The translations under genes were made by a program, and so were the position numbers. A model generated the notes under the pieces. It was not told the DNA's origin, did not search any database, and saw only the letters and a program-made list of their open reading frames with translations. DNA of 64,000 bases from Hydractinia symbiolongicarpus (Eukaryota; Cnidaria; Hydrozoa; Anthoathecata; Hydractiniidae): positions 24,802,501-24,866,500 of the forward strand of contig NC_079880.1 of NCBI RefSeq assembly GCF_029227915.1. The letters run 5' to 3'. Each line of letters opens with the position of its first letter. Position 1 is the first letter of the stretch. Below, one piece after another: positions 1 to 64,000 of the stretch.

Positions 1-820
1 GTAAATTTAAGTTAAATTTATTGAAATGAGATATTTTGTTTTAAATAGGACATTCGCCTCTAAGTCTTGAAATATTACAGTTTTCTGTGAATTCGTTGAT
101 AAAAACTACCAATTTTTAAATTTAAAACTGTTTTAAATTTAGTATTGTTTTGTTTATCAAAACAAAATCTATAAAATATGTGAAGAACTAGCCATAATTT
201 TGTCTGATATAAAAAAATGGCGAAGGTTTATATCAATTTTTATCAGTTTTAAAATATTTTCCTTGTTAATTTCTTATCATTCTTTTGTTGTTAGGACTTT
301 CAAAATGTTAAATAAAACTGACACAACAATCAATAAAGTTTAACATCTGGTGCCAATGTCCACAATTCAGCCAAAGAGTGTCTGATATTTTTTATCATGT
401 TCAACACCTAGTTCATCAATTTAACATGAATTGCATGAAATAGCTTTTTCTCTTTAAACCTTCTCAGTTAGTCAGTCCCTCGGATTTTTTAATCTTGTCT
501 CTAATTACAATGTGTAGTTAGAGACAGGATTCCGTCCAAGGAAGTGGAAGCAAATCAAAATAACAATACACCTGACATAATTACGATAGCTAAATATTTA
601 GGCAACAAAAAATATATTGTTTGTCTTTTGTGCCCTTGAGAGTTTAAATTTTTTTAAAAGAAACTTTTAATAATCTGACTTGTCTATAGATGTGATGCAA
701 ATGGTTACATCGACGCCCCGTAAAAAACGTGTAAGCTAAATTCCAGGCAAAAATCATTAAAAACTTGTGAAGGGAATGCACGTTTATTTAAAGCTTGTAT
801 GAAATCAAGATTATTTACCA
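1..820. other. AT-rich stretch, no gene recognised
   Basis: No reading frame here resembles a known protein. The sequence is AT-rich with short homopolymers and no clear inverted or tandem repeats. It may hold the upstream part of the THAP/DDE transposon that follows, but no terminal repeat could be paired. Confidence 0.5.
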
Positions 821-827
821 TATTAAA

Positions 828-1966
828 ATGCAATATAGTTGTTGTATAGTAAACTGCAGTAACAGAAGAAGTAGAAAGAATAAATCTTTTTCGTTTTATA
901 ATATACCAAAAGAAAAAACACCGTTAGAAAAGAGGAGACGCTGGGAGTGGATAAAAGATGTGGGCAGAGAAGACTGGGAGGATTCGAGTGATCAACAAAT
1001 ATTAAAATCCTTAATTAGTAGTGCTCAATTTGATTCAGGAAGGAGATACCTAACCCTAAAAAATACTTAAACTTCGCTATTGTCTTAAGTTTTTACAGTA
1101 GTATCTAAATAAATTTTTCTTAGTTAGTTGGCAGCTAGGTTTTGTTTGTGAGGCAAATATATCTATAAAAAATTGATTTGTTGCCCACAATATTCACCCA
1201 TTTCAAAGATAAATTAGACCAGCGAAAAAAAGGGTACAAAGTTCTGGAGAAAAAAAAGATTTTCATTATCTTCACCACCGCAACTAACAGTAACAGTAAA
1301 AGTAGTGATAAAAAAGCATGTGTAGCTAATAAGAGTTGATTTTGATGTGCATGCGGGTATGGTAGAAAAAGAAGCAGCAGTATTGTCTAATTTAAAGAAG
1401 AAAGGAATGATGTGAAAATGCAACTGGGTGAAGCTAAAGAACAGTTGAATAGTATTAGAATAGAGCTGAACGAAAGAAACTATTCTATTCATAGCAAAAA
1501 AGTTAAAGCAGAAGCAGTTTTGCTTTCAATTGTTGCAATCTACATGTATTTAAATATTCATTTAGCGACCTTCAAATATGACAGCAAGTGCCCAGACAAA
1601 GTCAAATTATAAACATAAAAACACATCTAAATATCTTATTGGAGTTTTCCCTGCTGGTCCAATTATGTTTCTGTCAAGTGCTGGGGTGGCAGAGTTTCAG
1701 ATAAACAAGTCACCATCGAATCTGGATTTATTGAAACGTTGGAAGTTGGTGATTGTATTTTGGCTGACCAAGGTTTTAATATCAAGGAAGACTTGGCAGT
1801 GAAAGGAGCAATTTTAAAAATACTAAGTTTCACTAAAGGAAAATAACAAGGGAATGGGTCAGCATTTGATGCACGTAATCATGCGGAACGAGTCATAGAG
1901 AGAGACAGTAAAGAAATTTTGCATATTGAATTTAAATATCCTAATCACACAAGTACAGAAGTATTG
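828..1966 (+). pseudogene. THAP-DDE_4 transposase remnant
   Basis: From an ATG at 828 the frame gives the first half of a THAP DNA-binding zinc finger: CCIVNC, then SFYNIP and a Trp-containing helix. The second half, which should supply a Cys and a His in a C-x2-HF context, reads ISSAQF, so both ligands appear lost. After a charged segment (about 1410-1610) a second block reads like the DDE_Tnp_4 nuclease of THAP-bearing IS4EU/ISL2EU or Harbinger-like transposons: SNYKHKNTSKYLIGVFPAG near 1600, GDCILADQGF near 1750 with a likely catalytic Asp, and RNHAERVIERDSK near 1880. In this family these form a cut-and-paste transposase. Frame changes and stops separate the blocks, so the gene is dead. 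The superfamily name is an inference from motif order; no terminal inverted repeats were found. Confidence 0.65.
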
Positions 1967-1979
1967 TAACATAAGAATA

Positions 1980-2555
1980 TATAAGAGATATATGTATAAG
2001 TATATTTATAAATTTTTTATTTGTGTGTCTAGCTATTTTTGCTTTTCATAAGTGTTTTGCAGTTTTGACAGTACCATTAACCTGGAACTTCCGTTATTAG
2101 CTGAGAAATATATCAGTAAATCATGAGATTGAAAACCCGTTAAAAGCATCTGCATCTTAAAGTAATATGGGTGACTTTCTTTACGTTTGAGTGTTTGTCA
2201 AAAACAAAGTTTTTGTCGTCTTTATAATTATTTATGCCAAGTTGATATTTATAGGGGCATATAATTTAAAAAAACTTTGGGCTTATGACATGAACAGAAT
2301 ACCAACCCATCATGTGAAGCACCTAAATGTGGATAGTCGCTGTTACGATTTTAAATAAGCTGTTGAGCCTACAAGGGTAACTTGTGCTACTGCAACAGTT
2401 ATTGACCACTTTTTAACAATTTGTGTTGGTAAAGTTTCTCAAAGTAGAGTTTTAAATGTTGGACTATCAAATCACCAAAGGATTTTCTGCCCCAGAAAAA
2501 TACCCACAAGGATATATAAAAATAAACATTATAAAAATAAGGTATCAATTATAAA
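1980..2555. other. Intergenic, nothing recognised
   Basis: No protein match or repeat unit seen. It lies between the THAP/DDE remnant and a dispersed repeat. Confidence 0.45.
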
Positions 2556-2557
2556 AA

Positions 2558-2812
2558 TAAGCTACAAATCGTATCGTTGTTGCATTTACCTACTGACACA
2601 GAGCCCAGGGCTAAGAGAGGTAGACTTGGTACCCTTAGAGAAGTTGTAACAAAGAATGAAAAGCAGCTAACTTGGAAAACAGAAAAGTTTTTGACCTTAC
2701 ACGTAAACACTGGAAAAATCGTATAGTAATGCTTGGGCTGACCAAGAAACCGCCCCTTAAGTTAGACAGCGGCGGCAAACCAGATAACCATTACATATCG
2801 TCTCGAACCTAA
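2558..2812. repeat. Dispersed repeat, copy 1
   Basis: About 255 bp are clearly related, in the same orientation, to 17478-17750. Shared blocks include ACAAATCGTAT near the start, AAAGAATGAAAAGCA, CTGACCAAGAAAC and CATTACATATCGTCTC at the end. The copies differ by many substitutions and small indels, so they are old. No coding capacity is evident; class unknown. Confidence 0.7.
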
Positions 2813-3231
2813 AAAAGTAATTCACTTTACCACCCAGTCAACTTTTCTGCTTCGAAATCCGCCACCCTCCATTATTTGGAAGGAGTTACCAATCGTCTCG
2901 AGATTGCAACTAAAGACCCATTTCAACCATGGCAGATAAAACTGGTGAATTTAAAAATGATAGTTCGAAACATCACGTTTTTCTTATTTTAACTGATATA
3001 TAAAAAAATACTGTCTAACAAATAGCAATAACAAAATATATATACACATCAAAAGCGCAGCATCTGATCATTAGATAAGTTTCAATTGTATAAGGAGGTC
3101 ATTGACCTAATACACCATTATAGTAGCGACATACGTTTTATTGAAAACAATGCAAAATACAGTGGCACACAACAATATGGTGCTTATGAAAGTTTTTGCG
3201 ACAGCTATACACAACATGATTCTATACAGAG

Positions 3232-3282
3232 AAAAGAAAATAATTTACAAAGAGGTGGCAAGCCACCGCAATGATGAACTCA
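3232..3282 (-). repeat. 3' terminal stub of the USP-bearing LINE
   Basis: About 50 bp match the 3' end shared by the larger LINE-USP copies at 5622, 20093 and 31851. The piece contains the perfect inverted repeat GGTGGCAAGCCACC at 3254-3267 and diverges right after GATGAACTCAA. An insertion holding only the 3' end is what an extremely 5'-truncated non-LTR retrotransposition would leave, with the element on the minus strand. Confidence 0.7.
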
Positions 3283-3284
3283 AG

Positions 3285-4620
3285 AAGTGATGGAAATCTT
3301 ATCCAAAGCGATATTGGAAATTTGATAAAACTTCTTTATTAGCCAATCTTGCTTTGCTGCATCTGTCAGTGAGCATTTTGAGAAAACTACTGTTAAGGTT
3401 GTCCAATGGCATACTATTTAGAAGAGCATAAAAACAGCGGATTTCATTACCATTTGGTCATGAAGTTGTCCAGAAATAAGTTGTGGCTCCCCATTAAAAA
3501 AGTACTAAAGGGACAATTTAGGATAACAGCAAAGTGAGAGCTATCCAGATTTGTCATCTCAGAATGCCCCCCGAAAACTGCAGCAATAGGCCTTCAGCGC
3601 AGAAACAAAACAAAATGAAAAGAAAAGTAAAAAAGACCTACTAACTGCAATTATTTAAATTCTTTGAAGGGCGTTGTGCAGAAGGTAAAACAATTTGAAT
3701 GACTTCATACTGAATGAAATAGCAACACTCTGAAAAATGTATAACGCCTGCACAGAATTAGAAAAAACAGAGATTCTGTCAGAGTGCCTTGAATTAAATT
3801 GTGCTCAACTGTGCAGGTCAGTCGTGTGAAGCTGCTGTTCACACTTTTAACAGAAATTAAGTAAACATTCAGGCCCTACAATCTGCAGTGATAAACTCAT
3901 TGCAAAATGGAGGTCTCAAATATTCCATCATTATGACAACAGAACCTGCAGTTTATGGAAAGACATTTTTGTTACAGCTGTTACTTTCAAAGTCTTAAAA
4001 ATCTAGCAACAGCAACATCTGTCTGGTTAGAAGTAGATAATGCGGAGGTAACTTTCCTTAACGATTTGAACACAGAAATGATCACTTGGCATAATTCGCT
4101 GCTTTTGTATTGGGGAGAAAATGTTCTCACTTCCTAGCTCCCAAGACACATCTTGCAAAAGATACGTTTTTTAACTGCAGACACTCCAGTTTTTACGACA
4201 AGTTCATCACCCTTGATACTTATTATCGCATATTGTGCGAGCGTGAAAATCGAATGATGGCTGTGCGGTGAAGAAGTCAAGCACCCAGTTCCAGAAATAC
4301 AACAGAAAAAACTGGTGTCCTTTGGAAAATGCTTTGCAAAACTCTTGAACCGCTAAGCATAATAGACAGTTATCTGACAGTTGACCAACAGATAGCTATA
4401 CATTTTGGTAAAATTTAACAAATATAAATACATGTCAATAAGAATACCACTAGTGTAGAGTTTTGGAACAGAAAAAACAGCTATAAAATGTAAAATATAA
4501 GATTGTCAACAGTTAACTATTATACCTAAATATATGAGAGCTTGAACACTGTTCAATTCTATATAAAAAATATCCGGTTAACTGAAGCATTTTAAAATAA
4601 TAAAATATATATGTGCCAGC
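3285..4620. other. No gene recognised
   Basis: Only short reading frames occur and none resembles a known family. No repeat boundary was found. Confidence 0.4.
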
Positions 4621-4661
4621 TATTGCAAACTGAAAGTCCGGCTCATCAACAAAAGTTGATA

Positions 4662-5100
4662 ATTGCCGTCCAAATTCTGTTCTGCCTACACTGTCAAAAC
4701 TTCTTGAGAAATGTGTTCAGGAATAACTCTTGAAATATCTAGAAGAGAACAACCTGTTGTCTAATTACCAGTTTGGTTACAGGCAAAGAGATGAACTAAA
4801 CTTGCAGCTACCTTGTTCATGGACAACATTAGGATCAAAACCGGTCAGAACGGTATTCATAGACATATCACAAGGATTTGACACCATCAGTTACAGTACA
4901 TTGTTATGGAAAATGGCTGCTTATGGCATTGACAAAGCTGAGAAAAAATAGTTTTGTACTTACTTGATTAATGGGAAACAATATGTCTCGTATGACGATA
5001 AACATTCAGACAGTACGAGTGTTTCCTTATCCAGTTATCATCCTCCATTCTTTCAAGTGTCCCAACCAAATAAATTTTATCTGGATAACAAAAGCTCATC
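4662..5100 (+). pseudogene. Jockey/CR1-type LINE reverse transcriptase fragment
   Basis: Translation from about 4662 gives the N-terminal RT blocks of APE-type LINEs: RPNSVLPTLSKLLEKCVQE, a stop, then YLEENNLLSNYQFGYRQ and VFIDISQGFDTISYSTLL (motif A, with the catalytic Asp). A frame change follows and the next piece, LINGKQYVSY, matches the usual segment after the palm entry. Motifs B and C are absent. It is a dead fragment of roughly 130 residues. The clade (jockey, CR1 or L2-like) cannot be settled from this part. Confidence 0.75.
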
Positions 5101-5621
5101 TGAAATTTTTCTTTCTACGACTGGTGCTACACATCCACCTAACCACACTTACATCATTTCTTCTGTGCGACCAAGATCTTCCTGCTTCACTCCCCATGTT
5201 TCACTACTGTACAACATAACGATGATTATAAGATAACAAGATTAAAAGCTGTCATGGTGTACCATTATGGATAACGAATCAACAGAAAAATACGATTTGA
5301 CTGTCCATCATAACGTGCTCCAGAGTTATGGAAATACCATTATATCAGAAATTAAAATTTTTAAAGCAGCTTTTATCGTTGACATTCTGCATAACAATCA
5401 ACACTTTAGAGCAAGAAGTAACAGCAAATATCAACTGACAAAGAATAAACATTTTTTAGTCGTATAATGAACTGATTATCTTTTTTGCCTTTCTTTAGCA
5501 ATTTTGTTGGTTTTTTTTCATTGTTTTTATGATTAGTTTTTTGTTTTATAGTTTGTTTTTTTTCCTTTTCCTGCGTTGATAAGAAATAGTGCTCAAGCTG
5601 GTCTTGTATACTGTAAACGAA

Positions 5622-6926
5622 AGAAAATAATTTACAAAGAGGTGGCAAGCCACCGCAATGATGAACTCAACCTGTTAGGTCTTTGGAAATAAGCTAGAGG
5701 TTGTACTCCTCTAGAGAAAATGCCTCTAAAAGCACAATTCTCCCTTTTTACAAGGAATTAATTAAAAAAATCTAAAAAAAATAAAAAGGACAAAAAACAT
5801 TTGAAAAGATGAACAGAACTTTAACCAAGGGCAGGTAGGTTTCGACCCATATTTTTGAACCTAAGTACACTGGATGTCTAGCTGGGTCACCTCGAAGAGG
5901 TCCGTGGACGGTCATCAGCAGAAACTAGACATTCCTATCTTCCTAAAATTAACTTTGACCACTTTCTGTTCAACTGTGCTATTCTTTGCTTTTAACTCAG
6001 GTAATAAGTGGAGTCGTTACTCTCCAAAGACAAGATCATGTGTGATCAAACCCCCCCTGCTAATATTTTTTTATTTTTTTATTTATTTATTTTTTTAACT
6101 GGGGTAATAAGTGGAGTTGTCACTCTCCAAAGACAAGACCTAGTATGATCAAACCCTCCTTGCTAACTTAATTTTTATTTGATTTTGTTTTATTTTTGAC
6201 TGGGGTAATAAGTGGAGTCGTCACTCTCCAAAGACAAGACTGAGTGTAGTCAAGCCCCCTTGCTGACTCATTCCGGTTAAAATATTCTTAATCTCAGCTC
6301 TTCTAAAAAGAAAACATATGACTCGTGACTGTTACTAAGGCGGTCATCACAGAAAATTACTGCTCTATCGTTGCAATGTATCCACCTGTGTACCATTTGG
6401 TCGAAGGCTATGGTTGTGTAGTGACCATTATTTAAGTTGCCGCAATGGTTGATAATAGCCCTTAATTGAAATTTTTTACGAAATTTCACTTCTCCATCTA
6501 CGGTTAAAGGTATGGAAAGGGTACCAGGGTAAGCAGTAATACGAGTGGCAATTTTTGACACAAGGCCGTTGGCACTGGCAAAACGTTTTAGCTGTAAAAT
6601 GAGATGGGAACCGCACGACACTACCTCTTTTTCAACTAGAGCAGTTTGATGAGCGTTGCAAACATGACACTAGTAAGCATTGGTGTCTGACAACTCCTCG
6701 CTTTCGAAGAAATTATCTAGGGAAGATTGTAACGTAGGGTGCAGAGAAAGTTGGATGCATGGTGCTATAACTTCTGAGGAGCTGGTAATATGACATGAAT
6801 TGCAAGTGGTTGATGTCTTGATGCCAATACTTAAAAGACTTCCAAGAAACGGAAAGTCTAATGACAGACCAGGTAGGAGATATTCAAGAACCTCGGGGAC
6901 GTCATGCTGAACAAAGATATTAAATG
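5622..6926 (-). mobile_element. LINE-USP copy E, 5'-truncated
   Basis: Minus-strand 3' part of the USP-bearing LINE, nearly identical to copy D (20093-21616). It starts abruptly at about 6926, inside the USP domain, where similarity to D stops. It then carries the C-terminal half of the USP, three 3' UTR repeat units (about 5998-6055, 6098-6165, 6200-6268) and the shared terminal block ending at about 5622 with the GGTGGC/GCCACC hairpin. High similarity to D and F suggests recent spread or duplication. Confidence 0.8.
6277..6905 (-). pseudogene. USP C-terminal half (copy E)
   Basis: The main open part (6277-6621) holds the USP His box region: HLILQLKRF, then NHCGNLNNGHYTTIAF with the catalytic His, then IHCNDRAV and SYVFFLEEL. 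Upstream, to about 6905, out-of-frame translation gives the zinc-ribbon Cys pairs, but one CxxC has become a stop (cacta where copy D has cagaa). The catalytic Cys box is missing because of the 5' truncation, so it cannot be an active deubiquitinase. Confidence 0.8.
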
Positions 6927-6929
6927 CAA

Positions 6930-7630
6930 ACCAACACAGTATCTTAAATTTTGTTCTATGGTAGTTGAGATATTTTTATCCCATATTTTCGAGTAGCTGT
7001 ATATAAAATTTTTGTTGTTATTGAATTCTTTTTCATATCCATACCACAAACCCTTGTATAAAATGGCCTTACTCTGAGCTTCGATTAAAGATCATTCTGG
7101 CAAGAAATTCTTTAAGCAGATTTATCGATTTCAATATAAAAATCTTTACCTTGATACATAAATAATATCTCACCAACATTTTTTTACACTGATTCATAGC
7201 CAGAAAACCCAGCATTTTTTCATTGGCCAATTCTATTGGTCTTTATTCACGTATCGGGAAAAGCCCTTTTGTCCAGAATATTCGGGCGAGTTTCACTCAC
7301 TCTAACGAACATCAAATCTAAAGTTTTTACAGGAGAAAAATGTGGCCAGGCTAACTTACAGATAAATTAAAATGGCCTCCAAAGCGATTATCTACATTGT
7401 TTAATTTAAATTCGGTGACATTCGGTTTCTCCCAGTTTTTAAGCCCAGCGGCTTCTTGTTTAATTCTATTATGACTATCACACCAGCAGTTTCGAACCCT
7501 TTCACTGAACTAACGGGCGCATAAAAAGTTGAGCGGGTTCGGGTCTTTAGTATTGACTCAACTGCTTACTCATTCTAAAAACTAAACCATTGTTCGATGA
7601 TCTTACAAAGTCTGCTATGTTTAAGTTGAC
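6930..7630. other. No gene recognised
   Basis: Between a LINE-USP truncation point and an RT fragment. Short frames only, no recognised motif. Confidence 0.4.
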
Positions 7631-7634
7631 TGAT

Positions 7635-8480
7635 TCAAAGTACTTTAGCACAATTTAAGGAGCAAAATATCTTTGATGGCATGTTACTACTTTTGTAAGG
7701 CATCCTTACTATTGAAAATGGAATGTCATCTTTTTTATCAAACAGACACAATGAAAACGTTCTATTGGTTAGGGTTATGTCTAGATCTAGGAATGATGCT
7801 TTGACACCACCATGCTCCTTTTTTAACTTAAGTTCAGGAGGATAGATTTCGTAAAAATGCTTCGCAAACAAACCATCATCGTTTATAGCAATTACATCAT
7901 CAATAAATCAAAAGGTGTTGCCAAACTTTCTTGCTGCTTCCTTATCCACTGGCTTTCATAATAAAATGAAAACAGGTTTGCAATAAATGAGGCAGGATCA
8001 GATCCTATAGGAATACCTATTACGTGCTGGAATAGAGTATTTCCACACATAAAACACAAAATTATCCATAAGATATTGTAGACCTGTTTAAATTCTTTGT
8101 CAAAGGTAATGTCATGTTTAGAAGTATTTGAGACCCACTTAGCACCATACTTAGTTACCACAACATGTTAGCTTAGCTGATCTTGAAAACAAAAGGCAAT
8201 CAACTCATTTAAAACAGAAAGTAATTTCTGATGTGGAATCATACCTTTTCCTCTAGACCTACAACTTAATTTCTGAATATTTTTGATAACCGGTCCATTT
8301 TTTTGCAAGACCCAAAGAGGTGTGACACCAGAATAAAAATGATTTTTCTTGGTAAGTCTGAACCTGAAAACTAAATAGCTCCAAAATGGAAGAAATGGAT
8401 TTTGATAATGGCTTATTGGCACATTTAGGTGCCCCGATGATGAAGCTAAATTTTAAAGAATCCGATATCATGGCAAACTA
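7635..8480 (-). pseudogene. Penelope-like reverse transcriptase fragment
   Basis: Three minus-strand frames, shifted relative to one another, form one RT. Going 5' to 3': KFSFIIGAPKCANKPLSK, a degenerate palm, GIPIGSDPASFIANLF with YYES, the catalytic FIDD (about 7880-7892, in a third frame), IYPPELKLKKEHGG, SFLDLDITL, and DIPFSIVRMPYKSSNMPS. This order (GIPxGSDPA, then xIDD, then SFLDL) belongs to a group common in marine invertebrates that I associate with Penelope-like elements; that placement is uncertain. No GIY-YIG nuclease is seen. At least two frameshifts make it non-functional. Confidence 0.75.
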
Positions 8481-9059
8481 ACTTTATACTGGTTAGCTGG
8501 AGTAAAAAAGTTAAAGCAGTTGTATTACGTTCACCCTCAAATACAACTTAGCCTGTACTACTACATCCTCATGCAGCACAATGCTTTCGAAGATTTCTTT
8601 ATTTGTATTTATAAAATTCAGCAACAGCTGCCTTGTTTTTGTGTTCCAGAATTATGTCTAAATTTTAAAAAGAAGTATTTGATGTTGCCATCAATCTAGA
8701 AATAGTTCCGAAATACATAAGTTATACAAAATTTCAGAAATATCGAAGGGTTAATCTTTTTTAAAGCAACAAGTAACAAGTTGTGTGTTCAAATCATTTT
8801 ACATTTAGTTAACCAACTCATCAAAAAGCTATACACTGACAAAAAACTTACCTGCATGTAGTTTTCAAGTCTCTCTTAAAAAACACAAAACTTGTCATAT
8901 AATACGGCTTCACGTCCAAGGTAGCACTGTGGATACTTTTGAAGATGAGAATAATACTGACAACGTACTTAATGATTCGCAAAAAAGCCAAGAAGTTCAT
9001 TGCTTGCTGCAAATTGCACTTAATTTTTCGGATTTTACTCAAAATTGTGATGTTAATTT

Positions 9060-9722
9060 TTAAACTGGTTTTGTAAACTCATCAATATTTGAAATTGTGT
9101 TTGATGATCTGTCAACAGTCACTATTGACATGCATTATTGGAAGGGAACTTCAAACACATCAGAAGATTTAACTTCACCCAGAAAAAAAAAACGCTTGTG
9201 TATTTACAACGTGAATTCAAATGATGTCTAAGGAACTAGATTGCTTATAGTTTTGCCAGAAAGACACCTGATTCACAGAAACCTATTGCTCCAAGTTATT
9301 TATGGGGACGCCATCTAGCCTAATTGTAGATGCTATATGCTAATTAATTTAAAAGCATCATTTAACTGTGACGTACTTAGTTGAAACAACACCAAATGGT
9401 GCAATTTCATATCTTTCTAAGTGCTATGGTGGACCGAGCGATCTATTATTGTTTCAATGGACCAAGTCATGGCAGACAGAGGGTTCAAAATACAAGACAC
9501 TTTAAAATTTTATCATTGTTCTGTGGCAATGCCTCTGTCAAAACATACAAATTTCCAAATGAAAAAAACAGATATGTTGAACTAGCCATAAAAAGGATGA
9601 AAAATTTCCCAATATTAAGTACTGAGCAACCAATATTATCGTTGCCGCTAGTTGATGACTTAGGTACAGCTTGTGCTGCGTTTACAAATGAAAAGGGTTT
9701 ACGATACAGCAAGCTGCACTGA
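9060..9722 (+). pseudogene. DDE_4-type transposase remnant, second copy
   Basis: Frameshifted plus-strand reading gives the same domain as at 1.6-1.97 kb: YLVETTPNGAISYLSKCYGG (about 9374-9433), VMADRGFKIQDTL with a catalytic Asp (about 9465-9505), and a C-terminal stretch RYVELAIKRMKNFPILS (about 9570-9622) followed by DDLGTACAAF. This is the order of the DDE_Tnp_4 nuclease in THAP or Harbinger-like transposons. Stops and shifts split it. The N-terminal DNA-binding part is not recognisable; a KRKK-like basic patch occurs near 9185. Confidence 0.65.
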
Positions 9723-10184
9723 AGTATCTTGTCTACAGGGACGGTGGGTGTAAATAAAATTGGGATTAGGCTCCCAGAAGAAGGTGCTGAATACACTTTC
9801 TTGCTTATTACAAGCATGAGTACCGTCCAACTTGGACCTATAACTATTCTCTGAGAAAATCTTAAAGAGAAAAAACAATCCTTCAATCACAAACAATACG
9901 ACAAAAGACAGAGCTAACAACATAAACGGACTGGTTACAGAACAAACACAAATAGAAAAAATGTATATCTCAAAAATATGTAATAAAAAAAAAGTTGAAT
10001 AAAAACCCTCCTATGCGCCAGAACTTGTGACTCTGGCTGTAGCTTTCCACATGTGTTACAGGGCCCCAACACTCAGCCTTACACAGGAGGTTGTCATGAC
10101 AGGACCAGCCTGTACATATTTTGACTAAGGACAGGAGGGTTGTCAAGCCTGAAGACCAAGTTAGCAAACTTGGGCACCTTACTG

Positions 10185-10620
10185 AACTGGGGTAATAATT
10201 GGGGTCGTTACACCCAAAGACAAGCTAAAAGCAAACCCCCTTGCTAAGCTTATTTTAAGTTACCAGAGAAGAGTGAGCTGAACTCTTTACCCTCTGGGTA
10301 TTGACGGTAAACTGGTTCTGGAATGAACTAGCTGGAGTAATACAAAACCGCTCGGATTTACATTTTCCTTCTCCCATGACCCTGGAAGTACAGGTTTTAT
10401 AAACGTAATAATAAATGTGAAAGAAAGAAAGAAAAAGCGGATCAAAAGCGAACGTAACAAAGAATATAACATGAATTGTTGTTGAGAATAGGTGGAGAGC
10501 ATTTGCAAACCGCTCTATCGTTGCAGTGGTACCAAGAATTTGTGGCAGGATCCTTAACATAAGCCCAATAATGACCTGCAGCCAACGTACCGGAGTGATT
10601 AATTGTTGCTAAGAATGAGT
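10185..10620 (-). mobile_element. LINE-USP copy G, short 3' piece
   Basis: Minus-strand fragment of a second USP subfamily shared with copy B. Between about 10620 and 10440 it encodes NHSGTLAAGHYWAYVKDP with an intact catalytic His, then WYHCNDRAV. The 3' UTR (10260-10440) matches that of copy B at 13145-13300, including CTCTGGGTATT and TTTACATTTTCC. One unit of the family's 3' UTR repeat lies at about 10185-10250. Nothing upstream of the His box remains. Confidence 0.7.
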
Positions 10621-10693
10621 AGTTCTGATTAAACTTAAACCACCTTTATGCTAGAGTTAGTAACTACACCATCTTGAAACACAATAATTTAAC

Positions 10694-11243
10694 TTCCTTG
10701 TAGATATTTTAAAAAATACGCATTTTTTATTTGAAATATACTTCGACATTATCTCATGTCATCTTCAGTCAATATGATAAAACATTACAAGTTGTCGTAA
10801 TTATAAATACAAAACTAGTTTTCTATTCTAGATTATGCACAAACAAAATGGCAACTCAAATTGAAAGAAGGGTTGCTTAAAAGTTGGGAAAATCCAGATT
10901 TAAATAAACAGGTTAAGTATGTTGATAAAAATCTAACAGTCTACCATTTTTTCTCTCTCTTGGTACTCACACTTTTTCTTTTGTCTTCTTCCATCGCGCT
11001 TTTTTTTCACCGCTTTTACTATAGAGCCGTTGATGATTTTTTTGTTCTTTCATCCATTACTCTGCAAAAGTTTTTATCATATATTAATACTCTTTAATTA
11101 CTTTCCATTGTATTACGTATATACTCATTATTTTAACTAGTTTTGTATTTATATTGTGACAACTTGTAATTTTTTATCATATTGATGCGTATTTTTTCTT
11201 AAAATATTAACTCACATTGTGCTAATACGATTCCTTGTAGATA
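10694..11243. repeat. Inverted-repeat unit between 13-bp direct repeats
   Basis: An imperfect inverted repeat of about 50 bp pairs 10771-10822 with 11133-11184, and a second arm AAAAAATACGCAT near 10709 pairs with ATGCGTATTTTTT near 11184. The unit is bracketed by the direct repeat TTCCTTGTAGATA at 10694-10706 and 11231-11243. The 300-bp loop has one short frame (10861-11097) with a hydrophobic stretch and no known relatives. It looks like a foldback or MITE-like unit; a 13-bp target duplication would be unusually long. Confidence 0.5.
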
Positions 11244-13140
11244 CAAAAACAATCGAAATGGAGGAGTATAATATTAGTGAATTCACCGCACAACCAACTT
11301 TTTCGCCGATCAACTATCTGAATACGACCTCCTCCACAAAAACAAATAGCAAACCAACCTTAATACTAAAAGAGACGTTGACGGAATAGAGCAATACATC
11401 TTAAACACAAAGCGTCACCTAGGTACAAGTACAAACAAGGAAAAGAAAAAGACCGACTATATTGATGGGGCAAAAAAAACTTTTAAATTATAATGGGCAA
11501 TTACAGATTCTCAAAATGCATCTTGCTGCTGGGACGGTTTCCTTTGGGCTAAAAATCCAGGTTCGCTCCATTGTGGGTTTACCTGTTGAATTAACAAAGG
11601 AATGGGATGGCACCGTGCAGTCATGCCACCTTCCTAAAAATTCTCATACAACACCATAAAAGCAATGTAAAAAAGTGCAAAAACAACAGAAAGTCCTTCA
11701 AAACGGAATTCTCCACAGACGAACTCAACATTTTAACAAATTTTGCAAACAACAACACAACGAATTAGAAAACACGCTCAACAAACTATAACATGAGCAT
11801 TTTCCCCATAACTGCAAATAACAAACAAATAGCTAAAGAACGAACTTTTTTACTAGAAAAAACCTGGGTGTGAGTTATTTGAGTATAAGTAAATCAGTCA
11901 AGAATTACTTCATTAAAACAAGGGCGGCTTCTGTTAGAAACAACAAGGTATAAAATAACAAAGGAAGATCCAACATGCTCATTAACATGCTCAACAACAT
12001 GCTCAACTATGACTTTTCTTGCTCAATCAAACAATTGAAGATTGAACAATGCGTGCCCTAATGATTTTATCTTTCAAATTACAAATAGAAAAATATTTTC
12101 ACATTTTTTATCAGTATCCTTATTTAACGCTGAAGCAACATCGTTAAAAATTTCTATACGTCAACTATTGAAAACTTTTCATTCTGGATTATTTTATCCT
12201 CCTTGTGATAAAATTTTTTTACCACCGAAATATTGATGAGTTAACAAAACAGCTAGCGGCATTGATATTACTTGTCTAATGACAGTTGGTTTACTATAGT
12301 TACAGGTTGCAACCCTTTAAAGGTTTTTCAAGAAAGCAAAATCTCCCCTTTTGCAGGAATTTCCTAAAAACATTCGCGGTAAAAGGCAGAAATACAACAG
12401 CGACAACATCTATAAAGTTGGAATGAAAGTACAGGTTTCCTATTCACTTAAGCAATACAAAAAAGTGAAGCACTTCTTTAAACACTACGAAATTGGCGAT
12501 ACATGTAAATGAGTAAATTAAGTGTTACGTGTTACTTTCGAGCGGAGAAGCATCTAACAATGAATTACAAGAAACAATTGCTAATATATTGCAAAAAAAC
12601 AATAAAAAGTAAAAAGGAGAATACACACACACCCAAAAAAATTAACAAAATTCTCAAAGGTGCCAACAACAAGAGAAATTTTGTAGAAGTTGTAGAAAAG
12701 ATGTCAAGAAGGGGGGGGGGGGCGCTTTGGAGGATGAAGAAACAGAAAAAGAAAAAGTAGTAACCAAACAACAATGTAAGAAACAACCTGTACAGAAAAA
12801 AAGAATAGTGACAAAAAAATTAATATGTTCTTTTCCTTTTTGATTACACATTTTTTTATAAGAAGCAACGATATAAGAACATAATGGCTTCAGAGGTATA
12901 GATCACGTTGTGTAATTTAATTTAATTGCTATCTGTCTAGGACGAGGTAATCAAAGTTGGTGAAGTTGTGGACAATCTATTGCAATTACATACACTTGCT
13001 TACCCACCTAAAGATACACATAAAAATTTATATAAAAGCATTGAATATTCAAGTGGTGTTGTTAACGACACAAACAGTCTGCTGCATGAACTGAATATAC
13101 CAGAGGAGGAGGTTCATCCATTGCTGTGAGTGAACTCTAA
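11244..13140. other. No recognised gene; low-complexity runs
   Basis: Plus-strand frames read like decayed coding sequence but I recognise no family; for example about 12355-12511 is open for some 50 codons and rich in Lys and Tyr. A G run occurs at about 12711-12722 and A/T runs near 12800-12830. No repeat boundaries were found. Confidence 0.35.
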
Positions 13141-13144
13141 GCTT

Positions 13145-13970
13145 AACTCTTTACTCTCTGGGTATTAACGGTAAACTGGTTTGTATGAACCAGCTGGGGT
13201 AATACAAAACCACTCAGATTTACATTTTCCGACCCATTACCCTGGTACTACAGGTTTAAAGCAACAGCGAAATTTAAAGAGAGAAAAAAAACAAAAACAA
13301 ATACCAGCGGGTATAAAAGAAAACATATGATGTAGTGCTGTTGAGCGTTCTTGGATCAACTATGCTTATTGCCTTATCATTGCAGAGGTACTAAGAGTTT
13401 GTGGTCCGATCTTTGATATGGGCCTGCATTCAACGTTCCAGAGTGATTTATCACAGCTACTAAAGCATACTTTTGGATACAAGATGTGTCCGAGTCACTA
13501 GATATCAGGATATTAAGATAAGGATTAGAAAAGAAAAAACTTTTAACAAATTTATTGTTCTTAACTAGATGTTCTCCATCTCTTGCAAACCTTTTCAGGT
13601 GCAAGGATAGAATTTCGCTATTCCTCGAAGACGCAATTACCGAGAACTCTTCCTATATCCAAGAAGTAACATCTCTGCTACATCTTGCGGAGAATTGAAT
13701 TGAAAAGATATATTTCCAGAAAAGTGTTTTAAGTTCTGGGGCCTTGAGAAAGTTTGAAGGATCAACCGGGTTCAAAGAACAGTTTAGCATGGTTATGCTA
13801 AGAGCAATCCTCCTCAAAATTGGTGACAAACGGGATGACTCTGAAGCACTCTGGGACCATAGAGATGGAATAGTACTTAGTGCTTGCAAAATAACATTGG
13901 CATAGCACGTATTGCCTTTGTTGACAAAACCTACATTTACAAAATGCGTGCGTGGAAGTGATAAACGACC
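13145..13970 (-). pseudogene. USP domain of LINE-USP copy B
   Basis: Minus-strand USP relative. Upstream of 13889 the frame reads VGFVNKGNTCYANVILQALS, the catalytic Cys box. The domain middle is deleted or scrambled. The C-terminal part (13604-13300) reads LVAVINHSGTLNAGPY, with the catalytic His of the GHY box replaced by Pro, then, after a frame change, YLCNDKAI. The 3' UTR (13145-13300) matches copy G. The matching endonuclease part lies at 16807-17405, and the 2.8 kb between them holds a RAG1-like transposase on the other strand, so an insertion probably split copy B. Confidence 0.7.
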
Positions 13971-14416
13971 CTTTACTAAACCTGAATTACTTTGACGAGA
14001 TGCAACAGACTTGAGTCTTTCACGTTCCAGTTGCCTTACACGGCTGTTTCAAACTGTGATATGTCTTAAAATATAGCAACTTTCTGCCACCGCTTGCTCT
14101 TAATTTCACACAGTAATGACTGCTTATATCATTTATTAGCCCAAGCAAGGGTCTTCACAAGACTTGTACTTCTTAAAAAGTTAAAATTACTGGCGCAAAA
14201 GGTATAAACCAAGGGTTTAAACAGACAAGCTAAATTACTGGAAAATCAGTTGTGCGCCCCTTCGGCCTAATATCTCGGTTTGTGGAGCTTCTTTGGAGGT
14301 TGGTCTTTATGCTGATGTACAGACAAAGGATTAATTTAAATTTAAAGAAAACCCTATTTCCCTGGTATTTTTTTGACAAAAGTTATAGCTTTTTAAAACG
14401 ATTTTTGTCACAAATA

Positions 14417-16050
14417 ATGGAAAACACTCACCACTGCATTAGAAAACTTTGTGGAATTTGTGACAAAAACTTAACTGGTGCTATTGTACACAGTGTAAGG
14501 AAGCATCACAAATGGCTAAATAATGCTTTTAAGCTGAAGTTAGAAGAAAACCAGCCAGAAATTCACCCCGATTCATTCTGCAATAAGTGCTACTCCGCCG
14601 TTCTTAACTTGGAAAAAAAGGGTACCACAATCACTGTCACTCCTACTGTTTGGAAATAGCAGTTGTTCTGAATCATGTGTTCTATATAATTAAAACTGTA
14701 AAGCCCCCCCCCCCCCCAAAAAAAAAAAAAAGAAAAATGAGATCTGGACGTCCAAAAAAGGCAATTTTTGTTCCAACCGGCATGATTAAAACTAATGATA
14801 TATTTAGCTTAACACCATCTAATCCGGCGGCTGTTGTACAAATGGTACAATGTTGTATCTCATGTCGTTAGCTTAAAAATGAAGTAATCAACACTACCTA
14901 ATAATACGGTGCAACTGCCTACAAAAGGATCACAGGTACACAAATGTGTGTGTATTAGGTGGCCCTTAAACAATTGCTTGTTCAGTAACTCAAGGCAAGG
15001 GAAAATTAAGTTAATAACTCTAGTCGATCGACGAAAAAACGAAGAAAAAAATCAGCTTTAGGTTATATATAAAATTTTTAAGGCCGGCTATATTTTTTAG
15101 GGTCAGTCAGGTTATGGCAAACGAACAATTACTTAAGGATCAAATATAAATAAAATGGTTGTGAATAAAATTAAAAAAAATTACATGAATGTTTGAAAAC
15201 AAAAAGAATCCACGTGCTAAAAGCATAACCAAATATAAAAAAAACATTATATCTTAGCCACTCACTTTAACAACAATACCAATTCCAAGAAAGGCCTCCA
15301 CAGAAACGTGCACCAGAAATTTACTTAATCGATATAAAAAAATAAAAGAAATCATCAATTTAGATGCCGACCAACGCAAGAAAATCATTGAGTTTAAGCG
15401 GAATGCTTAAAGCTATTATACCAGCTGAGCAAGTTGTTACAATGAAAGCTAGCTACACTGAATCTTCCATGGAACCAGATGAGGGAGTTATCACGCTGGT
15501 TTAAAACATTCAATGTTAAAATTTCATCAAAAAAACTTACACGACAATTCGAGAAGACTGGGTCAGTAAAGACTTGAAAGTTGAGCTTGCTCCTCTGACA
15601 TCGAAAGCTACTACTGGTTCATCTGTTGATATAATTATGAGACCTTGGGCAGATCTATATAATCTAGCTAGTCATGCCCTTAACCGACTCAGTCAACTCA
15701 AGGCATGCAAATTGTTAACTCATCATGATCATGATCTCATTCTAACTGGAGAGATTCACCTTAAAATTGGTGCGGATCATGGTGACATTTCTTTTAAAAT
15801 GGGTTACAAGATAGCTAATGTCATGAATCCCAATAGAAAAGACAATACAGTTGTCTACAGTATTTTTGAAGCCAAGGATAATAGGTCAAAGTTACTTTTA
15901 TGTTTAAAACGATTTAAAGCACAAATTCAAATGTTGCTTTTAGTCAAGATGGAAGACCATACCATCAGAGTATTTCTTTATGGTGACTATAAATTTTTAT
16001 GCGCAGGAGTCAATGGTATGAATTTTATTAAAAAGCAGTGGCTTTTCTAA
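14417..16050 (+). pseudogene. RAG1/Transib-like transposase remnant
   Basis: An ATG at 14417 opens a zinc-binding domain: KLCGICDKNLTG, then EIHPDSFCNKCYSAVLN. The HPxxFCxxC pattern resembles the N-terminal zinc region of RAG1. Frame changes follow through a basic GRPKKA segment and QLPTKGSQ near 14915. The second large block (15574-16050) reads KIGADHGDISFKM, YSIFEAKDNR and VFLYGDYKFLC, consistent with two acidic sites of a DDE nuclease in a RAG1-like family common in marine invertebrates; the usual downstream Gly-Leu-Ser and CxxC segment is lost. The RAG1 link is my inference from motif order. It is clearly a dead gene, lying between the two halves of LINE-USP copy B. Confidence 0.45.
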
Positions 16051-16059
16051 TTTGCAGAC

Positions 16060-16800
16060 AACTGTATGACATCAAACATGTACATTATATACATATATAT
16101 ACTTAAACACTTATCATTGATTTAGCAGATTCAATTGACAATTTTTTGGAATACCTGCGGGGTAACTGGCCAGAAATAAACATCAGTCCAAAGCTGCACA
16201 TGCTTTAAGACCACATGGTCGGATTTTTACAAAAATGGGAAGTTTAAAGTGATGAAAAACCGATACAGCAACGTGGAGGATCCTGTCGAACGGTGAAGAT
16301 AAACTATGGAGCAACACTTGCTGACAACATGCCCTAAGGCAGCTACAATAAAACCAAAGCCAAAAAAGAGAAAAATAAAATAATATGCTTACTACTTTTG
16401 TTACAAAGCAAGAGAATCTTTGTCTCGATTTTTAGCAAATCTGAACATCACAAATTGTGCCACAGTTAAGCCACTCATGTACACCATAAAAAATACCACG
16501 CGTATAGCTAGGGCTTTGTTTGATAAAACATTTTTAGCCCTTTGGTATATCCTTAAAAAACTCCAGGTCTCTTAAAATAACAAAATAAAGAGAACATGGT
16601 GTCAACTTGAGAAAAAAAGGTATGCCAACTTTCAGTAATCAGAGGTTTGACGTACTACCCCTTTGACAGAAACTAACTGCTGTAATTTGATCTTTTGTTT
16701 GTATATTTTCCTTTGAGCGCTTTATTTTCAATCCAGTGAATAGATTTACTGAGATTAAAGTGGATAAATCAGATCTATTTATTTGTTTTGCGCCCACCAT
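16060..16800. other. No gene recognised
   Basis: AT-rich sequence between the RAG1-like remnant and the LINE-USP copy B nuclease. It may contain the 3' end of the inserted transposon. A short shared string GGCGCAAAA near 14192 and, inverted, near 16790 is too short to call terminal repeats. Confidence 0.4.
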
Positions 16801-16806
16801 TATGAC

Positions 16807-17405
16807 TTAAAAGGCCGTTAGATTTCTGCGTCCGGACAAGCTGAAACAGCCATGCTTAATTAAGGAGTCTTGAGACGAGTCTCTTGACTCCCTAGCAATC
16901 CAGACACAGAAAAAAGCTGTCATACTGATTTTACCAAAGTTTTTTGCGGCGGAATATGCCATTTTGTTGGAAAAACACAGCCTTTTCAAACACGACTTCG
17001 TTGTTCTTGCGCAAAGAAATCAACTCGCCAACCACTGCACAGAATTACGTTAACCAAGACAGAATATTTAGCGACTTTGGTGGAGAGCCAATAGTTTATA
17101 TTTTCTTCGCAAGGACAAGTGAGTTCGATAATTATAACTCGTTTAAGCTTATTTGAAAAAATACCTATATCAGGTCTCAGTTGTGACACAGCAATGTGGC
17201 CTGGAAAAACAAAGTTTGGACTAGTGTGAGCAACAACTATCCAATCGTTGGTGAGATGAAATATACATGTAACCTTTGTCTTCGATGTTGGGCTAACATA
17301 AGCACCTGCCTTAACAAAAGACGTGGAAGTACTGACAGGAATTGTTTTAAAGTGTTAACCAACTGCACTAGCACCGAATCGTGCTTAAATGTATATCTTC
17401 CCTGA
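16807..17405 (-). pseudogene. Restriction-like endonuclease of LINE-USP copy B
   Basis: Minus strand, frameshifted. The order matches copy A: GRYTFKHDSVL (end of the CCHC knuckle region), DWIVV, SQLRPDIGIFS and ELTCPCEENI (PD-(D/E)XK-like nuclease core), GWRVDFFAQE, then VWIARESRDSSQDSL. In R2-like elements this C-terminal nuclease nicks the target DNA. The frame breaks after the FFAQE segment. It is the upstream half of copy B, whose USP lies at 13.1-14.0 kb. Confidence 0.75.
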
Positions 17406-17477
17406 ACTAATTAAATACACGCAATCTCTGTATAATGTTTTCCAAAGAAAGGTTTGTTAAACATTGAAAAAATAAGT

Positions 17478-17750
17478 TGACAACTACAAATCGTATTGTT
17501 GTTGCTTTTTTTTCCTGACAGAGAGTCCAGAGTAAAGAAACGTATGCTACGAAACCCAGCCCTGAGAAAGTTTGTCAGAAAGAATGAAAAGCAACAGCAA
17601 ACCTGGAAACAGAAATGCTTTCTGACCTTAGACATTACCACTTGAGAAATCGTATCGTAATGCATAGACTGACCAAGAAACTGCCCCTTAGAAAGGTAGA
17701 ATTGGAACCCAGCGACAGCAACCCAAAAAAGCATTACATATCGTCTCAAA
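17478..17750. repeat. Dispersed repeat, copy 2
   Basis: Related to 2558-2812 in the same orientation, sharing CAAATCGTATTGTTGTTGC-like, AAAGAATGAAAAGCA, CTGACCAAGAAAC and CATTACATATCGTCTC blocks. A minus-strand open frame across it is not supported by any family and is probably chance. Confidence 0.7.
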
Positions 17751-18204
17751 ATTTAAGCCAAGTTTGTCACATTTAAAAGTATTTCAAATTGATGAAGATA
17801 AAAATGTGTACGAATCATTATAGTCTACCTTCAAAGTAGCAAAACATCTTCTGTGTGCAATACATGGAAAGGATAATATTTTGGAATTGCAAGCTATCTC
17901 GACATACTTGAAATCTTCGGCAACTAAACGCAAAACGGTAATGAATCTATCAACTCGATGTTGAAAAGTAGTAAAGGTGTTGGCATGTTGTTCCTTAAAG
18001 AAACAATCAAGCTGGTACAGAACAAAGCAAATAAGCAAGAATAAAACTAAAGCTTGGTCTTGTTTAAGAAGGTTTGCAGTAGCTTTGTTTTGCTTTAAAT
18101 ATCATAGCATTTTCGTTTAAATATCATAGCATTCCCTTGCTTCAACCGCAATTCGTGTCTATATAGAAAAATGTAATTATCTTGACTAACCTTTTTTATT
18201 TCTA

Positions 18205-18625
18205 TACCGTTAGGTGACTGGGGAATCTATACAAAATACGATCCGGGACTGTTACATAGGGATCTTAAAAACACTGATTTTTCTGACGTATTCAATGAAA
18301 ACAATGTACAAAAAGCTACGGAGAATTTTACCAATATTCTAACAAATGTTTTCCAGAGACATGCTCCAATCGTTAAAAAACGTCATGAAGGAAAACCAAC
18401 TCCCTGGCTGGATGTCGATATTAAGCGTGATATGAACCGCCGAGAAACTCTAAAGAAAAGCCAGAAAGTCTGAATCAGATCCAGACTGGAGAGTGTATAA
18501 GAAACTTTTGTAATAAACGGCTGATAACTCCTCGTAGGAGCTACCACCACAACATGCTGAAAGAACATCGTCTTAACCCGAGAAGTTTCTGGAAACCATT
18601 AAGTCCATATTCCCAACCGAAGCTA
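18205..18625 (+). pseudogene. APE-type LINE fragment, linker between EN and RT
   Basis: Plus-strand translation gives YRDLKNTDFSDVFN, QRHAPIVKKRHEGKPTPWL and DIKRDMNRRETLKK, then, shifted, LNPRSFWKPLSP. This pattern (HAP..K, PWL, R..L, W) is the spacer between endonuclease and RT in jockey/CR1/L2-type LINEs. No catalytic domain remains. It could belong to the same family as the RT scrap at 4.7 kb, but they do not overlap. Confidence 0.65.
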
Positions 18626-18904
18626 AAGTCAACTCGTCACAACAAAGCAACTGCAATGCAAAATCGTTCGGTACTTTCTTCTTAACAGCAGTATCAAAAT
18701 TGAAAAAAGCTCATTTTCTCCCCGCTAATTTTGTCTGGAGAGTTCTTAAGTATTTTTCGGTTCTTACCAATTCAACAATTTTCAATAGGCTACTGCAAGG
18801 ACTTCGACAATACCTGACGAAAGAGGCCGCTGAAAAGGTTTCCAACTTGATGACACAATAATCCTGACATAATTTTCATTTTTTGTGTGTTTTTTGTTTT
18901 TTTT

Positions 18905-19115
18905 TCCTTTTTCACTGGGGTAATAAGTGGAGTCGTCACTCTCCAAGATAGGACATGGTACAGTCAAACCCCCTTGCTGGCGTAATTTTTATTTGTTTGT
19001 CGCTTTTAATTTTACTGGGGTAATAAGTGGAGTTGTCACTCTCCAAAGACAAGACTACAAAAAAAAAAAAAAAAAAAAAAATAATAACAATAGTCAAACC
19101 CCCTTGCTGACATAA
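18905..19115 (-). repeat. 3' UTR repeat units of LINE-USP copy C
   Basis: Two units of the family's 3' UTR repeat, each running from GGGGTAATAAGTGGAGT to AACCCCCTTGCTG on the plus strand, at about 18915-18980 and 19015-19115. The second has a long A run inside. Related units follow the USP in copies A, D, E, F and G. Confidence 0.75.
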
Positions 19116-19169
19116 ACCGGAAGTTGTGGTGCTGACTGCAATTTACCTAAGCTCTTCAAGGAAAAGGAT

Positions 19170-19905
19170 ATAAGGTTGTACACCAATAAGCAAGCTTTGT
19201 TTCTAAATTTATAGAATGGTTAATTACAGCCCTTTAGTTGTAGTGCTTGCGACACGAGACTTCACCGTCTACAGTGATAGAACAAACCTTAGACACAAAA
19301 CCTTTGTTACAGGCGAAGCACTTTAATTGCAGAACTAAAATTGAACTGCACTCTGCGACCTCTTTTTCAACTGTTGCAGTTTGGTAACTATTGCAGTGGT
19401 GACAGAAGTACGAGTTGACACCTGAAAATTCTTCGCTCTCCAAAAAGTCATCTAATAAAGATTGTACAATTGATGTCAAGGGCAGTTGAAGAAATGGACT
19501 TACTTGCTCAGAGGTGCTAATATTATTGCAAGCCATGCAAGTAGTGCAGATTTTCACACAAGTGTAGAATAATCTACCAAAGAAAGTTAAGGCTAAGGAC
19601 AACTCTGGTATGAGATACTCAAGAATCTCTAGGGCATCTTGCTGAGAGAACGGATTAAAAGCAGCGCCCCTTGCATTAGAAACATGGCCTTTTAATGCAT
19701 TTAGAAATGAAGAAGGGTTCACTGGAACCTTGGAAGAGGATAATTTGCGTAGAATACTTACAAAACTTTTACCTAACGCCATATTGGAATCATTTGCAGA
19801 GATGGCTGTGGCAACTGCGGGTAACACATAAAAACATTGCAAGATGGAATTGACATAACATGTGTTGCCGAAATTTAGCAACCCGATTCTTGTGCAGGCA
19901 AGGTA
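19170..19905 (-). pseudogene. USP domain of LINE-USP copy C
   Basis: A 215-codon minus-strand frame (19881-19234) covers most of a ubiquitin-specific protease: Cys box LNFGNTCYVNSILQCFY with the catalytic Cys, FSQQDALEILEYL (QQD box), zinc-ribbon CxxC pairs CTTCMACN and CHHCNS, and LVLQLKCFA. A stop follows HYN, and downstream in the same frame RAVINHS is seen, but the catalytic His box (GHY) is missing. It is the longest uninterrupted USP frame here, yet lacks the His and so should be inactive. Frame upstream of the Cys box (IGL) continues, as in a fusion. Confidence 0.8.
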
Positions 19906-20092
19906 GTCGAGCTCTTTGTTACGCTCTGGGGATTCGTGTCCTTAAAGCTAGTGGTCGAAGTTTTATCAATTGAGAAATATGTTGTGGATCCCTACCAGCA
20001 TGTATCCAACACAAAGAATCTTGAGATAGCCAGATGTATAACGACGATTGCATAGATGACTCAGTAAGAGATTTCAGAGTGGAACGTACAAG

Positions 20093-21810
20093 GGAAATAA
20101 TTTACAAAGAGGTGGCAAGCCACCGCAATGATGAACTAAACCTGTTAGGTCTTTGGAAATTAGCTAGAGGTTGTACTACTCCAGAGAAAATGCCTTTAAA
20201 AGCACAATTCTCCCTTTTTACAAGGAATTAATTAAAGAAAAATAAAAAAATAAAAAGGACACAACACATTTGAAAAGATGAACAGAACTTTAACCAAGGG
20301 CAGGTAGGTTTCGACCCATATTTCTGAACCTAAGCACCCAGGATGTCTAGCTGGGTCACTTTGAAGAGGTCCGCGGACGGTCTTCAGCAGAAACTAGACA
20401 TCCCTATCTTCCTAAAGTAAATTTGACCACTTTCCGTTCAACTGTGCTATTCTTTGTTTTTAACTCAGGTAATAAGAGGAGTCGTTACTCTCCAAAGACA
20501 AGATTATGTGTGATCAAACCCCCCTGCTAATATTTTTTTTTAACTGGGGTAAAAGTGGAGTCGTTACTCTCCAAAGACAAAATCATGTGTGATCAAACCC
20601 CTCTTGCTAACTTAATTTTTATTTGATTTTGTTTTTATTGACTGTGGTAATAAGTGGAATCGTCACTCTCCACAGACAAGACTGAGTGTAGTCAAGCCCC
20701 CTTGCTGACTCATTCTGGTTAAAATATTCTTATCTCAGCTCTTCCAAAAAGAAAACATATGACTCGTGACTGTTAATAAGGCGGTCATCACAGAAAATTA
20801 CTGCCCTATCGTTGCAATGTATCAACCTGTGAACCATTTGGTCGAAGGCTATGGTTGTGTAGTGACCATTATTTAAGTTGCCGCAATGGTTGATAATAGC
20901 CCTTAATTGAAAATTTTTACGAAATTTCACTTCTCCATCTACGGTAAAAGGTATGGAAAGGGTACCAGGGTAAGCAGTAATACGAGAGGCAATTTTTGAC
21001 ACAAGGCCGTTGGCACTGGCGAAACGTTTTAGCTGTAAAATGAGATGGGAACCGCACGACACTACCTCTTTTTCAACTAGAGCAGTTTGATAAGCGTTGC
21101 AAACATGGCAGAAGTAGGCATTGGTGTCTGACAACTCCTCGCTTTCAAAGAAATTATCTAAGGAAGATTGTAACGTAGGGTGCAGAGAAAGTTGGATGCA
21201 TGGTGCTATAACTTCTGAGGAGCTGGTAATATGACATGAATTGCAAGTGGTTGATGTCTTGATGCCAATACTAAAAAGACTTCCAAGAAATAGAAAGTCT
21301 AATGACAGACCAGGTAGGAGATATTCAAAAACCTCGGGGACGTCTGCTGAGCAAAGATATTAAATGCACTTCCCTTCGCAGCTGAGATATGTTTCATAGC
21401 ACGCAAAAAATGGGAGGGATCAACTTGACTTCTAGAAACAGCCAAACTTTGAAGAACACCTACAAATGCTTCGCCTAACTTTGAGGTTGTTTTGCTGACA
21501 GAAATGGCTTCTTTAACTTTTGGAAGGTTATAAAAACATTGTAAGATTGAGTTTGCATAACATGTGTTTCCTAAGTTTTTTAGACCGCTATTCCTAAAAT
21601 GAGGGTTAGATGGCAATGCGACTGTTTTTTGGAAGACCTTGTAGCAAGTTTTTCGGGTTTTTCGATTTTACAAGATTTTGTGTGATTTGCGGAAGGTTTC
21701 TCAGAGTTTTTTGACTTCTTACATTCCATATTGTAACAGAAGAAACTTCAGGAATGATTGGGGCCTTTTCAGGCTCAACCCAAGTGGTAGAATTTCGAGA
21801 CATCCAGCAA
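20093..21810 (-). mobile_element. LINE-USP copy D
   Basis: Minus-strand 3' portion of the element: a linker frame (21803-21606), the whole USP (21616-20730), three 3' UTR repeat units (about 20465-20525, 20540-20610, 20640-20712) and the conserved end at about 20093 with the GGTGGC/GCCACC hairpin. Its 5' edge abuts the 3' UTR of copy A, so A and D sit head-to-tail. Copies E and F are near-identical over the shared part. Confidence 0.8.
20730..21616 (-). pseudogene. USP domain of copy D, nearly complete
   Basis: Upstream frame (21616-21299): SGLKNLGNTCYANSILQC with the catalytic Cys, then FNIFAQQ. A one-base change near 21340 shifts the frame. The rest (CNSC, CHVCNAYQ zinc ribbon, HLILQLKRFA, NHCGNLNNGHYTTIAF with the catalytic His, IHCNDRAV, SYVFFLEEL) continues to a stop at 20730. 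All USP boxes are present, about 295 residues in total, short for the family as is usual for a bare catalytic core. Apart from the single frameshift this is the most intact USP. Role inferred: removal of ubiquitin from a retrotransposon or host protein. Confidence 0.8.
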
Positions 21811-22142
21811 CCTTGACACGAAACGGTTTCGCCCCAAAGCCTCAGGCAAGGGTTGTCAGGATTCTAGGCGGGGCACCTTTAATCCGAGGTCCACTAAGTG
21901 GTCATCAGGAGGCCCTGGAATCCTCTTCTGTCATCAAATGTTCTTTAATCCGTGCAATCTATTGACATATAAAACCAAGGTTGACTGTGGTAATAAGTGG
22001 GGTCGTCACACCCAAAGACAAGACTTGTAGAAGCCTGTAAAAAGGGAACTAAGCAAGTCAAACCCCCTTGCTGTGCGACGTTTTTATTTCTAAATTTTTT
22101 TTTTTTTTTAATTTTTCTATTTTTATTTTACTTTCTATTATT
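21811..22142 (-). repeat. 3' UTR of LINE-USP copy A
   Basis: Directly downstream of the copy A USP stop on the minus strand. It has one diverged 3' UTR repeat unit (about 21985-22075, GGGGTCGTCACACCCAAAG) and a more distal block (about 21815-21925) that resembles the block before the 3' end of copies D, E and F. The terminal hairpin is missing, presumably lost where copy D joins. Confidence 0.6.
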
Positions 22143-22745
22143 TTAAACTGCCTGGAAGAAAAAGACGTAGGATAGTTTGCTGTAAAGTTCCTTCCGAACA
22201 TCACATTGTGTCACAGCTCTGTCATTGCAGTGAAGCCACTGGTCTGTCTTTTGGTCTTGAACAATGGCTGTATAGTGCCCATTATTAAGAGAACCAGAGT
22301 GGTTTATAAGCGCTCTGATCTTAAAGTGCTTACGGCTTCTTACCTCAGGGCCGATGGTAAGAGGAAGGGATAAGAAGTCTGGGAAACATGAAACTGGCAA
22401 CACTTGTTTTGAGATATGACCATTTGACATGATGAAACGCTTTAACTGCACTATAAGGTGTGAACCACTGTTAACAATTTCCATCTCTCATGTTGCTGTT
22501 TGATGGGAATTACACAGAGGGCAAAACGACTTATTTTCTGTCAAAACCTCGGGTTGTAAGAAGAGGTTCAATGACTCTTGAATTGTGGGTCTTGGTTGCA
22601 ATTCAAGAAATAGATCATCAGTAGAGTGCGATTGGAAGCATGTGTCACAAGTGATTGTAGTTCTAGTACAAAACTGGAACATGGTGGTAGTAAAAAGCGA
22701 GTCTGTATCAAGTTCACTTAGCAAGTAACCTAGGATCTCAGGCAC
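22143..22745 (-). pseudogene. USP middle and C-terminal part of copy A
   Basis: Two frames. 22745-22488 has the zinc-ribbon part: CDTCFQSHSTDD and CPLCNSHQTA. A stop precedes 22484-22143, which reads GSHLIVQLKRFIMSNG, NHSGSLNNGHYTAIVQDQ with the catalytic His, LHCNDRAV and LSYVFFFQAV. Cys and His boxes of this copy are both intact; only small lesions (stops near 22487 and 22890 and a frame change) disrupt the reading. It continues the fused frame at 22890-23372. Confidence 0.8.
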
Positions 22746-22889
22746 ATCATGCTGTGTAAAAATATCAAAATTACCTTTTACTTTACTTATAGCATTTTTT
22801 AGGGCTGCAAGGAAAGCGGATGGATGAACTGGGACTTTTGAAGATGACGATTGGTGGAAAACATTCGAGCAAGCTAAAGCAAGAGGTGA

Positions 22890-23372
22890 CTAGGAAGGAT
22901 TTCCTGCTGAGAGGGCTACATTGAATTGCGGCAGGGAGTTTAAACATTGCAGAATAGAATTTTCATAGCAAGTGTTACCCTTATTTTGTATCCCACTGTT
23001 TGTAAGCATTAACTCTTTTGTTGACCCTGAGGATGTCATTTTCCTGTCAGTTATGTGGACAGGTGATTTGCTTTTGGCAAATTTGAAAGGTGACTTGCTT
23101 TCAGGGAAACTGTCTGTTGTTGTAGTAAGCGTTTCCCAAGGTTTTGAATCTCTGGCCAACCAAATATGGAAGGAACATTTCATTGCAATAGAACCAAGTA
23201 ATTTTAGAGTGCAACGAATTAACTTGGGTGGAAAACCTAGACGACGTAAACAAGTACGCACAAAATCTGAACAGTACCCACGAGCGCCAACCTCAACTGC
23301 GAAGAAGTGAACTGCCCAACCATTAATTTGTATTGTCCGCAATAAGAGAGTATTTATCAGTTTTCGCGTCAT
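22890..23372 (-). CDS. Endonuclease-USP fusion frame of LINE-USP copy A
   Basis: One uninterrupted 160-codon frame. Residues about 18-37 (GWAVHFFAVEVGARGY) are the conserved segment that follows the restriction-like nuclease in R2-like LINEs. Residues 38-80 (LRRLGFPPKL, FHIWLARDSKPW) are the LINE C-terminus also seen in copy B. Residues 80-130 form a Ser/Lys-rich linker. Residues about 131-155 (NKGNTCYENSILQC) are the USP Cys box with the catalytic Cys. The frame ends at a stop after SAGNPS, probably a later mutation because USP sequence continues downstream. This is direct evidence that protease and retrotransposon share a polypeptide. The nuclease core lies just upstream in another frame, offset by a single shift near 23330. 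Confidence 0.85.
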   Translation of the reverse strand: MTRKLINTLLLRTIQINGWAVHFFAVEVGARGYCSDFVRTCLRRLGFPPKLIRCTLKLLGSIAMKCSFHIWLARDSKPWETLTTTTDSFPESKSPFKFAKSKSPVHITDRKMTSSGSTKELMLTNSGIQNKGNTCYENSILQCLNSLPQFNVALSAGNPS

Positions 23373-24341
23373 GCAATTTCTCCATATTTTCTTCGCAAGG
23401 ACATGTCAACTCTATAACTATCACTGCCTTTGTCATACGAGAAAGTAACACAATATCTGGCCTAAGTTCAGTAACAGCTACATCAGGTGGTATTATTAGT
23501 GTTGTATCAAGATCACACATAACTATCCAATCTGAAGCCGAATGGAGAATGCCTATTGGAGGTGGTTTTTTCTTCTTTGCTGTGGAGTAACTACCAGCAG
23601 AAACAAAATAAATATTTCCAGGTTTGTTGGAGAGAGATGGTTTGTACCATAAGAAATCTTGTAGGGAGGTTACAAGTGTGCGTAACACAGTGTCATGATG
23701 ATATGTAAACCTACCCTGAGTTAAGGCAACTTTACAAGCTCCTAAAATATGGGGAACTGTACAGATGTTTTTTTTACACAAACTACAGCTTGCATCTTTT
23801 TGTAATCCCCAGCGAACTAGATTAATTGGTGAAGTCGTTGTGTCATATGTGGAGCCATTGCAAAATGAAAGTAAACATTGTGGCAGAGCCAAAAGGGTGC
23901 TCTAAGAAAGATCGTTTTTCACATCACTGCATCATTTCATCCAGTTGCCTTGAATATGGAGTTGCACTGCACGGGCTTGGAAAATCTCAGAGATGGTTAT
24001 GCGGTAAATGGAAAATGTCAGAGATGGTTATGCGGTATTTTTGGCATCCTTTAGTAAGCATATCCTTCTGCTTAATCAAACCAAAACCAGCTTTCCCTAT
24101 TTGATGATACCCAGCTACCTTTGTATATTAAAGCTGGCTTTCGGCAGAGCGAACGGCATTGCTTACATTCCACGAAACTGATTTTAAAGTAGGTAAAAAG
24201 GATGAAACACATGCATCAGCAGAATCTCTAAGTAATAAATGTCCGTTGACTTTTGAGGACTTTAGGATAAAAGTCATACTTTTAAAGGGTAGAAGACAAG
24301 GTGAGTTAGCTGAATATAAACAGATGTTGGTGATTGAATGA
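23323..24341 (-). pseudogene. RT thumb, CCHC knuckle and endonuclease of copy A
   Basis: The 23892-23323 frame has CSLCKKNICTVPHILGAC (C-x2-C-x8-H-x4-C knuckle), QGRFTYHHDTVL, DWIVMCDLD, VAVTELRPDIVLLS and VIELTCPCEENMEKL, with K and KY following: the PD-(D/E)XK-like nuclease of R2-like LINEs. Upstream to 24341 the minus strand is degenerate but opens with ITNICLYSANSPCLLPFKS, the end of the RT thumb, which joins in frame to the RT piece at 31242 once the DNA transposon between them is removed. Confidence 0.8.
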
Positions 24342-24349
24342 TGGAGCTG
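24342..24349. repeat. Left 8-bp target site duplication (TGGAGCTG)
   Basis: The same 8 bp recur at 31242-31249, immediately outside the right terminal repeat. Removing 24350-31241 and one copy joins the LINE RT reading frame across the site. Confidence 0.9.
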
Positions 24350-24582
24350 TCAACCTCGTCCCCAGGACCTCTTTTCCCTTTTTTGATATTGGGGATGGCG
24401 CGAAGAAGAAGGCCCTGGACCCGGCCGCTTTCTACACCCAGAAATCTTGGGTGTAGACTGCAGCGTCAGCACTTTTGCTAAATGTCGACAGTTCTTTATA
24501 TGGATATGTGACATCCATATATGGAGTAAAACTAAGAATTTAAAATTATTTCAAAAAGTGAACGGCGAGTTAAAGTGTTAAA

Positions 24583-25119
24583 ATGGTTCCGTTTTTCAAA
24601 ATGGACAAGATATTGCAATTATTTTGTAGATTGCAACAAACTTTTTTAATTAATAACATAAATAATATTATCTTAAAGCCACAGCAAGTTAAATGTTTCG
24701 AGCATCTTTTAAATGGATATGATGTTATTGGTGTTTTACCTACTGGATTTGGGAAATCCTTGTTGTTTCATTTGTTGGCAGACTTTTTGCCAAGAAAGAG
24801 TGTCCAAAATATAGTATTGGTGGTGTGCCCTCTTAATTCTATCATAGAGGACCAGTTGAAAGTTTTAGAAGTGAGAGGTATTGGTGCTGGGGTGCTTCAT
24901 TTGGAGCAAACAGTTGTGCCTGAAAAATTGTTTTCGTGTGATGAGAATGGTGAGTCTGAAATACCAATTTCAATTAAAAATGGCGAATTAAAACTCGTAT
25001 TTGCTTACCCAGAATCTCTGCTTAGTGTCAGAGAACGAGAATTGCTAAAAAGTTCTGTTTACCAACAAAATGTTGTCCGTTGTGTTATAGATGAAGCACA
25101 TTGTGTAAGCATGTGGTAA
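24583..25119 (+). pseudogene. RecQ-like SF2 helicase, first exon
   Basis: A 178-codon frame from the ATG at 24583. It contains a QxxxF-like entry (KPQQVKCFEHLLNG), motif I GVLPTGFGKSLLFHLL, motif Ia VVCPLNSIIEDQ, FAYPESLL, and motif II VIDEAHCVSMW, the RecQ-type DEAHCxSxWG box. The frame ends in a canonical splice donor (GTGGTAAGTA, about 25115-25124). No exon with motifs III-VI is found downstream; the next sequence belongs to the opposite-strand gene. So the helicase is truncated to its first RecA lobe. The exon itself has no internal stop, consistent with a recent deletion or with splicing lost by rearrangement. Confidence 0.8.
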
Positions 25120-25217
25120 GTAAAAACACTCCAGTGAATCATTTTTTTGTGTTTTTTTTTAAAAAAAGACAGGGCTGGCGAACACTTTTATGCTAGAAAC
25201 GAATTTTAAAATGTTTG

Positions 25218-25360
25218 TTATGCGACAATGTAAAACTTTATTTTGGATGTTGTCTCCACTTCACGAATCAATTCGCCTACCCTGACTTTGTCAATGGTGA
25301 ACTCAAGCTTCCAGTGTGTATTTTTAATTATTATAAACAAAATATTTTTTCTCTCTTTAC
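25218..25360 (-). pseudogene. Transposase 3' part, possible last exon
   Basis: Minus-strand frame ending TIDKVRVGELIREVETTSK and a stop at 25218. Taking out the TTAA-bounded segment 25361-26102 puts this piece in the same frame as exon 3 at 26342. It may be the end of the transposase gene or partly intron (a GTAAAG follows TTAA). Confidence 0.45.
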
Positions 25361-26102
25361 TTAACCCCTTTCCGCATAGCGTATCATATATGATACAGTC
25401 TGTGTTTTGTTTATCTCTGGTCACACTATCTAATTTTAAGCTAAATAAACTTGATATACGGGTTCTCTGGATAGTTCTTAGTAAGTTAAACCAAGGTTTA
25501 TATAAAATTTCATAATTCCCGTTTCTGAATACTTTCATATGTTTACAAGATGGCGTCTGGAAGCAAATCTTAAGGTCCATGTAAGTAAACATGTTTAAAA
25601 TCATATTTATTTTGATGCTACGAAGCTGGATAAATTCATACAGTTTATTTGTAGGTTGTTTATGTCTAGGAACAAGTTTTTTACAAGTTTTTCTCTATAA
25701 TTTCTTCATAAACTCCAGATTTTAGACTATCATATATGATACACTATGCAAAAAAAGAATATTAGCTAGCTATTTGCCTAAAAACGTGATTTCTTTTATT
25801 ATCTTTATTTGATACCCATACACACAAATGGCCTTTTTAGTTAGTATATTTGATGTGTTTAGCATAGTAATTCATTTCTAGATAATTATTTTTATTTTTA
25901 GCAATTGGCGTAAGATCATTTTATGGGCGAAAACCTGTCTGCGTTAACCGAGTACAACCATTTGTAAATGTTAGGGGTATTCCTGAACCAAACGAATCTT
26001 CTGATGACGATCTTGATTCAGACAGCGAAAATGAATATTACAATGCTGCAAACCAACAAGATTTAATAATTGAGTCAACGTCATCAGAATATGAATTGTT
26101 AA
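25361..26102 (+). mobile_element. TTAA-bounded piggyBac-like fragment
   Basis: TTAA occurs at 25361-25364 and 26099-26102. The left end continues CCCCTTTCCGCATAGC and the palindrome GTATCATATATGATAC, like piggyBac termini; ATCATATATGATAC recurs at about 25730. Near the right, after a splice-acceptor-like TTTTTAG, a frame reads GIPEPNESSDDDLDSDSENE, an acidic N-terminal stretch typical of piggyBac transposases. The right terminal repeat is missing, so it is a truncated element or a coincidence of TTAA sites; the acidic exon supports the former. Confidence 0.5.
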
Positions 26103-26342
26103 GTTGATACGATTTTCCAGAAAATTGGTGGCAAATAGGTGTAGATCTTCATTATCGTTATCACTTCTCATATGTCCTTTTAAAATTCTTAAATCAAAGT
26201 TATCGCCTGTTCCCCGAAATGTACAACCTGCTTTTATTTTTGCAATTGTCGAGTCAAGAAAATGCCCACCAATTAATTCCAACAAATTGGTCTCTTTTGA
26301 AGGAGACAAACAAATGCCAAGCTTGTTTAGTCGGATTTGCAG
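25971..26342 (-). pseudogene. Transposase exon 3 with GDN motif
   Basis: After an acceptor (TTTAG, 26343-26347) the frame from 26342 reads LNKLGICLSPSKETN, GGHFLDSTIAKI, GTGDNFDLRILKGHM and EDLHLFATNFLENRI. The order (hydrophobic RLN-like start, GDN-x-D, then H-x-F-A, then NRI) recurs in a large group of animal transposon proteins; I read the GDN Asp as a candidate DDE residue. True similarity ends near 26103 where the TTAA-bounded segment begins; the remaining codons are chance. It belongs with exons at 29579-30541 and 30622-30642. Confidence 0.6.
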
Positions 26343-26435
26343 CTAAATGCAAAATGTATGCATGAGATAAATTACACCTTTTTTATATATAAGCCTAGTG
26401 TATTTTGAGCACAGCCTTAACATATGCTTAGTATA

Positions 26436-29390
26436 AACGTACAATTACGGACACGTACAATTACGGACATTTTAGTAAATTAAAGTTTTCCACCACTTAA
26501 CCTTGTATTTCCAACTTTATTTCACGATGTCTTGACTCTCCTACTCAAAGCCGTTATGATTTAAAGGTTTCGTTCGATTTGCCTCGCTGTTTCATACCAA
26601 AACAATGGATTTAAAAACTCGCTTCTTTTCGCTGATTTTTGGTTTCGCGCGACGAACTTATTCTAACAAATCATTTTATATCTTATTAATCAATTATTAT
26701 TTTTTTATTTTATTTTATTTTATTATATAATAGCTATACTAACATAAAAAATATATATGGCAGATTTTTAGCGACCCGAAGTGTGTTTTTCGGCCTCTGG
26801 AAAAAAAGCAAAATGTTATGGCAAAATCACGCTTTTTTCTCATAGTCTGTATATGTGCGCAATATGATTAAACTTAAAATATAGTGTTATTTATGAGCTC
26901 TCCTTCTGTACATCATTTCTTTTTATGATTTTATGTTATAAAATCTCTTTTTGCTTCAATACCATTTAGCCATTAAGCTTTGGTGAAATGGGCCCAAAAC
27001 AAAAATACAAAAAGTGGTCCGAAGAAGATTTGAGTAACGCCCTAGCAGCAGTTAAGGATGGCATGTCATTACATAAGGCTTAAAAAGAATTCGGCGTTCC
27101 AAAGCAGACCTTATCCGACCGAATTCGGGGAAAGTATAGAACAACGAAGGCAGGAAGGAACACAGAAATGACACCGGAAGAGGAGACGATGTTAATTCAT
27201 TATATCAAATACATGGCTTATATTGCACACCCCTTAAGTATTTCAGCAATAAAAGCTTTTGCATGGAACATCATAAAACGAAGCAAGCGTACCAGCTCGT
27301 TCAACCGTGTCAGTGGTCCTGGTCATACTTGGTGGGACAGTTTCAAGAAACGTCATTCGCGAGAAATTACCCTGCGAAAACCCGACGGCCTCGAAAGAGG
27401 ACGTTCTAGAATGGCCAATGTGACTGTTATAAAACAGCACTTTGATCTTTTAAGAAAAACATTGGTCGATCTTGATATCCTCGATAAGCCAGATCGAATC
27501 TTCAATTGCGACGAGTCAGGTATCTCCATGGATGCTCGCGTTGGAAAGGTTGTCGTCTCAAGATCAACTAATCACCCCTACTCTGAGAGCAAAGGAAATA
27601 GGGATCACATCACTGCCCATGTCGCTGTATCAGCTGCTGGAGTGCCGTTGCCTCCAATGATAATTTTTGAAAAGGCTTTCCCATCCGGTCCTTATGCTAG
27701 AGATGGTCCTACCAATGCTCTATACGCCCATTCGCCAAACGTCTACATGGACATCGAGCTTTTTAAACAGTGGTGTGAAAAGCTGTTTATTCCTTAGACA
27801 AGATACATACAAAAACCAATATTGTTGATCTTGGATGGCCACGGTTCTCATCTCGATATAGAGATGATAGATATGCTAGTGGAGAACCAAATCCACTTGT
27901 ACTGTTAGCCCCCTCACACAACCAATATACTCCAGCCATTGGATGTGTCGATTTTCAAGCCTCTAAAGGTGCATTTCTTAAAAATTACAGATAATTTGAA
28001 GCTTGCAACCATGGGCCACACTGTTCCACTAACTGTGTGTAAAACAAATTTCACTGCGATATTTAAGGCAGCGTTTGAAGGATCGATGGGGATCACCACT
28101 ATTAAAAATGGATTTCGGAAAACAGGGATCTGTCCATTCAACCCTGACGCCATTGACAAGGAGCGATTAATGCCAGACAACAGCATTGATTTTATTTCGT
28201 CCGCTCCGAATGGAAACAATACTGCAACATCCACAACACCAGCAGTACCAGGTTCTTCAACAGGAGCATCTTTTAATTCGTTGCCCGGTGGCTCTTTTTC
28301 TACACCAGTAATACCTTCAACAGATGCTTCTACTCCATTGCAACAACACCAACCAATCTTCTCACTGCAGCAAGCCCTTTCACCTCCACTCCAACAACAC
28401 CTGTAAATCCTCTCGTTGCAGCAGGTATTATCCCAGCGTCTTTGGTTGATGCCAAAAGAACACCAGGATTATTACTAAGGTGAGAGTTGTCACAAGCGAC
28501 GAGCATCGACAAGCGTTTCGAGAGAAGGTGGAGAAGAAAGAGTTGGAAGAGAAGGCAAAATAAGAAAGGAAAAAGGAGAGAGAACGAAAAAAACTAAGTA
28601 AAGAAGCTCTGCAGTCCGAAAAAAAAAGGCAAAAAAGGGTTATGTTGAAAACCCGATCTGTGCAACAGAAAAGAACAATGATATCGTTCGAAAGTGATGA
28701 CAGCGAGTTGGATGACGGCCAAGAAAATGAGATAGTTGAAGAGACGGAGAGTGAGTACGAAAGTAGCAGCGAGAAAGAATTTGAGCGTGAGACGCACTGT
28801 GCTATCTGTAAAAGGTCGAACCCACCAGTCGCTTGCAACAAAATCATCTGGATTGTTTGCGATAAGTGCTTGGCATGGTTCCATGGCGTTTGTGCGAGAG
28901 CTACAAAGGGGGAATTGTCAAGTGACACATATTTATGTTACAGTTGTCGATTTGAATAAAAAAGGAAAATAAAAAATCTCGCTTTTTTAATGTTTTACCA
29001 TTTCCCGCTAATGATCTGTAACGACTAAAAAATGTTTTGTTTGGTCAATTTTTACGTGTAATTACGGACACTCTTAAATTAAGTTAAAACTTGTTGTGAG
29101 TCAAAAGTAACGTTTAAGGAAAGGAATAAATACAATATACCTGCCGCTGACCCTCTAAAATACAAAAAACAGTGTGTCCGTAATTAAACGTAGGTGTCCG
29201 TAATTGGAAGCAGGCAGTGCTCGGCTAAAAACAGCAATTGTGGTGAGGCAGGTCCAACAATGTTCGGAAAAATAGTTCCAATGTATAGCCAATAGATAAA
29301 TCTCCCGTTTAGAACCATGGGTTCATTATTTCGATGGATTTTGTTGTGGTAAGACGCAAAAGACCGTAAAAGTGTCCGTAATTGTACGTT
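26436..29390 (+). mobile_element. pogo-type element with TA duplication
   Basis: The 19-bp terminal inverted repeat AACGTACAATTACGGACAC (26436-26454; inverted at 29372-29390) is flanked by TA on both sides (26434-26435, 29391-29392), as expected for Tc1/mariner/pogo. The core ATTACGGACA is repeated in tandem at the left end (26444 and 26460) and again near 29058, 29180 and 29195, and could be the transposase binding sites. The element sits inside the intron of the surrounding transposon's transposase gene. Confidence 0.85.
26988..28959 (+). pseudogene. pogo transposase with C-terminal PHD finger
   Basis: Starting at ATG 26988: a psq/CENP-B-type HTH (EEDLSNALAAVKDGMSLHKA, FGVPKQTLSDRI), a second DNA-binding region (GPGHTWWDSFKKRH), then a DDE_1 nuclease: FNCDESGISMD, ILDGHGSHLDIEM and PPHTTNILQPLD give the three Asp residues. 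Then a Ser/Pro/Gln-rich linker, a coiled Arg/Lys/Glu stretch, an acidic region and a PHD finger (CAICKRS, CDKCLAWFHGVC, YLCYSC; 28790-28950). It has in-frame stops at 27081, 27795 and about 27908, and a frame change near 28400. DNA-binding, nuclease and PHD parts are otherwise all present, so it died recently. PHD-tailed pogo relatives are familiar from cnidarians. Confidence 0.85.
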
Positions 29391-29578
29391 TATACGCTAT
29401 GCTTATGATGCTTACATTTTTGACACACCAAATCTATTTTGGTTTGGAAAGAGACATTGGTGTTCTTGATATTTTGTTCCTTTTTATTTTTTTAATTGTT
29501 CTGTAAACTTTTAGGAAAATTTTATGTTCTATAATTGTTTTTAGATAAAAATGAAAGTATATATATGTTAAACCTTAC

Positions 29579-30541
29579 CTGTTTGCTGCATCCACCTTCA
29601 ATCAGCAAAACACTATTGATTCTCTGAATTAAACTGAGTTCATGCCATCTGTTTTTCATCAAGATTGCATATAAAAAACAATACTGTATTTTTAGCTCAT
29701 TCGGAGAGTCAGCAATATCACATGATTTACCTGACAAAGTATTGAAAATGTCAACATCAAAAGGAAAATTACCACTTCATTCCTTCCACAATTCATCTGT
29801 TGTATGGCTTGACAACTGTGTATAATCCTTACTAAGTAATACAGATGAGTTGCCTTTCCTTTTACACAGTTTCTTGCCAGCATTATTGATTTTAGTTGTT
29901 ATGTCCTTTTTGAGTAATATATCCATTTGCGGTACTTGTGTGATAAAATGTGATAAAGCAGATGGCTGATTGGTATGGATTGCTCTCTCAATGGCATTTT
30001 GCTGATATATATTAAAAGGTTCAGATGAAAGTTTGTCACTGTCTTTATTATATACAGATTTTATATTTATTGTTGATGTGTTGTTGTAAATATCCTGTGT
30101 TGCTATACTGTTGTTTGATTTTTCTTCAGATTTATTGTCAGAAACAGACATTTGTAACCTTTCTCTTGGTTGATTTAAACATTGTGTAGTGTCTAATAAC
30201 ACCTTTTTTTTGTCCTGGTCTTTCCTGGGTGAAAAAGTGTTCAGCCGCCTAATGGAAACTTTTTGTCGGAGCTTGATTTGATTAGTTTGACATGACCTTC
30301 GAAATTCCCACATTTTATTTATAAACGTGTGACAGTTTCTACATATTAACTTTGTTAAAAAATCCTCTTGTGTAATATCAAGTCCACATGTTCTAATAAT
30401 TTTTTGTTGCAATTGTTTTTCTTTTGCTTTATTTAAAAATATATTCACCATATGCTTTTTTTGGAAGGCTTTGGCACATACCCTGCAATGACATTCATCG
30501 TATTCTTTTCGTACATATAACTTCTTTGGTGTAGTTTGTAC
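29579..30541 (-). pseudogene. Transposase exon 2, Cys-rich ZAD-like domain
   Basis: The exon begins after an acceptor AG (30543-30542) and ends at a donor (CAG|GTAAGG, exon end 29579): 963 bp, exactly 321 codons. It opens KKLYVRKEYDECHCRVCAKAF, with the second pair at ICRNCHTFINKMWEFRR: a CxxC...CxxC module like the ZAD-type domain found in other transposases. The middle is low complexity and charged. The only lesion is one in-frame TGA at 29777-29779; reading continues in frame through FPFDVDIFNTLSGK to the donor. It probably binds the terminal repeats. The 3' neighbour exon is at 26342 across an intron now holding pogo. Confidence 0.65.
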
Positions 30542-30621
30542 CTAAAAATATAATAAAAATTTTTTCTTCAATTTTAAAAAAAATGTAAGCTAGTTATAGG
30601 CAAAAAGTATATATACTTTAC

Positions 30622-30642
30622 CTTCTTATTTTCTTTGTTCAT
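30622..30642 (-). CDS. Transposase exon 1 (seven codons)
   Basis: ATG at 30642 encodes MNKENKK and runs into the donor GTAAAG; a 79-bp intron separates it from exon 2, which continues in phase at 30541. Short, but the donor, acceptor and phase agree. This start is an inference from splice signals. Confidence 0.5.
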
Positions 30643-31241
30643 TCTGAATTAAGTTTTTGGGATTACCAATTTGAAAATACCTTGTAGAGTACACAAACCT
30701 ACTATTTCTCGCTTTATTACTCTTAATTATTTTATAGATATACTATCATCTAGCTAATCACAACACCTACATTGGCAAAATATTTTTACTGCTAGCTAGT
30801 ACTGAGCTTGCCACATAGTGTATATATATGATGTATATATTTGCAAAACTACATATCAACACCAAACCATTATTTTTCTTGTAAATAGCTAGCTACATAA
30901 ATATCTCTATTCATTTCTGTAGAAAAACCAATTATAACATTTTATTTTATATTTTCAGAATGAAAAAATTCCCTCTTCTTTTTATTTTATTTTCCATCCA
31001 AGTTTCTTTTCCCATGTGCGCACCAGACACTCAACCAGACAGAGGGGCTACCATTTTTGTTTATAACTTGATGATACGGGCGACTCGTCTCACTCGTGGA
31101 ATGTTTATAAATTTTAGGCATAATTAGTGAAAGTGAGGCTACCAATCATATTGCAAATCCGACCGGCGGGGACCAGGGCCTTTTTCTTCGCGCCATCCCC
31201 AATATCAAAAAAGCGAAAAGAGGTCCTAGGGACGAGGTTGA

Positions 31242-31249
31242 TGGAGCTG
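31242..31249. repeat. Right 8-bp target site duplication (TGGAGCTG)
   Basis: Partner of 24342-24349. On the minus strand it encodes part of QLH in the RT thumb of LINE-USP copy A. Confidence 0.9.
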
Positions 31250-31795
31250 TAACCATTTCCTGATCAGGACGTAAATTTTTCGTTCCAGTTTGATGACAGT
31301 TGACAAAGAAACTTCATATATCAATTTTGGCCACCGAGCCTTGGAATTACTAAGTGTTGCAGAAACCAAAGTTTATGAGTGCCTTTAAATGACAAGGAGT
31401 CAATTAATTGAAGAGCGCGTTCAGTTTCTGAGATAAATTTGTCAATAGCGGCATGATCAGAAAGTGAATTAGTAATGGTGCGACCAAGAAACCTAACAGG
31501 GTTTTCGTGAATCGATGGAATGGAGGGTGTCATATTCTTACACACTCCATTATCAATGACAATACTGCGGGACTTTGTTGCGCGAAACGACATGCCTGCC
31601 CAGTTAAGACCAGTAACACAGGGGTCAAGCAACTTCTGACAATCATGTGCTGAGCGACACATTAGAAATATGTTGTCCATAAATGCTTTCATTGGTGGTT
31701 GGGCGGGATGATTTGCAGCTACACAAAATTGATGATAATATTGATGGCTACCAAGAAAAGAAAAATCGAGAGGGTGCAACCAATATAAATACCTT
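31250..31795 (-). pseudogene. Reverse transcriptase part of LINE-USP copy A
   Basis: Minus strand: YWLHPLDFSFLG, then AFMDNIFLMCRSAHDCQKLL where motif C (normally F-M-D-D) reads F-M-D-N, a loss of one catalytic Asp. Then GMSFRATKSRSIVI (Lys of motif D), PVRFLGRTITNSLSD, and HLVIPRLGG. After one frame change WPKLIYEVSLSTVIKLERKI continues to the insertion site. It belongs to an R2-like, restriction-nuclease LINE group. Motifs A and B are not in the window: the piece is cut off at about 31795-31850 where copy F ends. Confidence 0.8.
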
Positions 31796-31850
31796 TTTCA
31801 TGCAAGTGCCACCCTAATGGAGAACAGAGTGAAAAGGATTTACTCCATAA

Positions 31851-32548
31851 AGAAAATAATTTACAAAAAGGTGGCAAGCCACCGCAATGATGAACTCAAC
31901 CTGTTAGGTCTTTGGAAACAAGCTAGAGGTTGTACTTCTCTAGACAATATGCCTCTAAAAGCACAATTCTCCCTTTTTACAAGGAATTAAAAAAATATAA
32001 TATATAAAAAAAATAAATAAAAAGGACACAGCACATTTGAAAAGATGAATAGAACTTTAACCAAGGGCAGGTAGGTTTCGACCCGTATTTCTGAACCTAA
32101 GTACACTGGATGTCTAGCTGGGTCACCTCGAAGATGTCCGCGGACGGTCATCAGCAGAAACTAGACATCCCTATCTTCCCAAAATTAACTTTGACCACTT
32201 TCTGTTCAACTGTGCTATTCTTTGTTTTTAACTCAGGTAAAAAGTGGAGTCGTTACTCTCCAAAGACAAGACCTAGTATGATCAAACCCCCTTGCTAACT
32301 TAATTTTTATTTGATTTTGTTTTATTTTTGACTGGGGTAATAAGTGGAGTCGTCACTCTCCAAAGACAAGACTGAGTGTAGTCAAGCCCCCTTTCTGACT
32401 CATTCCGGTTAAAATATTCTTATCTCAGCTCTTCTAAAAAGAAAACATATGACTCATGACTGTTAATAAGGCGGTCATAACAGAAAATTACTGTTCTATC
32501 GTTGCAATGTATCCAACTGTGTACCATTTGGTCGAAGGCTATGGTTGT
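31851..32548 (-). mobile_element. LINE-USP copy F, 5'-truncated
   Basis: Minus-strand 3' end almost identical to D and E: the last about 45 residues of the USP (TTIAFDQMVHSWIHCNDR, SYVFFLEEL), two 3' UTR repeat units (about 32230-32300 and 32330-32402) and the 3' terminus at 31851 with the GGTGGC/GCCACC hairpin. Similarity stops sharply at 32548. Its 3' end abuts the RT of copy A. Confidence 0.8.
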
Positions 32549-33053
32549 CTCATAGCAGCCCAGACAAGAGACATATGCTCCAAGCAACCAGGAACTTTTT
32601 CCATACATCCTTTTTTGAATGGATTTGTTAATAAAGTGGTTTTTCTGAATGATGTGGCTTTCTACGTGCTTTGACACAAGACTGAAAAAAAGTTTTCCCT
32701 CCACATTAAGGAGAACTATTTGCCGAACGTTCTTAAAGGTACTGTCCGATTAAAAAACAATATCTTTTCTTTTGTTTTATTAAGTATCAAAAATAACGAA
32801 GATTGCACTCTTAAACAACAAAGATTTATCCAATACTTAGCACCATCGTTTGTTTGTTTTGATCTTGCTGCACTAGCCTACCATCTTCGCGAACTTTCAA
32901 ACGCGGCAAAAGGACTGGGTCAATTCATTATTCAGCACATTTTTGCTTGTGACGTAGTTACCTGGCTTCTTATTAGGCGAACCCCCCCGACTTGCGCATC
33001 GAACGACTAAATGTTTATTTATATTTTTTTTCCTTTGTTTAAAAAAGTTCTTC

Positions 33054-33224
33054 ATGAAGATAGCAATGAATGAAAATAATTCGCAGGTTCTAGGATTTCA
33101 ATTCGAGCCGGAAAGAACAGCGAATGATGAGCTAGTTCCGACTTTTCAAGACGTAGACGAACATAACATTGGAAACCTTGTTGCACCTACTCCTAAATGT
33201 GAGAGGATGCCCTCTGAAGTGTAG
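33054..33224 (+). pseudogene. P2X7 C-terminal-domain-like exon 1 (copy 1)
   Basis: From ATG 33054 the frame reads NSQVLGFQFEPER, ELVPTFQDVDEHNIG and CERMPSEV, then a stop. The FQFEP start and a Cys-rich MPSE segment are features of the P2X7-receptor intracellular-domain-like proteins that are highly expanded in cnidarians. Compared with copy 2 a segment holding CDKCESMPSET is shortened, which removes Cys ligands. The link to P2X7 rests on motif order across all three exons. Confidence 0.55.
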
Positions 33225-33253
33225 AATGTTTTTGCTGTCACGAGACAGACTCT

Positions 33254-34319
33254 CAGTCTTTTTCAGGAATATTTGAGTAGGTGTGCGATGATTCGCACAT
33301 GTAAATCAAGTAACGCGTGCGATGTAAAACGCACGTGCAAAGAATGTTACGCCTGCGATACGGGCTCCGAGGTTATTTTTGTTGCGCATTCATTTTGCGG
33401 TAGAAAAGTGGGGGACGTTTTAAATCGTGAACCCCAAACACGATGATCGAGCGTCTACTGGTATAGCGACTCTCTCAATCTTAACTTCCTTTTCTACATG
33501 TCCGAAATAGTATGCATGACTATACTGTCATTTTTATATTTATTGTTTATTTTTCACAAGCAAATAGGCAAAAATATGCTTTGTTTTCAAATTAAAAAAA
33601 AATCTTTATCCACGTGGCTTAAATAAAACTTCAAAATTCATTCAAAAAGTTCAGCTACACTTTAACAAAATTTTTACAGAAAAAAATTTATACCGCCCGT
33701 GGGTTTCGGTTTTACAGGCATAAAGAAAAAATCCATTAAATTCGGACCTGCTATGGTTTCCAATTATTTTGTCAAATGAAGAAATTATCTACAATTAAAT
33801 CCATGATAAAATGTCTATTCCGCCTGTAAGTGCAGTTTTGCAGACTTGCTTCATCCGTGCTCCGTCGGCGTTCACCTCCGCATTAGTTAAGAACCGCATG
33901 GCTGGATTTCTTGTGTAAGACCTGGTTACCAACGACGAAGGGGCCAGGCAAAAGAGATTTATGTCTACGTAGTTCTTTTAACTAAGTCAGGAGTCGGTGA
34001 ATTAGCTAGGATGGTCAGGTTGGCTATGAATAGGCTTGCTCGTGGATTAAAAGGACCAGGACTATTCAATAATTTCTGAGATCTAAAAGTGTCCGACCAA
34101 TACGGAAATCTATCGGACGTTTTGTCTGACGACTGTCCAAAAATTATTTCGAGGGCTGCCATCGCACGCTACATCGCACGCGACAAAATGGATTTTATAG
34201 GTTGATTTTGAAAAGTCAATATTTATTTTTCAGGCGTGCGATTAATCACACGCCTGAAACGATTTAGGCGTGTGCCAGGGCGTGCGCGTGCGATCGCACG
34301 CCTCTCCTGAAAAAGACTG
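33254..34319. mobile_element. 1.07 kb TIR element with 6-bp TSD
   Basis: Ends CAGTCTTTTTCAGGA and its complement; flanked by GACTCT at 33248-33253 and 34320-34325. The related locus at 60630 has the uninterrupted site (GACAGACTCTATTAAA), which proves the insertion. Inside both ends are clusters of GTGCGAT/ATCGCAC-type words, likely subterminal binding sites. No transposase frame is recognisable, so it is non-autonomous; class unknown. Confidence 0.85.
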
Positions 34320-34422
34320 GACTCTATTAAATATTTTCAATTACATGGTATAAAAGTTTCTACTCCTTCATGAGTATTTCTTAGATGCGAGTGTGATTGA
34401 GTAATATTGTAATATTTTTCAG

Positions 34423-34515
34423 ATAAAAAATGTATTACGGAACACGAAGAATTCCGAGCGGTGGTTTTATTGAAGAGTACGCTGTGACCATCTTTGGTGG
34501 CACTCCATGACAGAG
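34423..34515 (+). pseudogene. P2X7-like exon 2 (copy 1)
   Basis: After a polypyrimidine tract and AG at 34421-34422 the frame reads KKCITEHEEFRAVVLLKSTL, the CIT-x-H-x2-F segment of P2X7-like C-terminal domains, then a stop. The exon that follows in copy 2 is missing here, deleted between about 34515 and 34520. Confidence 0.6.
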
Positions 34516-35344
34516 AGTTTCGAACGACCACCTAGTTACCAGCCCCTACTCACCTCCTTAACATCCTTTTCTTTCCTCCGTTCAGATATTTCTCTGACTT
34601 TTGGTTTTTCCTTATACGGAAGATTTTTTTTTGGATCCTTGAGCAGCGAAAAAAAAATTTTATCCTGTTTTTTCGACTGTTGTTAGTGGAATTCACAACA
34701 GCGCACCACGACATTATTCTGCCTCTCAACCTTACTGAATGTGCGATCTGAGTCTAATCTCTCTGTGGCGGGACATCTAGTGAAGAGGAAACTAATTTTT
34801 AATTATTGATTGGTTGTCTTTAGAGTAGCTGAAACAACTATGCAACCCTAAGGCTAAAGTCATATTGAACTTCAAGTTTTATTAGCGAAAGCTTCTTACT
34901 TAGGTTCGTACAGAATTAGCACAGTGTGTGTTTACCTTAAGGTCTAGACACATCTCTCGCCTTCGATTTTTTAATTCCATATGAATAATTCATAAAAAGC
35001 GGTCTTTCACAATTCAGGGGGTAAAATTACCATAATTTTTAAACATATAATAAAATATCAGCCCTGGCCCACGTTTTATCTAGTTTGGGCAGTTCGGCGC
35101 GCTCCAGGTAAATACGTCACACGCGACATATTATTTCAGCCTCGCTTTAGTGCCTATCATCCGCCATTCATATAAACAATCGAAGCGAGAGACCGCATGC
35201 TTTTTTGTAAACAAGAATGAGATATTGTTCAGTTGGTGTAAGGAAAGAAAACAAATAATTATTTAATTATTTTATAGAAATTAGTTCCAAATAAGAATTT
35301 TTTGTCAAAATTTTAGTTGATTTTTAATCGGACAGTACCTTTAA

Positions 35345-36190
35345 TGGATGATGGAGATGGAGGCTTGTTTTTAGTGATATAAACTTCTGAAGCAACCCTC
35401 CACTAAACAGGAACGAAGGGTAGCTATGGTCCAGAAAACGATAAAAAGATAACACCTGTATATCAAGAGGAATGTCAAAGCATGTCTTACAGTACGGAAA
35501 TGTGTTGATGAAAATGTATGTAGTCCGATAAAAAGTTATTTTCAGTGGAATGAGCACAATCTTCGTCCAAGAAACCAAAATTGTCTAATGAAAATACCTA
35601 AGCTAAGACTCCAGCTAGGTAAACAAACATTTGAATATTGGGGAGCAAAATTGTATTATGATCTATCTCCCATTGAACATTAGGCAAGAAGCAAATTTTT
35701 CAAAATTTAGGCAGAATATTTCACATAAGCGTTGCAATGTGAGAGAAACTCAGTTTATTAACCTCAAAGAAAACTTAGTTAACTAAAGAAAATGTGGCCT
35801 TATATTATTTTGCTTATTATTTTGGGATTTAAATAATAAGTATGACATTAACAATTCCAAACTTTTTTGTGAAGTGAGAGGGAAGCTTTATTATGTCCTT
35901 CAAAATCGCCCCACTGCCAGCCAGCTAAAGGAAAGCAAAAATCCTGCAAAACTATGATTTTGCTACACGATTTTTTGAATTTTAAAATTTATAAAGATTT
36001 TTTTATAGAAATGACAGAGTTTTTTTATTCTTATTTTTTTTTTTTTTTAGCATAATTTTTTTTTTTTTTTTAGCCATAAATTTATTTTTTTTAACCCTTC
36101 ATAAGTAATATACAACACTTGTTGGCTCTGTTTTTATACTGATAGGCCGCCGGTGTACATTTTTTTTTTATTTATTTTTTTTTTTTAATA
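35345..36190. other. No gene; poly-T tracts
   Basis: AT-rich, with long T runs at 36018-36048, 36055-36072 and 36160-36185. They may be leftover poly(A) tails of minus-strand retrocopies, just downstream of the LINE at 36200-39700. Confidence 0.5.
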
Positions 36191-36199
36191 AATCATTCG

Positions 36200-39100
36200 T
36201 TATATCGTCGACATGACATTTGACAGTTCGATGTCATGGATGTAATGTTCTTTCTTCAGCGAACGAGAACCTCTAAAGCATAACAACATTGACCGTAACA
36301 GGGAAAAGGAAATTTTTGTTCTAATATAATTGACTGCTTGTGATACAGGTATGTCTCTTTTCTCTGCAATCATTTCAGATAAACGTTTGTAAAGCAGCTT
36401 ACACTCTCGCCCCATTCCACCATTTGTTGAGAAAACCAATGGGGTGAACGACCCGTTATCAACATCAAGCACACGTTCATTGTACTGGCGTTTCTTCTCA
36501 TCCTCGTTACGTTTAAAGCATTTAGTGAGTTCCAAACCCTGGTATCTCCGAGCGTTTAGGTCAAAAACCCGTATATCCAAAAATACCCTTTGACCAGGAG
36601 TCCAGAACCCAATAGCGCTTATATCAAGACGAGCTTCTTGACTTCTATTGTCGCTTCGTGGTTGAATTTGCTCACCATTCAACTGAATCAACATTGGTTC
36701 GCGTCGAACGTCCTTACACACTTCGTTTAGACAGTCAGGGATAACCGCAAATTAGGCTATAATAGTCTAATTAGTCTACGATAGCCTATTTAGGCGATTT
36801 ATCTCTCCTAATTAGGCTATCAACATGGTTTTTGCTGCCTATCGCTGTTCTGTTGCATAATCGCAATGATTTTATTAGCTAAAAAGATTCTATAGAACCC
36901 CCTTTTGATGGTCCAAATATATTTTTCTTTATTATTTGCGCTGTCAGAAGATATAGCGTTTAGTTTGTTTTGATTAAGAACGCATGCGCTGTGTTACAGC
37001 TTCTTTGTTGTACGGCCACGGTTGCTTCTGAAAAAAGGCTAAATTTCCTGTGCGCATATTTTCAACATGGTGGCGCATAGCCTAAATAGACTATTTCTCG
37101 TCTAATTAGCCGATCCAAAGACTTTTAACGTATAATTTTTAGTCCCGTGAAGCAAACTATAAAAAATTTTGCGCGAACAAAGATGATGTAATGAGCAACA
37201 AAGCTCCGAAAGAATATGGTGCAACCAAACGTGGTAGATAATCATAAAAGAAAATAGCAAATCGCCTAAATAGGAGATACTCGCCTAAATAGTCTATGAA
37301 AAATCTCCTAAGCTACTAGCCTAATTTGGCGTGATAGCCTAATTTGCCGTTATCCCTGACTGTTAGAAAAACAGAAGTGATATCACGAACTTCATTGTCT
37401 CATCGTGATAAAACCACCTTTCTTGAAGGATAAAGCATGAGTCACGTTAAATTTGCTACCACATGCACAATCTGAAGGGAGTCTAGGTAGTGCCTAATTA
37501 TAACGGATACGTAACGCATCCCTAAATTGTTCTTTGTTTAATTCATACATCAGTTCTTTAATAGGTAAACTCGTCAGCCAATTCGATGCTCACACCATCA
37601 TGTTTACATCATTAATCCTCTTCTGTTCTTCATTCATGTTTGCTCTTAACAGCTCGAGCTTTTCTTTATTTTGTTGACGCCGTTCGCTTTTTATCACTGC
37701 AATTGTCTTACCACTGTCATCGTCGATCTTTCCCACGATTTCTTTTTGAAGCAGGTACGTCAATTGTTTCGAGTTTTCCAGCTCGACTGGAGCGTATTCG
37801 CATATATTTTTCAAACCAAGTCCTCCCAATCTGGGCGGAAGTGACATAAGCATTCGTTCTTCATCATTTACGACATGACCATCAGTTATCGCTGGAATAA
37901 ACTGATGTCTGATTACGTCTTCTACAGGATCAAGAAATTTTTCAATTCCTGGAATTGTGCGAACGAAGTAGGAGAAGCGATGTTGGTATTCACTAATATA
38001 GCAGGTATATGCCTCTTGCGGTTGGGTTATCGCAATTCTGGACAGCATTGAAAATTCTTGAACCCATTGGTTTACCATCTTGTTACAGTACTCACTTTTA
38101 TAATCATCGCCGCCAATTACTGCGCCTAGATGTCTTTCGCCACGTTTAGTAATCTGAATGTTCGTATTTCAAAACAATTCGTTGGCTTTTTCAACATACT
38201 GTTCTTTAACAATCAACCACGATTTTTGAGGTTGCGGAAAGTACCCGAACAATGGCCCTTTTTTTTCAGATTTTCCCACCATAAAATCAAGGATTCGCAT
38301 TTTCCTACCGCCGTTAGATCATGATGTGATGATGTGCATATTTTTACATGGCTAGCCCCACAAATATCGAGGGATATACCCTGTCTATTATTTCCAGGAG
38401 GGGCCATGGCTTAGAGTGAAGAATCAGAAGCAGTATTATTAGTAGATGCAGCTAGATCATCAGCAAAAGCGACCATTTGATCTTGTCCTGTAATCACTGT
38501 TAACATCAATTCAAGTAGTGGTGTTATACCTATTGCATACATTGCCATACCAATGGGATCGCCTTGGGTAGTTCCTTCTTTCGAGCGTAGTTCAATCCCA
38601 CCAATCACAAATAGCCTTGCTGGTATATTGTAGCAATTTGTCACATAATTTGATAAGATCGGGCATAATATTCGAATATTGTGAATCAGAGCTCGTCTGT
38701 TGATACTGTTAAATGCATTTGCTGCATCTACTAATAATACTGCTTCTGATTCTTTACTCTCAAACATATCTCGCATCGCATGAATGGCAGCTTCACTCCC
38801 TGCTCTTTGACCTGCACACATTTGAATCTTGCTACATGATTTAATCACGTCCTCCCTCATCACCGCCATTATAACTTTTCCACAGATTCTCCGCAGAACT
38901 TCAGAACTTCTCCCACGCCTATTGGTCGCACACCAGGTCTTTTGTTTAACGGTACCAACCTGCATGCCAAGAAACCTTCTAATGATTCATCATCTACATA
39001 TTCTGTACATAGCTTTTTTATAACATTCGCAGTCGCTGTTCGTAGATCTCCTCCACAATCGCCGTACACTTTTGATGTTAGAGGTTTTCTCCAACCGTCA

Positions 39101-39700
39101 GCATCCAAACCTGAAGGACCTGACCCTCCTTTTGTTGTGGGAGCCGCTCGTAGCACTAGCGGGTCATCAATAACGTCATAGATTATTGGGTTGACCGTTA
39201 CATATGGTCCCTGCAATGCATTGTCTTCATTTAAATCCCCTCCGATAGGATGTTTCTCTCTCAAAATTTCAATCGTATCGTCTTTTAGAGGCAAAACACC
39301 ACCAGCCATATTGTTTGTCAATAACTTTATAGCACCATTCACATTCCCTTTTTGCATCATATTCTTAAATCTTTTCGAGATTGTTTCAATGTCTTGTCGT
39401 TCTGATATTTGTGGAAGCCGAGATTGTAAAGCTTCGGCCTCATTCAGTAAACCTTCTATTTCGCCTTTGTGCCATAATTCAAGTCTTCTTTCAAGGGCTT
39501 TCAAATGATCTTTACTTTTTGAATTTTTGGAAGGTTTCTGCAGAAGTAGAGCTGGCATAATGCCATTATTAACTAGAAATTTAAAAAAAGGTTGCGAAGC
39601 ATTTCGCAAGTTGCAAGCAAAATTTTTGGAGTATAACACATTTCAAATAAACAGTTACAGCCGTCTTCCATTACTTGAAGACACCTCTGAGCGGGCGTCT
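36200..39700 (-). mobile_element. Second LINE: RT plus C-terminal nuclease
   Basis: Minus-strand non-LTR element. Upstream frame 39639-38869 is the pre-RT and fingers (PTTKGGSGPSGLDADGWRK, RLVPLNKRPGVRPIGVGE). 38965-38411 is the palm: AGQRAGSEAAIHAMR, VLLVDAANAFNSI (motif A), GTTQGDPIGMAMYAIG (motif B), FADD (motif C, intact). 38078-37590 is thumb and connector (PPRLGGLGLKN). 36721-36200 is a C-terminal domain: EARLDISAIGFWTPG, VFLDIRVFD, FTPLVFSTNGGMG, which I read as a restriction-like nuclease. Frames are offset by shifts near 38900 and 38400. It differs from LINE-USP in sequence and lacks a USP. The clade is not certain. Confidence 0.85.
36732..37362. mobile_element. 631-bp MITE with 5-bp TSD, inside the LINE
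   Basis: Ends CAGTCAGGGATAACCG and CGTTATCCCTGACTG; flanked by TTAGA at 36727-36731 and 37363-37367. Removing it joins the LINE frame from KKGGFITMR to LNEVCKDVRREPM. Both subterminal regions are filled with variants of AATTAGGCTA and CCTAAATAG in several orientations. No coding capacity. Confidence 0.9.
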
Positions 39701-39796
39701 ATTATTCCTAGAATGAGGTTAAAAAGGGGTATGAAATAGAAACAAGAAGCCCTGCGGCTTAAAGATTTCCGCCATTAGCAATAATCTGAAAAAAGA

Positions 39797-39830
39797 TATA
39801 AAATCGTGACATACATGTCACGATTTTATA
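39797..39830. repeat. 34-bp palindrome with 2-nt loop
   Basis: Perfect inverted repeat, each arm ending ATCGTGACAT / ATGTCACGAT around AC. It lies just upstream of the second LINE in the LINE's own orientation, in sequence without genes. Confidence 0.8.
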
Positions 39831-39834
39831 GCTA

Positions 39835-42025
39835 TAATAAATTATCTTTCACCAAAAATATCCAGCCTCGACAATTCCTCTTTAAATTAAAATTCATTGA
39901 TAATTAGTTCTGCTGAATATAGCTTTAGTCTACGTGCTTACAAAATTGTAGTACAGAAGGAAATGACGTAATTATATAACATCAAAGATGCCGCATTGTA
40001 AGACGATCTTCATTATGCTACACTGCACGAGCTTTAACTTTCGATTATAAACTTTAAAGTAAAGTAATGTTCATTGGATAGTAAAGCAATTTGTTGCACT
40101 GTTAGGATTCTTATTGGCTTAAAACTCATTGTAGCCTCGTTCTCAAAAAAAATGTCAAAACGACGATTTAGGCTTTAGCCTACTCTCTCTCTCTCTCTCT
40201 TCCCAGGCAATATTAAAGTTCCTCCTTCCCGGCCGAAATCAAAAAAAAATTTATAAACTTTCTTTCCTGTAACTTTTATTTAATATCAATGTCTACGCCA
40301 ATTTTCAGGACTTGTTGTCCCGTGTGTTCGTACATTCTTACTGCCAGGATTAGCCAGAAAGAGCGCTAAGTTATCAGAATTATGCAGAGAATGAAATAAA
40401 GAAACTTGGAGAGAAAAGAATTCACAATTAAAAATAGCTTTTTTATTGGCCCAATTACTTTGTAATTTATTTGTAATGTATTGTAAGCACACTGTATTTT
40501 CATAGTCTTACTTCTACGTCAATGACGCTACAACTTAACGGCCTAAATTATACTTTTCTAATGTAAGATGGCTCTACTAAAAAATTGATTCAATCTTTAT
40601 TTCTACAACACACCCCTATGAGACGGGGGCTACAATTTAAAGGTCTCATATTAAAAATAATACGGTACTAAAGAATTCGATCTTACTAGTCTCAGACTCG
40701 GGATATATTTTACTGTCAGAAAATTAGAAAAACCAATCGTCCACAGCAATTTAACCGTACAAAAATCTACCCATTTGTCACGAGGGGCGGTAAATCAAAA
40801 AGCACGGTTATAAGAAAATCTTATTTTGTGTTATGTATAAAAGCTTTCTTTTTAGATAACTATAAAATCATAACATGTTCTCAATAGCGAGCTGCTTTAG
40901 CGAAATGATGAAAACATTTTGACATCAAATTTTATGATGTAGATGTTTTTACTAGTTTTCTAAATATTTAAAGAAGCGCCCTTCAGCTGCAGTAAATATT
41001 CAAATAACAACCACTGGGGCCTCATACGAAACCTCAACACTTGTTTTAACTCCAAGTTTTAACTTATTTACAGCATTTTTGTTCGTTCATAAATTATTTA
41101 TTATACCGATATTTGTTGTGAAAAATAAAACCACGCAAGGCACACATAAATATTTTTTACACAACAGAAAATACAATATAGTATTCAGGGTTTGTCAGTT
41201 ATGTTAAATTCCAGAGGACATTTTATCATTTCTTCCATGATTTGATAGACATGATAGACACTAATTTTCAGGATAATTACACATTAAGAAATTCCAGGAC
41301 TTTTCGGTCGGTTGAACATTTTGAGCAAATGTTAAGGATGCTTTGAATTTCTGGTTGAATTGTCAAGGAACTGGTTATATCCGTGTCTAACGCAGCTGGA
41401 CTTTTGTTTTGTGGTTATTTTTCTTAACTTTCGCCTGTGATTAGAGTTAGTTATACTCTGCCCAATGTGCTTCTTCTTTTTAATAAAATGCGATATCACC
41501 CATATTTGAAATGTTTTTGATAATATCGACATTTAGCAGTTTTCTTATTTTCTTTTTAATCAACTTGGAAAAACTCTGATCACCTAACCACTTATCCTGA
41601 AAGGTACACTTGTTCTTTGTCATCTGTCTATTTAAAACTATTTTATAAAAATAAAGCATAACGTAATATTGTGGTTATTGCTTCCGACGTGTCTTATAGA
41701 ACAGTGAAACAAGCATGCACTTTAAAAATCAAATATTACATAAATATACAGTTAAAAGCGAGACAAAACAAGAAGAATTTACAACATTCATATCATTCAT
41801 ATTGCTGTTGCATGGTTTTGTACACAGGTTATATATATATAAACAGAAAAACAAATTAAAAAAAGCCGTATTTGTGGCAAAGGAGCTTTAATCCATATAC
41901 TACATAAAATGGTCAAGACTATGTTAGTACCACTGAATGACTAACAAAGCCTGTCAGTAATTATCAAAACATTTATTAAGAAGAGCTTTTCATTTGCAAT
42001 TTTTGAATTTATAGAAATAAAGTTT
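39835..42025. other. No gene recognised; CT microsatellite
   Basis: A (CT)n tract lies at about 40182-40201. Otherwise AT-rich sequence with short unsupported frames. Confidence 0.45.
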
Positions 42026-42044
42026 TATCAGTCTAAGTCAAGTT

Positions 42045-42165
42045 AAAAGACAAAAAATTCCCTGACTTTTCCCTGACTTTCCCCCAAAATGGGTCTTTTT
42101 TCCTGACTTTCCCTGACCACAGATAAAATTCCGACTTTCCCTGATTTCCCCTGACTCGGTGGAAG
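42045..42165. repeat. CCCTGACTTT minisatellite
   Basis: About six irregular copies of CCCTGACTTTCCC (complement GGGAAAGTCAGGG) in 110 bp. All three minus-strand frames stay open across it, a by-product of the repeat, so those frames are not genes. Followed by a non-repeated stretch to 42325. Confidence 0.7.
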
Positions 42166-42329
42166 CCCTGATAAAACAACAAGTAAAAACACCACCAACA
42201 CTTTCTGTACTGAAAAAATAGAAAAATCTGGGTAAAATTTGAGGAGTTTTGACAAATATTTTTCTGAATTTCCACGATTTCCAGGATTGTGGCATACCTG
42301 GCATGCTTAAATTAACTCGACTCACCGAT

Positions 42330-43520
42330 AAAAAGGTAGTAAAATAGCCGGCGTAATTAACAATTAGGGGTGATTAGAGGTTTTCTGTAACACTACTTAA
42401 CTAGTATAAGAATTATAAAAAAATGTCCATTATTATATTACTTATATTTTATTTGCAACTTCTATTTACTATCTTTTGTCAGTAGACTACTACATCTTAA
42501 ACTGAATCCCTAACTACCGTATTGGAACGAAAATCTAGTTCTAAAAAAAAAATCGCAAAACTAGGAATATTTGATAAAAAAAAAGTTTGTACTACATAAC
42601 TACAGCTTTAAAAAGTTGTACAATTAGGGATAACTTGTAATAGTTTTTACTAACTTTTGAAGAACTTCTTAAAACTCAAAGTTAATCAACTTGACAACAA
42701 AAATAACTATGTAACCTGTTTATAAAACTATTAAATAAACAAAAGAAAAAACGGAATTATGGAACAAACTAACTACAAGAACTAACTACAAAAAAACTAA
42801 AAATAAAAATTGTTGCCACCACGCCCACGCCCTCGCCTCATCCCCCAACCCCAACCCCTTCTTACGGCATACGGCCCACGTCTTCTTCCTAAAAACTGCA
42901 TAAAAAAATTGCAAAAGTACAAGACAATGCATACATTGAAGATTTTACTTTGATCTGTATGCGTGACTTTTGATAAACATAGCTAAATATATAAAATAGG
43001 TTCGGGTTTTACAGAATTAACGAAACTTTTGCGTCAGCAAAACACAGGAATGAAAAGCATTCAAAACTAGATCACTAAAAGTAAAAAAACAAAAACTATT
43101 TCGTAACTTTAAGGGGAAAACTTTTGGCAGAAAGAAAATTTGGCAGATTTGTCACATTAAATTCTACCCCATATTTTTTCTTTTCTATTAAGCTGGATTG
43201 GTAGAATAAAAAGTTTTTTGATTTTAACATTTGATGACGAGTGACTTTACTTGATCTAATTTTATAGTTGTATGGTATTTTAAAATGCATTTAAAAATTA
43301 TTGCTTTTATATCCATGAAACTAAATTCTGCTAATTTCAATATGTTTTCCTCCATAAAGTCTGTATTTTATTTTGCGAGAACTGCAACCTCATCTTCCTC
43401 AAACCGCAACAACTGTTTATGTACATTTTGAAAATAACATACCCTGCCGCCTTTCACGCCGCTCTCGCCGCTGCTGCTCCAGCACACGTGCTACAATTTC
43501 TTCCACTACAAAATATATGT
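42330..43520. other. No gene recognised
   Basis: AT-rich except for a C-rich block at about 42815-42890 (CCACGCCCACGCCCTCGCC), which on the minus strand would encode Gly/Arg-rich sequence. Confidence 0.4.
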
Positions 43521-43690
43521 AGAATTATGATAAATTTAATGCAACAACTAAAAGGCTGTAATGAAACTTGGTATATACGCTATCAAAACGCAACAAAACT
43601 CGGTAGAATGTAGACCGGAAAAAGATATTTATTTTCTCATTACACAAATTAAAATACCTTCTTCGGCACCGAGCTGACGCCCCTCCTCCT

Positions 43691-43924
43691 CTACACCATC
43701 CTGCGCTGGTGCTGCTGGTACTGCTGGTGGTACTGGTACTCCTGGTGGTGCTGGTACTCTTGGTGGTGCTGCAGCTGTTGTAATTGCTGCTCATGCAGCT
43801 GATGTTGTTGTTGCAGCTGCATGAGCTGATTTAACATATTTTGTTGTTGCAGCTCCAAAGACTGCAACAAATCAATTTGGTTGCGCTGGAGCTGCAACTG
43901 CTCATAACTTTCACTAATACCCAT
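43691..43924 (-). CDS. Gln/His-rich coiled-coil-like frame, unknown
   Basis: A 77-codon frame starting at ATG 43924. It begins MGISESYEQLQLQRNQIDLL, then Leu/Gln heptad-like sequence, then a run of QHHQEYQ-like units. I do not recognise it. It resembles the Gln-rich C-terminal helix of some transposon-encoded Myb/SANT DNA-binding proteins, but no Myb part is seen. It could be an exon end: the C-rich strand upstream continues Gly/Arg-rich at 42.8 kb. Low-complexity DNA could also produce this by chance. Confidence 0.3.
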   Translation of the reverse strand: MGISESYEQLQLQRNQIDLLQSLELQQQNMLNQLMQLQQQHQLHEQQLQQLQHHQEYQHHQEYQYHQQYQQHQRRMV

Positions 43925-44040
43925 CTAATAACACAGAAAGAATATTAGCAATGTGCATTTCAGGGTGGGGACATAGACCTAGAAATTAAATAACTAAATT
44001 GATGATTAAAATTACTTTTTTAAAAATTAAAAAGAAAGAC

Positions 44041-44170
44041 ACATACACACACACATACACACACACACACACTAAAAAAGAACTACTTTAACACAATAAA
44101 ACAAAAGTTTCTTTGCATAACAGTAGTAGCAGTATTAGTAGTAGCAATATTAGTAGCAGTAATTGTAAGA
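44041..44170. repeat. AC and GTA microsatellites
   Basis: An (AC)n tract at about 44041-44072 and an imperfect trinucleotide GTA/GCA tract at about 44122-44165. Confidence 0.85.
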
Positions 44171-44457
44171 GAAAAAACAACAAAAATTATAAAATACAGT
44201 TGCAAATTATGCAAAAACTTGGTTAAAATTGTCCTGTTATTATCAATTCTTAATTTCTAGTAAAAATATGTAAATAAATTCTGTTAGCAACCACAACATA
44301 GACAACTAAAAAATGATTTTTTACTTGTTTTGGGTAACAAAAATGGAAAATAAAGAAAAGAAAACATTTAATAGTACTTAGTCCAATCTATGCAAAAAAA
44401 TAAATAAAAGTATTATAAGCAATTTAGAAAACAGACAAAATAGATAACACATTTAAT

Positions 44458-44640
44458 AAAACAGTTTTATACCCTCCACCACCCGGCATTTTTATAGCCG
44501 TCAATACAGTTTTGGACCCACCACCACCCGGCATTTTTTTAGCCGTCAATACAGTTTTGGACCCACCACCACCCAGCATTTTTATAGCCATCGATACAGT
44601 TTTGCCCCACCACCACCCGGCATTTTTTTGGCCAACGTTT
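44458..44640. repeat. Minisatellite, ~45-60 bp units
   Basis: Four units containing CCACCACCCGGCATTTTT and GCCGTCAATACAGTTTTGG. A minus-strand frame across it (44657-44424) reads as GGGGSKTV-type repeats; this is repeat translation, not a supported gene. Confidence 0.85.
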
Positions 44641-44689
44641 ATGAGTTTATTTCTCATTATTAATCTTTAAATTCATTTGCCAGTAAAAT

Positions 44690-45385
44690 ATTTTAAACTT
44701 TTGGTGAATATTTTTGGTGAACTGGCATTATTCAGAAAACTTTTTTTCTACCCTTTTGGAAAATGGGAATTACTTGGTAGTAAAAAATTGGCTCATAAAT
44801 GTGGATCTTGCACAATCTAGCAGTTTATTGTTAATAAAATCAACCTTGATCCATTTGCCAGTGAAATAATAATTTTTTTTACAGAACTGGCATTATTTAC
44901 CAGAAAACTACCTTTTTACCCTTTTGGTAAATGGGAATTAATTAGGTAGTAAAAAATCAAATCATTTATGGATCTTGCACAATCTAGCAGTTATTGGTAA
45001 TAAAAGAAGCCTTAGATCCATCTGTCAGTAAAAACTTTTAAATTTTGGTCAACTGGCATAATTTACCAGAAAACTACCTTTTTACCCTTTTAGAAAATGG
45101 GAATTTATAGGTAGTTAAAAAAATTAGATCTTACAATCGGGCGAATGTTATTGAATTTAAATATGAGATATTAAATTTGGTCAGCTGGCATTAATTACCA
45201 GAAAACTACCTTTTTACCCTTTTGGAAAATCGGAATTTATAGGTAGTTAAAAAAATTAGATCTTTACAATCCGGCAATGTTATTGAAATCAAATACCAGA
45301 TACTAAATTTAGTCAACTGGCATTATTTACCAGAAAACTACCTTTTTACCCGTTTGGAAAATGGGAATTTATAGGTAGTTAAAAA
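44690..45385. repeat. Tandem repeat, ~132-168 bp units
   Basis: Five diverged units, each with CAGAAAACTACCTTTTTACC followed by CTTTTGGAAAATGGGAATT-like sequence. Units begin near 44728, 44890, 45058, 45191 and 45323; spacing is longer in the first units and about 132 bp in the last. It sits immediately downstream of the Helitron helicase on its coding strand and may be part of that element's 3' end. Confidence 0.8.
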
Positions 45386-45388
45386 AAG

Positions 45389-46977
45389 TTAGTCGCAAGA
45401 AGAGTGAAAGCAGCAAAAACATCCCTGGGTAATGTTGCATATAGCATCATGGATATCATCATCACAGAACCTATCCAACTCCTCTAACAACCTTAAATAT
45501 TCTATTTGTGAACATGAATTATTGCTTGTTTGATTGGATAAATCTATCAATCTTTTTTCTTCCTCTAACCTTGCTTTTATTTGTGGATGTCTATTTATAT
45601 ATTCAAGCCGACTAAATGGAATGGGAGAGGCTAAACACCAATCAACATCTTCCGAACAACGAGAGAAAGCTGTGTATGTCGTTCCTAAATTTAAGGCTTC
45701 CATCTTCACATCATCACTCAGTTTAATAACAGCTTTGGTGCATGTTTGTCCATTACCAATGGTCATACCTTGTGATTTAGCAATCGTAATGGCATATCCT
45801 GGTATCAGTGGAAAGCCACTCCTGCAGCAACAATTATCGTCACATCTGCCTTCGTTAACAGGTACTGGTACCCAAGTTGGATGCGAGTGTAGCCAAACAG
45901 GCCCCCTCGTATTTTGGAAAATCAACAACTATATTTTCTGGAAATTGAGGAGGTCTTGAGCCTTCACTATAAACAATAGCAACTACAGTACCCATTGCTC
46001 CATTATTTAATCCTAAACCAGTCAAACCTATCTGATTTTTTGTAAGTATAACTCTACACCCAACAGCAATTATACATTTAGCTGGTATTTGACCAATTTG
46101 CTTGTCCTGACTATGATCTCTTCCTCGACCGGTGGAAGGTATAACTGCAATGGGGACACCTAGTTGTGCAAGAACACTGTTATTATGTTTGTGAGCTTCT
46201 TTCCATGTCTCTGTCAGCCAAATTGCATTTTCGCTTGAGAAAAAAGATTTCTCACTACTTGGTAGAGAATCAAAAGTTCTACTGTTAATATCTTGCCAGT
46301 CTAATTGTGCTATTTGCCCTGTTCTGATGCGATTTAATCTGTCTAGCAATTTAATTTGATCTGGTTTTCGTCTCATCACTTGATCTAAAACCATCACTTG
46401 GTTAAAATAGCATAACCTGCATGTACTGCTGGAGAGGAGCTTGGCAAAGGAGATTTATGAAGGTCAGTTTTCCCTATTGCTCCCAGTTGAAATAAATCAC
46501 CAAATAAGGTCAAGGATGGAATACACCCAGAGCTATTTTGTACTTGCTTGGCATGATCTACCTTTGCTGTAACTTCATTAAATCTCTGACTACACCATGC
46601 AGTAAGATTTTGACCAATCATTCCTCGTTCATCCACATTAACACACATTAAAGAAAGATTATTATTATCATCGCATACATTTTAACCTAATTTTCGAGAT
46701 TGTAAATCAGACAACGGAAAATCATGCAATGCTGCTTAAGCAAGTGATTTGTTTTTTTAGAAGGTGGAGGTGTTACAGAGTGAATAGTATGACCATCTGG
46801 GAGCAGTACAGCTGAAGCACCTGTGGGAGCCAAGTTTAAAACTGACCTGTTTGATTTAAATACTCTGCGTACTAACCTTGTTAAAATTTTTATTATTTGA
46901 CTTTTTCCTGCACCAGCAATTCCCTGAACAATGACTCGCAGAGGAACAGTTTTAAAATTTGTGTTACTAGCAACCAA
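45389..46977 (-). pseudogene. PIF1-family helicase of a Helitron
   Basis: Four minus-strand frames make a complete SF1B helicase. Motif I GIAGAGKSQIIKIL and APTGASAVLLPDGHTIHS (46977-46687); motif II DERGMIG and motif III LFGDLFQLGAI (46648-46394); VLDQVMRR and CRVILTKNQIGLTGLGLNNG (46397-45855); motif V PGYAITIAKSQGMTIG and motif VI TTYTAFSRC (45928-45389). In Helitrons this helicase unwinds the strand being transposed. Shifts at about 46680, 46396 and 45900 disrupt it, though all motifs survive. It continues directly from the frame at 48230. Confidence 0.85.
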
Positions 46978-48230
46978 TAGTAAGTGTTTAATGTGAAAAA
47001 ACCCACTTGCATTTGTCTATTATTCACCAACCTTACATTTACATCAGGAAGATTGCATTGAGAATTGTGTTCCATTTCTCTTTTTTCAGAAGTCTTTAAC
47101 ATGTTCTTCACCCAGTTTTTAGCTTCCTCAATATCCACTGAATGGGGTAAATTTTGTATGCCTTGCTCATGCCAGATATACAAAGTACCTCCATTTGGCA
47201 GAACTACATCATCAATTTCCGGGTTAATTGCATGGGCTCGTTTTTCTCTTAAAATGTCACGAAGTAATGCATAACCCAAATATTCAGTTTGTGACTGCTG
47301 CGATGACATTGACTGCGATTGACTTTGGGATAATTCTAAATCTTCCAATACCTGTAGCGAATATTGAATATTTTTATACTTTTCTTTCTTTAATGTCTTT
47401 TCGTCATAATGTGCCTTAGCCAATTTCATAACTTCTAATAAAGCTTCTGGGCATTCTTCAGAATCTAAGAACTCTGCAAAAGCATCTGTAAAGTTGTTAT
47501 GGCCATTAAGGAAGTCGTTTGTGTTTCTCCATGTACCTTTTGAAAATATCATAAATTGGGCTTTTGCATAGTCCTCCTCAACTGGCCAATTTGGATATAT
47601 AGGTAATCCAGTAAAAACAGGAACATGGTCTTGTCCACAGCTTGTACTTTTAGGACAATCACAAATCTTTGCCCAATCAAAAAGGGTAATTGCAGGGAGA
47701 TTTTGACGCCTGTCATCTCCACAAAATTTGTCCAAAGGTGTGGAATTTGTGACAGTACCACTACAATCATTCTGCATTGTTAAAGTTCTATAACCACTCA
47801 ATCCAATTCTTTTGAATTTTCTAGAGCAATGGTATAATTTTGATCTAGTGTTGATGAAATCAGCATCAGATCCTGGTGTATCAACCATGCCAACAGTTTT
47901 TAACAATAGTCTTTGAGCTATACTTCGGACAGATGCATTACTGGCAGATGTATTCAATAAATTACTATAAATAGTTATTAAATCACTGGTTGTGGCAGCT
48001 CCTTTACAAGCATACCCTGCTACATATTTAAGAAGAGAAACAAAATCTTGCTTTATAATTGGCTGGGTGTCACAATTTGCTAACCAACTCATGGGCCTAC
48101 ACTTTGCATGTTGTATAAATCTGGGATGATCAGTTGGTCCTTCATAACGTGGATGTGCACCATCAGTAATTACACTCGTCCCGGAGGAGAGGAGTGTATT
48201 GGTTTCGGCTTGTGCGACCAAAAGTGACAT
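46893..48230 (-). CDS. Helitron region between Rep and helicase
   Basis: A 445-codon frame, the longest in the window. RYEGPTDHPRFIQHAKCRPM and WLANCDTQPII, then YVAGYACKG, match the segment found downstream of the HUH Rep nuclease in Helitron proteins. The middle is uncharacterised; a Ser/Gln-rich stretch (SQSQSQSMSSQQSQ) precedes ALLRDILREKRAHAI. The HUH two-His motif of Rep is not present: the frame begins after it. The last 30 codons overlap the helicase Walker A region in another frame, so a shift separates them. Probably the truncated remainder of a larger Rep-helicase protein. Confidence 0.75.
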   Translation of the reverse strand: MSLLVAQAETNTLLSSGTSVITDGAHPRYEGPTDHPRFIQHAKCRPMSWLANCDTQPIIKQDFVSLLKYVAGYACKGAATTSDLITIYSNLLNTSASNASVRSIAQRLLLKTVGMVDTPGSDADFINTRSKLYHCSRKFKRIGLSGYRTLTMQNDCSGTVTNSTPLDKFCGDDRRQNLPAITLFDWAKICDCPKSTSCGQDHVPVFTGLPIYPNWPVEEDYAKAQFMIFSKGTWRNTNDFLNGHNNFTDAFAEFLDSEECPEALLEVMKLAKAHYDEKTLKKEKYKNIQYSLQVLEDLELSQSQSQSMSSQQSQTEYLGYALLRDILREKRAHAINPEIDDVVLPNGGTLYIWHEQGIQNLPHSVDIEEAKNWVKNMLKTSEKREMEHNSQCNLPDVNVRLVNNRQMQVGFFTLNTYYWLLVTQILKLFLCESLFRELLVQEKVK

Positions 48231-48239
48231 GCGATCTGA

Positions 48240-48745
48240 CCGAATATCGTAACTTACCCGCTCCCCCGCGCCATAATTCTTCTTTTTTTCCGCGACCCTA
48301 TTTCCCGCTTCTTATCATGTTGTGCGTGTCTTAACCCGTATTTTGCAGACCACAGACCAGTCGTTTATGGATCGCTACCGCTGAAGTCGAAGCATGCGCA
48401 CTGCCCGCTGAGAATCGAAGCACTCTTAGCTGTGTTTTCACATTTCTACGAAATTCTTTTAAAAAATAGTAGCGGAATATAAATGAAGTATCGCTGGAAT
48501 ATTTATCTTGTTTCATGCAATCTGCTATCTTGCTAGACTTACTGACCTACTGTTGTTGTACAAAGTGTGTCTAGTGTGTTGTTGTTCTGCAAAGTCTGCC
48601 TTCACTCACTGAAATTTAAAACTGCTAGATCGAGAAGACTTTCAATACCTGGGGAAGCTGCTTTAGGTACCAAGGTACTTCGTGCTGAATATTATTCATC
48701 GTTCCATTGACTTAGTGTATTATTTTATTTCATGTAACTAGCTAA
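48240..48745. other. Gap between head-to-head Helitron parts
   Basis: About 500 bp between the start of the minus-strand Helitron frame and the plus-strand 2A leader frame. It is less AT-rich at 48250-48420. No Rep sequence found on either strand. An inversion breakpoint should lie here or at the minus-strand start. Confidence 0.5.
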
Positions 48746-48747
48746 TT

Positions 48748-49812
48748 ATGCTTTTCTGCCATGTTTTTACGATATCTTCTTTCTTGCACAAACTTCTATT
48801 ATTATTGTGCGGGGATATTGAATCTAATCCAGGTCCGGCTTACCATATTAAATCAGTTAATGGGTCATTTAATCAAGGCGACAAAAAGTTTGGTGAAACT
48901 GCTGGTATTCAGTGTATGTGCAATGCTCTTCTAGCTATATGTTGGTCCCAACTCAAAAGAATTTCTGTTTGGAAATCATTTGATTTAGAAAACATCTTAG
49001 AACATGGCGATGCTAATTTTAAGCAGTCAAATTTCAACAGACCCATGGCATGTTATGAGTTACCAACATCTATCAATATTGATCGTTTTCAAATTGCTAT
49101 AAGTCTCCTGAGTAGTACGTCAGCTCTTTTGGGTGATAAACATTACTTCTTAGCTCATGGACAAATGAATTCAGAAACAGTTGGTACTGGTTTAATATTT
49201 ACCACAAGTGGTTACAGTGTTGCTATCATATGGGATGAAAATTACATTTATCTGTTTGACTCTCATAGCAGGGATGAAAGTGGTCAGATTTGTCAGAATG
49301 GCTTTTCTGTTCTTTTGAAGTTTAGGAATTTTACAAACGTACAAAAGTACATTAAGGATTTGTATCTGAATAAAATGGAAAATTCTGTTGAAACGCAGTT
49401 TGAAATGCAGTATGTACAAGTTGTAGTGAGTGAGACTGCAGCACAATCAATTAATGTTAGTATAGCCAAATCCTGTAAAACTGCTCAAAAACGAAAATAT
49501 GTCAGGAAAACAAGGTTATTTGTCAAAGACTCCCATGAACCTCAATCAAAAAAGAAATGTGGCTGGTACAAGGACGAAGCAATGGCTGAGAAAATAGAAA
49601 GGTTTAAAAGTGCTGTCAAAGAGGGACCAGTATATATTTGTGTTGTATGTCATCGTTGCCATTACAGAAGATCTGTTGTTTTTTTCTCTTCCGAAAAGTA
49701 TCCTATTGATCTGCAACTCCACACTGTCTTAAGTAATGATGGAATGTCCTATATTTGTAAATCATGTCATAAAAAGTTAGTGAAATCGCAAACCCCTTCA
49801 CAAGCTGTCTGA
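48748..49812 (+). CDS. 2A leader, C76-like protease and DUF6570-like start
   Basis: A 354-codon frame. Residues 1-30 are hydrophobic and end LLLLLCGDIESNPGP, a canonical 2A ribosome-skipping motif (D-x-E-x-N-P-G|P). Residues about 45-210 resemble the herpesvirus-tegument-type cysteine protease fold (peptidase C76) reported in Helitron proteins: FGETAGIQCMCNALLAICW with the candidate Cys, a central HYFLAHGQMN, and IWDENYIYLFDSHSRD with the candidate Asp-x-His. Residues about 290-354 (YICVVCHRCHYRRSV, YICKSCHKKLVKSQTPSQAV) open a DUF6570-like Helitron domain. A TGA at 49810 stops the frame; NKLELYDLPDDLKNLNRLER and FKKIAIMPKGQ follow in the same frame to about 49940, so the stop is probably secondary. 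Confidence 0.75.
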   Translation: MLFCHVFTISSFLHKLLLLLCGDIESNPGPAYHIKSVNGSFNQGDKKFGETAGIQCMCNALLAICWSQLKRISVWKSFDLENILEHGDANFKQSNFNRPMACYELPTSINIDRFQIAISLLSSTSALLGDKHYFLAHGQMNSETVGTGLIFTTSGYSVAIIWDENYIYLFDSHSRDESGQICQNGFSVLLKFRNFTNVQKYIKDLYLNKMENSVETQFEMQYVQVVVSETAAQSINVSIAKSCKTAQKRKYVRKTRLFVKDSHEPQSKKKCGWYKDEAMAEKIERFKSAVKEGPVYICVVCHRCHYRRSVVFFSSEKYPIDLQLHTVLSNDGMSYICKSCHKKLVKSQTPSQAV

Positions 49813-49942
49813 AACAAATTAGAACTATATGATTTACCAGATGATTTAAAAAATTTAAATAGGCTAGAAAGAACTATTGTTGCGAGAAGAATATTATTTA
49901 AAAAAATAGCAATTATGCCTAAAGGTCAATCTCCTAAGTACT
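49813..49942 (+). pseudogene. DUF6570-like continuation past the stop
   Basis: In frame with the preceding CDS: LYDLPDDLKNLNRLERTIV and RRILFKKIAIMPKGQ match the Helitron domain that lies between the N-terminal protease and Rep. Similarity ends abruptly at about 49942, the right breakpoint of the rearranged Helitron. Confidence 0.65.
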
Positions 49943-49959
49943 CTTGGATCAGTTGAAAT

Positions 49960-50314
49960 TCTATTTGAGAGAACATGTTTGTTCCCAATGATTGATGTAT
50001 ACATTATTGAACTATTATTGCATATGGTTTATGAATATCATGGGGATGTTGTTGATACTGTAAAGAATTTACTTTTCAAGAAATGGAATAGCGGTGACGT
50101 AATTATTTATCACCACGCGTTAACACACGTGTTATATTTTTTAAAACAAATTACAAAGGTAATGCCAAAAAAACTATCACTTCGAATAAATATGATTGAT
50201 GGTGGATTATTACCAAGTGAAATGCTTGACTTTTCACCACTACTTAACTCGCCCTTTATTTCTTTAAAACAACTTATTTTCATTAACACTTATTTACCCT
50301 TCAATGAATTATGA
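49960..50314 (+). pseudogene. NLR-like linker fragment upstream of LRRs
   Basis: A 111-codon frame with helical hydrophobic sequence (DVYIIELLLHMVYEYHGDV, ALTHVLYFLKQITK) followed by a Leu-rich beta-like end (ISLKQLIFINTYLPFNE). Position and character resemble the region between the NACHT winged helix and the LRRs of NLR proteins, but no NACHT motif is present. It overlaps the next frame by 11 bp in a different register, so a frameshift or a separate short exon is possible. Confidence 0.35.
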
Positions 50315-51210
50315 TGACAATGAAACGTTTAATATTTCTCAAGATGACAATACCTCATCTATCTATCTTCATTTTTTATCAGAAACAGTCAAAGCAGACG
50401 ACATCAAGGTTGAGGACTTGCAATTATTTTCTTGTAAATTAAGTGATGATCATATTAAACAATTACAAGCGTGTATACCTCATGTAAAAAGTTTGGATCT
50501 TTCTCAAAACAACAATATGACGCCACAGTCGATGAAACACATATCAGACTGTATTATACAAGCTGCTGAAAGAAACAACAATCATTTAAAAGATTTGAGG
50601 TTAATGGGTTGCAATTTAAGCGATGATCATATTAAACAATTGCAGCCCCGTATACCCTATATAACTGTTTTGAATCTCTCCCAGAGCGAGAATATGACGC
50701 CACAGTCGATAAAACATGTATCAGAATGTATTGTACAAGCTGCTGAAAGAAACAATAACCATTTTAAAGAATTGAGGTTAATGGGTTGCAATTTAAGCGA
50801 TGATCATATTAAACAATTACAACCCTGTATACCCTATTTAAATAGTTTGTATCTTACTCGTAACGAGGATATGACGCCACAGTCGATGAAACACATATCA
50901 GAATGTATTACACAGGCTGCTGTAAGAAGCACTAACAATTTAAAAGAATTGAAGTTAGAAAACTGCAAATTGTGCGATTATCATATTAAGCTATTGCGAC
51001 CGTGTATACCTTATTTGGAAAGTTTGTGCCTTTGTAACAACGATATCACGCCACAGTCAATGAAGCACATATCAAAATGTAGCTGTTGAACAAGCTGCTG
51101 CTGCTCCATTTAAAAGAATTGGATTTGAAATGCTTTTGGTTAGGTGATGATCATATTAAACAATTGCAACTGTGTATATCTTATTTAAACACTTCGGATC
51201 TTTTTTTATA
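50304..51210 (+). pseudogene. Ribonuclease-inhibitor-type LRR array
   Basis: A 261-codon frame (50304-51089) with at least four repeats of about 59 residues, each made of two LRRs: LSDDHIKQLQPCIPYLNSLY and MTPQSMKHISECI-like parts, then LKELRLMGCN. At DNA level the period is 177 bp in the best-conserved pair (50595 and 50772). After a frame change at about 51085 one more repeat (LKELDLKCFWLGDDHIKQLQ) follows to 51210. Such LRRs usually cap NLR immune receptors. Conservation between units suggests recent unit duplication. No N-terminal effector or NACHT domain is in the window. Confidence 0.7.
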
Positions 51211-51219
51211 ACAATAGAA

Positions 51220-51915
51220 AGTTACTATCAATAAAAAATGTGTCAGAATCGGAAAACACTACCAAGATAAAGATTAGGTATTATTATTATAAAGTTGTAA
51301 CCATCCATACATCACAAAATTCTATAAACATTATAAACTATATCCAAAAATCAATCAAAGAAAAAAAAGAAGTTAGTAGGATTGGAATATTTTTAAAATA
51401 GTTTGAATAGATTGCGTTTTTTATAATGCTTAAGTTCGTCAAATAGAGTATTTGTATGTTTATGGATTATATCTGAATGTGGCATATTTTTTAGTTAGTT
51501 ATATCTTTGGTCAAGATATGTACATAGTTTTGATAAAAATATATGTTATAATTAATACAAAACAATAGCTTTGTAATTTACTTTACCTCTTTTATTCTAG
51601 CGCTGTAACTTTTAACTTTTTGTAATTTTTAACTTTTTGTAATTTTCAACTCAGTTGTAACTTAAAAATGGGTGTTGACACTCGAAACCCGTCGAAAAAG
51701 TTGGTTCTGTATTAATTCTTGTTGCTGTAACCGTTAAGTGCTATAAATTCTTTTAACCCAAATCTGAAACATTATACCTCACAATACCGTACCATACGAG
51801 GCGAAAATATAGCGAAATTTGCGAATGTTTTTTGGTTTGAAATCGGTAAATTGAGTATAAGCCAATTTTTTTCTTTTTGACATATGCTCGCTAAACTTAC
51901 TCTTTACCTTCTATC
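51220..51915. other. No gene recognised
   Basis: AT-rich. Contains a short triplication of TTTTGTAATTTT(C/A)AACT near 51610-51660. Confidence 0.45.
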
Positions 51916-52029
51916 GCAATACACCTTTCCCGAATTTATATTTTGTAAAATATTGCGTGCATGAAAACGAGGCAAATCTTGGTAAACATTATTCGCGTTC
52001 ATATAAACATGGAGGAAGACAATACTATG

Positions 52030-52356
52030 AGATATTTTGCTTAAAATAATTGAGGAAAATATAGATTGTCTTCGATGAAACTCAAGAAAAAGCGGGGGGG
52101 GGGGAACATGGAGGGAATGCCACCGTTTACGATAAAAGAAATTGAAATGCATCGACAAAATAGTGGTAAACAGCACGGTGTGGCAATTATTAAGACTTTG
52201 GAGCGTGGCAGAAAGTTTAGGGATGAACGATACATATCTGCTGATAGCATTTTCACATCAACAACTACATTTGCTCCAAGTAAAAACAGAATTTTTAAAG
52301 ACTTAGTTATGGTCAGCCCTGTAAAAAGTAATGCTGACAAAAAGGTATCCATCTAA
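52030..52356 (+). pseudogene. Fragment of a SWIM/YqaJ-associated protein
   Basis: PPFTIKEIEMHRQNSGKQHG followed by IKTLERGRKFRDERYISADS is the N-terminal signature I recall from cnidarian proteins that continue into a SWIM zinc finger and YqaJ-type exonuclease. It ends shortly after (FKDLVMVSPVKSN). A G run lies at 52096-52106 close to the start. It is in the opposite orientation to the SWIM frame at 54.4-53.4 kb. Confidence 0.4.
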
Positions 52357-52689
52357 CGTTGTATGATTCTAGAATTAATGATAGTTTGTGTAACATAAAT
52401 CCAAGAATATTAAAACTGCAAGAAGATATGCTTATGGTTGACAAACGGGTTGGTTTTGCTCATTGTATTAACAGTACACTAAAAAGAAAAACAACATTAA
52501 ACATGCGAACTTTCCTGACGGATCTACATTGTCACACCAACTACTACCATCAGAAATTAACATCAAGGTTGTTACTAATAATAATATATCAAATACTTCA
52601 AATAAATCAAAACATAACGAAACACAACCCTATGAGTTTATTGATGTCAATCCTGTATTAATCCCAAAAGATTGGGGTAAATTAAATCA

Positions 52690-53110
52690 ACATTACACAC
52701 ACAGCTAGCTGTTCAGTAAAGTCGTTTATAGTATCATCAATTAGTTTTTCTTTTAACATTGAATTCTCAGTTTTGATAGTTTCTAATTCATCAGGAGTGA
52801 AAAAACCAGGTTGTTCTTCAGTGATCTCAGCAGAATCAGATGAAGAAATTTCATATGTGCTTTCAGAATCTGTTTCGACTACTACTGGAAGGGCTCTTTC
52901 TTCGGACTTTTCCTTTTTTGTGTTTTTTTTGTTTGAACGTAAATATATTTAGAGCCATTGATTAATGTTTTCCGTTCACAACCAAAACCTAATTTTACAC
53001 AGTGTACTTCAAAGTGGACTTCGCATACTTTTGTGTTCTTGTTTATACTTTCCCTTCTACGAATCTTGAAATGATACTTACCAATTCACCGTTCCTGTAA
53101 AAGAGAGTTT
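52690..53110 (-). pseudogene. THAP domain second half and coiled region
   Basis: Minus strand: KIRRRESINKNTKVCEVHFE (C-x2-HF ligands intact) and SKYIYVQTKK, then, shifted, ETDSESTYEISSSDSAEITE and ELETIKTENSMLKEKLIDD. This is the C-terminal half of a THAP zinc finger plus the acidic and helical region that normally follows. The first half is on the plus strand at 53.15-53.39 kb, head-to-head. Confidence 0.6.
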
Positions 53111-53153
53111 TCGCAATGCATTGTGGTAAATGTAGTCAAAAACATAAACAATC

Positions 53154-53395
53154 ATGGAGGCGTCAGGAGAAAAAACACTTAATACAGATATTTTATCAGC
53201 TTGTTCAACACCTAAAAACAGCTTTTTTCAAAGCTTTACTTCACCAAACAACATCGAAGTTTCCTTAGACAATTTATCTACAGATTTCACCGTAGAGAAT
53301 GCTACAAACATTGGGAATTTGCCAGGAACTTCAACAACAAACGCTGCAGCTGGGGGAGGATTTACATGTTGTGTACCTTTATGTTACAACAACTT
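53154..53395 (+). pseudogene. THAP first half with N-terminal extension
   Basis: Starts at ATG 53154 with a 65-residue Ser/Thr-rich leader, then AAAGGGFTCCVPLCYNN, the first Cys pair of a THAP domain. After about 53395 the frame runs antisense into the end of the SWIM gene and is meaningless. An in-place rearrangement has cut the THAP domain after its first Cys pair. Confidence 0.5.
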
Positions 53396-54361
53396 AAAGT
53401 TTTCAATGAGTTCATTAATATGTTTTCTAACTGGTGCATTTTCCTCTGCTTCCATCTCACAGTTTGTCACAGATGTTGTGAATAAAGAGCAAGGCTCATA
53501 GTCATTTCCTTGTAGCAAAGTAGCCATTGTTACTCCTTGTTTAAGTTTTAATAAGTTCCCACTAAGCTGCTTCATTTTTTCACTTGACGGTTCTCTTGCA
53601 AATAACGGTGTCGAACAGTGCTTTCGGTCACCAGTAACTATTGGTCTTTTGCGACTTTTATTTTTGTCCTTTTCAAAATCAGCCTTGTCAAACTGCAAGT
53701 TTGAAAATAAAATAGCCTCAGAGTTCGCAGCTTCACCAGGTACATGCCACTGTTGCAAAACATCTGTACATACTTTATCATCAGGAACACTTTTCAGTTC
53801 TAGTTCCCTGTAATCTACAAGCTGGTAAAGGACTGCAGCGACATGCTTACAACAACCCCCTGCTACAGCTTTGCAGTTGCATTTAGCATATAAAACATCT
53901 CCAGATTTTTGACAAAGGTGAATGTACACGCTGTATTGAATTTTCTTCATGGAGGCTGTTACCAGGCATTTAACAATAAACAAACTTGTATTTGCAACAA
54001 TATTTGGTTTTACTCTGACCTTCTTCACGAAATGCTCTTTAAATAACCTGTATCCCAGAATTTTGTGCTTAATTGCACCTCTAGATTTATTATCCACTTC
54101 TAAAGTATCTTCTACCATATACTTTTGTAGTTTTTTATGAGAAATGGCAGGCAAAAGAGATAAGTCTTTGGACCATTCTTTTATACTACAGGTCAGTTCC
54201 TCTTCTTCGTCTCTTTCAATTTCCTGATTTGAAATTTCTCTGAAAACTGGCCTTGATGCCGTGCTAGAGCTTTGAGAAAAGCTAGGCTCAAGGGCAGTAT
54301 CATTATCCGTAAAAAATATACTTAAATCTTCATTAATATCCATTATAAGTTGTCGTTTCAC
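53384..54361 (-). CDS. SWIM zinc-finger protein
   Basis: A 325-codon frame from ATG 54361. Residues 1-60 are acidic and Ser-rich. Residues about 70-145 (LPAISHKKLQKYMVED, ILGYRLFKEHFVKKVRV) are a conserved N-terminal domain. Residues 150-185 hold CNCKAVAGGCCKHVAAVLY, the CxC...CxH SWIM zinc finger, then CTDVLQQWHVPGEA. The C-terminus is a short helix (HINELIENFKLL). Relatives usually continue into a YqaJ-type exonuclease; here the frame ends before it, at the junction with the THAP fragment. Likely a nucleic-acid-binding transposon protein; the uninterrupted frame hints at recent activity or short age. Confidence 0.7.
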   Translation of the reverse strand: MKRQLIMDINEDLSIFFTDNDTALEPSFSQSSSTASRPVFREISNQEIERDEEEELTCSIKEWSKDLSLLPAISHKKLQKYMVEDTLEVDNKSRGAIKHKILGYRLFKEHFVKKVRVKPNIVANTSLFIVKCLVTASMKKIQYSVYIHLCQKSGDVLYAKCNCKAVAGGCCKHVAAVLYQLVDYRELELKSVPDDKVCTDVLQQWHVPGEAANSEAILFSNLQFDKADFEKDKNKSRKRPIVTGDRKHCSTPLFAREPSSEKMKQLSGNLLKLKQGVTMATLLQGNDYEPCSLFTTSVTNCEMEAEENAPVRKHINELIENFKLL

Positions 54362-55039
54362 TATCCTTCCCTCAAATAAGCCTTTTTCTACTTTGTTTTG
54401 TTAAACACTTGATTAATCTATTACAGAGATAAAGTTTTTACAAAGAGCTATGATCATGGAGATAATTATTTTGTAACAAAACATGATTATTCTCCACAAT
54501 ATATTGCTACGGTTATTTAATTGTTATACGCAAGCAATTTTTTTTAATTTCGGCTTTTTTTCTTGACTTCAAGTACCACAATTCATTGCGCATCTCACTA
54601 TTTATGGGAACGGTGAATTGTTTTCTCAAACTTGGATCCGATGGAAATGAAAACATTCCAATGCCTGTTTAACTCTGGGTTTATTAGGAGTAGAACTTTT
54701 GCATAACGGTACGCAACAAAAGTTACCAGGTCGAGAGGTATACCTGGATAGATTAAATTATGATAAATTTCTTGCTGACCTTTCTGATTGCTACTCGCCA
54801 TCACAAATACATATTATACTTTTACAAGACAAGTATGTTTTTAAATACATTATAAGTAGTTTCGTTAGGAAAAACCTGCAATCCTTTAGAAAAATACACA
54901 ATAAAAGATCATTCATAATACATAAAAGTATCACACTCACCAGCTGTATTTTTAATGTTTACAAAGTTTACTAAGAAGTGCCTCGTTTTCATGCCGATGA
55001 TGTAATCGATAATTTAAATTCGGGAAAGGTGTATTGAAT

Positions 55040-58000
55040 CCACGCGAATTTAAGTTTCGCCATTGCCAAATTAAAAACACGCGAAATTTTATATACATTA
55101 TAAACTATATTAAAAACATGCCATAATATTACTTTTTCCCATTGCTAAATTAAATCCACACCAATTGAGATTGTCAACGTTGTGCTGCAGTTCCATTGAC
55201 AAAACCTTTAGTTATATAGTTCTTCATATATCGCATCTTTAAATAACACGCTAATTGTGTGCCCATAGCAGGACGCTTTTCTTTTACTAGTGTAATGGAG
55301 TTAAATAATTAGCCGGGAAACCGGACTTCGTAGCGCCGGTTAAGCCACAAGTAACTATGTGACCTGGCGTTGAACGTCCTGGGAAGCGCTTAATTAGAGC
55401 CTCAAACAGTTTCACCAATTCAGATGGAGCGTTTTAGTACTAGTAGTACTTTAGTACTATGCAGTATGTCGTATAAAGTGAGTAGAGCGTACACCGCATT
55501 ATAGTGCGATTTTCAGCACAGAAAAGCGTAGGACTTGTAGTAGGACTTATAGTTTTCAAAAATGGTATCATTTTGTATCAGACGTCGAGTGAAAGCAGTG
55601 TAATTGCCGGAAACGGGGAATGCGCGGATTCCTGGAATTCCCGGACTCGGTCTGTGTAGCTGAATGTATACAAAGAAAGTACCCAAGGAGTAAACTCAAT
55701 TTTTGATCGATTTGTGAAATGCGGTTTGGTTCGCTGCTGGAAAGCATTCCTCCCCCACCACCCATAACTTTGTCCGGCTTGTCTAAATTGATTTACACTT
55801 GGCACACTTATAGTACGTCAAGAAAGAAACAAAGTAGCACCAATTAATTTTTGGTTATGTCAGTACTTCTTTGTGACGTCATCAAAGCTTGAAATTTATC
55901 TAATGTACCACTATCTGCTTAAAAGCCAATTACATAATATATTCTGTTTAAAGTTTCTGACAGCTATATAAAATTTATTTAACATATTTTTTGTTTTTTA
56001 CATTTTATTCGTATGAATAAGGGCCAAATATTGCTCGAAAATCTAATTTTCCCGATTTTTGGATAAAATTTAAAAAGGCGGGTAATTAGATTAATCTTAC
56101 TTACCAAAATGTTCAGCTCAATAAAATGGAGTAGTCTTGTATGTTTCAAGTCCTAAGGGTAATTCTAAGAAAAGTTATTATATTTTCCCGATTATGGGAT
56201 TTCACAGAAATATTAAGGAGTAGTTTCTAAGCTCTAAGAGGTATGGGAATCTAAATATTTGGCATGCAGGTGCATAATAAATAAATATAAAATCTGATAA
56301 TGTATCATAGCCATGCAGCATAGCAAAAATATGTTACTGAAAATGACTGCATGAGACGGAATATAAATTGCCAAGTCATGTTCTTACGAAGCGTTAAAAA
56401 GAATATTTTCATTTAAAATCTCAACAATGAAAATTTGCTAAAATAACATTTAAAATAATATTTCTTCTCTTTTTGAACATATCTTATAGTGCGGAATTCT
56501 CTCATGTTTCAATGGTTTTTGTAACAAAACCCGCCATCTTTATAGTTGCATATGTTATGACGCGTGAATAAATTATATATATCGGATGTAAACCAAAGCG
56601 GATTACAGAACTTACCAGCCTGTACTAAGAGTTTCTTTCTTCTTCCTCTTTATTCCAATAGCCATATTAAAAAGATAGAACCCCTAAGAACGAGGTTTTT
56701 GTAGATGTACATCTCCCATACACTACTTCTGTGTGTTTGTAAGGCAGATGACTTGTTTTTTACTTAATAAATAGCCACAGTAACGTTTTATGTTTGCTAA
56801 AGGACAGAAAAAAAATTGTGTTGGCTATTTTGATATTGTGTCGGGAAGAAAATTTTTTTAACATTGGTACTGCATAGGTACTTAAGTGGACTTAATGAAA
56901 TAACGTTAGATAATGTTAAAAACTGCAATTAAAGGTTTCGTTTGTGGGCATAGTATTTGATATATAAAATTACAAAATTTTAAAGAAGTTTGTTTTCTTC
57001 TAAACACAGAGCAGTTGAACTGGCATCAAATAATAAATGTGATTTAAATGTACAATTAAATAATTTAAAGAATACTTCTTTTCCCTTCGTCAATGTAATA
57101 AAAGCTATGGGTAGCAAACTAAATGCTTGCATATAGCCAGCTTCCTGTCAACCAATATTTTTCCATTTCATGCCTTTGTTCGTCCGGCGATATTAATACT
57201 ATTACTAAGATCCGCAATACTTGCATTATTCTTATCTAATAATTTAATTTGTTAGACAGAAGTTTAAATCATAAGTGCGTTCCAAAATTGTAAACAGCAA
57301 CTGTGGTGAAATACATGCTTCTTTTCACGGCTTGTTACATATCATTGCAATGGCATTTTTATTAAGGAAAATTAAACAGTCATAAAATTCCGGCTTTGTC
57401 CTAGTTAAATAAGGGCAAAAAAACTCTTACTCACTCACTTTCTTGAAGTTGTACTGATCCTTCTCAACAACCTCAGCATGATGATCCGCAGTACTCTTTC
57501 CATGGCTAGTCAATGCGGCAACACATCAGGAGGAACACTTAAAGCCACAAGGAGAATTGGACCGACTATGGTGACTAAGACCTGCAGTAATAAATGATTG
57601 CCTTAGGCCGCCTGGAGAATTGTCTCCATTGTGGTGGCGGACCACCAATCATGGCTTTGACACCAGGGGTCTAACTAAAAACAATATATTCAAAGTGGCT
57701 TTTAACTCTGCAAAAAAACCTCCGAAAGAACTGCGTGTGTTAAAAGTTAGCATAGCGGCTTTAGAAGAATAACCATTATAAATGACTACTAAACCTGAAA
57801 TATATCCATTATTATCCTGACTGTTGGGTTTCATCAGAGGTAGAAAATTAGTTTAAAAAATGAACGTTGGTTACTAATCTAATGCAATAACATTGTGATT
57901 TGCACATATCAAGTTAAATTTAACTAAAGAATAAGAATTCGTGATCTCAGCTGGTAGTCTTTTGATCTGCAAACGAATGTTGCAAAGCGAACTAGCAAAA

Positions 58001-60045
58001 AGATTCCAAAGATCCGAATCTTGCTCTCTTGCATGGCGCGTTAACTTGACAGTTTGGGAACTAAAGTTGGACCTTTATTTTAGAACCTATAAAACATCTA
58101 CAGGAAGAGTATATTTTAGCAATGTACAAGCGCAATGGTGTTTTTATTAAAGGCACTTCTTATGGTTTAAATGGAATGAAATAACCCGAACTAGTGAGAT
58201 TAAACAAAAAAGATTTTCTTTTCCTAATAGCACAACACAAATCTAAATAGTGACTCCAGTTCGAATGTCTCAATGTTGTCATCTTTTTGCAAGAAATTTG
58301 CCATTTCCAACCGTCACAAAGATTGTGTATTGACACGAAACTTGTAATCACTTTGTCTAACGTAATGTAATATTTCGTTCTAAAGCTGTTCAACAAAAAG
58401 CAAGCAAGCAAAAAAACAAGTTTAAACAAAAAAGGAGTTAAAGAGAAACAACATTTTCGTGTGCTTAAATGTAATTTTAGATTATTTTTTTAATTTCTAA
58501 AGAGTGCAAGGTGCTCGATCGATCGCAAAAATGTTTTTTAAGTTTCATTCATGTATTTACGTTATTATACAATAATCATATCACATAATCGTGTATATGA
58601 ATCGTTGCTACATATGATCAACTATTCACAGTGGGGTGATGTTCTGGTGTAGTATGCTGCCATGTTATCTGTAAAAGATAAAACTCGCACAACAAAGGTA
58701 AAAAATATAAAAAGTGTCATCGAAAAGTTCTTTTTGGAGAAGTTGATTTTAAGAACAAATACATAAACAGTAAGCAGATTAAAATCTTGATCATAAATAT
58801 TTTTAATTTTTGAAAGGTAATCAGTTTAACAACAAACATTTCATTCAGATATTAACCAACCAGAGAACACTGTCATTTTTAATAAAACCAATAATAATTG
58901 CAGATTTCAATTTGTGAATAATTTAATCACAAAACCGCCAAAGATGAAAATAAAAACAAATTTTTAACCGTTAAATGAAACCGTTAAGTCGTGTATAATT
59001 TTCGCTTGTGAACATAGGGGACCTGTTTCCACTCTGTAACCCTTTGTATATTGATTTTATACAAAATGCACCACTACTAAATGGAATAACTGTCGGCCTT
59101 GTTAATTCACCATATGATTTTTTTAACAAGAGAGCTCTAACAAATACATTATTATCACCTGCAACATGTGTTTTTACTGAAACTATTTTTCTGCTAGACA
59201 ACATAGCATAAGTTTTCTGATTTTCTGTTGATATGGGAGGGATAAGATTGGGATCAAATGTTGTACGAAAACAAAAGTTTCTTTCTCGTTTAGCTCTAGT
59301 GATAGGTATAACTTGGAGTGATTAGCGCATTTGTTAAGGTCTTCCGTTATACCTCCTGTGGACAGGCCACGTTCCATGTAACAGGGCCACCATGATTTTT
59401 ATTAGAACAGTAGCCTGTTAATTCAGTATCACCAAATCCAAGATAACGAGAAGTTTAAAAACATCGTATGTTACTTTCTCGTATTAAATGAACACAATTT
59501 GTTATTCTAAAAAAAACGACTCCTGCAAAACTTCATTACGAAGTGATAAATTTACCCTAGCATCCCAGGAGGCTTTTGATTCAGTGACATTGTGTACTTT
59601 TAGGATCCTCAAATAGATTTGCCATCGAAACAGTAAACAAAAAAAGAGAAAATGTATGACATTCACCTAAGAAGATTTCAAAGGTAACTAAATACCTTTT
59701 GGATCGTGGTTTCACATTGCATTGTAAATTATCTTCGTTCATCCCTAGTACAAGGAGGAATAGAAATTCATTGCAAAGTCGTGCTTACCTCGCGTGCAAC
59801 AATGCTACAATTAAGGCTTACTACCTGCTATATGGAATTGATCGCCAACCTTTATATTGAGCCTATAGAAGACAGAGCCGTTGACAACCTTTTTAATTTT
59901 GTAATGACTTAACCCCCAGTAGTGAACACTTCACCTCTTTCAGCGTAAAATAGAAAAAAGAAGACTGCGACCAGTACTGTAGGAAATAAAGATATTAAAT
60001 AAATGTTCAGCATGTTAAAAAGAAAGAAAGAGACAAAAGTTATAA
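55040..60045. other. 5 kb without recognised genes
   Basis: AT-rich with many stops in all frames. GC rises at about 55310-55410 (inverted CCGG, CCGGTT words) without a tRNA-like fold that I can support. No terminal repeats or tandem arrays were seen. It could be host intergenic or intronic DNA; regulatory content cannot be judged from one sequence. Confidence 0.5.
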
Positions 60046-60049
60046 CTGG

Positions 60050-60235
60050 ACAAACTTTCGCGAGAAAAAAAAATGTGGACGTTTTTTGGATAAACTTTCG
60101 CGAATAAAGGAATTCGGAAAATTTCGCGAGATTAACTTTCGCGAATGAAAAAACCCGCAAATTTTCGCGAGATAAGCTTTTGCGGAAATAGCGAAATATC
60201 GCGAATTCGCGAAAGTTTCTCTCGCGAAAGTTTCT
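60050..60235. repeat. TTTCGCGA-rich patch
   Basis: At least eight TCGCGA palindromes in 190 bp, in contexts AAACTTTCGCGA, ATTTTCGCGAGAT and complements, spaced roughly 15-40 bp and present in both orientations. Similar but sparser GCGAAA words occur at 51.80 and 55.05 kb. Confidence 0.75.
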
Positions 60236-60309
60236 ACAATTAAAGTATAATAGGTTTATAGACTGAAAAAAGAAAAGATTGTATACGTATTAATAATATC
60301 CATCCATGA

Positions 60310-61770
60310 CGTGACGTAGTTACTTGGCTTCTTATTAGGCGACCCCGACTTGCGCATCAAACGACTAAATGTTTATTTATAATTTTTTTTCTTTGTTTAA
60401 AAAAGTTCCTCATGAAGATAGCAATGAATGAAAATAATTCGCAGGTTCTAGGATTTCAATTCGAGCCGGAAAGAATGATGAGCTAGTTCCGACTTTTCAA
60501 GACGTAGACGAACATAACATTGGAGACCTTGTTGCTCCTTCTCGCCTAAATGTTGACGGAGGTCTATGGTGACTGTGCGATAAATGTGAGAGCATGCCCT
60601 CGGAAACAATGTTTGCGCTGTCACGAGACAGACTCTATTAAATATTTTCAATTACATGGTATAAAATTTTATATATGATTGAGTAATATTGTAATATTTT
60701 TCAGATAAAAAATGTGTTCCGGGATACAAAGATTTCCGAGCGGTGGTTTTATTAAAGAGTACGCTGTGGACATCTTTGGTGGCACTCCATGTCAGAGAGA
60801 GGAGAGGATTGGCGAAACGTGACGAAGTATCAGACAAGGAAGCAATAAAAAGACCCTGGGCTCGAAGTTGTTTATACTTACTCATTTTTTGCACTCTACA
60901 ATAAAATATTTATAACTTGTTTAGATTGTACCGCTATGACGCTTATCGACAATATTTCTGGTTCACACACAATCGTTTGGGTAAGGGGTGCGACGAGTTA
61001 TACCAGCATGTGTGGTATCGCAAGATTCGCGAGGGGTTCCCTAGTGCTGATGGCGTTTATGTTGGTTTCAAAGAAGAGGTACACATTCCAGTACTTAATA
61101 TTTCATAGAAGGGGGGAAATTATTAAACGAAAGCCTAATTTAAAAAAAGTACAAAATCTACAACTTAATTCTTTTAAATTGTTAACACTTTTCAACGATC
61201 TCTTCTTATGGAGTTCGTTCTTTAGCCGCTATCTCTAAAAAAATTGACGTTTCAAACGTTTTTTTTATCAATTGACCTTTTTTTAAATTTGCAAACGATG
61301 CAGCTCAAGTATTCATAGTTTTTTCTTCTCGTACAACTTTCACAACAGACCGTTTATTGGACTTGAAATACGCGACTCGAAATAACGGAATTTTTTTGCC
61401 TTCCTTATCCGTTGTACATTTCTATAATAAATTTATAAATAAAGTCATTAGTTGGCAAATATAATGATAAAATAAAAAAACTTTATATTGTGTTGAACCA
61501 TTCCGTTTTTGAATAACGGTTTGACAAACAATTGAATATATTCGACATTCATTATCAATAGCCAACGAAGAACAGCTGAAGTCGGCAACATCTCCGTATT
61601 TTTCAGGCACTTCTTCAAATACTTGGTTTACAATCTATAAAATAAAGATAGAATAATATTAAATGCGTTAATACTTATACGATTTCGAACGACTACATAG
61701 TTACCAGCCCCCATCACCTCCTTAACATCCTTTTCTTTCCTCCATTCAGATATTTCTCGGATGGCAGTAA
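60310..61770 (+). mobile_element. P2X7-like repeat, copy 2
   Basis: Same sequence family as 32955-34590 in the same orientation: shared stretches at 60310-60530, 60625-60800 and 61681-61770. It lacks the 1.07 kb insertion of copy 1 and retains 60800-61680 with a third exon that copy 1 lost. The TTAA terminal repeats of copy 1 were not found here. Confidence 0.75.
60412..61108 (+). pseudogene. P2X7 C-terminal-domain-like gene, three exons
   Basis: Exon 1 (60412-about 60640) reads NSQVLGFQFEPER, has a 7-bp deletion relative to copy 1 that shifts the frame, then LCDKCESMPSET with conserved Cys. Exon 2 begins after AG at 60704: KKCVPGYKDFRAVVLLKSTL. Exon 3 begins after AG at 60924: YDAYRQYFWFTHNRLGKG, KIREGFPSADGVYVGF, ending at 61108. 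The order FEP, CxxCxxMPxE, Cxx-x-F, YRQF-x-W-x-HxRLGxG, IRxxFP, Y-x-GF is that of the P2X7 intracellular domain as found in free-standing form in cnidarians. Role in these proteins is unknown. Confidence 0.65.
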
Positions 61771-62085
61771 CAGCGGAAAAATTACTTTTTATATTTCATA
61801 TAAATTCTTCTCTACAATATACACGCTGTATTTTATAAGAATAGTGTTTTTTTTCGTTTCAGCTTTTATGTTCTTAACTTTCCCTGGTGTACTTGCCCAT
61901 TGCTTTGGAGAGAAAAAGATTCAGTTTGTGATATATATACGCAATAAAAAAGTAAACTTAAATTTGTGTTTCATACAATTTTTTATATTAAAACAAACAA
62001 TTAAGCTTAGACATATTCTTAAGATATTCTGACCCATTGTTTAGAGTAAATTCTTACAAAAAAAAGTTCTTATTTTCTAATTCGC
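61110..62085. other. No gene recognised
   Basis: Remainder of the P2X7-like repeat to about 61770, then AT-rich DNA with short frames lacking support. Confidence 0.45.
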
Positions 62086-62200
62086 TGCGCTCAACCGAAA
62101 ATAACCTTATTTATTTTCTTATTTTTGCGACAGGGAAGACTCAAAGAACTTCGACTAGTAGTAGTAGTTATGTACGAAAAAGTTAGGGTTAGTAGGTGTT

Positions 62201-62810
62201 TCAAAGGCCTAGATTCCTTGTAACATATAGTAAAAGCTCTGTGTCGTCCTCCACATAACCATCTTTGGCTGTCTCCGAACGCCATCTACCATGTCGTTTA
62301 AAAAGACGGTCTGGGACGTCTGCATTTGCCGCTGCTGTTGCTCCTCCAGCACGTAGGCTGTGGAGTCCGAATCTTGTCCTATCCAATCCGATTGATGCCA
62401 GTGCATCGAGTGCATTTTCTCTTGTTGTTGTGTAGCTGATTAGGCGATTCATTTTTTTAAAACTTCCGAATTTGTTGTTTGATGTAACTGTGACCGCTCT
62501 AAACAGATAGGAATCAGGCTCAGCAGGTACATACATACTTCATATACTCAGTTAAATTATATACTGGGCAGATCCCATTTCCGCAAGCGCTGATGTAAAC
62601 CCAGTGTCCTTCTCTGTAGATATCTGTTTTGCTTTTCGCTCTGAACAGTTTCATAAAGCTATTTTTGTAAGTGACCTCACATCTTTTCAGATTACTAATT
62701 TCCGAAAACCTAAGAAAGCCACAGAATCCCAAGAGAAAGATATTAAAAGTTCTAAGTTTGTAAAGGTTAACAGCTTCGCTTTTAACAAGTTGTTTATGTA
62801 ATGCGTGCAA
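62201..62810 (-). pseudogene. Tyrosine recombinase domain of the DIRS element
   Basis: Frame 62810-62520: GFCGFLRFSEISNL (first catalytic Arg) and RAKSKTDIYREG (Lys in the beta hairpin). Frame 62536-62201: FGLHSLRAGGATAA (H-x-x-R), KRHGRWRSETAKDGYVEDD (His/Trp and the nucleophilic Tyr). All catalytic positions R-K-HxxR-H-Y are present, split only by one frame change near 62525. It would integrate a circular double-stranded DNA intermediate without target duplication. Confidence 0.85.
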
Positions 62811-64000
62811 ATGTTCAACCGTAATTGTCTTTCTTGCGAGTTTAATGTTGTAGTAGGCGTTTAGCGGCTTTGAGCATATTTTTTGGTAAAGTGTGGTCGC
62901 ATGGGTTATTGTAGCCTGTCAAATTGTGAAAATACTGGATAGCGTAGAATGCGATTTCGATTTTAGGATAAGAATTGTTCATTTGGGTTAGGTTAAGTAT
63001 TTACAACGCAACTGTTAGCGGTAGAGCTGGTAATTGTGATACAGAATATTTTTGACACCATGTATTCCATGAATTAAAAGAATAATAGTACGTTTTTATC
63101 GTGTTATTCGCCCTGGAATTTAAGATATATTCTGGTAGATCTTCTGCTAAATGCCTCAAAGTTTCGTTTTCCAAATGTTGCGTAAAATGACTTGCAAAGA
63201 GTTTCAAAATGTAAAAAACATTGCCTATTGATTTTAAGAGTTTTTGTTTGTCCAGTGACTGCATGTCTTAGTCCAGTGACGACACCGTCGCTGTCCCTGT
63301 GGATTCGGTTTATATAAATTGCAGTTTGAAAGCTATTATTTTGCTTTTAAAATGCCTAGAACCTATGGCGGATTTTTTGCACTCTCCTTGAGTAACGCAT
63401 AAATTGGGATTGTCAAAGATCCTGAAGTTTTTAATAAATTTTTGGAAGTCCCCTGTTGAATCAGTTAAAATGGCCAAAACGCTGTCGAAGGCCAGTATGG
63501 GGCCACCAGTGTGCCCGAAGCTTTACAGGTCTGCATGTGTTTTAAAACCTTTGATATAGTTTGAATCGGGGGCACGAGTAAATTATTTTCGTTTTCCCAC
63601 GAGGTATTAAAGGCGTTTACGCATTCAGTTTCCGGACAATAATATTTTGAGTTGAACCTGCCCACCTTTTTGTTTTCGTCATTAGCAAACCTATCTACGG
63701 TGAATGGACCCCAGAGCCTGTTTAGGTATTCGAAAAAGCTTTTTGTGACTTCCCAGGGTTGCAACCTCTAACTATAGTAGAACCAGCTGTCATTAGACAA
63801 GAAATATCATTACAGCTAGCTGTTTTGTCACCTCATCATCAAGTTTTCCTTTGAGCTGCCTCTTTTTATTATACAATGGCTCGCGTAATTATCTGTCTTC
63901 CAAAGTACTGCTTTGTTGCATAAAACTGATTTTAATGATTTTAGCGAATATTGTATAGCGTATAGCTCTCTCCACGTGGAGTTCATTAGGCTTTCCGTTA
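62201..64000 (-). mobile_element. DIRS-type retrotransposon, 3' half
   Basis: From the right edge, on the minus strand: RNase H (STWRELYAIQYSLKSL, LWKTDNYASHCIIKRGS, about 63990-63850), then the conserved end GPFTVDRFANDENKK, RFNSKYYCPETE and PPIQTISKVL (63764-63465), a core-binding helix (NNTIKTYYYSFNSWNTWC, 63264-63001) and the tyrosine recombinase. RT motifs must lie beyond the window. The order RT-RNaseH-YR defines DIRS elements. Several shifts and stops (63465, 63760-63850, 62525) break it. Confidence 0.85.

Follow-up and report, generated by a model that had tools for sequence, protein, structure and literature searches.

An RLE-type non-LTR retrotransposon lineage of Hydractinia with a C-terminal ubiquitin-specific protease, most likely a captured deubiquitinase

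Based on a 64,000-nucleotide stretch of the Hydractinia symbiolongicarpus genome (contig NC_079880.1, positions 24,802,501 to 24,866,500; hereafter the window), together with searches of the assembly and of protein databases, we infer a lineage of non-LTR retrotransposons of the restriction-like nuclease (RLE) type that acquired a ubiquitin-specific protease (USP) early at the C-terminus of its protein and has retained it since; the domain most likely works as a deubiquitinase (probability roughly 0.85). Among the cellular USPs compared, the captured domain appears nearest to the USP8 type.

The copy that carries the fusion in the window (copy A) lies on the minus strand and was pieced together by tblastn of full-length relatives against the window (Table 1), with residues 690-1432 mapping to 24370 -> 22152. 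A single minus-strand open frame of 171 codons (22890-23405) spans, in this order, the RLE C-terminus (FAVEVGARGYCS...FHIWLARDSKPW), a spacer, and the USP Cys box (NKGNTCYENSILQC), and matches the UCH family of Pfam (E 5.3e-6), as do the next minus-strand frames (22488-22889, E 8.4e-6; 22143-22487, E 1.6e-15). The initial annotation had described an unbroken frame at 22890-23372 with its strand unstated; this is correct for the minus strand, but not for the plus strand, where the interval contains 15 stops. It had also placed the zinc ribbon and His box immediately behind the Cys box: they do continue the same frame, but stop codons intervene (one TGA and one TAG within the match). The overlapping upstream frame (23323-23901, minus strand) encodes a CCHC knuckle (zf-RVT 0.0019, a weak match under its cut-off) and the nuclease signature RPDI...IELTCP; the segment with knuckle and RLE core (23341..23988) is 57% identical to residues 812-1025 of P0002 and 88% identical to residues 47-277 of P0001. 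The RT box of copy A reads FMDN, vs FMDD in intact relatives.

Two insertions split copy A. The larger, a DNA transposon of 6.9 kb, contains frames with Tc5-type HTH, DEAD-helicase and PHD domains, and the reading of copy A resumes across the empty site (RKWLQLH / HSITNICLYS); thus, the RT and the RLE-USP portions belong to one element. The other is copy E; some 52 target residues are missing at its insertion, as the numbering of copy A leaps from 421 to 473.

Table 1. Copies of the element in the window and insertions within copy A (window coordinates).
Feature	Position	Strand	Evidence
Copy A, RT first part (P0002 residues ~355-421)	32548..32749	-	tblastn, 70% and 56% identity
Copy E, heavily 5'-truncated USP end + 3' UTR, inserted in copy A RT	31849..32548	-	tblastn, common 3' end
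Copy A, RT second part (residues ~473-696)	31241..31850	-	tblastn; RVT_1 E 2.5e-4, under its cut-off
Target-site duplication CAGCTCCATC (10 bp), upstream copy	31240..31249	-	flank of DNA transposon
DNA transposon inside copy A	24350..31239	.	78-bp inverted ends, 94%
Target-site duplication CAGCTCCATC (10 bp), downstream copy	24340..24349	-	flank of DNA transposon
Copy A, thumb/linker (residues ~690-803)	24014..24349	-	tblastn
Copy A, CCHC knuckle (CSLC..HILGAC) + RLE core (RPD...ELTCP)	23341..23988	-	tblastn
Copy A, RLE C-terminus + spacer + USP Cys box, single open frame	22893..23405	-	ORF, Pfam, tblastn
Copy A, remaining USP: zinc ribbon (CDTC/CPLC), His box (NHSGSLNNGHYTA), WLHCND; stops within	22146..22889	-	Pfam, tblastn
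Copy D, USP + 3' UTR, 5'-truncated	20090..21667	-	UCH 4.8e-12 and 3.6e-13
Copy C, RLE end (IWLSQDS), frame change, USP (19935-19183), 3' UTR repeat	18880..20092	-	Pfam, tblastn
Copy B, knuckle end + RLE	16879..17422	-	tblastn
Copy B, USP remnants	13313..13937	-	Pfam, tblastn
Copy F, remnant of USP C-terminus	10448..10633	-	tblastn
Copy G, USP + 3' UTR, 5'-truncated	5620..6928	-	Pfam, tblastn

At least six further copies (B-G) lie in the window on the same strand as copy A, and every window copy is dead. Copies D, E, and G have one common 3' end (...AAATTATTTTCTTT or near), unrelated flanks beyond it and different 5' truncation points, which is the pattern expected of a LINE; copy G is 97% identical to copy D across 603 bp of USP, and both are dead. 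The same domain order had been claimed for a second copy, and it recurs in two forms: an RLE end followed by the USP with a frame change between them (20092-19183), and an RLE (17422-16879) separated from its USP (13937-13313) by 2.9 kb. An RT fragment of ~70 residues (35417-35202) may represent another copy. A ~100-bp tandem repeat (GGTAATAAGTGGAGTCGTCACTCTCCAAAGACAAGAC...) was observed in 3' UTRs (5967-6292, 18886-19055, 20435-20734, and 32203-32424), and by eye members of the L003 family have a related stretch in their 3' UTR. The window also includes a different RT-like element (36200-39642, minus strand) with a FADD box and a nuclease-like RLDIS...DIRVFD; by eye this is another RLE-type LINE with no visible USP, and Pfam returned no match on its frame 38869-39642. 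Elsewhere, a plus-strand open frame (48742-49812) contains GDIESNPGP, which we take to be a 2A-like motif, and matches PF04843 Herpes_teg_N (E 3.9e-11), presumably a deubiquitinase-like family; leucine-rich repeats in 177-bp tandem units follow (50268-51089). This region (48742-51089) perhaps encodes another mobile-element or host ubiquitin-system protein.

Intact copies occur elsewhere in the genome. A search of the 480.9-Mb assembly with P0002 gave at least 39 matches from at least 33 scored candidates, and the RLE-USP relative P0001 gave 76 matches from 65 candidates. At ten loci (L003-L008, L041, L042, L044, and L045), RT through USP are encoded in a single open frame of 1345-1426 aa, that of L044 beginning within the 5' part. 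All ten retain the acidic residues of RT and RLE, the CCHC knuckle, and the Cys, His, and Asp of the USP, with KPD or RPD in the nuclease; they deviate in that L045 lacks one zinc Cys, L042 reads GNICY and DHY, and family 1 has S in place of N in RT motif A. The six frames of 1426 codons compared are 99.7-99.8% identical, which indicates recent multiplication.

Reading 53 loci, which merge by coordinates into 37 distinct places, showed the USP behind the RLE at every one (37 of 37); the count is biased, as most loci came from USP-containing queries, best first. At 36 of these places a script located the USP on the strand of the RLE, nearly always 91-190 bp behind it; the remaining one (L053) starts beyond the RLE, and its coordinates against the P0001 search place the USP ~200 bp behind the RLE. 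Four places picked because the match stopped near the RLE end also have the USP behind the RLE (4/4). The ten open frames answer a check named by the initial annotation, namely whether RT, nuclease, and USP share one ORF, and, taken with the 37 places and the clade of fused database proteins described below, they make the fusion a part of the element and not a local accident. Three annotated H. symbiolongicarpus proteins (P0063, P0087, and P0098) are models without the USP that end at or in the RLE.

Eight family-1 copies have one 3' end in common, with 3' flanks that differ from copy to copy; inspection by eye of three full-length copies revealed no clear target-site duplications. Where the frame of a family-1 copy reaches the N-terminus (nine copies, L003-L010 and L045), a 3' fragment of the element stands head to tail before the unit. 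This fragment is 5'-truncated and ranges in length from 112 bp to 1089 bp or more, except that before L009 it is a full unit, L008/L009 being two full units in tandem. The 3' end ...CTTTTTCATC joins TTATTGTTGACC at the junction in eight copies (L003-L010). L044 has no preceding fragment, and in family 2 one is present in L043 and none in L041 and L042 in the stretch examined. No LTRs of the retroviral kind were found in the copies, and we read the nine head-to-tail copies as partial tandem dimers; a promoter near the 3' end of the element would explain the fragments. The arrangement resembles the pseudo-LTRs of Penelope-like elements (PMC11167929).

A protein search with the 866-residue read-through of copy A gave 263 matches, and the best 120 of 263 listed include many proteins that combine PF00078 with PF00443 and measure 1350-1480 aa. 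The RT-RLE of P0110 alone gave 357 matches; the best 120 of 357 listed are mostly of two kinds, ending soon after the RLE or having a longer tail with a USP. RT-RLE and RLE matches were obtained for 216 of 219 proteins; of the 216, 117 have a USP, 66 end after a complete RLE, 20 are unclear, and 13 have a partial USP. Where the RT-RLE was covered near-fully, the corresponding numbers are 59, 63, 10, and 6, and 47 of the 59 USP-bearing proteins are at least 1350 aa long. Eukaryotic species names were found for none of the USP-bearing database proteins listed. Two RT-USP proteins (P0040 and P0070) are filed under a Pseudomonadales MAG and are probably eukaryotic contamination. Viral contigs yielded no DNA relatives with two queries, and genome contigs yielded two distant matches in bacterial MAGs: L001 (28% identity, residues 200-1096) and L002 (24%).

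A tree of 122 rows was built with the USP columns unused and with 16 unclear or partial rows omitted, including sea urchin, amphioxus, Dreissena, and two Hydractinia proteins. It requires 5 changes of USP label (shuffled mean 40.8), and all 59 USP rows fall within a clade of 78 (support 100), to which fish RLE LINE proteins without a USP are the outgroup. The tail behind the RLE measures 0-37 aa in the USP-less rows vs 265-583 aa in the USP-bearing rows. P0122 stops where the RLE ends and may be a truncated protein; in a rerun without it and with the USP-less rows thinned to 28 of 63 (87 rows), 4 label changes remained, a USP-only clade was rejected (p-AU 8e-6), and the larger clade was kept. 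With USP-less outgroups, these label changes suggest one gain and three or more losses, and the tree is best read as a single old acquisition of the USP, followed by co-divergence with the RT and several losses. Consistent with co-divergence, USP and RT distances correlate (r 0.85; maximum of 999 permutations 0.22; 58 of the 59 proteins, P0042 left out), the USP evolving faster (slope 1.37). At least three losses also indicate that the USP is dispensable for copying.

In a further tree of 57 element USPs and 15 cellular USPs (17 chosen from 119 new rows, two multi-domain proteins dropped), the element USPs form one side of a branch with support 99, although this is a quick tree with two long rows and a narrow cellular sample, mostly of USP8/Doa4 type and including the Helitron-borne P0311. 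By sequence, the nearest cellular USPs are mostly USP8; plant proteins containing multiple USP copies occupy the first two rows. P0311 (Littorina saxatilis) itself has Helitron-type and helicase domains (PF14214 and PF05970) and a full C-terminal USP, and may represent one more C19-bearing mobile element.

PF00078 was identified in all five full-length members scanned, UCH matches reach E 3.3e-36, and none of the five has a Ulp1 match; the protease there is UCH (C19) and C-terminal. RT residues D436, D539, and D540 are invariant in 18 sequences, as are the CCHC knuckle and RPD...E...K of the putative nuclease, which lies C-terminal to the RT. The USP catalytic triad and the Cys and His boxes are intact in 94 of 94 complete domains, and the Cys residues of the zinc ribbon (CXXC...CXXC) in 92 of 94, in line with the Cys/His conservation that had been proposed as a check. 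A USP fold was recovered in the predicted structure, in which the spacer between RLE and USP has pLDDT under 50; the structure matches span the USP part of the model alone, so that the rest of the model was barely tested. The best matches by sequence and predicted structure are cellular USP8, USP2, USP21, and USP46, with which the domain shares its fold and catalytic residues, at about 20-32% identity in the listed matches; the element USP differs from these in being fused to a retrotransposon protein. The domain is very probably an active deubiquitinase.

Synonymous sites are saturated in RT, RLE, and USP between the two intact Hydractinia families, and hence no dN/dS ratio, a check proposed by the initial annotation, can be given; dN was taken by itself. 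L041 vs L042 gave dN/dS 0.95 in the USP and 0.59 in the RT on few changes, and the variable codons of the six near-identical frames number 1 synonymous and 2 non-synonymous in the USP and 9 and 15 in RT-RLE; with variation this small, no selection on the USP is visible among these recent copies.

The several USP copies clustered in the window all share the minus strand and could be taken for a host USP gene family with unrelated LINEs inserted alongside by chance. This reading is refuted by the one-frame fusions open at ten places, the common 3' end and variable 5' truncation of copies D, E, and G, the many fused database proteins, and the congruence of RT and USP distances, such that we give it almost no credence. 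It is improbable that the USP is a passenger without function: repeated loss, evolution faster than that of the RT, and the lack of any sign of selection in recent copies would suit this, but the triad and zinc Cys residues have stayed intact at deep divergence, and the USP has long co-diverged with the RT. LTR-element proteases process their own polyproteins, NeSL and Utopia carry an Ulp1-like protease, and the USP might be imagined to cut the element's own product. USPs, however, cut after ubiquitin, and no ubiquitin-like domain was found in eight USP-bearing proteins scanned (the five full-length members plus P0135, P0145, and P0172; Pfam, E up to 0.01), which makes self-processing very unlikely.

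If the domain is a deubiquitinase, two roles, both raised by the initial annotation, merit consideration; a different role, or no role, takes up the remaining probability. The element protein would bind its own RNA, the RLE would nick the target, and copying would proceed by target-primed reverse transcription, as judged from the structure of the element. The USP, on its flexible spacer, would strip ubiquitin from the protein that carries it or from its RNP, allowing the protein to escape ubiquitin-driven turnover long enough to integrate. We tentatively favor protection of the element's own RNP as the main role, at somewhat short of even odds, since a flexible tether links the USP in cis to the element protein, the domain belongs to a general USP type, and elements stay mobile when they lose it. 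In the main, though less likely, alternative, the RLE could bring the USP to the nick, where removal of ubiquitin from H2A/H2B in chromatin or from repair factors would favor target-primed reverse transcription. The position of the USP directly behind the nuclease on a spacer of pLDDT under 50 fits such a role, and the Ginger authors proposed that Ulp1 and OTU proteases borne by transposable elements, and by extension ubiquitin proteases, act on transposition repair; against it, the losses of the USP imply that integration works without it.

RLE LINEs without a USP are exemplified by the Tetraodon 'polyprotein' Q7T1J8 (P0180), whose RT-CCHC-RLE aligns over 99% of the query at 41% identity. We take this protein to be Zebulon, reportedly an RLE LINE with a partial tandem structure (attributed to Bouneau et al. 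2003), which may be the nearest named fish element. R2 is similar in that its proteins in the PDB are matched by the A2 profile (6.3e-41, profile positions 170-713), but R2 inserts at one 28S rDNA site, whereas the family-1 copies have differing 3' flanks and no common site was seen among them; we know of no protease in R2. Nematode NeSL and one Utopia, which are RLE-type LINEs too, encode an N-terminal Ulp1-like protease, a Cys protease that likewise belongs to the ubiquitin/SUMO system (PMC4640811); the initial annotation had named a Ulp1-type protease in these LINEs. The Hydractinia element has instead a USP (C19) at the C-terminus, behind the nuclease. Deubiquitinase-type domains are also found in Ginger1 transposons (OTU or Ulp1) and in a Trichomonas protein with transposase_11 and C19, both mentioned in PMC2836005, although these are DNA transposases and not retrotransposons. 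A term search of PMC6338049, which deals with accessory domains in the polyproteins of retrotransposons, finds none of the words ubiquitin, USP, and OTU. The suggestion that no LINE with a USP had been described held in the open-licence PMC literature searched, where no LINE with a C19 protease was found among the matches listed; this is no proof of absence. As far as seen, then, the C19 domain is new to LINEs.

It is unusual for a LINE to capture a new enzyme domain, and an RT-nuclease-USP protein that is both conserved and recently multiplied suggests that a retrotransposon gains from removing ubiquitin. C19 thereby joins Ulp1 (NeSL/Utopia) and OTU/Ulp1 (Ginger) among the ubiquitin/SUMO proteases acquired by mobile elements. 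Annotated 'USP' genes in such genomes may be transposon parts; the relative P0092, for example, is filed as USP22/27/51. With its USP-less sister lineages, the element offers a natural one-protein system for testing the effect of ubiquitin on LINE proteins and target chromatin. The findings suggest interference of an element family with a host protein-disposal or signalling system. It is possible, though we hold this tentatively, that an old animal LINE lineage carries a true host-derived deubiquitinase with which it defeats ubiquitin-dependent control, either RNP decay or signals at cut chromatin; if so, the deubiquitinase would be a retrotransposon counter-defence, gained once and repeatedly discarded.
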